Source of the DNA: Opitutia bacterium Tous-C1TDCM
GTDB lineage: Bacteria > Verrucomicrobiota > Verrucomicrobiia > Opitutales > Opitutaceae
Length of the DNA: 39,816 nucleotides
Reading direction: 5' to 3'
Assembly: GCA_002288455.1 (NCBI GenBank)
Contig: NEUS01000023.1
Coordinates: forward strand, 1 to 39,816
A model generated the notes under the pieces. It was not told the origin of the DNA, made no database searches, and saw nothing but the letters and a program-made list of their open reading frames with translations. Positions 1-39,816 of this stretch are shown one piece after another (the first letter of the stretch is position 1; each line of letters begins with the position of its first letter). Position numbers and translations under genes: made by a program.

Positions 1-2
1 TG

Positions 3-122
3 GCGCATGTGGTCGTACCCACCCACAGCCGCAAGTTCATCGATCTATTGGATGCCCACTACCCTTTCTGGCGCGAAGCACGGCGGGAATTGAATGACCT
101 TCCGTTAAGCTCCGCCTCGTAG
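3..122 (+). CDS. C-terminal fragment, possible YgjP/M48-like metallopeptidase
   Basis: The third plus frame is open from the window edge to a TAG at 120-122 and encodes about 39 residues, including THSRKFIDLLDAHYPFW and a tail RRELNDLPL. This pattern, an H-x(2)-K/R-F-x(2)-L segment, then P-x-W-R, then an L-N-x-x-P-L tail, resembles the extreme C-terminus of YgjP/DUF45-type zinc metallopeptidases, in which the histidine-bearing stretch follows the HExxH helix. The catalytic part lies outside the window, so the family call rests on the tail only. The gene converges on the FAD oxidoreductase gene with a 19-bp gap. The neighbouring frames contain stops and look non-coding. Confidence 0.5.
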   Translation, partial: AHVVVPTHSRKFIDLLDAHYPFWREARRELNDLPLSSAS

Positions 123-141
123 TCGAAACCGGCGAAACACC

Positions 142-2421
142 TCAGTAGGCGGAGACGCGGAAGAGCGCGACGGGGGCGCCGCTGGCGGGTGCCGTAAGCT
201 GGACGGTGAGGCTGCGGGTGCGCACGGGAGCGGCGAGCGTGAGCGCGGCTTGGCTGAGATGTTGGTCGCGGAACTCGGCGATGACGCGGCCGGTGTCGTC
301 GAGGACGCGGAGGGCGGGAACGCAAAACGGCGCGACGGTCTCGGGGTTCAACATCAGCACGGTCTCCAGCGGGTGGTCGAAGTCGGCGTCGAGGTCGAAT
401 TCAAGGCGCGAAATCTCCACGAACTCGGGCCACGTGAGCGTCAAGCTGGGCGCAGTGTCGCCGAGGGCGGCGAGCCAGACGTTGGGCTGGTTCGTCGGGC
501 GGCTGAATCCGTTGCGGAGATTCTCCGGGGCGAAGAGCGCGAGCGGCGGCTCGACCCGCAGCGCGAGATTCTTTCCGCCGGGCCGGCGCTGGGGAATCCA
601 GAACTCGAAGCTCTCGATGCCGGTGCCGGGAGGCGGCTCCTGGCGCGGGGATTTTGCGACGGCGCGGTTGAATTTTTGCGTGACGGCGAGAACCCCGGTA
701 AGGCGTTGGTCGCTGAGGTGGGCGGTGAGCGCGGGGTTGGCGGCGAAGCAGACGAAGGCGTAGCGCGGGGCGTCGATCGAGGAAGGAAACGTGAGCGTGA
801 CGGCCTGCGCCGGGCCGGCGGCAAGCGGAACGCGGAGCGTCGCCAGGGTGACGTCGGGCGTGTGGTTGTTGAGCTTTGAACTCACGCGGAGTTCGGCGAC
901 GAGTTCGGTGGCGGTCGCGACGTCGAGCGTGAACGTGACGGCAGGCATCGGGCCGGGCGCGACGGGGAGCAGCATGGCCCAGGCGTCGGTGAGCGGGAGG
1001 CGGTCGGGGCCGGCGGGGAGTTCGGAGAGTTGGTAGGTGGAAGAAGCGGTGAGCGTCGCGCGGGCGGCGAGATCGGCGGCGTCGTGGAGCGGGACGCCGG
1101 GAATGAACTGGCCGGCGCGCAGGAGACGGCGTTGCAACTCGGCCATCCGGGCCGGGGCGACGAGGTCGCGCGGGGCGAGTCCGTCGCGGGCACAGAGGGC
1201 GGCCGCGAGGCCGACGGCCTGTCCGCTGTGGGCGCAGGTGGCCATCACGCGGGTGGAGCCGAAGGCGATGTGCGTCGCACTGGTGATGCGGCCGGCTAGG
1301 AAGAGATTGGCGATGTTGCGCGAGTAGAGGCTGCGGTAGGGAATCGGGAAAACGCCCTTCGCGTGCCATTGCTGGCAACCGGGTTTCGGACTGTAGACGC
1401 CCGCCGGTGGGTGAAGATCGATGGACCAGCCGCCGAACGAAACGGCGTCGGGCTGCGGGCGTTGCTCGATGAGATCGCGCTGCGATACCATGAAATCCCC
1501 CTCGAAGCGGCGGCTCTCGCGTTTGCCGGGAACGGTGCCGACCCATTCGAGCGTGAGATTGGCGGCTTCGGGGAATTTGCCGGAGTTCTTGATGTAGTGC
1601 CAAACGCCGTACGCGACGCGCCAGAGCTCCCACTTGATCTCCTCGGTTTCGTGCACGGTGTCGCGGAGACCGCCGTATTCGATCCACCACAGGCGGCAGC
1701 CGAACTCGGCGGCGTTGAAGTCGCGGTAGCGCGGGACCTGCGTGATGTCCTGGAGCGCGTAGCTGGGCGCGGTGAATTTCACCGGGCGGCCGGTGTCTTT
1801 GGAATAAAAGTAGATCGAGTGGCCGAGCAGTTCGCTCGTGGCGACAGCGGGCGCGAAGGCTTCGTCGAACTCGGCGGCGGCTTCGGCGCCGATGCGGAAC
1901 GCGGCGCCGGCGAGGAAGCCGACGATGCCGTCGCCCGACGCGTCGACGAAGAGCGGAGCGGCGATTTCGTAGGCGGTGGAGTTCTGGGAATTGAACGCGC
2001 GGACGGCGCGAATCGTGTCGGGGCCGGATTTCTCCAGATCGTGGACGGCGGTGTTGAGGAGGAGCGTGAGGTTTTGCTCGGCGATGGTTTTCTCGAGGAG
2101 AATGGTGTCCCAGATCAGCGGGTTGCCCTCGGGGTTGCGGTACTGGTTTTCGAGGAGGAACTCGTCGATGACGCCGCCCTCGCGGGCCCAGCGGTTGTTG
2201 TTTCCGAGATGGGAGGTCGCCCCGAGGACCCAGAGCCGCACCTCGCTGGAAGCGTTGCCGCCGAGCACGGGCCGGTCCTGCACGAGGACGACCTTGAGGC
2301 CGGCGCGCGCCGCGGTGATGGCGCAGCAGGTGCCGGCGAGGCCGCCGCCGACGACCACGAGGTCGGCGGCGAGATTTCTCCGGGTGAGCGCACGGGAAGC
2401 GACGGGAGGATGGACGAGCAT
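142..2421 (-). CDS. FAD-dependent oxidoreductase with C-terminal beta-sandwich-like domain
   Basis: 759 aa. A Rossmann FAD motif VVVGGGLAG lies at about residues 22-30, followed by VLGGNASSE at 52-60, which is typical of the FAD_oxidored (PF12831) group. A further flavin-contact stretch, VDASGDG, lies near 159-165, and a conserved NLFLAGRITSATH segment lies near 370. The flavin part ends near residue 440. About 300 further residues with alternating hydrophobic strands follow, resembling a galactose-binding or discoidin-like fold. No convincing signal peptide is seen, so the protein is probably cytoplasmic. It is the last gene of the minus-strand sugar locus, 30 bp after the MFS permease gene, which suggests oxidation of an imported sugar or uronate. 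The substrate is unknown. The start ATG is preceded by TTTTCCCCG and not by a Shine-Dalgarno sequence. Confidence 0.88.
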   Translation of the reverse strand: MLVHPPVASRALTRRNLAADLVVVGGGLAGTCCAITAARAGLKVVLVQDRPVLGGNASSEVRLWVLGATSHLGNNNRWAREGGVIDEFLLENQYRNPEGNPLIWDTILLEKTIAEQNLTLLLNTAVHDLEKSGPDTIRAVRAFNSQNSTAYEIAAPLFVDASGDGIVGFLAGAAFRIGAEAAAEFDEAFAPAVATSELLGHSIYFYSKDTGRPVKFTAPSYALQDITQVPRYRDFNAAEFGCRLWWIEYGGLRDTVHETEEIKWELWRVAYGVWHYIKNSGKFPEAANLTLEWVGTVPGKRESRRFEGDFMVSQRDLIEQRPQPDAVSFGGWSIDLHPPAGVYSPKPGCQQWHAKGVFPIPYRSLYSRNIANLFLAGRITSATHIAFGSTRVMATCAHSGQAVGLAAALCARDGLAPRDLVAPARMAELQRRLLRAGQFIPGVPLHDAADLAARATLTASSTYQLSELPAGPDRLPLTDAWAMLLPVAPGPMPAVTFTLDVATATELVAELRVSSKLNNHTPDVTLATLRVPLAAGPAQAVTLTFPSSIDAPRYAFVCFAANPALTAHLSDQRLTGVLAVTQKFNRAVAKSPRQEPPPGTGIESFEFWIPQRRPGGKNLALRVEPPLALFAPENLRNGFSRPTNQPNVWLAALGDTAPSLTLTWPEFVEISRLEFDLDADFDHPLETVLMLNPETVAPFCVPALRVLDDTGRVIAEFRDQHLSQAALTLAAPVRTRSLTVQLTAPASGAPVALFRVSAY

Positions 2422-2451
2422 CGGGGAAAAGAGAACGGAGAGAGGAAGGGC

Positions 2452-3717
2452 CTAGACGTTCGCGGGGCGAGGACGGAGTTGCCAGGCGAGGAGCCAGGCG
2501 AGCGGGTGCAGGAGGAGCATGAAGCCGAAGGCGGGATCGTAGGACGTGTTGGTCACGAGGGAACCGACGGCTTTGTTCATCATCAGGCCGCCGAGGGAAC
2601 TGCCGGCGGCGATCACCCCGAAGGCAAAGGCCAGCGAGCCGCGCGGCACGAGGTCGACGACGAGAGCGCTGAGATTGATCAGCCATGCGAGGTGCGCGAG
2701 CACGGCGACCATGCCAAAGGCTAGGACGAGCCAGAGCGCGTCCGCATGCGGGATCACCGCGCCGAGCGGCACGAGCAACGCGCACGCGAGCATGATCCAC
2801 AGGCGGCTGCGCACGGGGGCGGTGCCGCGCTTGATCAACAGGCCGGAAAGCCAGCCGCCGGCGAGCACGCCGATGTCGGCGGCGAGGTACACGACCCACG
2901 TGACGCTCAGGGATTTCTGATCGAGGCCGCGCGAGTCGTAGAGATACTTGGCGAACCAGAACTGGAAAAAATACCAGACGGGATCGGTCAACATGCGGGC
3001 GAAAATCAGCAGCAGGACCTCGCGCCGCAGGAGGACGCGGTACCATTTGCCCCAGTCGGGCGCGGCGGCGGGATTGGCGGCAAGTTCCGCGGCCTGCCCG
3101 GACTCGATCAGCGTGCGTTCTTCCGCGGTCAGGCGGGGATGTTCGCCGGGGCGGCGGTAGAGCCAGAGCCACGGAATGAGCCAGACGAGGCCGGCGGACC
3201 CGGTCACGATGAAGGCGGCCTGCCAACTGTGCCACGAGGCGAGGCCGACGATGAGAACGGGCGCGAGCGTCGCGCCGACCGTAGCGCCCAGCGTGTAGAT
3301 ACCGATGGCCAGTCCGCGTTCGCGGGCGGGGAACCATTCGGAGACGGCTTTGGGCGCGGCGGTCCAGTTGCCCGCTTCACCGAGCCCGAGCAGGAACCGG
3401 CAGACGCCGAGGGAAACGGCCGAACGGGCGAAGCCCGTGAGGATATTGGCGATGGACCACCAGCCGACGAACAGCGCCAGACCGAAGCGGACCCCGAAGC
3501 GGTCGACGATTTTGCCCGAGAGAATGAGCGCGACGGTATAGGCGACCAGAAAGGCGTTGAGGACCGAAGCGTAGTCTTCGTTGGAGAGACCAAGCTCCTG
3601 CTGGATGGTGGGCGCCAGAATGGAAAGCGCCTGCCGGTCCACGTAGTTCAGGACGGAGGCGAAGAAGATCAGCGCGACGATCCACCAGCGGAGATGCGGG
3701 ATACGGGTCATGGCCAT
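2452..3717 (-). CDS. MFS permease, ExuT/hexuronate-like (ACS family)
   Basis: 421 aa with about 12 hydrophobic segments. The N-terminal helix carries NYVDRQALSILAP, and the loop after helix 2 carries the MFS signature GKIVDRFGVR. GLGEAGNWTAAPKAVSEWFP near residue 115 is typical of the anion:cation symporter branch, which includes the hexuronate transporter ExuT. It would bring acidic sugars such as glucuronate or galacturonate across the inner membrane. A second in-frame ATG lies two codons downstream (3711). The gene starts 15 bp after the stop of the 954-aa secreted protein and is followed 30 bp later by the FAD oxidoreductase, so it is probably cotranscribed with both. The substrate is inferred from family and context only. 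Confidence 0.87.
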   Translation of the reverse strand: MAMTRIPHLRWWIVALIFFASVLNYVDRQALSILAPTIQQELGLSNEDYASVLNAFLVAYTVALILSGKIVDRFGVRFGLALFVGWWSIANILTGFARSAVSLGVCRFLLGLGEAGNWTAAPKAVSEWFPARERGLAIGIYTLGATVGATLAPVLIVGLASWHSWQAAFIVTGSAGLVWLIPWLWLYRRPGEHPRLTAEERTLIESGQAAELAANPAAAPDWGKWYRVLLRREVLLLIFARMLTDPVWYFFQFWFAKYLYDSRGLDQKSLSVTWVVYLAADIGVLAGGWLSGLLIKRGTAPVRSRLWIMLACALLVPLGAVIPHADALWLVLAFGMVAVLAHLAWLINLSALVVDLVPRGSLAFAFGVIAAGSSLGGLMMNKAVGSLVTNTSYDPAFGFMLLLHPLAWLLAWQLRPRPANV

Positions 3718-3732
3718 CGGACGATGCGGACC

Positions 3733-6597
3733 TCAACGCTGCAGCGCGGCAGGACCGGAGGATTGCTTTTCACCGGAGAGCGTTACGCCCAGCACTTCGA
3801 AATCGAAACTCGCGGCGCCGATCGGCACGGGAACGGTGAATTCAAACGGGTAGCTCGCGTCGGTGACGGTCGCCTTGCGATCGCCGACGGCGTAGCTGAG
3901 CGTGACCTCCTTGAATTTCGAGTCGTCCGCCTGAAGGTAAACGTAGGCGGTGGTCGCAGCGGGTCCGAAATTGAGGATCATGGCCTGCGTGCCGCCGAAC
4001 GGCAGTTCGACGCGGTCGCGACGCCACGCATCGGCGGCACGGGCGCCGACGAGGCGGTCCTGGAATTTCGGCGTGACGGCGAGGCCCTCGACTTCGACGG
4101 CGGTGAGCCCCATCGGCGGCACCGTAACGGTGAGGCGGCCGTCGCGCAGCGCCGTGGCGGAGCCGTCGCGGAAGACCCGCGTGCGGTAGGTTTGGCCGGC
4201 GAGTTGCGGGAGGACCGCGGCGCTGAGCACGATCTCGGCGGAAACCGGCTCGGGGGATTGGTTGGTGAACGCGAAGTAGAGGCGGTCGCGGCCGCGGGCG
4301 ACGAGGGTGTTGATTTCGACGGAGCTGCTCTTGAGCAACCGACGGGGCATCCACAGCACGGCATCGTCCCGGTCGAAGAATTTGCCGGGGCGGTCGCCGT
4401 AGAATTTGCTCTGCAGATACGCGTAGCCCTCGATGAAGTGCGCGGGGAAATCGATCTTGCCGCCGGACCGCGCGAACGCATCCGTCACGAGGAAATCGAG
4501 GAGGATGCTCATATGCGGCCAGATATGGTTGTAGTGAAACGAATTCACGCTGAGCGCCTTGTGATCGCGCAGCGGATAGTCGGCCCGCTCGTAGATCGTG
4601 GTGCGCGCGGTGTTGATGTGGTAACCCGGGAAATTGCGATAGCGGCCGACGACGGCGGAGCGGGCGACATCGTGGAGCAGTTTGTCGCCGGTAATTGCGG
4701 CGAGGCGGAGCATCCACGGCGCGTAGTTGGCCATGAAGATGGCGCGGTGTCCCGACATCGTGCCCGAAGATTCCGGCGTGAGGCCGATCTCGGAGAGCCG
4801 CCAGGCGGGAACCGTTTCCTCCGGGGCCTGCATCGGAGCGTGGCCTTTGCTCTTCAGATACCAATACACCGGGGCCTGGCCGCCGGGATTCACGGTCACA
4901 GCGGTGTCGGGGATGCGCGGAGCCATCCACGTGAACATCGTGTACTGGCGGGCGCCCTGACGGGCCGCCGCCAGGTAGCGCGGCTCACCCGTCGCCTCGT
5001 AGAGACGGAAGAGGTCGATCCACTTTGGAGTGAAGCCGATCCAGAAAAACATGCCGCCGTCGTCGAAGCCGGTGGCGGCCCGGTCGACGCGCTGCGCCAA
5101 ATAGGCATCGGCGCCGCGGCGGGCGGAGGCGAGCAACCGGGCGTCGCCGGTGACCAGAAAAACACCCAGCTGGTTTTGCCAACTGCCGCCCTCGGCAATG
5201 TCGTCCAGATTGAGAATGCGGTTCCGCCCGAGCATCTGTTCGGCCATTTGACGCAAGACCGGCGAGGCGCCGTGGGTGATGCCGTAGAGCGTGGCGAGTT
5301 CGCTGACCGGCGCGCAGGGGCCGAGCAGGGCGCGCGAAGGGCTCTGGATCTTTTGCTTCGGATCGAGCGAGAAGAGGAACTTTTCGCGCGAGAGCATGAA
5401 CTCGACGATCGGGTAGGCGCGTTTCCGGAAGATCTCCTCGTCGTCCGTGACGAGGGCGAGGTTGAGCGGATTGAGCGAGGAGACGTTCTTCACCGCGCCG
5501 GGGACGTCGGTGGAATAGGAGCAGCCCTTCAGTTCCTCGATGAACCAGCTGAAGTTGCTCATCCCGTAGTCGATCATGTTGTCGAGCGTCTCGTTGAGCG
5601 TGGCGATGGCGTTGCGGCGGTGGTCGCGGAAACCGTAGAGGCGGCGGGCGAGCGTCTCGTAGGCCGCGGTGATGTCGCCGGCGCCGGCGAACAAGCGGAG
5701 TTTGAACGTGAAAGCCTGGCCGGCGGTGCGCTTCGATTCGGCGCCTCCGAGCAGCGGGGCCAAAACCATCGGCTGGGCCTCGCCGGCCGGGTTGCGCAGC
5801 GCGACGCCGAAGCGGCTGTTGTCGAGCAGCGGCAGCGGCGAGAAAGGCAGTTCGTCGGCATCGGCCACCACGCCGAGGGTGACGTTGCCCTTGCGCACGA
5901 ATGTCGCCGGCAGCGAGCATTGGAAGGCCGCGGTAAGGTAGGAACGCTCGGGAAAGCGTTTCTCCTGCCAGATGAACGGCTGCCAGACCTCCGCGAGAAC
6001 ATCGAGGCGGTGGGCGGGAGCGCCGGTGTAGCCGACGGAGAACCAGGCGGCGCGTTTGGGTGTGAGCGTGAAGGCGAGCACGGGCTCGGCGTCGCCCGCC
6101 GGCAAGGTGAGCGTGGCGGCGAGCGTGAAGTCCGCGTGCTCGGGAAAGGCAAATCGGAGGGCGTCGCCGTCGCGCGTGACGGCCGTGGCGCGGAGGCGCG
6201 TTACCGGGGCGGCGGCGAACACATCGGCGGTGCGCTGCCGGGTGTCGCCATCGAGAATAGTGTCGTCGAAACCGTCGCCGGCCTGGGCGGCAGCGCGTTT
6301 GACGCTTTTGAGCGCGGCGCCGGCCGGCTTTGCCGGGGTCTGCCAGGTGAGGATATTGTAGGAGACGCGCGGGATGTTGCCGGGCCGCATCGCGGGCTTC
6401 GGATCGGCGGTGGCCAGGAGCACGACGAAATCGCCGCGGAAGGTCCAGGTGCCGGCATCCTTCGCGGTGAGTTGCACGGCGCCGTCGGCCGCGGGAGCGA
6501 CGGAATAGCGGTCGTTGGCCAGCGGTTGCGCGGAGACGGTGGCCAGGAGCAAGGACGCGAACAGCCAACGGAGTTTCAAAAGCAGAGGCATCGTCAT
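3733..6597 (-). CDS. Large secreted protein of unknown family (paralogue A, 954 aa), putative carbohydrate-active enzyme
   Basis: 954 aa with an N-terminal signal peptide (about residues 1-23, cleavage near VSA-QP). I do not recognise the family. It is homologous end to end to the protein at 16510-19401. Shared blocks include TDVPGAVKNVS (about 363-373), RILNL (460-464), APRIPD (559-564), GYHINTARTT (658-667), HYNHIWPH (688-695) and GDRPGK (734-739). The N-terminal ~300 residues look beta-rich. The centre looks helical, with repeated L-Y/A patterns like an (alpha/alpha)-barrel. The last ~200 residues look like beta-sandwich domains. The invariant His, Asp and Glu residues suggest an enzyme. 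The start is set by an ATGA overlap with the upstream GH43 stop, so the longer in-frame extension upstream is not used. The MFS gene follows after 15 bp. Confidence 0.85.
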   Translation of the reverse strand: MTMPLLLKLRWLFASLLLATVSAQPLANDRYSVAPAADGAVQLTAKDAGTWTFRGDFVVLLATADPKPAMRPGNIPRVSYNILTWQTPAKPAGAALKSVKRAAAQAGDGFDDTILDGDTRQRTADVFAAAPVTRLRATAVTRDGDALRFAFPEHADFTLAATLTLPAGDAEPVLAFTLTPKRAAWFSVGYTGAPAHRLDVLAEVWQPFIWQEKRFPERSYLTAAFQCSLPATFVRKGNVTLGVVADADELPFSPLPLLDNSRFGVALRNPAGEAQPMVLAPLLGGAESKRTAGQAFTFKLRLFAGAGDITAAYETLARRLYGFRDHRRNAIATLNETLDNMIDYGMSNFSWFIEELKGCSYSTDVPGAVKNVSSLNPLNLALVTDDEEIFRKRAYPIVEFMLSREKFLFSLDPKQKIQSPSRALLGPCAPVSELATLYGITHGASPVLRQMAEQMLGRNRILNLDDIAEGGSWQNQLGVFLVTGDARLLASARRGADAYLAQRVDRAATGFDDGGMFFWIGFTPKWIDLFRLYEATGEPRYLAAARQGARQYTMFTWMAPRIPDTAVTVNPGGQAPVYWYLKSKGHAPMQAPEETVPAWRLSEIGLTPESSGTMSGHRAIFMANYAPWMLRLAAITGDKLLHDVARSAVVGRYRNFPGYHINTARTTIYERADYPLRDHKALSVNSFHYNHIWPHMSILLDFLVTDAFARSGGKIDFPAHFIEGYAYLQSKFYGDRPGKFFDRDDAVLWMPRRLLKSSSVEINTLVARGRDRLYFAFTNQSPEPVSAEIVLSAAVLPQLAGQTYRTRVFRDGSATALRDGRLTVTVPPMGLTAVEVEGLAVTPKFQDRLVGARAADAWRRDRVELPFGGTQAMILNFGPAATTAYVYLQADDSKFKEVTLSYAVGDRKATVTDASYPFEFTVPVPIGAASFDFEVLGVTLSGEKQSSGPAALQR

Positions 6598-7721
6598 GGA
6601 GAAGAGAAGACCGAGAGGTCCCATTGGTCGCGCCAACGGATGATCGCGAGATCCCCCTCGAATTCGATGGGGAGCCAGATGTAGCCGGAAGTGATCGGAT
6701 TCTGCGGCAGATTGATATCGAACATCGCGATCCACGCGTCGCGACGGCCGGCGACGGGGTAAACAAACGTGCTTTGTCCGCCGAACGTTTTCTCGGGGCC
6801 GAGCTGGTTGTGGGGATTTACGCCGCGGACGGGATTGCCGAGGTCCCGATACGGGCCGGTGACCCGGTCCGCCACGAACATGCGGGCGGCGTTGGGCGCC
6901 CAACCGGTGCTGCCGGAACCGAGGAAGTAAATCTTGTTGCCGCGCCGGAAAAGCGCGGGCGCTTCGGTCGCGGGGGTGATGCCGGCCAGTTCCACGTAGC
7001 CGCCGGCCGGACGCAAGCCGTCGTCGGACATCCGTCCGCCGACGTGGATTTTGTCCGGCTTGCGCACGCCGAGGTGGTAGATCGAGCCGTCGGTGTCCGG
7101 AAAGATGGCGAAGTCGCCGGTGCCGAACCGGCTGTTGCCGCCGAGAAAGCGACCTTGGTAGTGAAACGGTCCGGTCGGCGCCGTGGCGGTCGCCACGCCG
7201 ACGTAGGCGAAGTCGACGCCGGACTTTCCTCCCTGCGACTTGGGCGGGTAGAGTTTGAAGTAGAGGATGAACTTCTTCGTGGCGGCGTGGTAAATCACCT
7301 TGGGCCGGTCGAGAATGGCGGCGTCGGCCAGCTCGGGATGCGCACCCGGCGCGAAGACATCCAGCACCAGCCCCGCATTTTGCCAGTTGAGCAGATCGTC
7401 GCTGACATAGCAGCGGACGCCGGCCTCGTTTTTCTCGGATTCGGTTTTGCCCGGGATCTTGTGGGAACCGTACCAGTAGTGGCGGCCACCGAAATCAAGG
7501 ATGCAGAAACCGTGGGCGTTGAGGTGGGTGCCCTGCGTGTCGGGCCAGGGCTGTCCCGGCCGGAAGTGGGTGTTGCGCGGCGGCGGGTTTTCGGCGCCAA
7601 AACCGATGCCGCCGATCGCCAGGGCCGCGGCGACGGCACCCCGCCGGATCAGGGACCTGATGAATCGGCGGCAGGCCCAACCGAGGCCGGCGTCGGAAAA
7701 GTAAGCACAGGGAAGTGGCAT
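6594..7721 (-). CDS. Glycoside hydrolase family 43, exo-beta-1,3-galactanase-like
   Basis: 375 aa. The N-terminus has a basic stretch and a hydrophobic segment (about residues 27-42, ending GFGA-EN), which suggests export. The core resembles the GH43 five-bladed propeller of the exo-beta-1,3-galactanase branch: HLNAHGFCILDFGGRHYWYG (66-85), DRPKVIYH (138-145), TGDFAIFPDTDG (201-212), TEAPALFRRGNKIYF (252-266) and a C-terminal YIWLPIEF. Glu253 sits where the family general acid is expected. At the usual catalytic-base site in the first blade the sequence is NAHGF and not the classical Asp, a known trait of that branch. The enzyme would release galactose from the non-reducing end of galactan, but specificity is inferred. 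Its stop overlaps the next start as ATGA, which implies translational coupling. Confidence 0.8.
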   Translation of the reverse strand: MPLPCAYFSDAGLGWACRRFIRSLIRRGAVAAALAIGGIGFGAENPPPRNTHFRPGQPWPDTQGTHLNAHGFCILDFGGRHYWYGSHKIPGKTESEKNEAGVRCYVSDDLLNWQNAGLVLDVFAPGAHPELADAAILDRPKVIYHAATKKFILYFKLYPPKSQGGKSGVDFAYVGVATATAPTGPFHYQGRFLGGNSRFGTGDFAIFPDTDGSIYHLGVRKPDKIHVGGRMSDDGLRPAGGYVELAGITPATEAPALFRRGNKIYFLGSGSTGWAPNAARMFVADRVTGPYRDLGNPVRGVNPHNQLGPEKTFGGQSTFVYPVAGRRDAWIAMFDINLPQNPITSGYIWLPIEFEGDLAIIRWRDQWDLSVFSSP

Positions 7722-7751
7722 GATCTTCGGGGCAGCACGACGGCCAACCGA

Positions 7752-7976
7752 CTAAACTCGGAAGCACTGGCCCGCGGCCAATGGCAACGGGCGGCCCCCG
7801 GGAGAGCAGGCGGCCCTGGTCATCGGTTCCTCGTCGAAGCGGTGGTTCACGTTCAGCGACAGATCGAGCCGCGTGCCCTTCCGCCATTTTTCGAACGGGC
7901 AACCGACCACCGCGGTCCCATGAGGTTGGCAGCGATGCGGATGCCGGGGGCGCGTGCCGCCGCGACGAAGCAATCG
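7752..7976 (-). pseudogene. Possible frameshifted gene remnant
   Basis: One minus frame reads a plausible protein segment including FVAAARAPGIRIAANLMGPR (about 7970-7911) and then becomes implausible. The adjacent frame then takes over with CPFEKWRKGTRLDLSLNVN and HRFDEEPMTRAACSP, ending at a TAG at 7754-7752. Switching frames near 7912 gives one continuous protein-like sequence, which suggests a single-base frameshift in the 3' end of a lost gene. I cannot assign a family. Its place inside the sugar locus suggests a former carbohydrate enzyme. In high-GC DNA such frames can also arise by chance. Confidence 0.3.
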
Positions 7977-8223
7977 TGCTCGGCGGGGTTGGTGCGAAAC
8001 GCCCGAGACACGCCGCCCCCTTCCGATGCAGGTGTCGCCGCGCTTTGGGCGGGCCCGACGGTGGCGGGCAAGCCGGCCCCGAGAAACAGTGGCTTCCCAA
8101 CGGGGACAAGGGGGTGCATGGGTGGGCTGTTGCGGGAGGCGGTGTCGGGGCCGGGGACGGACGGTCGGACCAAGAGCGGAGGCAAATCGTTTTCCCCGGT
8201 GGAAGCGGACGCGATTGCCGGGG

Positions 8224-8242
8224 CTTTGAAACCCTTCAATTC
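8224..8242. promoter_or_regulatory. 19-bp motif with inverted-repeat core, copy 1 (candidate operator)
   Basis: The sequence ctttgaaacccttcaattc is identical to the copy at 19740-19758. Its core is TTGAA-N4-TTCAA, a 5-bp inverted repeat. It lies 29 bp beyond the stop of the Gfo/Idh/MocA gene and about 500 bp upstream of the GH43 start. The other copy lies next to the LacI-type regulator gene, so an operator shared within the locus is plausible. The centre lacks the CG pair common in LacI-family operators, and a dispersed repeat remains possible. Confidence 0.4.
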
Positions 8243-8270
8243 TGCCGCGGCCACCGCAGGGGCGCGCCGA

Positions 8271-9683
8271 CTACACTCCCCAGCCGGCGCGGTAGCCGTA
8301 GCCGGGACCGACGAGGACATCGCAATCCGGGCGATTGGGGAAACGGCCGGCGGCGGCGTCCCACTCGAGACGGGCTTGGGCGCGTTGCGCGGCGACGCCG
8401 AGCAAAACGACCTCCGTGAGGCCGGCGGCGTAGTCGAAATCGGAGCCGCACTTGGGGCCGCCGCGGATGGCGGCCGTCCATTCGGTGAACGGTCCGCCTG
8501 CGACCCGCGGGATGGATTTCGGCGGCAACGCGCCCGCCATCGCCTGCATGCGCTCTTCGGGCAGGAGCCGGCACGAGCCGCTGTGGGAAGTGACGCTCAT
8601 GATGCCCTTCGTTCCGTAGAAAAGGCTGCCGCCGCTCTCGGAGAGTTTGAATCCGGGGACGGGCAACGGCGGTTTCATCGTGCCGTCGAACCACTTCATT
8701 TCCACGGGACCGCGCCCGCCGCGCGCCGGGAATTTCCACGTCACCGCGGTCGAGGCCGGGAAGGTTTTCGCATATTGCTTCGTGGTGGCGCCCTCCACGC
8801 TCGACGGCGATCCGAGATCGAGCGCGTAGAAAGGCGCGTCGAGTTGGTGGCACCCCATGTCGCCGAGGGAGCCGGTGCCGTAGTCGGTGAATCCGCGCCA
8901 AAAAGAAGGCACCAACTCCGGGCGGTAGGGACGCGGCGGCGCTATCCCGAGCCAGAGATCCCAGTCGAGCGTCGCGGGCACGGGCGTTTCCTTGGCATTG
9001 GCGTCGGGATCGAAATCGGCCGGATAAAACCACGGCGCTCGCGGCCGGTCCGTCCACGTGTGCACGGTGTGGACCTCGCCGATCAGGCCGGCCTGCACCC
9101 ACTCGCGGGCGAGGCGGATGCCTTCGGCGGCGCGGCCTTGGTTGCCCATCTGGGTCACGACGCCGGCGGCTTTCGCGGCAGCGTGCAGGCGCCGCACCTC
9201 GGTGAGGCACCGGCACATGGGCTTCTCGACATAGACGTGCTTCTTCGCGGCGATCGCGGCCATCGCGATCGGGAAGTGCATGTGGTCCGGAGTCGCGATC
9301 GCGACCGCGTCGATTTTGTCCGCCATCTGCTCGAACATCACGCGGAAGTCCTTGAACCATTTCGCTTCCTTCAGCCGCTCCGGGTCCGGGCCCGCCTTTT
9401 TCCCGCCGGCGAGTCCGGCGCGGCTACGTTTCTCGTCCACATCGCACAGGGCGACGAATTGTTCGGCGGCGAGGCCCGCGAGCGCGGCACCGCCGCGGCC
9501 GCCCACGCCGACTTGGGCGATGCGCAGACGCTCGTTGGGCGAACGCGTGCCTTGGCCGCGGAGGCCGTGCGGCAAAATCAGGACGGAGCCGAAGGCGCCG
9601 GCCGTCGCCAAAAACCGGCGACGGGTCGAAGGAGACTGCGGAGACGATGGCGAAGAGGAAGACGGGGGCAGGTTGAGGCTCAT
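8271..9683 (-). CDS. Gfo/Idh/MocA family oxidoreductase with Tat signal
   Basis: 470 aa. After a Ser/Pro-rich leader a twin-arginine motif TRRRFLATAGAF (20-31) and a hydrophobic stretch point to Tat export. The NAD(P)-binding motif VGVGGRGG lies at 58-65, followed by the acid CDVDE after the second strand. TPDHMHFPIA (131-140) and VYVEKPMC (150-157), with the conserved EKP lysine, follow, then the GFO_IDH_MocA C-terminal domain. Tat-exported members are common in Verrucomicrobia and Planctomycetes. Some of this superfamily are NAD-dependent glycosidases (as in GH109) and others are sugar dehydrogenases, so the reaction is uncertain. The start ATG at 9683 is preceded by CCCTTCCCC; upstream in-frame codons lack protein-like character. 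It lies between the receptor/orphan ORF and GH43. Confidence 0.87.
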   Translation of the reverse strand: MSLNLPPSSSSPSSPQSPSTRRRFLATAGAFGSVLILPHGLRGQGTRSPNERLRIAQVGVGGRGGAALAGLAAEQFVALCDVDEKRSRAGLAGGKKAGPDPERLKEAKWFKDFRVMFEQMADKIDAVAIATPDHMHFPIAMAAIAAKKHVYVEKPMCRCLTEVRRLHAAAKAAGVVTQMGNQGRAAEGIRLAREWVQAGLIGEVHTVHTWTDRPRAPWFYPADFDPDANAKETPVPATLDWDLWLGIAPPRPYRPELVPSFWRGFTDYGTGSLGDMGCHQLDAPFYALDLGSPSSVEGATTKQYAKTFPASTAVTWKFPARGGRGPVEMKWFDGTMKPPLPVPGFKLSESGGSLFYGTKGIMSVTSHSGSCRLLPEERMQAMAGALPPKSIPRVAGGPFTEWTAAIRGGPKCGSDFDYAAGLTEVVLLGVAAQRAQARLEWDAAAGRFPNRPDCDVLVGPGYGYRAGWGV

Positions 9684-9747
9684 GGGGAAGGGCAAACAAT
9701 TTTCGCTGCGGCTACGGTGCGGCGCGAGTTGAAAGCATCCTCGGCCT

Positions 9748-10209
9748 TCAGCGACGGGTCGCCACCGTCGAAGGCCGGTCTGCAACGTATCCGACGTCGA
9801 AATGCACCTGGGCGCCACGGTTGGCCGGGGCGGCGAACCACCGGCATCCTCGCAAACGGGCGGCGCATTCATGCCAGTCAAGATCGACGTTGTTCCAGCC
9901 CGCGCCGCCGGCGGGTCGCCAAGGCCGGCCGGGATTCGTGCCGACGCAGCGAAAGCGCGCGAGATGCCGCCCTTGCTCCGGCAAGGCCAAGACCACGCCG
10001 CGATCGGACGCGGGCACGGTGCCTATGATATCCAAGGCACCGTCCGTCACGGCGATCGCAACGCCTCGCGCGGCCTGTTGGGCCGGATCAAACGCGCGTG
10101 CGAAATCGAACAATTCTGCCGCGCCGGCTACCGCAGGCGCGGCCAGCAAGATGCCGGCGCGAAGCAGACGTTGAAGCGATCCGCGGTATGCGCGCAGGGG
10201 TTGCATCAT
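9748..10209 (-). CDS. Short secreted orphan protein, possibly a truncated gene
   Basis: 153 aa from tandem ATGs at 10209 and 10206. The signal peptide is clear: a basic start, then LLRAGILLAAPAVAGAAE, with cleavage near AGA-AE. The mature part begins ELFDFARAFDP and alternates hydrophobic and polar residues in a beta-rich pattern, with two Cys and several Trp. I do not recognise it. It may be the N-terminal accessory domain of a larger polysaccharide-degrading enzyme whose catalytic part was lost: the frame ends at 9748, 64 bp before the oxidoreductase start, and codon use is coding-like up to that point. It follows the TonB-dependent receptor gene after 68 bp and is probably cotranscribed with it. 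A genuine small binding protein is the alternative. Confidence 0.5.
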   Translation of the reverse strand: MMQPLRAYRGSLQRLLRAGILLAAPAVAGAAELFDFARAFDPAQQAARGVAIAVTDGALDIIGTVPASDRGVVLALPEQGRHLARFRCVGTNPGRPWRPAGGAGWNNVDLDWHECAARLRGCRWFAAPANRGAQVHFDVGYVADRPSTVATRR

Positions 10210-10277
10210 GATTCCGTTGCGAGGGCTGAAGCGGAGGAACGCGCTGGGCTTGATAACGTGCAATCCCGGGACCGGCG

Positions 10278-13200
10278 TCAGAAACTGCCCTTCACGCCGA
10301 TGACGATGTAGGAAGGAGTGACGTAGCGTTGGTAGGCTTGGGCAAAGGCCGGGGTATTCGGCGCCCGGCGATACACGAGGCGATCCTTGGCGAACACGTC
10401 GTCCCAGTTCAGGTAGAGGGCGAGCTTCTTGCTCAACGCGTATTCCGCGCTGATCCCGTAGCGGGTATAGGCGGCTTGGTATTCATAAGTGGACTGCGGG
10501 ATGAATCCTTCGGTGGAGGTCCCGGGAACGACCACCACTTCCGCCCGCTTCGTTTCGGCCTGATAGGCCGCCGTCAGCCGGACGGAGAAGCGCGGCCGGA
10601 TGTAGTTCAACCCCGCCGTCAGGGAATCGGGACTGAAACCCACGAAATCCGCCGCATTGCGTCCCCCCACCTTCAGATGCGTGTAGTTCACCCAAGCCTG
10701 CACGAGTTGCAGCCATGACGGCAAAAAGCGCAGATCCTGGCGGTAGCTCAGCTCGACACCGTCCAGCGTCGCATCGCCGACATTTTCCCAGCGGCGCAGG
10801 ACGTAGTTGTCGGCCAACATATATTCGATGTCTCCCTCCGGGATGCCGTAGGCCTCGAGCGCTGCCGCCGTGGTCGGCTGCCCGCGCTGCGCGAAGAAGT
10901 TGCTGACCTGCTTGCGATAGACCCCGACGGAGCCGAATCCGCCTTTCAGATGATAGGAGTCGAGGGACAGGTGGAAACTGTCCGCCGTCCAGGGCGCCAA
11001 GCCGGGATTGCCGACCACGATGGTGCGAGCGGTGGTCGCATTGGTGTCGGTGGGTACCGGCACCGTGATCCCGGCCACGACATATTGCACATCCGGGCGG
11101 CCGATCGTCCGGGCGTAGGCCGCCCGCGCCACGAGGTTCTCGGTCAACGCGTAATTGGCGTTCAGGCTGGGATAGAACCCGTCGTAGTTCTGGCTCTCGA
11201 AATTTCCCCGTTCCTGGTTGATGAGCCTGAGCCGCGCCTCGGCGTTGTTGGTGACGGGGATCAACGCGCCGCTGCTGTTGCGCAGCAGGTTGCCCGCCGC
11301 ATCGCGCTGGTAGATGGCAAAATTGTCCCGCTTCATGCTCCACCCCTTGAGATCCGTCTTCTCATAGCGGGCGCCGCCGATGAGGTTCAACCGGCCGGCC
11401 AGCAGGCGCAGATCGAACCGGAAATAGCCGGCCAGGATATCCTCGAGCATCCGCTTGGAATTCTGCGCGCGGTTCTGGATATGGGTGGTGTTCAGGGTGA
11501 AATACTCCGGGTTTTGCACGAAGAGGTTGTAGGTTTTCACCGGGCTGATCCACCGCACCGGATTCCCGTTCATCTTCACGTCGATCGACTCATCCACGAG
11601 GTCGTAGAGCGAGACGGCCGTCTGGCCGGCGGCCCGGCCGACAAAGGTGTAGTTCTTGACCGGACGGGTGTCGTCCTTGTCGAGGCGGTTGTAACTGCTC
11701 CCGATCTTGAGCGTGAGGTTCCGGCCGATCGCGCGGCTGACGTTCAGGCGCCCGGCCGTGAGGTCCGTCTGATACAGGGCATACTCCTCGTTCGCCGTGC
11801 CGAGCGTGTAGTTGTTGGCATTGTAGGGATCCAGCAGCGTGCCGTTGGTGCGGGTGATCCTATAGGTTTCCGGCCCGATGCTCGACCCCTTCCCGATGCC
11901 GTCGCCGCGGATGTTGACGTTGGCCGCGTTGGCGAGGACGCCGTTGAAGTAGCCCTTGCCGACGCTGCTGCGCTCGCGGTCGGCGGCGGAGCGGGAGGCC
12001 TGCGCGTCGATGTTCCACACCGGGCCGCGATGCTGATACTTCAACGAAAACATTCTCGTATCGGTGGTCGCATCGTAGTTCGACGGATTGAGGGTGCCCA
12101 TTTCGAAGCGCCCGGTGGTGCCGCGGCTTTCCGTATAGTCCGCGTTGCCGATCGCATCGTAGTTGGCGTTGATGCGGGAGGTGAAAAAACTCATGGCCTT
12201 TTTGTCGAGCACGGCCCGTTGCTGAACCTGCAGGCTGAGCGTGTCGTTTTTCGACAGTTTCCAATCGACGCCCAACTGGAGGTTTTCGGTCCTGGAGATC
12301 GAGGCCTCCTGGCGCCATTGCGTGATCGCGAGCGCGAAATCCTTCGGGGCGCCGGTCGCAAAGTAGGTGTCCCGCAAATTCCAGAAAGCGACTTCCGAAG
12401 GCGTGTCGTCCGTCGGCCGCTGGCGCCAGGAGCGGGACGCGCCCAAACTGACCGCGAGGCTCTTCCCCACCGGAAAGGCGTAGCTCAGGCTGAACGAGGG
12501 CACCTTGCGACCCGGCGACGCCCGGTCGTGGGGCTGCCGCGAACCACCGTCGATACCCAAGCCGTCCACGTTGTTGAAATTCATATAGACCTGATAGCGG
12601 CCGACCGGGCGCTTCAGGCCCGCTCCGGTCTTCGCGATCAGGTTCATCGAACCGCCCAAGCCCGAGGCTGGCAGGTCGGGCGTGGGCACCTTCGAGACCT
12701 CCACGCGCTCGATATTCAGGATCGGCACGTCCTGCAGCGCCGCGGCGCGACTGCTGGTCGCGCCAATGCCCGTGGCCGCGACGTCCACGCCGTCGATCTG
12801 GATGTTGGACATTTCCGCCGGAAATCCGCCCAAGGCGATCCGGCCGGGATTTTCCCCGTCGTCCAAAATGGAGACGCCCGGCAGAAAGCGCACATAGTCG
12901 CCGACGTTTTCCTGGCCGCGGTCCCCGAGTTCATCGAACGAGACCACGTTCTTGATGTTGGCCGCATGGCGTTGTTCGTTCATCGCGACGGCCTGGCCGC
13001 TCATCGTCTGTTCCGCGACCACCTGGAACGCATCCAGCATGATCGTCCGGTCGTCCGCGCCGCGCCGGTCGGTTCTTTCGCGACCGAGCAGGAAATCCTG
13101 CGCCACCTGTCCGCCGGGCGGCACCGTCACCCGGGAGATTTGCGACACGAAACCCAGATACGAAACTTCCAACTCGATCGCCTTGGCCGGAGCGCCCCGG

Positions 13201-13454
13201 AGATAAAACCTGCCGTCATCGTCGGTCAGCGTCTCTTGGGCCGTGCCGCGGATGGCCACCTTGGCCCGGCCGAGCGGGGAACCGCTCGCCGCGTTGGACA
13301 CCGTGCCTTGGACCGAGCCCATGGGCTCGCCCGAGGATTGGGCCTGAACGCCCAGCACAAAAGCGAGCGACATCAGCAGACACGGAACAGCACGTCGGAA
13401 GGCAATACGCCCTCCATTTCGCCAGGAGGAAGTGAGGGACATTTTGGAGTTCAT
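10278..13454 (-). CDS. TonB-dependent receptor with carboxypeptidase-D-like N-terminal domain
   Basis: 1058 aa outer-membrane receptor. A signal peptide ends near GVQA-QS (about 38). A CarboxypepD_reg-like domain runs from about 47 to 130 (GSVQGTVSNAASGSPLGRA, then DDDGRFYLRGAP). An LDAFQVVAEQ linker follows (about 140-149), then the plug (VGDYVRFLPGVSILDDG, then IQIDGVDVA and IERVEVSKVPTPDLPASG). The remaining ~750 residues form the 22-strand barrel ending in GVKGSF with the terminal aromatic. The architecture is SusC-like, but no SusD partner is encoded nearby. Placed directly after the GH106 gene (47-bp gap), it probably imports oligosaccharides released by the locus enzymes. The start ATG has no Shine-Dalgarno; an alternative ATG lies four codons downstream. 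Confidence 0.93.
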   Translation of the reverse strand: MNSKMSLTSSWRNGGRIAFRRAVPCLLMSLAFVLGVQAQSSGEPMGSVQGTVSNAASGSPLGRAKVAIRGTAQETLTDDDGRFYLRGAPAKAIELEVSYLGFVSQISRVTVPPGGQVAQDFLLGRERTDRRGADDRTIMLDAFQVVAEQTMSGQAVAMNEQRHAANIKNVVSFDELGDRGQENVGDYVRFLPGVSILDDGENPGRIALGGFPAEMSNIQIDGVDVAATGIGATSSRAAALQDVPILNIERVEVSKVPTPDLPASGLGGSMNLIAKTGAGLKRPVGRYQVYMNFNNVDGLGIDGGSRQPHDRASPGRKVPSFSLSYAFPVGKSLAVSLGASRSWRQRPTDDTPSEVAFWNLRDTYFATGAPKDFALAITQWRQEASISRTENLQLGVDWKLSKNDTLSLQVQQRAVLDKKAMSFFTSRINANYDAIGNADYTESRGTTGRFEMGTLNPSNYDATTDTRMFSLKYQHRGPVWNIDAQASRSAADRERSSVGKGYFNGVLANAANVNIRGDGIGKGSSIGPETYRITRTNGTLLDPYNANNYTLGTANEEYALYQTDLTAGRLNVSRAIGRNLTLKIGSSYNRLDKDDTRPVKNYTFVGRAAGQTAVSLYDLVDESIDVKMNGNPVRWISPVKTYNLFVQNPEYFTLNTTHIQNRAQNSKRMLEDILAGYFRFDLRLLAGRLNLIGGARYEKTDLKGWSMKRDNFAIYQRDAAGNLLRNSSGALIPVTNNAEARLRLINQERGNFESQNYDGFYPSLNANYALTENLVARAAYARTIGRPDVQYVVAGITVPVPTDTNATTARTIVVGNPGLAPWTADSFHLSLDSYHLKGGFGSVGVYRKQVSNFFAQRGQPTTAAALEAYGIPEGDIEYMLADNYVLRRWENVGDATLDGVELSYRQDLRFLPSWLQLVQAWVNYTHLKVGGRNAADFVGFSPDSLTAGLNYIRPRFSVRLTAAYQAETKRAEVVVVPGTSTEGFIPQSTYEYQAAYTRYGISAEYALSKKLALYLNWDDVFAKDRLVYRRAPNTPAFAQAYQRYVTPSYIVIGVKGSF

Positions 13455-13501
13455 CGGGTTTGGCTAGAGGGATTGAGGGGACGAAAGGGTGGTGGCTTGG
13501 G

Positions 13502-16500
13502 CTACGGCGCCGGCGCGCGCCAATCGATTTTGACGGGGCCCAGCAAACCGGAGGGGACGAGCGGGGATTTTGCCTCGTAGTGTTTCCAAGTGGTGAAGCT
13601 GTGGCGCTTCCGCTCGGAGAGGCGCGTGCGGTCGTAAAGCCAGGCGGGGAGTTGCTTGAGCCTTCCGTCGGTAAACTTGTTCGTGCCCTCGGGCTGGTAG
13701 GCGAGATCGGTCGGCAGCGACTCGTCGCCAATCACGCGGTTGATCCAGCGGTTGGCCACGCGGACCTCGAGGAGGTTGTCGCCGGCGCGCAGGTGGCGCG
13801 TGACCTCGGCGCGAAACGGCGGTTGCCAGAGCGTGCCGATGAGCGCGCCGTTGAGCCGGACCTCGGCGAGATCGGCGACCGTGCCAAGGTCGAGGGTGGC
13901 GGTGGCACCGGCGCGGAGTGGGGCCGTGAAGCTCGTGCGGTAGGTGGCGGTGCCGGAGTAGAATTGGATGCCGGGGTTTTCATTTTCCGTCCACGAGGCG
14001 AGGGTCGCGAAGGTGGCGTCGGGCGGTGCGCCGCGGCCGTCGTGAAACGCGACCTGCCACGGACCGGCAATCGGCACAGTCGCGGCAACCGCGGTCCGCG
14101 GCACGCCGGCGCCCGGCCCGGCCGCGGCGCGGCGGAAAACGACGAAGATCGAACCGCGTGGCTCGAGTTGGAGCGGCACGGTGGTGCCGGTGGCGCCCGG
14201 GCGAAACGCGGAGGCGTCGGCACGGGCGCCGGTGACCGCGTTCCAGAGCTCGGGCTGGCGGCCGGTGACGCGGAAGGTGAAGTCGCCGGCGACGTCGCGG
14301 TCCGAGTGGTTGAAGACGAAATAGATTTCGGCTTCGGGCGTGCGGCGGTGAATATAGCGGAGTTCGCCTCCCGCCGGCGCGGCCGGCAGCGCCACGTCGG
14401 CCGCGAGATCGATTTCCTTGAGCGCGGCGGACAAGGCAGTCCGGAGGATGAGCGGGCGGGGCCCATCCCACAACTCGCGCACGAGCGCGGCGAATTCGCC
14501 GCGCGCTTCGTAAGCGCGCACCCCCGCGGGAGCCACGGGCGCGGCGCCGAAGATCGGGGCGCCGGCGCGCGCGAAATCGCGGAGGCGGCGCAGTGTCGCG
14601 AGATCCGCGGTCCAGTTCGTCGGCAACATAAGGACGCGGTAGGCGGGCCCGGTCGGCAGCGTGAGCGCGCCCTCGCGCCACGTCATCGCGGCGAGGTGGT
14701 GCGGATAGACGATGTCGAAATCGTAGCCGGCCGGCGTGGTCACCATGCCGGCGGGGAAGGCATAGCCGTGATCCTCGTTGTGAAGAAACGCGATGTCGGC
14801 GACGGTGCGGCCTTGTTGCAGGAGAAATTGCCCGCGCGCCACGTAGTCGATCCAGGCGCCGGCGAGAGGCCACCAGGTGTTGAGGCGGCCGAAGTGCGTG
14901 CCGTAGCGGCCGAGGCCGAAGCCGGGGCCGTCGTCGGTGGGCTGGTGCACGTAGTGGTGCAAAATGAAGCGGTTGATGCCGGCGGTCCACGCGTAGTCGC
15001 CGGGATCCTTCAGCGTGGCGGGGGTCGCGAGCCAGCGGCCGTCTTCGGGCTTGGCGGTAAACGCCTCGGCGCCGACGAGCGGGCGGCCAAGGACGTTGGC
15101 GACGGACGCGACGAGCTTGATCCGCGCCAGGCGCGGCGAGGTGTCGGGCATCCAAAATTCGTTCATCGGCACATCGACATACTCGTTCGCCGAAACCGGA
15201 TTCAGCGGCCCGCCTTGCGCCTCGGCGTAGAGCACGAGGCCGTGCTCGCGGGCGCGGCGTTGCATCGTGCCGAAATAGTTCTTCGCGATGAGTTCCTCGA
15301 CCGCGCCGCGGAAATCGCGGAGCGCGGCTTCGGTGAACGACGGGCTCTCCACCACGCGGCCCGTGAGCACGGGCAGCAGCGGCACGAAGTCGTAGCCCTT
15401 GAGGGCGCGGAACTGCGCGGGGAAGGTGTCGGTCCAGTTTTGCGGACCGCCCTCGAAGCTGTCGAAAAGCAGTCCCTTGAGCGTGCGACCCACGCGCGGG
15501 CCGGCCTCGCGCAGGATGCGGCCGAGCGCCTGGTCGAAGTAGAACGAGACGGCGTCGGCGTCCATTTTGTCGATCTCGAGACCGTGTCCCTCGGGCACGG
15601 CGGGATGGTTCGTCGAACTCGTCGAGGTGAAACCGAAACGCAGGATCGTCCACTCGCCGGCGGGGAGCGTGGCGCGCAACGTGCCGCTGGCGGCATCGAA
15701 ACCGGCCGTGAGGTCGATCACCCGGGCGCGGGGAATGCAGCCCGAGGTATCCGGGTCGAAGGGCGCGGCGGCGAGAGTCTTCTCCTTGAGCTTGGTCTTG
15801 AATTCCCAATCGGGAGTGCGGCGGGTGGATTCGGCCGGAACCGCCAGCACGACGATATCGCGGAAAAAGTTCTCCAGCTTCTTCGCGGGCGGGGTGCGGA
15901 ATTTCAGCGGCTCGATCTTCGGCCGCGGCACGGCGAGCGTGAGCGCACGACCGCCGGTCGCCGGGGTTTCGCTCCACACCAGTTTCTTCATCGAGCGCTC
16001 GGGCGTCACCCACGGACCGCCGCTGGCGGACCAACCGGGCGTGTTCATGAGGTGGAACTCGAGGCCGAGTTTGTCCGCCGTGGCGATCGCGTGCTGCACG
16101 TGCTCATGCCACTGGTCGGTGCCGTAGCGGACGGGACCGGGCGGCAGATAGATGCTCGCGTCGAACATCTGCACGCCCGCGATCCCGACGCGCTTCATAT
16201 CCGCAAGATCGGCCTCGATGCCGGGCTTGCTCACGTTGCCATTGATCCAATGCCACCACACGAGCGGGCGGGCGACCGGCGGCGGGGCGGCGAAACCGGC
16301 GGCGAGACCGTCGGCACCGGAGGCGCGCGCGACGAGCATAAGCATGAACAGCACCAGGGCGGGGCGACGGAGCGGGCGCATGCGGGCGGGTTCGCGGTCC
16401 CGGAAGACCAAGGCAACCGGCGCGGTGGATTGCGCCGGCGCCAACTGGGCCGTGGCCGCCACGCCAAGCAAAGCGCACCAGGCACGGACGCGGGGAGCGA

Positions 16501-16513
16501 AACGCGTTTTCAT
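13502..16513 (-). CDS. Alpha-L-rhamnosidase-type glycoside hydrolase (GH106)
   Basis: 1003 aa. The start of the mature domain, PLVWWHWINGNVSKPGIEAD with DLADMKRVGIAGVQMFD, is characteristic of GH106 (PF17132), as are MNTPGWSASGGPWVTPE, KGLLFDSFEGGPQNWTD, AEAQGGPLNPV and INRFILHHYVHQP. A C-terminal beta-sandwich with YRTSFTAP and EVRLNGALIGTLW resembles the sugar-binding domain of GH2-like enzymes. The enzyme would remove terminal alpha-L-rhamnose from pectin or arabinogalactan side chains in the periplasm. The N-terminus is odd: a first signal-like segment (residues 1-28) is followed by a second Met and complete signal peptide at residue 45 (ATG at 16381). The upstream ATG forms an ATGA overlap with the preceding gene. 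Either start may be used. Confidence 0.85.
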   Translation of the reverse strand: MKTRFAPRVRAWCALLGVAATAQLAPAQSTAPVALVFRDREPARMRPLRRPALVLFMLMLVARASGADGLAAGFAAPPPVARPLVWWHWINGNVSKPGIEADLADMKRVGIAGVQMFDASIYLPPGPVRYGTDQWHEHVQHAIATADKLGLEFHLMNTPGWSASGGPWVTPERSMKKLVWSETPATGGRALTLAVPRPKIEPLKFRTPPAKKLENFFRDIVVLAVPAESTRRTPDWEFKTKLKEKTLAAAPFDPDTSGCIPRARVIDLTAGFDAASGTLRATLPAGEWTILRFGFTSTSSTNHPAVPEGHGLEIDKMDADAVSFYFDQALGRILREAGPRVGRTLKGLLFDSFEGGPQNWTDTFPAQFRALKGYDFVPLLPVLTGRVVESPSFTEAALRDFRGAVEELIAKNYFGTMQRRAREHGLVLYAEAQGGPLNPVSANEYVDVPMNEFWMPDTSPRLARIKLVASVANVLGRPLVGAEAFTAKPEDGRWLATPATLKDPGDYAWTAGINRFILHHYVHQPTDDGPGFGLGRYGTHFGRLNTWWPLAGAWIDYVARGQFLLQQGRTVADIAFLHNEDHGYAFPAGMVTTPAGYDFDIVYPHHLAAMTWREGALTLPTGPAYRVLMLPTNWTADLATLRRLRDFARAGAPIFGAAPVAPAGVRAYEARGEFAALVRELWDGPRPLILRTALSAALKEIDLAADVALPAAPAGGELRYIHRRTPEAEIYFVFNHSDRDVAGDFTFRVTGRQPELWNAVTGARADASAFRPGATGTTVPLQLEPRGSIFVVFRRAAAGPGAGVPRTAVAATVPIAGPWQVAFHDGRGAPPDATFATLASWTENENPGIQFYSGTATYRTSFTAPLRAGATATLDLGTVADLAEVRLNGALIGTLWQPPFRAEVTRHLRAGDNLLEVRVANRWINRVIGDESLPTDLAYQPEGTNKFTDGRLKQLPAWLYDRTRLSERKRHSFTTWKHYEAKSPLVPSGLLGPVKIDWRAPAP

Positions 16514-19401
16514 TTCAGGAGCAGGCGCCCAACCGGGGATTTTTCCGCGGGCCCCGCGCCCGACTGCACCTCAAACCAAAATTCCAAAGGGGTGTCGCCG
16601 GCGACAGGCAGCGTGAAATCGTAGGGATACGAAATGTCCGTCATCGCGCGGTATTCTCCCCCACCCTGCCGATAATGGACCGTGCAGCGGGTCACGGTGC
16701 GCTCCTGGTCGGGCAGGTAAACGTACGCGCTCGTCAGTTCGCCCGCGCCGAACGACAGCACGACGCCGCGCGCGCCGCGCCAGCCGAGGTCGACGACACT
16801 TTCCGCCGGAAGGCGCGCGGCGCGGCTGAGAATCTGGTCCTGAAACTCCACGCGCGGCGCGACGCCGCTGACGATCACCGTCGTGATGCCCGCGGCGGCG
16901 ACGTCCACGGCGATGCGGGCATCGGCCGGCAGCGGCATCTCGCGGACGCGCCGGTTGTTTTCCCAAACGGTCACTTTCGCGTTGGCCCCCGGGGCCAGCG
17001 CAATGCGTTCACGCGAGAGCGTCACGTGGGATTTCACCGCTGACTTCGACTGGTTGGTGAGGGCGATAGCCACCTTGGCGTCGCCGCGGGCCATCACGAA
17101 ATTGAGTTCGGGGTGGTCGACGGTCAGCACGTCGCGCGGCATCCACAGATACAGGCCGCTTTCGTCGTGGACCTTGCCGGGGCGATCGCCGAACACGCGT
17201 TGCTGCAGGTAACCGTAGCCTTCGGCGTAGCGGGACGGAAAATCGATCGCCCCGCGCGATTTTGCGAAGGCGTCCGCCACGAGATAGTCGAGCAGCAGCG
17301 CGATGTGCGGCCAGATGTGATTGTAGTGAATCGAAGTCGTCGAGTTGAGTTCGTCCTTCCCGCGCCGGGCGAAGTCGGGTTTCTCGTAGGCGGTCGTGCG
17401 CGCGGTGTTGATATGGTAACCGGGAAAACTGGTGTAGCGGCCGATGATCGCGGAGCGGGCGATGTCGTGGAGAAACGCGTCGTTTTTATGGGCGGCGATC
17501 CGCAGCATCCACGGCGCGTAGCAGGCGAGGAAAATGCCGCGCGCGCCCTTGCTGGTAGGGGCCGACTCGCTGGTGAGGCCGATCTCGGAGGTGCGCCAGG
17601 CGGACACGGTTTCGGGCTCCGCCTTGATCCGGGGGAAACGCGGTCCGGAGCGGTAGGCCGGCGCCAGGCCGTCTTCGTTGACACGCACGTCGCCGTCGGG
17701 GATGCGCGGCGCCAGCCAGACGAACTGCGCATAGTCGCGGGCGCCGGCATGGGCGGCGTCGAGGAAGCGCGGCAGCTTGGTTTCCTCGTAGAGCTCGAAC
17801 AACTCGATCCACTGCGGCGTGAACGCCGTCCAAAAAAACAACCCGCGGGAATCGGGGTCCGAATAGTCCGCCGCCCGCACTCCGACGCGGGTTTTGAGAT
17901 AGGCATCGGCATCCTTGATGGCGTGGTCGAGCCAGCGCTTTTCGCCGGTCGCACGGTAAAGGCCCAGGGCATTGGACCAGTTGTCGCCGCGAATATTGCC
18001 CTGGAGATTCAGAATACGGTCCCGGCCGAATAGGCTCTCGGCGGCAGTGCGGAAAAACGGGGTACGCTTGCCCGACATCGCGTAGAGATTCGCGTATTCG
18101 GTGAGCGGTGCGCCCAGGCCCCTCAGGTGCGAAGAGGCCGACTGCCCCTTTACCTTCGGATCGGTCGTGAAGAGGAAGCGCTCGCGGGAAACGAAAAACT
18201 CCATCAGCGGGCGGGCGAGCCGGGTGTAGATTTCCGGGCGGTCGGTCACGAGGGCGAGGCCGAGCGGGTGCAGGGCGGAAACGTTTTTCACCGCGCCGGG
18301 TACATCGGTATCGTAGGCGAAACCGCGCAGGTCGGCGTTGAATTTCGCGTAGTCGCTCAGGCCGAACTCGAGCATGCGCTCGAAGGTGGCGTTGAGCGAA
18401 CCCAGGGCGTTGTGGCGCACATCGGCGAAGCCGTAGAGCGACCGGGCGACGCGTTCGTAGGTGGCGGAGAGGCTCGCTTTGGCGACGACGACCCGCATGA
18501 CGAACTCACGCGTCTCGCCGGCCTTCATGCGCGAGCCGGCGCCGCCGAGCAGCGGCGCGAACAGCATGGGTTGCGCGAGGCCACGGGCATTGCGCAGGGC
18601 CACGCCGAAGCGCGAGTTGGCGAAATTCGGCAGCGGTTGAAACGGATACTCCGCGGGGTCGGCGAGCACGCCGGTGGTGACGCCGCCATGCGTGACGAGC
18701 GTGGTCGGCAGCGGGCAACGATACGCGGCCTCGAGAAACGACTCATGCGGAAAGCGGCGTTCGTTGTAAATCAAGGGCTGCCAAAGTTCCTCGACCGCGG
18801 TCGCTGGGGTCTCGGGTGCGCCGAGGTAGCCGAACGAATACCAGCCGTCCGCCTTTACCGTCGCCGTCAGCCGCAGACGCGGCGCGGTGCCGTCGGGCGG
18901 CAAATCCAACTCCGCCCGCACGGCGGCCGTATCGTCGGAGGGAAAATCCCAGACGATTTTGCGCCCGTCGGAGCGGCCGGCTTCGGCGCGCAGGGTCTTC
19001 AGGGTGCCGGCGGCGAAGAGATTGGCGGTGCGCCCGCCGCCATAGCCACGATCAACGGTGGGATCGAAGCCGTCCTCGACGTGCTGGACCGCGGTCTTCG
19101 CGGCGCCGGTTTTCCGGCCCCACGTCAGCACATTGTAGATCGAGCCGGTGTCGTTCAGCTGCATCGCGGCTTCCGGAAACCGGCCCCAGCGCATTTCCAG
19201 ATTCGGATCGGAGCGCGCGGACAAGACCGCGACAACCGGGGCAAACCGGGCGACGGCGCCGTCGGCCATCGCGACTTCGATTTCGCCCGAAGGCGTGACG
19301 GCGAGCCGCGCGGCGGGCCCGACCAGAGGCGGCTCGGCGGCAACGGCGCAAAGGGCGCCGACAAGCATCAGGCACGGGTAAGAGAAAAGCCGGGGTTTCA
19401 T
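16510..19401 (-). CDS. Large secreted protein of unknown family (paralogue B, 963 aa), putative carbohydrate-active enzyme
   Basis: 963 aa with a signal peptide (about 1-22, cleavage near VAA-EP). It is a full-length homologue of the 954-aa protein at 3733-6597, with many identical blocks: YDTDVPGAVKNVSALHP (363-379), RILNLQGN (462-469), WLAPRIPDGD (562-571), GYHINTARTT (661-670), IHYNHIWPHI (691-700) and FGDRPGK (737-743). Predicted layout by eye: a beta-rich N-terminus to about 300, a helical barrel-like centre from about 310 to 760, and C-terminal beta domains. I do not recognise a named family. Location between a GH95 remnant and GH106, with ATGA overlaps on both sides, argues for an enzyme acting on the same glycan; a glucuronidase or another exo-acting role is one testable idea. 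TTCCCC abuts the ATG. Confidence 0.86.
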   Translation of the reverse strand: MKPRLFSYPCLMLVGALCAVAAEPPLVGPAARLAVTPSGEIEVAMADGAVARFAPVVAVLSARSDPNLEMRWGRFPEAAMQLNDTGSIYNVLTWGRKTGAAKTAVQHVEDGFDPTVDRGYGGGRTANLFAAGTLKTLRAEAGRSDGRKIVWDFPSDDTAAVRAELDLPPDGTAPRLRLTATVKADGWYSFGYLGAPETPATAVEELWQPLIYNERRFPHESFLEAAYRCPLPTTLVTHGGVTTGVLADPAEYPFQPLPNFANSRFGVALRNARGLAQPMLFAPLLGGAGSRMKAGETREFVMRVVVAKASLSATYERVARSLYGFADVRHNALGSLNATFERMLEFGLSDYAKFNADLRGFAYDTDVPGAVKNVSALHPLGLALVTDRPEIYTRLARPLMEFFVSRERFLFTTDPKVKGQSASSHLRGLGAPLTEYANLYAMSGKRTPFFRTAAESLFGRDRILNLQGNIRGDNWSNALGLYRATGEKRWLDHAIKDADAYLKTRVGVRAADYSDPDSRGLFFWTAFTPQWIELFELYEETKLPRFLDAAHAGARDYAQFVWLAPRIPDGDVRVNEDGLAPAYRSGPRFPRIKAEPETVSAWRTSEIGLTSESAPTSKGARGIFLACYAPWMLRIAAHKNDAFLHDIARSAIIGRYTSFPGYHINTARTTAYEKPDFARRGKDELNSTTSIHYNHIWPHIALLLDYLVADAFAKSRGAIDFPSRYAEGYGYLQQRVFGDRPGKVHDESGLYLWMPRDVLTVDHPELNFVMARGDAKVAIALTNQSKSAVKSHVTLSRERIALAPGANAKVTVWENNRRVREMPLPADARIAVDVAAAGITTVIVSGVAPRVEFQDQILSRAARLPAESVVDLGWRGARGVVLSFGAGELTSAYVYLPDQERTVTRCTVHYRQGGGEYRAMTDISYPYDFTLPVAGDTPLEFWFEVQSGAGPAEKSPVGRLLLK

Positions 19402-19622
19402 GGGGAACCTTTCGTGGGGTGGAACCGGGAAGCGCGCGGACGCGTGACGACGTTATCGAGGTCGAGTTCGCGGCGGTCGTTGCCAACCGGCAGCGCCTCT
19501 TCCCCATCTTGCGCCGGAAGGTCGTAACACAGGAGGAGCCGCGATTCGGCCGGCGAGGCGGCGCGGGCATCGGACCACACCGCCGCAACGGCGAGCAGGG
19601 CGGAGCGAAGAAAGTTTCTCAT
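19398..19622 (-). pseudogene. Remnant of a GH95 alpha-L-fucosidase-type gene
   Basis: A 74-codon frame. It starts with a normal signal peptide (MRNFLRSALLAVAAVWSDARA), then reads LLLCYDLPAQDGEEALPVGN, which matches the N-terminal signature of GH95 enzymes (L-x-Y-D-x-P-A-x-x-W-x-E-A-L-P-x-G-N-G-R). After GN the expected GRLGAMVFG is replaced by DRRELDLDN and unrelated sequence, and the frame ends in a TGA overlapping the next ATG (ATGA). Intact GH95 proteins are about 750-850 aa, so almost all of the enzyme is missing. The likeliest reading is an internal deletion that kept both ends of the gene and its coupling to the next one. The short peptide may still be translated as a leader for paralogue B. 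Confidence 0.55.
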
Positions 19623-19739
19623 CGGAAGAGGCGCGCGGAGACAGGGGTGCCGGCGATGGCCGCGCGAGGGTTAGCGGGGCGAACGGTGGGGCAATGGATC
19701 AGAGTTCAGTTGGCAACCCCATGGAGGCTACCGTCGTGC

Positions 19740-19758
19740 CTTTGAAACCCTTCAATTC
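19740..19758. promoter_or_regulatory. 19-bp motif with inverted-repeat core, copy 2 (candidate LacI-type operator)
   Basis: This site is identical to 8224-8242 and carries TTGAA-N4-TTCAA. It sits in the divergent intergenic region, 60 bp before the regulator's GTG start and 118 bp before the first minus-strand frame of the sugar locus. That is the position expected of an operator controlling both directions. The evidence is positional and repeat-based only. Confidence 0.45.
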
Positions 19759-19818
19759 GAGGGATTGCATTCATGGCAGCCTGCGACTGACGTCGCCCGT
19801 GCCCATGTTTCCGCCGTC

Positions 19819-20883
19819 GTGATCACGTTGCAACAAATCGCCCGCGCCGCCGACTGCAGTCTCGCCACGGTTTCCTACGCGCTGCGGGACGATCCCCGCA
19901 TCCGGCCGGAGACGAGAACCGCGGTGCAAAAGGTCGCCGCCCAATTGGGCTATCGGCCGAATCCCCGGTTCTCGGCCCTGATGTCCCATATTCGCAACTC
20001 CCGGCCGGTGGCCGCCGGGGAACGCATCGCCTTCGTGTGGGTGCATACCCCGCGGGCCGAGGCGGCGAAGGATCCGTTTCTGCAACGCGTTTATCTCGGA
20101 GCCAAGGCGCGGGCGGAGGCGTTGGGCTACGGACTGGAGCAATTCTGGACGGCCGAACGCGGCATGACCGACCGGCGCCTTTCGCAGGTGATCAAGTCAC
20201 GCGGAATCGTCGGCCTCCTCCTTTCGCCGGTGATGCACGAGACCGACGTGACGCTCGATCTGGAGTGGTCCTGTTTTGCACCCGCGGTGATCGGCAGCGC
20301 GCGGTGGAATCCGGAACTCCACCACGCCGGGCACCACCACTATCTCGCGATGCGCATGACCTTGGAGCGACTGGCCGCCGCCGGGTGCCGGCGGCCGATG
20401 GCGATTCTGGAAGCGGACGTAAACGAACGGGCGCGGCGGGCGTGGGAGGCGGCGTTTGCGGTGTTTCATCCGAGTCGCAACGACGCGGCCGAACTCCTGT
20501 GGATTGGGCTGCCGGACGATCCGCGGGTCGTGGCGCGCAGGATGAAAGCAAGTAGGCCCGATGCCGTAGTGGTGAGCGCCCACGCGGTCGTGGAAAAGCT
20601 GCGGCGGTTGGACCTCGCGGCGATCCCGGGACTCCCGGTCATCAATCTGCATTGGCTGCCGACCGCGCCGGAGATCGGCGGCATCGATCAATCCTACGAC
20701 ATGGTGGCGGCAAATGCGGTCGACCTCGTCGTCAGCCAGCTCAACGGCAACGAAACCGGCGCGCCGCCCTGGCCGCGCATGTTGCTCTTTCCGGGCCGAT
20801 GGGTGGAACCCGAGAACCGGAGCCCCGCCCCGTCGACGGCGCCGGCTGCCAAGCGGACCGGTGGTGCGGAAGCGCGACGTTGA
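19819..20883 (+). CDS. LacI-family transcriptional regulator
   Basis: 354 aa from a GTG at 19819. The N-terminal helix-turn-helix reads ITLQQIARAADCSLATVSYA (2-21) with the hinge-proximal KVAAQLGYRPNPRFSALM (about 38-55), both typical of LacI/PurR regulators. The periplasmic-binding-protein-like sensor follows (IAFVWVH, then LLLSPVMHETD, AVIGSARWNPELHHAGHHH and ILEADVNERARRAWEAAF), with a short Ala/Pro-rich tail. A TTG start at 19765 is possible, but the extra 18 residues are not family-like. The gene is transcribed away from the sugar locus and very likely regulates it in response to a released sugar. The 19-bp inverted-repeat motif lies 60 bp upstream. The effector is unknown. Confidence 0.9.
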   Translation: MITLQQIARAADCSLATVSYALRDDPRIRPETRTAVQKVAAQLGYRPNPRFSALMSHIRNSRPVAAGERIAFVWVHTPRAEAAKDPFLQRVYLGAKARAEALGYGLEQFWTAERGMTDRRLSQVIKSRGIVGLLLSPVMHETDVTLDLEWSCFAPAVIGSARWNPELHHAGHHHYLAMRMTLERLAAAGCRRPMAILEADVNERARRAWEAAFAVFHPSRNDAAELLWIGLPDDPRVVARRMKASRPDAVVVSAHAVVEKLRRLDLAAIPGLPVINLHWLPTAPEIGGIDQSYDMVAANAVDLVVSQLNGNETGAPPWPRMLLFPGRWVEPENRSPAPSTAPAAKRTGGAEARR

Positions 20884-20916
20884 AGCTGCGGGCGCGACGA
20901 GTTCGCCAAAGTCGAT

Positions 20917-20965
20917 GCCCGCGTCACGGCTGCGATTCAACGCGGGCACCCACCGGTGATTTTTT
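20917..20965 (+). terminator. Weak candidate terminator after the LacI-type gene
   Basis: GCCCGCG (20917-20923) can pair with CGCGGGC (20941-20947). A small palindrome CACCGGTG and a run of six T (20960-20965) follow. The 17-nt loop and the spacing before the T-run make this a poor match to a classical intrinsic terminator. The site separates the LacI-type gene from the convergent propeller gene. Confidence 0.3.
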
Positions 20966-21023
20966 GCCGCGGCTTCGCGTCGGCCGTGCCGGGACGGACC
21001 GCACTTTGGCGGCGCGCCGGGCG

Positions 21024-22301
21024 TCAGAGCTCGACGCAGACGCCGCCGGTCGTGCTGCGCAGGAGCACGTGGCCGTCGCTCAGCGCCGGACTCGCCCAGA
21101 CCTTGCCGGCGATAATGTCGGCACTGACCAACTCGCGGTAGCCGGCGGGCGTGGGTTCGATAAGCTTGAGCACGCCGGCGTCGGTGGTGGCGAGCAGGCG
21201 GTTGCCCGCGAGGATCACCTGGCCATGGCCGAACCCCGGCTGCTGCCACTTCACCTCGCCGGTGCGGATATCGATGCACTTGAACGCGCCGCCGCCGTAT
21301 TCGCCGTGGCCGTAACAGCCATAGAGAAAGCCGTCGTGCACGACCGCCGTGCTCCAATGCGCCGCGGTGTCGCGGTTGCCCGGGCTGCGCCAGAGCTCGA
21401 CGGCCTCCCATTTGCCGCCGGCGAAGGTGACTTTGCACGCGCCGCCCCCCACGCCGTAGCCCGCGGTCACGTTGACGATGTCGTTCCACACAACGGGCGA
21501 AGCACAGGTCGCGGTGCGATAAGGAAACGGATAGTGCCAGAGTTCCTTGCCGGTCGCCGGGTCGAGGGCAACCAGACCGCGCTCCACCATAAAGAGGGCG
21601 TGATCCTGGCCGTGAATCTTCGCGAAGACCGGCGTGGAATACGTCACGCGGTCGGTGCCGGATTTCCACACGACTTCACCGGTGGCGGCCTTGAAGGCGA
21701 GGAAGGTCTGATTGCGTCCGCCGCCAGCCACGATGACCTTGTCGCCGACGAGCAGCGGCGAGGCGGAGTTGGCCCAGTGGAGTTCCTTGCCGCCGAAGTC
21801 CGCGATCAGATCGCGTTTCCACACCACTTTCCCGGTCGCGGCGTCGAGCGCGGTGAGATCGAACTTCGCGCCGAACACAAACACCCGCCCGGCCGCGAAC
21901 ACCGGCGTCGCGCGCGGGCCGTCGCCGCCGTCGTTGCCGCGGGCTCCGCGCGCTCCGCCATTGGCGTATTCGGAGACGCCGAGCGCCGTTTGCCAGAGCG
22001 GCTTGCCCGTCTTGCGATCGATCGCGACCGCGGCTTCACGACCGCCTCCTTCGATCGGCACCACGGTAAACGCCTTGCCGTCCCCGGTGACGAACGAGCT
22101 GAAGCCGCCGTCGGCTTTCATTTCCCAAATCCGACGCGGTTCGCCCGTTTTCCACGTGCCGGTCGCACCTTCGCTGGTTTTCCGGTCATAGGCCGGGCCC
22201 TGGATATGCGACCACTCGCCGGCGGTCGCGCACGACGCGGCGGCGAGCGCCAGCCAACAGGGAACGGTGCGGGAAGGCAGCAAGCGAGGGCGGAAGTTCA
22301 T
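21024..22301 (-). CDS. Secreted PQQ-like beta-propeller protein 1
   Basis: 425 aa with an N-terminal signal peptide (hydrophobic LPSRTVPCWLALAAASCATA). Repeated W-motifs mark propeller blades: AIDRKTGKPLWQTAL, ALDAATGKVVWKRDL, AFKAATGEVVWKSG, ALDPATGKELWHYPF and CIDIRTGEVKWQQPG. The opening motif is divergent (WSHIQGPAYD instead of the W-x-x-F-R-G-P of the neighbours), and a Gly/Asp-rich insert (GGARGARGNDGGDG) lies near residue 125. There is no sign of the catalytic residues or length of true quinoprotein dehydrogenases, so it is a BamB-like repeat protein of unknown role. The start ATG at 22301 is preceded by AATTCCC. It follows propeller 2 after 31 bp in the same operon. Confidence 0.85.
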   Translation of the reverse strand: MNFRPRLLPSRTVPCWLALAAASCATAGEWSHIQGPAYDRKTSEGATGTWKTGEPRRIWEMKADGGFSSFVTGDGKAFTVVPIEGGGREAAVAIDRKTGKPLWQTALGVSEYANGGARGARGNDGGDGPRATPVFAAGRVFVFGAKFDLTALDAATGKVVWKRDLIADFGGKELHWANSASPLLVGDKVIVAGGGRNQTFLAFKAATGEVVWKSGTDRVTYSTPVFAKIHGQDHALFMVERGLVALDPATGKELWHYPFPYRTATCASPVVWNDIVNVTAGYGVGGGACKVTFAGGKWEAVELWRSPGNRDTAAHWSTAVVHDGFLYGCYGHGEYGGGAFKCIDIRTGEVKWQQPGFGHGQVILAGNRLLATTDAGVLKLIEPTPAGYRELVSADIIAGKVWASPALSDGHVLLRSTTGGVCVEL

Positions 22302-22332
22302 GGGAATTTTTCGTTGGGCCGGACGGTGTGGA

Positions 22333-23715
22333 CTATTTGGCGATGGCGTAGAGATGGGTGCCGGTGCGCAGGAAGATCGTGCCGTCGACAAACGCCGGCG
22401 TGCACAACGTGTAGCTGCCATCGAGCGCGTTTTTGCCGATGAGCTTGAAGGTCGGCCCCGCCCGCACGACCGCCGTCTCCGCGGATTCGCTGACGATGTA
22501 GATTTTGCCGTCGGCGAGCACGGGCGACGCACTGGTCCGCCCGATGCCCGTCTGCTCGGGCCCGTAAACTTTTTCGCCGGTCTTCGCCTTGATCGCGGTG
22601 AACGCGCCCTGGTCGTCGACGAAGTAAAGCAATTCGCCGTCGGTCACCGGCGTCGGCACATCGGGCGCGCCCTTGTCGGTCCACTTCCAGGCCTGATGCG
22701 TGGCCGTGATGTCGCCGGAACCGCCGGCCTTGTAGGTGATGAACGGCGTGACGCGCGTCGGCGTAAAAATCAGGCCGTTGTTGACCAGCGTCGACGCGAT
22801 CACGCGGTAGTTGCGCGACTTGTTGGGATTGAGTCCGCCGCCGCGCCAGAGTTCCGCGCCCGTCTCCGGATCATGCCCGGTCACGTAGTCGGCGCCCCCG
22901 ATCACGATCTGTTTCTTGCCGCCGTGCACGAGGAGCGACGGCGTCGAGTAGGCGTCGGGGCTCTCGTGCTCCGCGTCGGTCGGACGATCCACGCGCCACA
23001 GCGTTTTGCCCGTCGCGGCGTCCAGCGCGAAGACGTAGCACGGATCGTCCGTATAGAGGCCCTGCAACATCTGAAACACTAGCTTGCCGTCCACGAGCAG
23101 CGGGGAGGAGCCATAGCCGAACTGGATGCCCATTTTCCCGAAATTTTTCTGGATATCGAAGGTCCACCGCACGTTGCCCGCGAAATCGTAACACGCGACG
23201 ATCGCGTTGCCCGAGACGACCCACACGTGCTTGCCGTCGGTCACCGGGGAGGGCGACGACATGTTGTGCTTCATCTTGATGTCATTGCCGCGATCGTATT
23301 GCCGCCGCCACAGTTCCCGGCCCGTCGCGCGGTCGAGGCACAGCAGCAGGATTTCCTGCCCGCCCGGTCCGCGCCCGCCGGCCGGCCGCGGCCGCGCCTT
23401 CTTCCCCGGCGCAGGCTCCGGCGGCGGGGGCGGCGCCGCCGAGGGGTCTTCCTTCGAGGGCGTGTTGAGAAAGATTTTGTCGCCCCACACCACCGGCGAC
23501 GAACCGCTCCACGCGGGCATCTCGACCTTCCACTTGATGTTTTTGTCGGGCGCCCAGGTGTCGGGCAGATTCTTTAAGCCGGGGCTGGTGCCGTCGCCGT
23601 TCGGCCCGCGCCAGCCCGGCCATTCGGCCGCCTGCGCGGGAAGCGCGACGGCGAGCGCGAGCAAGGAAACCAACAGGGTACGGTATAAAGCAAGGTGAAG
23701 GGAGGCGGTCTTCAT
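22333..23715 (-). CDS. Secreted PQQ-like beta-propeller protein 2
   Basis: 460 aa. The signal peptide ends at LPAQA-AE, immediately followed by the group signature WPGWRGPNGDG. Blade motifs are CLDRATGRELWRRQY, ALDAATGKTLWRVDR, GHDPETGAELWRGG and AIKAKTGEKVYGPE. A low-complexity Pro/Lys/Arg/Gly-rich insert (about residues 93-122) lies between the first two blades and probably forms an exposed loop. The signature GSGDITATHQAWKW is shared in modified form with propellers 3 and 8. The gene is first in a two-gene minus-strand operon with propeller 1 and diverges from propeller 3 across a 214-bp region. Function is unknown; outer-membrane assembly (BamB) is unlikely because so many paralogues are present. 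Confidence 0.87.
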   Translation of the reverse strand: MKTASLHLALYRTLLVSLLALAVALPAQAAEWPGWRGPNGDGTSPGLKNLPDTWAPDKNIKWKVEMPAWSGSSPVVWGDKIFLNTPSKEDPSAAPPPPPEPAPGKKARPRPAGGRGPGGQEILLLCLDRATGRELWRRQYDRGNDIKMKHNMSSPSPVTDGKHVWVVSGNAIVACYDFAGNVRWTFDIQKNFGKMGIQFGYGSSPLLVDGKLVFQMLQGLYTDDPCYVFALDAATGKTLWRVDRPTDAEHESPDAYSTPSLLVHGGKKQIVIGGADYVTGHDPETGAELWRGGGLNPNKSRNYRVIASTLVNNGLIFTPTRVTPFITYKAGGSGDITATHQAWKWTDKGAPDVPTPVTDGELLYFVDDQGAFTAIKAKTGEKVYGPEQTGIGRTSASPVLADGKIYIVSESAETAVVRAGPTFKLIGKNALDGSYTLCTPAFVDGTIFLRTGTHLYAIAK

Positions 23716-23929
23716 ACGAGGGGGAAGGTGGTGATCGGAGGGCGGCACGATCGGACGCGACACGTGGGACAAGGCGGGCCGGCACCCGTGGCGTTGTGTT
23801 CGTCTGCAAAATCGGAAGCAAGCCCCGAGCCGCCCACTCGGTCTTTTGTCCGCAGCGTCTTTGGGATTGAGGTGCGAGCGCGCCGTTGTCCGCATCGCCC
23901 CGAGCCCGCTTTCTGCTCTATCCCTCGCC

Positions 23930-25243
23930 ATGTCCATGATGTCCTCCCGCGCCAGATTTCGTCCGCCGGTCTTCACCCGCGCTCTCTTCCTTGCCGGATC
24001 GGTCTGCGGCGCCATCCCCGCTGCAGCGGACACCTGGCCCGAATTCCGCGGCCCTACCGGCCAGGGCATCTCGGCCGCCACCGGCCTGCCCACCGAGTGG
24101 TCCGCCACTAAAAACGTCGCTTGGAAACAGGCCGTGCCCGGCACCGGTTGGTCGTCACCGGTGGTCGCCGCCGGCCGCATCTACCTCACCACCGCGGTCA
24201 CCGCCGCCGGCAGCAAAACTCCCTCGCTCCGCGTGCTGAGCCTCGACGCCGCGACCGGCAGCAAGGGCTGGGACACCGAGGTATTCACCCCCGCCGAAGC
24301 CCGCCCGCAGCCCATCCACCGCAAGAACTCCGAGGCCAGCCCCACGCCGATCCTCGCCGACGGCAAACTCTTTGTGCACTTCGGCCACCACGGCACCGCC
24401 GCCCTCGACCTCGGCGGAAAAATCCTCTGGCGCAACCGCGACCTCGGCTATGAAGCCATGCACGGCAATGGCGGCTCCCCCGTTCTCGTCGGCGATCGCC
24501 TCATTTTCAGCGCCGACGGCTCCGACTCGCCCTTCGTCGTCGCCCTCGACACCGCCACCGGCCACGTCGCCTGGAAAATCTCCCGCCCCGCCGGCCCCCG
24601 GCAGAAGTTCTCGTTCGCCACGCCTTTGCTCATCACCGTCGCCGGGCAACCGCAGGTCATCTCCCCGGGCAGCGGTGCCGTCTCCGCCCTCGACCCGCGC
24701 GACGGCCGCGAACTCTGGCGCGTGCGCTACGGTGGCGGCTACTCCGTCGTCCCCCGCCCCGTCTACGCGCACGGTCTGCTCTACATCGGCACCGGCTACA
24801 ACCGCGCCGATCTCCTCGTCATCCGCCCCGATGGCTCCGGCGACGTCACCGATACCCACATTGCCTGGCGCACCACCAAAGGCGCGCCCCTCACGCCCTC
24901 CGTGGTCGTGGTGGGCGACGAACTCTACGCCGTCAACGACGCCGGCCTCGCCTCCTGCTGGGACGCGAAAACCGGCGCCGTCCACTGGCAGGAAAAAATC
25001 GAGGGCAACTACTCCGCCTCCCCTATCGCCGCCGGCGACCACCTTTATTTTCTCAACGAGACGGGCCTCACCACCGTTCTTCGCGCCAGCCGCACCTTCA
25101 CCAAGGTTGCCACCAACGCCCTCGACGAACCCACCCTCGCCTCCTTCGGCGTCGTCGCGAACTCCCTCCTCATTCGCACTGCAACTCAACTCTACCGGAT
25201 CGGCCCCCAGGCCTCTCCGCGCCCGCTTTCCTCGGCGCCATGA
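23930..25243 (+). CDS. Secreted PQQ-like beta-propeller protein 3
   Basis: 437 aa from ATG 23930 (further ATGs at 23936 and 23939). The signal peptide ends near IPAAA-DT, then WPEFRGPTGQG. Blade motifs include SLDAATGSKGWDTEV, ALDLGGKILWRN, ALDTATGHVAWKI, ALDPRDGRELWRVRY and CWDAKTGAVHWQEKI. ASPTPILADGKLFVHFGHHG and RPDGSGDVTDTHIAWR are nearly shared with propeller 8 (32703-33965), its closest relative here by eye. The stop overlaps the start of the MFS permease gene as ATGA, so the propeller and the permease are translationally coupled. This suggests a joint role in uptake or sensing of a substrate. No Shine-Dalgarno is visible; CCCTCGCC abuts the ATG. Confidence 0.87.
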   Translation: MSMMSSRARFRPPVFTRALFLAGSVCGAIPAAADTWPEFRGPTGQGISAATGLPTEWSATKNVAWKQAVPGTGWSSPVVAAGRIYLTTAVTAAGSKTPSLRVLSLDAATGSKGWDTEVFTPAEARPQPIHRKNSEASPTPILADGKLFVHFGHHGTAALDLGGKILWRNRDLGYEAMHGNGGSPVLVGDRLIFSADGSDSPFVVALDTATGHVAWKISRPAGPRQKFSFATPLLITVAGQPQVISPGSGAVSALDPRDGRELWRVRYGGGYSVVPRPVYAHGLLYIGTGYNRADLLVIRPDGSGDVTDTHIAWRTTKGAPLTPSVVVVGDELYAVNDAGLASCWDAKTGAVHWQEKIEGNYSASPIAAGDHLYFLNETGLTTVLRASRTFTKVATNALDEPTLASFGVVANSLLIRTATQLYRIGPQASPRPLSSAP

Positions 25244-26526
25244 CCAGCTCCGCCGCCCTCCCGAAAATCCCCGCCGTCCTCGCGCGGGCCCCGTTTTACT
25301 ACGGCTGGGTTGTGCTCGGCCTCGCCGCCCTCGCGATGGTCGGCACCCTCCCCGGCCGCACGCAGGGTCTCGGCCTCATCACCGAATCGCTCCTCCGGGA
25401 CCTCTCGCTCGACCGCCTCGCGTTTGCGCAGATGAATCTCTGGGCCACGCTCCTCGGCTCACTCTTCTGCCTCGGCGTCGGCCGCCTCCAGGACCAACTC
25501 GGCAGCCGCACGATGCTTGTCGTCATCGCGTCGCTGCTCGGGGCCGTCGTCCTCGCGATGAGTGTCGCGACGAGCGTCGCAGTCCTGTTCGCTCTGCTCG
25601 TCCTCTCGCGCGGACTCGGCCAGAGCGCCCTCTCCATCGTGAGTCTCGCCATGGTCGGCCAGTGGTTCCGCCGCCGCCTCAACCTCGCGATGGGACTCTA
25701 CGCGATCGCCCTCAGCATGGGCTTCATGATCGCGTTCCCCGTCGTCGGTGCCGTCGTCAAAAACGAAGGCTGGCGCACCGCGTGGGGCGCCATCGGCTGG
25801 TGCCTGCTCCCCGGCCTCGCGCTCCTCGGCTGGTGGCTCGGCCGCCGCGGCCCCGAAGCCGCCGGTCTCGCGATGGAAAACGAAACCTCCGCGACCTCCG
25901 CCCCGGCGTCCGCCACCGCCCCGAGCTTCACCTGGGGCCAAGCGCTCCGCACGCCCGCCTTCTGGGTCTTCGCCCTCGCGAGTTCCGTCTACAACCTCGT
26001 CGCCTCCGGCGTCGGCCTCTTCAACGAATCCATCCTCGCCGAGCGCGGCTTCCCCGCCGACATCTACCACCGCAGTCTCGTCGTCTGCGCGCTCACCTCT
26101 CTCGTCGGCAATTTCCTCGGCGGCTGGCTCGCCTCGCGCTGGTCCGTCAACCGCCTCATGGCCCTTGCCATGGTGCTCCTCGCCGCCGCACTCGCCGCCC
26201 TGCCGTCGTTGCGCACCGTCACCCAAGTCGACGCCTTCGCCGTCGTCATGGGCCTCGCGGGCGGCTTCGTCATCGTGATCTTCTTTGGCTTCTGGGCCGA
26301 GACCTTCGGCCGCGCCCACCTCGGCCGCGTCGTCGGCACCGCGCAGATGCTGACCGTGCTCGCCTCCGCCACCGGCCCCCTGCTCCTCGCGCAATGCCAC
26401 GCCGTCACCGGCTCCTACGCCGCCGTCTTCTACACGCTCGCCGGCGTCGTCGCGATCCTCGCCCTCGCCGCTTGGACCGTGAAACTTCCCGCGCCGCCCA
26501 ACCCGGAGATTTCCAACGCAACGTGA
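25240..26526 (+). CDS. MFS transporter coupled to propeller 3
   Basis: 428 aa with about 12 membrane segments. It begins with a short cytoplasmic leader, then APFYYGWVVLGLAALAMVGT, the usual start of oxalate/formate-antiporter-like and monocarboxylate-type MFS proteins. The loop after helix 2 reads LGVGRLQDQLGSR, in the position of the D-R-x-G-x-R motif. A charged, Ala/Ser/Thr-rich central loop (about residues 207-230) separates the two halves. The substrate is unknown; the family carries small organic acids or sugar acids. It shares an ATGA overlap with the propeller gene upstream. A long imperfect inverted repeat lies just downstream and may act as a transcription barrier. Confidence 0.87.
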   Translation: MTSSAALPKIPAVLARAPFYYGWVVLGLAALAMVGTLPGRTQGLGLITESLLRDLSLDRLAFAQMNLWATLLGSLFCLGVGRLQDQLGSRTMLVVIASLLGAVVLAMSVATSVAVLFALLVLSRGLGQSALSIVSLAMVGQWFRRRLNLAMGLYAIALSMGFMIAFPVVGAVVKNEGWRTAWGAIGWCLLPGLALLGWWLGRRGPEAAGLAMENETSATSAPASATAPSFTWGQALRTPAFWVFALASSVYNLVASGVGLFNESILAERGFPADIYHRSLVVCALTSLVGNFLGGWLASRWSVNRLMALAMVLLAAALAALPSLRTVTQVDAFAVVMGLAGGFVIVIFFGFWAETFGRAHLGRVVGTAQMLTVLASATGPLLLAQCHAVTGSYAAVFYTLAGVVAILALAAWTVKLPAPPNPEISNAT

Positions 26527-26539
26527 CCGAATTTTTTGC

Positions 26540-26630
26540 CACGGAGCGCACGGAGCCCAGCCCACAGAGGACACAGAGCTGACAAGGTGTTTGGCACCGT
26601 GACCTGGGTCCGAGCTCCGTGTGCTCTGTG
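26540..26630. repeat. Imperfect long inverted repeat (REP-like hairpin)
   Basis: The left arm CACGGAGCGCACGGAGC (26540-26556) pairs with the right arm GCTCCGTGTGCTCTGTG (26614-26630). Fifteen of 17 positions are complementary and the other two are G-T wobble pairs. A related CACAGAGGACACAGAG stretch lies inside the left part. Sequences of the CACGGAG/CACAGAG type are, from memory, a common intergenic repeat in this and related phyla. It lies between the MFS gene and a membrane-protein gene and could end transcription. Confidence 0.6.
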
Positions 26631-26714
26631 ACTCCTGTCTTGGTTGAAACAACCGACGCATGAAATATCCGCGCTAACTTTCCGCCCTCCTCTCTATCCC
26701 GCCTCCACCACCCC

Positions 26715-27308
26715 ATGAAGTTTTTCGGCCTCAGCGTCTCCACCGCCGCCGACGCCCCCGCTCCTCGCAGCCTCGGCTATTGCCTCGTCTACGGCACGCT
26801 GAGCTTCGCCGCCGTCAGCGCCGCCGCCTATTCGATCTGGGCCTTCCGCCTCGTGCGCCAGGAAGCCGTCCTCTACTCCGCCATTGCCGTCGTTTACCTC
26901 GGCCTCGGCGGACTCGCCCTCGGCCGCCTCGTCGTCGCACCCGGCGCCTGGAAACGTTTCCCGCTGCTCTTCGCCGCCGCGTTTTTTGCCTACGCCATCG
27001 GCTGGTGCGCGTTCTGGTTCGGCCTCCGCGGCAAATCCTTCGCCGACCTCTGGGGCGCCCTCGCCGGCCTCGCGGCGATGACGTGGCTCCTGCAATCCGC
27101 CTTCGGTACGCGCCGGGGGTTCCTTCGCCTGCTCCTCGTGCTGTTCGTGTGTCACAGCGCCGGCTACTACCTCGGCGGCGAACTCTACGCGCACTTCCGC
27201 GGCTCCACCGGCCGCCTGCTCTGGGGCGTCGCCCACGGCCTCGGCTTCGGCGCGGGCCTCGGCTATGTGCTCCACGCGCTTCAGCGCGCCCCCGCCCGCA
27301 CGTCGTAA
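26715..27308 (+). CDS. Integral membrane protein of unknown function
   Basis: 197 aa with six hydrophobic helices by eye, starting at about residues 25, 52, 80, 110, 138 and 170. These include LGYCLVYGTLSFAAVSAAAY, LYSAIAVVYLGLGGLALG, FPLLFAAAFFAYAIGWCAFW and LLWGVAHGLGFGAGLGYVLH. No family is recognised. The ATG is preceded by a pyrimidine-rich CCGCCTCCACCACCCC. The last 28 bp overlap the 3' end of the convergent propeller gene at 27281. No partner is coupled to it, and the role is unknown. Confidence 0.75.
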   Translation: MKFFGLSVSTAADAPAPRSLGYCLVYGTLSFAAVSAAAYSIWAFRLVRQEAVLYSAIAVVYLGLGGLALGRLVVAPGAWKRFPLLFAAAFFAYAIGWCAFWFGLRGKSFADLWGALAGLAAMTWLLQSAFGTRRGFLRLLLVLFVCHSAGYYLGGELYAHFRGSTGRLLWGVAHGLGFGAGLGYVLHALQRAPARTS

Positions 27309-28597
27309 CACGACACCGTGTCGTGGTAGCGCAGATACAGCCGCCCGTCGTGGATCACGGGATGCGCCCAGGCATTGCGGTCGCGCGCCTCCGCGAACCG
27401 GAAGCGCCCGCGCACCGCAAACTCCGTGTCCGTCGGCTCGAGCAGCAGCATCCAGCCATCTTCCGCGAGCGCGTAGAGCCGCCCGTCGGCCGCCAGCACC
27501 GCGCCCTTGGCAAATTCCGCCGTTTCGTAGAGCAGTTTTCCGTCGCGCGCATCGAGCGCCTGCCAGCTCCCGCGCCTCGGATACGTTGAGCCGAACAGCC
27601 GCCCGCCCACGTGCACCACGCCGCCCTGACACGTGTCGAGCGCCGTCGTCCACGCATCCTCCACGCCCACCAACCCGCCCGCCGCCGTCGGTGCGATCAA
27701 CCGGTGCAACTGCCCCGGCGGTCCGATCGGCGCCGTCATGAAAATCGCGTCGCCCACCAGCACCGGCGACATCGCGAGCACGGAATACGTCGTCACGCGG
27801 GGCCGCGTCCATTGCAGCGTCCCCGTATCGGCGTCGACGCAATAGAGCTGCCGCTGCGTGCACCCGATCACGAGCCTCCGCCCCGCAAACCGCACCAGAA
27901 TCGGCGCCGCATAGGTTGCGCCTTCCAGTTGGTCCGCCGCCGCCTCGGCCTGCGCGACTTTCCATCGCACCTCGCCGGTGCGCCGATCCAGCGCCACCAG
28001 CATCGCGTCGCGCCCGCCCGCCGTCGCATACACCGAATTTTCGTCCACCAGCAGACACTCGCTGAACCCCCACCTGATATTTTCCCCGCCGAACGTCCGC
28101 AGCAACTCCACCGCCCACCGCTCCTTCCCCGTCGCCGCGTCGAGACCCACGATGCGCCCGTGCGCGTTTTGGTGATAGAGCAATCCGTCGCGGTACGTCA
28201 CCGACGCCCGCGCCCCCTGGTACTGGTTGAGCCACGCGTCGCCGTTGCGCACCGACCACAACGGCTTCCCGCCGAGATCGTACGCCAACACCCGCATCTC
28301 GGCCCCGAAATCTCCCGTCACAAAAAGTTTCCCGCCCCCGATGATCGGGGACGAATACCCCTTCCCGGCCCCCGGCACCGACCACAACAACGTCGGTCCT
28401 CCCTCCGGCCACGTCGGCAACAGCCCGCGCTCATCGCTGGTGCCGTCGCGCCGCGCCCCGCGAAACTGCGGCCAGCCCGCCTCCGGCGAGGCGATCAACT
28501 CCGCCGTCGTCCTCGCCTCCGCCGCCGCGCCCGACGCCCCGCCCGTACCGAGCGCCAGCGCGAGCCACCCCGCGACAACCCGCTGTCCGACTCTCAT
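27281..28597 (-). CDS. Secreted PQQ-like beta-propeller protein 4
   Basis: 438 aa. The signal peptide is GWLALALGTGGASGAAAE-like, followed by a short spacer and WPQFRGARRDGTSDERG, a variant of the group signature. Blade motifs are AYDLGGKPLWSVRN, GLDAATGKERWAVEL, ALDRRTGEVRWKVAQ, CVDADTGTLQWTRPR and ALDARDGKLLYETAE. It also carries SSPIIGGGKLFVTGDFG and a DAWLNQYQGARASVTYRDG segment. The start at 28597 lies 17 bp after the stop of propeller 5, so both form one minus-strand operon. Upstream in-frame sequence is the antisense of other coding DNA and was rejected. The C-terminus overlaps the convergent membrane-protein gene by 28 bp. Function unknown. Confidence 0.86.
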   Translation of the reverse strand: MRVGQRVVAGWLALALGTGGASGAAAEARTTAELIASPEAGWPQFRGARRDGTSDERGLLPTWPEGGPTLLWSVPGAGKGYSSPIIGGGKLFVTGDFGAEMRVLAYDLGGKPLWSVRNGDAWLNQYQGARASVTYRDGLLYHQNAHGRIVGLDAATGKERWAVELLRTFGGENIRWGFSECLLVDENSVYATAGGRDAMLVALDRRTGEVRWKVAQAEAAADQLEGATYAAPILVRFAGRRLVIGCTQRQLYCVDADTGTLQWTRPRVTTYSVLAMSPVLVGDAIFMTAPIGPPGQLHRLIAPTAAGGLVGVEDAWTTALDTCQGGVVHVGGRLFGSTYPRRGSWQALDARDGKLLYETAEFAKGAVLAADGRLYALAEDGWMLLLEPTDTEFAVRGRFRFAEARDRNAWAHPVIHDGRLYLRYHDTVSCYDVRAGAR

Positions 28598-28614
28598 CTT
28601 CCAACTCTCGGCTC

Positions 28615-29868
28615 TCAACTTTTGGTTCCCCCGATACACCACAAAAACTCCTGTCGCGCCTCGCCCTTCTTCGCGTGCCGCAGGTAAACCCGCCCGCCGC
28701 AGATCGCCGGACTCGCCAGCGCCTCGTCGCCCAGCCGGTTTTGCGCGAGCAGTTTGAAACCCGCCGGCGTCGCCTCGAAGACCGCGGTCACGCCCGCGAG
28801 GTTCGTCGCGTAGATGCGCGACCCCACCATCACCGGCGACGCGTAGTAATCCTTGCCCACCTTCTCGCGCCAGAGTTCCTCGCCCGTGTCGGACTTCCAG
28901 CACGCCACCGTGCCCGCATCCTGGACCGCATAGACGTGCCCGTCGCGCACCAGCATCGACGGCACGTAGACGCGCACGTTTTGCTGCCACGCGATCTTGC
29001 CCGAGCCGTCTGCCTCGATCGCGACCGCATGGTTCTTCGGGTAACCGCCGCCCACAAATATCCGCCGCCCATCCGTCACCGCCGTCACCACCGTCTCCTC
29101 CGTCGAGCCCGCGAATTCCCACAACTTCTTTCCCGTGAGCGGATCGAAACTCGCGACCAGATTGCAGCCCGCGAGCACCACCTGCGTCCGCCCCGCCGCG
29201 GTCACCACCGCCGGCGACGCATAGTTCGCGATCTTCGGCCGCTCCTGCTCCCACACGATTTTTCCCGTCCGCCGGTCGAGCCCCGCGATCCGCCCGCCCC
29301 CGCGGCTGTCCGCCGTCACCAGCACCAGCGACTCATGCACCACCGGCGACGAACCGAACCCCTGGTGCATCGTGAAGTCCGCCACCCGCGTCTGCCACCC
29401 GACCTTCCCGTCCACCGTGAGCGCCGGCGTATGCACGGCCTGCGCGTTGAAAAAATTTACGAACAACCGCTCCCCGTCCCACGCCAATGTCGCCGACGCC
29501 TGCGACGTGTTGCGGTGCCCGGCCGTCTCGAGCGGACCGCGGTGCACCACCGTTTCCCACACCGGCTTGCCGGTCGCACGGTCGAACGCCAGCACGAGTT
29601 GCTCCTGCGTCGCCGGGTCCGCCGTCGCGAGATAGATGCGGTCGCCCACCACCGTCGGCGAGCCGTGGCCCCTCCCGCGCACCGGCGCCCGCCACACGAC
29701 ATTCTCGGTCTCGCTCCACGTCACCGGCGCCGTTTCGCCCGGCGCCGCGTGCCCGTCTTGCGTCGGCCCGCGCCACCCCGGCCAGTCGCCCGTCTGCGCC
29801 GCCCCGCCCACCGTCAGGCCCAACCCGGCCACACCGCCCGCCAAGATCAGTCGCATTTTTGTTTTCAT
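28615..29868 (-). CDS. Secreted PQQ-like beta-propeller protein 5
   Basis: 417 aa. The signal peptide MRLILAGGVAGLGLTVGGAAQ follows a short MKTK start, then WPGWRGPTQDGHAAPGE. Blade motifs are AFDRATGKPVWETVV, GLDRRTGKIVWEQER, SFDPLTGKKLWEFAG and CWKSDTGEELWREKV. FGSSPVVHESLVLVTADSRG and GSGKIAWQQN occupy positions where sister proteins carry SSP and GSGD motifs. CTTCCCCG abuts the ATG at 29868. It is the first gene of the minus-strand pair with propeller 4 and diverges from propeller 6 across 144 bp, which probably contains both promoters. Function unknown. Confidence 0.87.
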   Translation of the reverse strand: MKTKMRLILAGGVAGLGLTVGGAAQTGDWPGWRGPTQDGHAAPGETAPVTWSETENVVWRAPVRGRGHGSPTVVGDRIYLATADPATQEQLVLAFDRATGKPVWETVVHRGPLETAGHRNTSQASATLAWDGERLFVNFFNAQAVHTPALTVDGKVGWQTRVADFTMHQGFGSSPVVHESLVLVTADSRGGGRIAGLDRRTGKIVWEQERPKIANYASPAVVTAAGRTQVVLAGCNLVASFDPLTGKKLWEFAGSTEETVVTAVTDGRRIFVGGGYPKNHAVAIEADGSGKIAWQQNVRVYVPSMLVRDGHVYAVQDAGTVACWKSDTGEELWREKVGKDYYASPVMVGSRIYATNLAGVTAVFEATPAGFKLLAQNRLGDEALASPAICGGRVYLRHAKKGEARQEFLWCIGGTKS

Positions 29869-30012
29869 CGGGGAAGATCGCCGACTCCCGCCGATTCTCC
29901 CGCGCCCGGCAAGCGCAACGCGCGCGGCTCGCGCGCCGAATTCCCTTTGACCGCCCTTTGCTCCGCACCTCTGCTCGCCCCGCTTCGCCGCTGCCCCGCG
30001 GTCCATCCCCCC

Positions 30013-31278
30013 ATGAAAATTCTCCCGCATCCCGCGACGCTCGCCCTCCTCCTCGCCGTAACTTTCGCCGCCACCTCCGCCGTCGCGCAGGAGTGGACGC
30101 GGTTCCGCGGCCCCAATGGCACCGGCCTCGGTTCCGCGCGCGGCCTGCCCGTGGCGTGGACCGAAAAAGAGTTCGTCTGGCGCGTGCCCATCGCCGGCGC
30201 CAGCCACTCGCAGCCGGTGATCTGGGGCGAGCGCCTCTTTCTCCTCACCGCCCTCGACGCCGGCAAAGAGCGCGCCCTCCTCTGCCTCCGCAAAACCGAC
30301 GGCCAGGAACTCTGGCGCAAAACCTACGCGCTCCCCACGCCGCGCCTCGGCAACCGCAATACCGGCTACGCCAACACCTCGCCCGTCGTGGACGCCGACC
30401 GCGTCGTCGCCTGCTTCGTTTCCCGCGATCATTTCTGGGTCCGCGCCTTCGATCACGCGGGCCGGGAACTCTGGAGCCGCGACCTCGGCGGCTTCGCCGC
30501 GCAACACGGCCACGGCGCCTCGCCCATCATCCACGACGGCCGCGTCATCGTCGCCAACGACCAGGACGGCACGAGTTCGATCGTCGCCCTCGATCTCAAG
30601 ACCGGCGCCGTCGTGTGGACTTCGCCGCGCGCCACCCGCGGCGACACCAACGTCGCCGCCGCCTACGGCACCCCGGTCGTCCACCGCCGCGCCGATGGCT
30701 CCGATGAACTGCTGCTTTCGAGCCACGCCCACGGCCTCTCCGGCCTCGACGCGCGCACCGGCGCCCTCAACTGGGAGTCCCCGGTCTTCAACAAACGCAT
30801 GGTCGCCTCCCCCGTCGTCGCCGGCGATCTCGCCATCGGCTCCTGCGGCTCCGGCGCCGGCACGGGGAATTATCTCTCCGCGGTCAAACTCGGCGGCCAA
30901 GGCAACGTCGCCGACACCCACGTCGCCTGGACGCTCAAACGCGCGACGCCCTACGTCCCCACGCCCCTCTTCCACGAGGGACGGCTCTACCTGATCAGTG
31001 ACGCCGGTTTCGCCAGCGCCATCGAAGCCGCCACCGGCAAAGTGATCTGGTCCGAACGCCTCCCGCGCGCCGAATTCTTCGGCTCGCCCGTCCTCATCGA
31101 CGGCAAGATTTACTGCGCCTCCACCAAGGGTGAGCTGATCGTCCTCGCCACGGGCGACACCTTCCGCGAGCTCGGGCGCAGTCCCCTCGGCGAGGGCACC
31201 CACAGCTCGCCCTGCGTCGACGCCGGCCGCCTCTACATCAAAACCTTCACCCATCTCGTTTGCCTCGGCGGCCCATGA
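30013..31278 (+). CDS. Secreted PQQ-like beta-propeller protein 6
   Basis: 421 aa. The signal peptide ends at TSAVAQ-EW, followed by the signature WTRFRGPNGTGLGSARG. Blade motifs include CLRKTDGQELWRKTY, AFDHAGRELWSRDL, ALDLKTGAVVWTSPR, GLDARTGALNWESPV and AIEAATGKVIWSERL. GQGNVADTHVAWTL corresponds to the GDVTDTH motif of propellers 3 and 8. It is the first gene of a plus-strand run. Its TGA overlaps the next ATG as ATGA, so it is translationally coupled to propeller 7. The ATG follows CCATCCCCCC with no purine-rich ribosome-binding site. Function unknown. Confidence 0.87.
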   Translation: MKILPHPATLALLLAVTFAATSAVAQEWTRFRGPNGTGLGSARGLPVAWTEKEFVWRVPIAGASHSQPVIWGERLFLLTALDAGKERALLCLRKTDGQELWRKTYALPTPRLGNRNTGYANTSPVVDADRVVACFVSRDHFWVRAFDHAGRELWSRDLGGFAAQHGHGASPIIHDGRVIVANDQDGTSSIVALDLKTGAVVWTSPRATRGDTNVAAAYGTPVVHRRADGSDELLLSSHAHGLSGLDARTGALNWESPVFNKRMVASPVVAGDLAIGSCGSGAGTGNYLSAVKLGGQGNVADTHVAWTLKRATPYVPTPLFHEGRLYLISDAGFASAIEAATGKVIWSERLPRAEFFGSPVLIDGKIYCASTKGELIVLATGDTFRELGRSPLGEGTHSSPCVDAGRLYIKTFTHLVCLGGP

Positions 31279-32666
31279 AACTTCCCCTCCGTTCCGTTGC
31301 CCGGTTCGCGCGAGCCGGGACCTTCCTCGCCTCCGCTTCCTTCATCGTCCCCCTGCCGGCCGCCGACTGGCCGATGCTCGGCGGCCGCCCCGAGCGCAAC
31401 CCCGTTTCCCCCGAAACCAACATCCCGGTCGCTTGGCGCGCCGACGGAGACTCACCGCCGAAAAACCTCCGCTGGTCCGCCCCGCTCGGCCGGGTCACCT
31501 TCGGCGCGCCCGTCGTCAGCGGCGACCGCGTCTTCATCGGCACCGACGCCGACGCGAACGACCCCGGCCCGCAGCGCGGCGTCCTCAAATGCTTCTCCGC
31601 CCGCGACGGAAAACTCCTCTGGTCCGTCGCCCACGAGAAACTCGCCGACGCCGCCGAAGACGATCGCACCATCGGCATCTGCTCCACGCCCTGCGTCGCC
31701 GGCGAATTCCTCTACTACGTCAGCAACCGCGCCGAGCTGGTCTGTCGCGCCGTCGCCGATGGCCGCGAGGTCTGGTCCCTCGACCTTCGCGCCAAACTCG
31801 GCGTCCACCTCAATCAAGCTTCCGCCTCGTCCCCCCTCGTCGTCGACGGCCGCCTATTCGTAGTCACGGGGCAATCCGCCGACTACAAAACCGGCAAAGT
31901 CAAAAACCCGGCCGCCCCCAGTTTCCTCGCCGTCGAGGCCGCCACCGGAAAAATTCTCTGGCAGGACAGTTCCCCCGGCGACCGCATCCTCACCGGCCAG
32001 TGGGGCTCGCCCGGATACGGCGTCGTCGCCGGCGTACCGCAGATCGCCTTCCCCGGCGGCGACGGCTGGCTCTACGCCTTCGAGCCCGCCACCGGCAAAT
32101 TGCTCTGGAAATTCAACGGCAAGGCCCACGAAAAACCCTCCGCCGCCGGCGAACCCGAGACCCTGTTCCAATTCGTCGCCGCGCCCGTCTTCGTCGGCGA
32201 CCGCGTCTTCGCCGCCATCGGCGAACCCGAGGCCGGCACCGGCCCCGGCATCCTCCGTTGCCTCGACGCCCGCCAGCGCGGCGACGTCACCCGGACCGCC
32301 GAGATCTGGCGCCTCGCCGGCGACGACTTCAACGACAGCATCTCGATGCCCGTCGTCCACGACGGCCTGCTCTACACCGCCGACACGCCGGGCTTCTTTT
32401 ACTGCGTCGATGCCGCCACCGGGAAAAAACTTTGGTCGCACGACTTGAAGTCCAACATCTGGGGCTCCCCGCTCGTCGCCGACGGCAAGGTTTACGTCCA
32501 AAGCCCCGAGGGCGTCGTCGCGGTCTTCGCCGCCGGCCGCGAGAAAAAACTCCTCGCTGCCAACAACTCGCTCCCCGACGTCGCCCACGGCACCCCCGTC
32601 GCCGCGCACGGCACCCTCTACATCACCGGCCAGAAACAGCTGTTCGCGCTCGCGGTCGAAAACTGA
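31275..32666 (+). CDS. Secreted PQQ-like beta-propeller protein 7
   Basis: 463 aa. The signal peptide ends near VPLPAA-DW. The opening motif is WPMLGGRPERNPVSPE, the G-G-R-P-x-R-N variant of the signature, so this is a distinct subgroup within the array. Blade motifs are FSARDGKLLWSVAH, AVADGREVWSLDLR, AVEAATGKILWQDSS, AFEPATGKLLWKFNG and CVDAATGKKLWSHDL. A conserved SDIWGSPLVADGK-type segment (NIWGSPLVADGKVYVQ) lies near the C-terminus. The start at 31275 is fixed by the ATGA overlap with propeller 6; an in-frame TTG at 31260 was rejected. Propeller 8 follows after 36 bp, so 6-7-8 form a likely operon. Confidence 0.87.
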   Translation: MKLPLRSVARFARAGTFLASASFIVPLPAADWPMLGGRPERNPVSPETNIPVAWRADGDSPPKNLRWSAPLGRVTFGAPVVSGDRVFIGTDADANDPGPQRGVLKCFSARDGKLLWSVAHEKLADAAEDDRTIGICSTPCVAGEFLYYVSNRAELVCRAVADGREVWSLDLRAKLGVHLNQASASSPLVVDGRLFVVTGQSADYKTGKVKNPAAPSFLAVEAATGKILWQDSSPGDRILTGQWGSPGYGVVAGVPQIAFPGGDGWLYAFEPATGKLLWKFNGKAHEKPSAAGEPETLFQFVAAPVFVGDRVFAAIGEPEAGTGPGILRCLDARQRGDVTRTAEIWRLAGDDFNDSISMPVVHDGLLYTADTPGFFYCVDAATGKKLWSHDLKSNIWGSPLVADGKVYVQSPEGVVAVFAAGREKKLLAANNSLPDVAHGTPVAAHGTLYITGQKQLFALAVEN

Positions 32667-32702
32667 CGGCGCATCGCTGCCCCCGCCCGGCCGCCACCCT
32701 CC

Positions 32703-33965
32703 ATGTTTCGAACCCTCTTCCTGTTACTGCTGCTCCCGACCGCGGGCCTCGCCGCCGCCGCGGACTGGCCCGAATTTCGCGGACCGACCGGCCAGGGAGT
32801 TTCGACCGCCTCCCGTCTCCCGACCGAATGGTCGGCGGAGAAAAACGTCGTTTGGAAACAACCGGTTCCGGGCTCGGGCTGGTCCTCGCCGGTCGTCAGC
32901 CGCGGCCGGATTTATCTGACGACGGCCACCGTTGCCGGGGAAGAACCGTCGGCCGGTTTGCACGTTTTTTGTTTCGAGGCCGAGACAGGACGCGTCGCGT
33001 GGCACACCGAGGTCTTTTCCATGGCGGGCCTGCCGCCGCCGCCGGTGCACCAACTCAGTTCGCCCGCGTGTCCGACGCCGATCATCGCAGGCGAGCGGCT
33101 CTATATTTATTTCGGGCATCACGGCGCCGCCTGCCTCGACCTCACGGGCAAGATTCTCTGGCGCAACCCGCGCCTGCTCTTCGATCCCATCCCCCCCAAC
33201 GGCGGCTCCCCCATCCTCGCCGGCGACCGCCTGATCTACGTGGCCGAGTGCGCCACGGCGCCGTTCGTCGTCGCGCTCGACAAGCACACGGGAAAAACCC
33301 TGTGGCGACGGCCGCACGCGCTGCAGGCGAAACTGAAGTTCTCGTTCGGCACTCCCCTGCTCATCGAGGTCGCGGGCCGCGCGCAGATTGTGATTCCGGG
33401 CCGGTTCGCGGTGTCCGCCGTCGATCCCGCCGACGGCCGCGAACTCTGGCGCGTGCGGTATCGCGCCGACAGCGCGCAGGCCCCGCGGCCGGTCTTCGCG
33501 CATGGGCTGGTGTTTGTATCCGCCGGGCAATTGCGCTCGGACCTGCTCGCCATCCGGCCGGATGGCAGCGGCGATGTCACCGACACCCACGTGGCGTGGC
33601 GCGCCTCCAAGGGTGCTCCGCTCGCGCCCGCGCTGGTCGTGCTCGGCGACGAACTTTACGCGGTCAACAATGCCGGCATCGCGACGTGCTGGGACGCCCG
33701 GACCGGCCGCGTCCATTGGCAGGAAAGAATCGGCGGCCCCCACAGCGCCTCGCCGATCGCGGGCGCGGGCCGACTCTACTTCCTCGCCGAGAATGGGACC
33801 GCCACGGTCGTGCTGGCCGGGCGCGAGTTTTCCGTTCTCGCGACCAATCCCCTCGGTGAACCCGCCTTCGCCTCGCCGGCCGCGAGCGAGGGCGCGCTCT
33901 TCCTCCGCACGACGCGGCACCTCTACCGTCTCGGCGATCCCCCGGGCGTCCCGGCGGGACCGTGA
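32703..33965 (+). CDS. Secreted PQQ-like beta-propeller protein 8
   Basis: 420 aa. A short hydrophobic signal peptide (MFRTLFLLLLLPTAGLAAAA) is followed by WPEFRGPTGQG, identical to the signature of propeller 3. Over the full length well over half the positions agree with propeller 3 by eye, including IYFGHHG, GGSPILAGDRLIY, KFSFGTPLL, GRELWRVRY and RPDGSGDVTDTHVAWR. This is the most recent-looking duplication in the array. Unlike propeller 3 it has no coupled permease. It is the last gene of the plus-strand run and ends about 220 bp before the transposase element. Its wording of codons is less C-ending than that of its neighbours. Function unknown. Confidence 0.87.
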   Translation: MFRTLFLLLLLPTAGLAAAADWPEFRGPTGQGVSTASRLPTEWSAEKNVVWKQPVPGSGWSSPVVSRGRIYLTTATVAGEEPSAGLHVFCFEAETGRVAWHTEVFSMAGLPPPPVHQLSSPACPTPIIAGERLYIYFGHHGAACLDLTGKILWRNPRLLFDPIPPNGGSPILAGDRLIYVAECATAPFVVALDKHTGKTLWRRPHALQAKLKFSFGTPLLIEVAGRAQIVIPGRFAVSAVDPADGRELWRVRYRADSAQAPRPVFAHGLVFVSAGQLRSDLLAIRPDGSGDVTDTHVAWRASKGAPLAPALVVLGDELYAVNNAGIATCWDARTGRVHWQERIGGPHSASPIAGAGRLYFLAENGTATVVLAGREFSVLATNPLGEPAFASPAASEGALFLRTTRHLYRLGDPPGVPAGP

Positions 33966-34119
33966 GCGCGGCTTGTGGTCGATCCGGTGAACCACGCGCC
34001 TCATCGCGGCCGACCCCTCTTTTTCGTACCCGCGACAAATTCATCGCCGTCGCCCAGTCGCCCTGTCCTGCCCGCCCGTCGCGGTCGGAGTCCCGCCTTA
34101 CGCACCGCCACACCGGTTG

Positions 34120-34161
34120 AACTTCGCTTCGGCGCGAAACTTGGGCCGCTCCCGGCGGCGA
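34120..34161. repeat. Diverged 42-bp intergenic repeat, copy 1
   Basis: This stretch matches 36954-36995 at 34 of 42 positions. Both begin AACTTCGC, share GGCGCGAAA, and end in a small hairpin: GCCGC-TCCCG-GCGGC here and GCCGC-TCCGT-GCGGC in the other copy, so the stem is conserved while the loop varies. It lies 25 bp before the transposase element. It may be a REP-like unit or a relic of a larger repeat, since weaker similarity continues upstream. Confidence 0.45.
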
Positions 34162-34186
34162 GGCGAGCAAACGAGGGCGAGCAAAC

Positions 34187-35231
34187 GGGGTCAGGCTTTG
34201 TAGTTTGTGGTTGACGGTGGGCGTAGAGCGCACCGACGTGGCGGGCATGGCGCGGCCGTTGCGATTCGAGTCCGAGGGCGGGGTGTACCACGTGCTGAAC
34301 CGGGGGAACTACCGGTCGGACATCTTCCGTTCCGGCAAAGCGAAGGCGGCGTTTTTGAAGTGCCTGGACGAGGCCTGCGGGAAGACCGGCTGGGAGGTGC
34401 ACGCCTGGTGCCTGATGTCGAATCACTACCATTTGGCCGTCTCCACGCCCCGGGCCAACCTGGTGGAGGGTATGCGCTGGTTGCAGGGCACGTTTTCGGT
34501 CCGGTTCAACCGGCTGCGCGACGAGCGCGGCCATCTCTTCCAGGGTCGCTACAAGAGCCTGATCGTCGATCCCGACGGCGGCTTGGGACCGCTCTGCCAT
34601 TACCTCCACCTCAATCCGGTCCGCGCCAAGCTCCGTCCCGTCGCCGAACTGCCCGGCTACGCCTGGACCAGCCTGCGCTGGCTGTTCGAGCCGAAGGAGC
34701 GGCCGGATTGGTACCGTCCGCAGGCAGCGCTGGCGCACGCGGGCGGCCTCGCGGACACCGCCGCCGGGCGGCGCAGCTACCTCGCCTACCTGCAATGGCT
34801 CGCCGAGGACGAGCCGGCCCGCAAGGAGCAGCAATTCGGGGCAATGTCGAAGGGCTGGGTCATCGGCAGCGGGAGTTTCCTCAGGACGATGGTGCAGGAG
34901 AGCCGGGAGCGGGGCGGCCAAGGCCGGCGTTTGGCGGCGGAAGCGAGGGCGGCAGCCGAGGAGCTTTGGCGGGAGGAAACGAATCGCCTTCTGGCCAAGC
35001 TTGGCCGCACGGGCGCCGATCTCCTGACGGAGCGGAAATCGGCAGACTGGAAAGTGGCGCTCGCGGCCGCGTTGAAGGAACGCACCACCGCGACGAACCG
35101 CTGGCTGGGCGAGCACCTGCACATGGGCGGATTGCACGAAGTCAGCCGGCGGGTCGGCGCGTGGCGGCGCCAGCCGGACACGGCGCTGGAAAAGCGGCTG
35201 GGGATTGCTGCAAACTACAAAGCCTGACCCC
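34187..35231 (+). mobile_element. RAYT element bounded by a perfect 21-bp inverted repeat
   Basis: The 21 bases at 34187-34207, starting GGGGTCAGGCTTTG, are the exact reverse complement of 35211-35231. Allowing one mismatch, the match extends to 26 bases (34182-34207 against 35211-35236). The arms enclose a single Y1-type transposase gene, and the right arm encodes its last codons and stop. The arms contain GTAG, the tetranucleotide typical at the foot of REP hairpins. IS200/IS605-type and RAYT elements do not normally have DDE-style terminal inverted repeats, so inverted REP copies are the better description. Confidence 0.7.
34247..35227 (+). CDS. REP-associated tyrosine transposase (RAYT, Y1/HUH family)
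   Basis: 326 aa from ATG 34247. The N-terminus MARPLRFESEGGVYHVLNRG is typical of RAYT proteins. The HUH metal-binding motif is HYH within CLMSNHYHLAVSTP (about residues 74-87). The likely catalytic tyrosine is in HLFQGRYKSLIVD (about 121-133), followed by YLHLNPVRA. The C-terminal ~130 residues are charged and helical, as in the longer RAYT group. These enzymes cut and join single-stranded DNA at REP sequences using a 5'-phosphotyrosine link. A TTG start at 34205 would add 14 residues but overlaps the left repeat. The stop lies in the right repeat. The frame is intact, so the protein could be active. Confidence 0.9.
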   Translation: MARPLRFESEGGVYHVLNRGNYRSDIFRSGKAKAAFLKCLDEACGKTGWEVHAWCLMSNHYHLAVSTPRANLVEGMRWLQGTFSVRFNRLRDERGHLFQGRYKSLIVDPDGGLGPLCHYLHLNPVRAKLRPVAELPGYAWTSLRWLFEPKERPDWYRPQAALAHAGGLADTAAGRRSYLAYLQWLAEDEPARKEQQFGAMSKGWVIGSGSFLRTMVQESRERGGQGRRLAAEARAAAEELWREETNRLLAKLGRTGADLLTERKSADWKVALAAALKERTTATNRWLGEHLHMGGLHEVSRRVGAWRRQPDTALEKRLGIAANYKA

Positions 35232-35288
35232 ATTTGATGGCCCTGACCCCATTTGATGACCCCATTTGATGGCCCCATTTGATGGCCG
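35228..35288. repeat. Four tandem copies of a CCCCATTTGATGG unit
   Basis: Copies start at 35228, 35247, 35260 and 35273, giving periods of 19, 13 and 13 bp; the first interval carries an extra CCCTGA. The unit continues directly from the right arm of the transposase element and so is the outer part of the same repeat sequence. The array may arise from repeated insertion or slippage at the element's right end. Confidence 0.75.
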
Positions 35289-35361
35289 ATAGGAAACTGG
35301 ATTTTGACGGGGTCGGGCCGGGTGTGCGTTCGGATCCCCGCAAAATCCGCGCCGCGCCGCC

Positions 35362-36663
35362 TCACTCCACGCGGTAAAGGTGCGTTCTGGTCCGCAGAAA
35401 CAGCGCCGATCCCGACACCGCGGCCGACGCCATGAAACCGCTCTCGAATTTGTTCTCCGCGAGTTTGCGAAAGGTGCGGCCGGCCTCGATCACGGTCACG
35501 ACGCCGGATTCGCCGAGGAACCAGATCTTTCCGTCCGCCAGCAGCGGCGAAGACGACTGCGCGCCGACGACCCGCTCGCGCCACACCACGGCGCCGGTCG
35601 TCGCGTCGAGACACGACGCGATGCCGGCATCGTCCGCCATGAACAGCAGCCCGTCGTGTTCGAGCATCGAGGGTTTGTTGGGCACATTCATCTTCTCGCG
35701 CCACACGATATCCGTCTCCGGCCGCACGCCTTTGCCGCCGAGTTTGACCGCCAGCAGCTGTCCCTTCCCGAAACCCGTCTGGAAATAAACCAGGCCGTGC
35801 GCCACGAGCGGCCGCGTGCTCGCGCTGTGCTGCGCGCGTTCCTCCAGGCGCCAGATTTCCGCTCCCGTGGCCGGCTCGTAGGCGTAGTGGGCCTTCGCGC
35901 CGCTGCTCAGCAGCAACGGGCGCCCGTCGTGCGCGGTCAGGTGCGGCGTCGAAAACGCCTTCCGGAAATCGCCCTGCGCCGTCGGCTGGCCGGTCCCGTC
36001 GAGGTCCTTGAAGTCGACCGAGCGGTCCGTTTTCCAAACCGTGCGGCCGGTCCTTTTGTCGAGCGCCACGATGAACTGGAAATCGCTGCCGTCGAAACTC
36101 AGGTAGAGCCGCTCGCCGTCGATGATCGGCGACGAACCCGCGCCGCGGAAATGGTTGCACACGAAATCCGTGCGCTGCCAAAGCACTTGGCCGGTCCGGG
36201 TGTCGAGACAGGCCGTGCCGGGCGAACCGAAGGTCACATACACGCGGCCGTCTTCGATGACCGGCGTGGGCGACGCGTAGGAGTTGAACCGGTGGCAGAA
36301 CTGCGGCTCGGCCACGCGGAACAGCACCTCGTCGCGCAGGATCGCGCCGGTCGTCTTGTCGAGACACAGGACCGAAAGCGCGTCGCCGGCCTCGGTCGCG
36401 GTGGTGAGCCAGATCTGGTTGCCCCAGATCACGGGCGAAGACCACGCCTTGCCGTGGATCGCGGTTTTCCATTTCACGCGCTCTTTCTCGCCGAAGGTCA
36501 CCGGCAGACCTTTCGCGTCGCTGCGCCCGTCGCCGGCCGGGCCGCGGAACTGCGGCCAGTTTTCGCCCGCGTGCAAGCCGCCGAGCCCCGGCACGACCCA
36601 ACCGGCCAGCACGGCCGACAGACGGATGACAGACACGAAGCAAGCGAACCGGGGCGTAGTCAT
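35362..36663 (-). CDS. Secreted PQQ-like beta-propeller protein 9
   Basis: 433 aa. A signal-like hydrophobic stretch (about residues 8-30, ending GLHAGE) is followed by WPQFRGPAGDGRSDAKG. Blade motifs are CLDKTTGAILRDEVL, CLDTRTGQVLWQRTD, ALDKRTGRTVWKTDR, AYEPATGAEIWRLEE and CLDATTGAVVWRERV. ASPTPVIEDGRVYVTFGSPG, HFRGAGSSPIIDGERLYLSF and DGSDFQFIVALDKRTG are hallmarks of a propeller subgroup abundant in Planctomycetes and Verrucomicrobia. The gene lies between the transposase repeats and the second TonB-dependent receptor, from which it diverges. TTTTCCCC abuts the ATG at 36663. Solo and right-arm copies of the transposase repeat flank the gene. Function unknown. Confidence 0.87.
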   Translation of the reverse strand: MTTPRFACFVSVIRLSAVLAGWVVPGLGGLHAGENWPQFRGPAGDGRSDAKGLPVTFGEKERVKWKTAIHGKAWSSPVIWGNQIWLTTATEAGDALSVLCLDKTTGAILRDEVLFRVAEPQFCHRFNSYASPTPVIEDGRVYVTFGSPGTACLDTRTGQVLWQRTDFVCNHFRGAGSSPIIDGERLYLSFDGSDFQFIVALDKRTGRTVWKTDRSVDFKDLDGTGQPTAQGDFRKAFSTPHLTAHDGRPLLLSSGAKAHYAYEPATGAEIWRLEERAQHSASTRPLVAHGLVYFQTGFGKGQLLAVKLGGKGVRPETDIVWREKMNVPNKPSMLEHDGLLFMADDAGIASCLDATTGAVVWRERVVGAQSSSPLLADGKIWFLGESGVVTVIEAGRTFRKLAENKFESGFMASAAVSGSALFLRTRTHLYRVE

Positions 36664-36754
36664 GGGGAAAACGATCCGCGATACGAAGCCGAGCTTCCCG
36701 CCGCGGACAATCCCGAAAGCCCAGGGCGCATGTGCTCGTTTCACATCGCAAGAT

Positions 36755-36778
36755 GGGGTCAGGCTTTGTGGTTTGTAG
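36755..36778 (+). repeat. Solo copy of the RAYT-associated repeat
   Basis: GGGGTCAGGCTTTG and GGTTTGTAG repeat the left arm at 34187-34210 with two differences in 24 bases and in the same orientation. The copy lies 92 bp upstream of the propeller 9 start and has no transposase of its own, as expected of a REP sequence mobilised in trans. With the right arm at 35211 it brackets the propeller 9 gene in opposite orientations. Confidence 0.7.
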
Positions 36779-36953
36779 CTCGCAGTCGCGGCCGACCGCC
36801 CGGAAGCACGGCCGACCGCGGCCCGCGCCAAGTCAAAACGTGATCACCTGGAAAACCCCTCCCCGGAAAATCCGGTTTCCTGTCAGGAGCAGACCGGCAA
36901 CCCCCGCAGAATCCCGGTTCCTACCGCCAATGCTCGCAACCGATTCGATCCGC

Positions 36954-36995
36954 AACTTCGCCATGGCGCGAAATCCGGGCCGCTCCGTGCGGCGA
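36954..36995. repeat. Diverged 42-bp intergenic repeat, copy 2
   Basis: This is the partner of 34120-34161 (34 of 42 identical), with the hairpin GCCGC-TCCGT-GCGGC. It lies about 115 bp upstream of the second TonB-dependent receptor start. Weak similarity continues upstream (a TCCCGG segment and an ACCGCCA segment in both copies), suggesting that the original unit was longer. Confidence 0.45.
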
Positions 36996-37110
36996 AAAAT
37001 CTGGACGCCCGGTCGCATCTTCGGGCAAGGGTGAACCGTCTTTTCGCGGTCGCCGCACTCTAGCAGCACCCGCGAGAGATTCACTCCCCGACACCTCCTT
37101 GCCCAGCTCG

Positions 37111-39216
37111 ATGCCCACCCACAGTGCCTCCCGGCGCCGCTTCGCCGCCGCCTCGCTCATCGCCACCGTCGCCGCCGCCGCCGCGTTCACTCCTTGCGCC
37201 GCCGCCGCCGAAACCACTGTGCTCTCGCCTTTCCGGGTCGAAGCCGAATTCGGGCTCGATGGCCTGCGCATCCAAAACTCCTCCGCCGTCCTCAACAGCT
37301 ACCTTCTCGAGCAGCAGGGCATCGCCAGCCTCCAGGATATCACCGGCGCCGCGCCCAATCTCGCCACCAGCAACAGCGACACCCGCGGCTACGGCGACGT
37401 GCTCTCCCTCCGCGGCCTCGCCAATTCCATTTTCTTCACCTCGCCGTCCGTCGCCTACGTGATCGACGACGTCCCCGGCCTCTCCGTCTCCGGCTACCCG
37501 AGTTCCCTTCTCGGCCTCGAGAGCTTCACCGTCAAAGCCGGCCCGCAAGGCACCGACTACGGCCGCAACGCCCCCGGCGGCGTGATCGAGATTAAGACCC
37601 GCACCCCCGGCGCCCAGCACCGCGGCAAGGTCCTCCTGGATTACGGCTCCTTCAATTTCTCCGCCCTGCAGGCCGCCTTCGATGGCCCGATCAACACCCA
37701 AAGCGGCTACAGTCTCGCCTTGGGTCTCTCTGACCGCGACGGCTACATCACCAACTCTGCGAAAAAGAAAACCGCCGACGACCGCTCCGAGTTCGCCGGT
37801 CGCGGCACCCTCTTCTTCCGCCCCGACGCCAATACCCAGATCCGCGTCGGCCTGTACTATGAACGCGCCCGCGACGACGACGGCCGCCTCTCCTCCCTCT
37901 TCAGCCCCGATCCTTTCTCGGTTTCGTCCGACACCGCCGGCCAGACCGCGATCGAGCGCCACCAGTATTCCTTTCAGGCGAAACGGAAGTTGGACGTCGG
38001 CACCTTGATCGCCACAACCTCGCGCCAATCCTTCGACGTCGATCCGTCCGTCACCGACCTCGACCTCTCGCCCTTCCCCGCGGCATTTTCCCGCGTCCTG
38101 CAGAACGAGGAAACGTGGACCCAGGAACTGCGCTTCGAGTCCACGCCCACTGCCGACAAAACCCAATGGCGCGCCGGCCTCTTCTATTTCGATCACAACA
38201 CCGACGGCAACGCCCTGCGCCAGTTCATCGTCCCGCCGAGCGCCTTCGTTCCGCCGAATTTCGTCCAGACCGAGCGCACGCTCTCCTCGGTCGATCAGAC
38301 GGGACTGGCCGGCTACGTGAATGCCGACCTCCCGATCTCCGCGCAGACCCTTTTCAAAGTCGGAGCCCGCCTCGAAAACGCCCGCTCCGAGATCGACCGC
38401 ACCAAGGCCGCGTCCAACAGCTTCGGTTTCCCCTCGCCGCAAGACCCGCGCCTCCGCGCCGACCAGAGCAACACCACCCTCTCCGCGAGCGCCGGCCTCG
38501 CGCACAACCTTTCGAAATCCCTCGGCCTGCACGCCCGGACGTCCGTCGCCCAAAAACCCCGGGGCTACAGCGCCTTCACCGGCAATCCGGCCCTCGCCGC
38601 CTTCAAGCAGGAACGCCAATGGGCCAATGAAATCGGCCTCACCTTCGGCGCGCCCAAGGACCGTTTCGGCGGCAGCCTCCTCGCCTTCTACACCAAGGTC
38701 CGCGACTACCAGTTCGAGCGCACCGTCCCGAACTCCACCGACTTCATCGTCGTCAACGCCGCCGAGGTCCTCTCCCGTGGCTTCGAGGCCAAGGTCGTCT
38801 ACAGCCCCGTCGACCGGGTCTGGCTCGATCTCCAGGCCGGTTACGCCGAGGCCACCTTCGAGGATCACCGCGACGCCACCGGCGCCAGCGTCAACGGCAA
38901 GCAAGTCCCCTACGTCCCCCGCTCCACGCTCCGCGCCGGCGTCACCGTCGACCTCACGCACGGTTTTTCCGCCAATGCCGGCTACGCCGCCGTCGGCCGC
39001 ACCGCTTACGACGAACGCAACACCGCGCGCTTCGTGCAGAAGTCCTATGGCATCGTGCATGCTCAGCTCCGCTACCGCTCCGGCCAGTGGACGGGCGCCG
39101 TCTATGCCCAGAACCTTTTCCAGAAAGACTACTATCAGTTCATCAATCCCGAAATCTTCGCCGGCGCTCCGGGCGCTCCCCGTCGCGTGGGCGTACAGCT
39201 CTCGTTCGAATACTGA
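37111..39216 (+). CDS. TonB-dependent receptor without N-terminal extension
   Basis: 701 aa. The signal peptide has a basic start (HSASRRRFAAAS) and ends at CAAAA-ET. LSPFRVEAEFG follows, then the plug (SLQDITGAAPNLATSNS, VLSLRGLANSIFF, YVIDDVPGLSVSGYP, LESFTVKAGPQGTDYGRNA and PGGVIEIKTRTP) and a barrel ending GVQLSFEY with a terminal aromatic. There is no carboxypeptidase-D-like domain, and the length and plug match siderophore/cofactor-type receptors more than SusC-like ones. The ligand is unknown. It is followed 70 bp later by propeller 10, with a stem-loop between them, which raises the possibility of a receptor-propeller pair. An in-frame TTG at 37099 was rejected in favour of the ATG. 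Confidence 0.92.
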   Translation: MPTHSASRRRFAAASLIATVAAAAAFTPCAAAAETTVLSPFRVEAEFGLDGLRIQNSSAVLNSYLLEQQGIASLQDITGAAPNLATSNSDTRGYGDVLSLRGLANSIFFTSPSVAYVIDDVPGLSVSGYPSSLLGLESFTVKAGPQGTDYGRNAPGGVIEIKTRTPGAQHRGKVLLDYGSFNFSALQAAFDGPINTQSGYSLALGLSDRDGYITNSAKKKTADDRSEFAGRGTLFFRPDANTQIRVGLYYERARDDDGRLSSLFSPDPFSVSSDTAGQTAIERHQYSFQAKRKLDVGTLIATTSRQSFDVDPSVTDLDLSPFPAAFSRVLQNEETWTQELRFESTPTADKTQWRAGLFYFDHNTDGNALRQFIVPPSAFVPPNFVQTERTLSSVDQTGLAGYVNADLPISAQTLFKVGARLENARSEIDRTKAASNSFGFPSPQDPRLRADQSNTTLSASAGLAHNLSKSLGLHARTSVAQKPRGYSAFTGNPALAAFKQERQWANEIGLTFGAPKDRFGGSLLAFYTKVRDYQFERTVPNSTDFIVVNAAEVLSRGFEAKVVYSPVDRVWLDLQAGYAEATFEDHRDATGASVNGKQVPYVPRSTLRAGVTVDLTHGFSANAGYAAVGRTAYDERNTARFVQKSYGIVHAQLRYRSGQWTGAVYAQNLFQKDYYQFINPEIFAGAPGAPRRVGVQLSFEY

Positions 39217-39218
39217 GT

Positions 39219-39247
39219 CGCCCGCGTTTGCTTTCCGGCCGCGGGCG
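39219..39247 (+). other. Stem-loop between the receptor and propeller 10
   Basis: CGCCCGCG (39219-39226) and CGCGGGCG (39240-39247) form a perfect 8-bp GC-only stem with a 13-nt loop. No T-run follows, so it is not a classical intrinsic terminator. It may stabilise the receptor mRNA or lower transcription into the next gene. Confidence 0.35.
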
Positions 39248-39286
39248 CCGAACACTTCCGCACTTCCTTAACCCCGCTCTGGTCCC

Positions 39287-39816
39287 ATGAGATTCGCCCC
39301 CCGCTTCGTCGCCCTGCTTCTCGCCCTCGGCGTCAACGCCCTGCCCGCCGCCTCCGGGTGGCTGCACTGGCGCGGCCCCGATCGCAACGGCGTCTCCCCC
39401 GCCCAACAAGCGCTGCCCACCGATCTCGCCCTCGGCGGCCCCAACCACCGCTGGTCCTACAAAGCCCACGGCGCCGGCACCCCCGTCATTGCCGACGGCC
39501 GCGTCTACGCCATGTGCTACTACGGCGAGACCACCGACGTCGAAGAGGCCATCGTGTGCCTCGATGTGAAGACCGGCGCGCTCATCTGGGAGCACCGCTT
39601 CAAGGACTTCCTCAGCGACACCGTGTACAACCGCTACGGCATCGGCGCGCCCTACGTCGACGCCGAGACCGGCAACGTCTACTGCGAGTCCACCTGCGGC
39701 GTGATCATGGCCTTCACCCGCGACGGCAAAAAAATCTGGGAACGCTCCATGATGGAGGAGTTCGGCCGCCTCACCTTCCCCAACGGTCGCACCGGCTCCC
39801 TCACCACCGATGGCGG
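39287..39816 (+). CDS. Secreted PQQ-like beta-propeller protein 10 (5' part, cut by the window edge)
   Basis: At least 176 codons, open to the window end. The signal peptide MRFAPRFVALLLALGVNALP ends near PAASG, followed by WLHWRGPDRNGVSPAQ, the group signature. Early blades read GTPVIADGRVYAMCYYGE, CLDVKTGALIWEHRF and AFTRDGKKIWERSM. The segment DTVYNRYGIGAPYVDAETG is close to a propeller subgroup with conserved Tyr and Asp between the first blades. The ATG follows TCTGGTCCC with no Shine-Dalgarno. It lies 70 bp after the TonB-dependent receptor and is probably cotranscribed, unless the stem-loop ends transcription. Confidence 0.85.
   Translation, partial: MRFAPRFVALLLALGVNALPAASGWLHWRGPDRNGVSPAQQALPTDLALGGPNHRWSYKAHGAGTPVIADGRVYAMCYYGETTDVEEAIVCLDVKTGALIWEHRFKDFLSDTVYNRYGIGAPYVDAETGNVYCESTCGVIMAFTRDGKKIWERSMMEEFGRLTFPNGRTGSLTTDG

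Follow-up and report, generated by a model that had tools for sequence, protein, structure and literature searches.

The 39,816-nucleotide window analyzed here (contig NEUS01000023.1 of Opitutia bacterium Tous-C1TDCM, positions 1 to 39,816) carries two long genes of one family within a single glycan locus, and raises the question of what their products are and what they do. Protein A (954 residues, 3733..6597) and protein B (963 residues, 16510..19401) are both encoded on the minus strand; a reading of these coordinates on the forward strand was rejected, since the real open reading frames lie on the other strand. BLASTP aligns the two proteins over nearly their whole length with 427 of 961 positions identical (44%, E 0.0), and the blocks TDVPGAVKNVS, GYHINTARTT, HYNHIWPH, and GDRPGK, all four pointed out in an earlier sequence-only reading of this DNA, are found in both, in agreement with its description of two full-length paralogues. 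These are the only two copies found in the assembled genome, which is 86% complete. The N-termini of both proteins are hydrophobic and signal-like as judged by eye, consistent with the secretion proposed earlier, and signal- or lipoprotein-like N-termini occur in the family.

In its own direction the operon reads B, GH95 remnant-GH106, TonB receptor, Gfo/Idh/MocA oxidoreductase, GH43, A, MFS transporter, and FAD-dependent oxidoreductase, all on the minus strand, with a LacI-type regulator (19765..20883, plus strand) divergent from it. The GH106 alpha-L-rhamnosidase frame (13502..16513; PF17132, 624 bits) is followed by the TonB-dependent receptor (10278..13454), the Gfo/Idh/MocA protein (8271..9872), which has a Tat-like start by eye and matches the glycoside 3-dehydrogenase model NF058561 at 335 bits, short of its cut-off of 750, and a GH43-like glycosidase (6594..7721; PF04616, 45.5 bits). 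Beyond A lie the MFS transporter (2452..3717), for which the best NCBIfam model is the D-galactonate, that is sugar-acid, transporter TIGR00893 (238 bits, cut-off 395), and the FAD-dependent oxidoreductase (142..2421; PF12831, 323 bits). The Gfo/Idh/MocA protein may represent an oxidative glycoside step within this operon. The translational coupling of A and B to glycan-enzyme genes that had been claimed for the locus is borne out by two four-base ATGA overlaps, one between the GH43 frame and A (6594-6597) and one between B and the frame that follows it (16510-16513).

The latter frame begins with what had been read as a GH95 remnant, and comparison with relatives confirms this identification. 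Its first 44 codons (16382..16513, minus strand), which overlap the stop of B and are in frame with GH106, correspond to the 5' end of a GH95 gene that occupies this position in six relatives, with identities over the 44 residues of 68% (L070), 66% (L049), 61% (L069), 57% (L053), 52% (L077), and 45% (L066), and are thus the beginning of a gene otherwise lost here. Nearly the whole GH95 gene is present in L069, L070, and L077; L049 has two overlapping pieces, L053 only a 133-residue piece, and in L066 the end of the contig truncates the gene. The L070 copy contains the Pfam GH95 catalytic domain (524 bits).

Searches of sequence libraries leave the A/B family unnamed, as had been anticipated. 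Neither protein has a match in Pfam or NCBIfam (E<=10) or in PADLOC (E<=1), PHROGs gives chance-level matches only (E>=0.14), and among PDB sequences there is none for A and only chance matches for B (E>=0.21). A plasmid search for annotated homologues returned no match, and in the literature consulted, part of it on PL27 or on neighboring enzymes, no description of the family was recognized. Profiles built from the family, when compared with PDB sequences, give short, weak matches, mostly to six-hairpin proteins. The family is unnamed in the libraries searched, CAZy and dbCAN lying outside these, and falls inside the known six-hairpin superfamily.

Structure prediction and a fold search, which had been proposed for the central helical region, bear directly on this placement. 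For the alignment, 127 candidates were reduced to 86 by an 88% identity cut, and 83 were aligned after one sequence with an unknown residue and two of 1,238 and 1,268 residues were left out. The AlphaFold2 model of A computed from these 83 sequences has a mean pLDDT of 93.0 and a pTM of 0.93, and the helical domain modeled alone has a pLDDT of 93.7. As read from its DSSP string, which is the source of the domain limits and fold names, the model consists of an N-terminal beta-sandwich (residues ~25-308, 5674..6525), a linker helix followed by a six-hairpin (alpha/alpha)6 toroid (residues ~309-715, 4453..5673), and C-terminal beta-domains (residues 716-954, 3736..4452), all on the minus strand. 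The corresponding helical domain of B, aligned with A residues 309-760, is encoded at 17110..18471 on the same strand. The DSSP strings describe about twelve main helices arranged as six hairpins, in which short turns alternate with long loops. By virtue of this predicted toroid the A/B family belongs to the six-hairpin (alpha/alpha)6 superfamily, and the earlier suggestion of a new carbohydrate-active family is supported at the level of the fold.

Kinship to individual superfamily members is weak but consistent in the sequence profiles. The best profile match in the PDB is to GH76 (8.9e-07), followed by 6ex6 (1.7e-05), with GH127 and YteR also present, and a Pfam scan of the 83 helical domains at E<=0.01 finds GH127 in 29, GH88 in 4, and a C5-epimerase and a pectic lyase in 1 each, with none for A. 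The matches to GH76 mannanases, YteR, and GH88-type hydrolases extend over one or two helical hairpins, roughly 70-100 columns, and even with a best E of 8.9e-07 represent a generic superfamily signal. The likeness to GH127 beta-L-arabinofuranosidases (PF07944) comprises the six-hairpin toroid and the weak match in 29 members, whereas A and B themselves have no PF07944 match (E<=10). GH127 enzymes use a cysteine nucleophile together with zinc bound by Cys and Glu. Membership in GH127 was rejected because the helical domain of the A/B family contains no conserved cysteine column, the maximum being 25 of 83. No protein named as PL26 (exo-rhamnogalacturonan lyase) appears in the profile matches or among the 50 listed of 91 fold matches (E<=0.001), which bears on PL26 membership only if those libraries contain PL26 entries.

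A Foldseek search of the PDB with the model of A gives 91 matches at E<=0.001, 50 of which were considered. Within these 50 of 91 a GH97 is first by E-value (2.4e-07) and the PL27 enzyme BACCELL_00875 is fourth and ninth, while by query-normalized TM-score PL27 (5no8_A) is first with 0.30 (target TM 0.40, probability 1.00, 804 columns, rmsd 13 Å) and GH97, GH15, GH94, and GH127 have query TM of 0.12-0.24. PL27 enzymes (BACCELL_00875, PDB 5no8/5nok; BT0263) resemble the model of A in the order of a beta-sandwich followed by an (alpha/alpha)6 toroid, though at the low TM-scores and large rmsd just given, and differ from the A/B family, which has extra C-terminal beta-domains and lacks an association with GH88-type genes. 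PL27 acts on complex glycans, according to PMC8377490. Membership of A and B in PL27 was rejected because 5no8 and 5nok are absent from the matches of five family profiles to PDB sequences at E<=10. A PL27-like reaction could still operate in a separate family: as an L-rhamnose-alpha-1,4-D-glucuronate lyase does, the proteins would neutralize a uronide carboxylate with arginine, abstract the C5 proton with histidine or tyrosine, and free rhamnose or another cap. The PL27 likeness, together with conserved arginines, histidine, and tyrosine (R327, R404, R652, Y659, and H691 in the numbering of A, all conserved in the core of the family), suggests such a lyase, and we regard it as the foremost rival to a hydrolase, with a probability of perhaps a third. 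Against it count the lower position of PL27 by E-value, behind a GH97, the large rmsd, and the absence of PL27 from the five profile searches.

The helical domain searched alone gives generic (alpha/alpha)6 matches, all with TM <0.5 among the 50 listed, which include lanthipeptide synthetases, epimerases, PL2, GH47, and PL27. The highest TM values among these listed matches belong to cellobiose 2-epimerase, D-mannose isomerase, and GlcNAc 2-epimerase-type proteins (target TM <=0.48), and would accord with an isomerase or epimerase acting on sugars or oligosaccharides through an N-acylglucosamine 2-epimerase fold. TM-scores below 0.5 with an rmsd of ~9-11 Å and E of ~1e-3 to 1e-2 are, however, generic for (alpha/alpha)6 toroids, and while epimerases of the N-acylglucosamine 2-epimerase kind are single-domain proteins, the toroid of the A/B family has beta-domains on both sides; isomerization is accordingly given very little weight.

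Conservation of residues speaks to whether there is any catalysis at all. Ten residues (R327, D364, E399, R404, W599, E609, R652, Y659, N690, and H691), all in the toroid, show no variation among the 54 core sequences. Among all 83 sequences H691 is kept in 83, W599 and R652 in 82 each, D701 in 81, E609 in 77, R327 and R404 in 76 each, E399 in 74, Y659 in 69, and D364 in 67. The losses fall in part within subgroups: one subgroup of 7 rows has no glutamate at the E609 column in 6 of them, and a second, also of 7 rows, has lost R327, E399, and R404 in every row, so that across the wider family no one carboxylate pair is kept throughout. A test for enrichment of conserved polar residues in the long loops of the toroid gave no significant result (p 0.12-0.74), and an attempt to demonstrate a pocket on this basis was therefore dropped. 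The earlier proposal of a new carbohydrate-active family with invariant His, Asp, and Glu thus stands in part, in that the fold, the invariant residues, and the glycan-related neighbors agree with it, whereas the enrichment of conserved polar residues in loops does not reach significance. That the invariant acids line one pocket, that the two copies act on different linkages of one glycan, and that arabinogalactan or pectin is the substrate are possibilities only. A toroid protein that binds glycans or has a structural role would also carry signal- or lipoprotein-like N-termini and would match no known catalytic family in Pfam or NCBIfam, as observed here. The retention of ten charged, polar, or aromatic residues throughout the core argues against this non-catalytic role, as does a Bacteroidales locus (L042, 6005-21413) in which the frames between an SSF transporter and a TonB/SusC receptor are a flavoenzyme and two family members only, which suggests that cleavage at this locus falls to the family members; we consider a non-catalytic role improbable. 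This locus, which has one further ORF, is a good place for a substrate search, and L080 is similar.

A contig scan found 91 relatives, of which the best 80 were kept, representing 77 loci. Among these best 80 of 91 are Verrucomicrobiota, including Opitutaceae, Bacteroidota (Pedobacter, Niabella, Chitinophaga, and Bacteroidales), Pseudomonadota (Sphingopyxis and Alteromonadaceae), Acidobacteria, Hydrogenedentes, Lentisphaerae, and Clostridia. Of 387 genomes sampled across the phylum, 18 contain the family by whole-genome search, as do 47 of 252 genomes of the host's bacterial family; it is thus widespread, though patchy in distribution. In a quick maximum-likelihood tree of the 83 helical domains, which has SH-aLRT support only and carries a long-branch warning, the clade containing A has 32 rows drawn from several phyla and the one containing B has 13, every one from the host's own phylum, Verrucomicrobiota; more distant groups lie outside both clades, with 29-32%, 21-28%, and 20-25% identity to A. 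Subject to these limits of the tree, the separate clades indicate that A and B are old paralogues, and a recent tandem duplication was rejected on the same ground. Both types occur on one contig elsewhere (L007/L076, L008/L077, L019/L049, L021/L064, L022/L065, L069, and L025), and in some Pedobacter loci, among them L035 and L036, three kinds of family member occur together. Some copies are split over several frames (L071, ~9926-12415; L081, ~10478-11767; L080, ~9953-12606), owing to decay or sequencing error.

The two types differ in their genomic neighbors, which were identified by tblastn using one representative each, some of them named by Pfam, and counted for copies followed by 4 kb or more of sequence, the duplicate locus L115 being left out. 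Homologues of the PF12831 flavoenzyme occur within 5 kb in 27 of 35 A-type loci, being absent there in 8, and in 1 of 15 B-type loci, and an MFS or SSF transporter is near in 22 of 35 and 1 of 15, respectively. The reverse holds for GH106 (1/35 versus 7/15) and GH95 (3/35 versus 7/15). Because the loci are related and were not dereplicated, these counts, including the 27 of 35, do not represent independent events. Copies fitting neither type have the flavoenzyme near in 6 of 12 cases, and the flavoenzyme copies tested in Pedobacter and Bacteroidales are PF12831 proteins too by Pfam. In several phyla the homologues have glycan enzymes and transporters nearby, other neighbors being GH97, GH3, GDSL esterase, GH43, GH31, and SusC/TonB. 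The signal-like N-termini, the fold, the conserved polar residues, and the neighbors together make a good case that the family is a carbohydrate-active enzyme of some kind, which we consider very probable.

The neighbors also bear on the choice between hydrolysis and elimination. A lyase would be in keeping with the sugar-acid type of the MFS transporter and with a Chitinophaga locus (L074) in which PL8 and GH88 lie beside a family copy. The L074 GH88 is, however, matched in the locus of only 1 of the 91 family copies compared, and no GH88-type gene (PF07470, which we take to cover GH105 as well) was found in the host genome at E<=1e-10, an absence that is not final because the genome is 86% complete. 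Across the 252 genomes, by hand tally, PF07470 is present in 28 of 47 carriers of the family and 119 of 205 non-carriers, so that co-occurrence with GH88 lends the lyase no support and there is no sign of an unsaturated product. Moreover, the lyase mechanism does not require three carboxylates invariant in the core. The invariant D364, E399, and E609, together with the missing GH88/GH105 association, instead suggest a hydrolase, and given that the family is a carbohydrate-active enzyme, hydrolysis is slightly favored.

The best explanation taken as a whole, to which we give a little under an even chance, is that A and B are members of an uncharacterized secreted six-hairpin family of exo-acting glycoside hydrolases. 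The active site would lie on the toroid, where conserved carboxylates, with D364, E399, and E609 as candidates, would provide acid/base catalysis and R327, R404, W599, R652, Y659, and H691 might bind the sugar. Protein A would free a sugar, perhaps an acidic one, which might be imported by the adjacent MFS transporter (an SSF transporter elsewhere) and then converted by the PF12831 flavoenzyme encoded alongside. For protein B, chains carrying rhamnose or fucose may be the target, attacked jointly with GH106 and GH95.

A broader and more tentative proposal, which we put forward as possible but short of likely, is that A and B are the founding pair of a new carbohydrate-active family, and that the A subfamily works with the PF12831 protein and a transporter, either of sugar acids or of the sodium-solute kind, as a module conserved across phyla, which would constitute an undescribed route. 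If so, a secreted toroid enzyme frees a sugar that is imported and then oxidized by the flavoenzyme. The PF12831 protein is a testable gene partner of the family. Should an activity be found, glycan loci that are now unreadable would gain a function; should the family already sit in CAZy, the finding would be an ordinary one.

In L112 (5171-11475, neighbors assigned by Pfam) and L113 (4885-11189, by similarity), the family gene comes after two others, one of the DUF1549/DUF1553 planctomycete-cytochrome type and one encoding DUF1501, a distinct context that could point to another function. In the window itself, nine PQQ_2/BamB-like beta-propeller frames are clustered on both strands between 21024 and 36663, an unusual array of paralogues, within which lie an MFS transporter (25240-26526) and a Y1_Tnp (IS200-like) transposase gene (34247-35227, plus strand).
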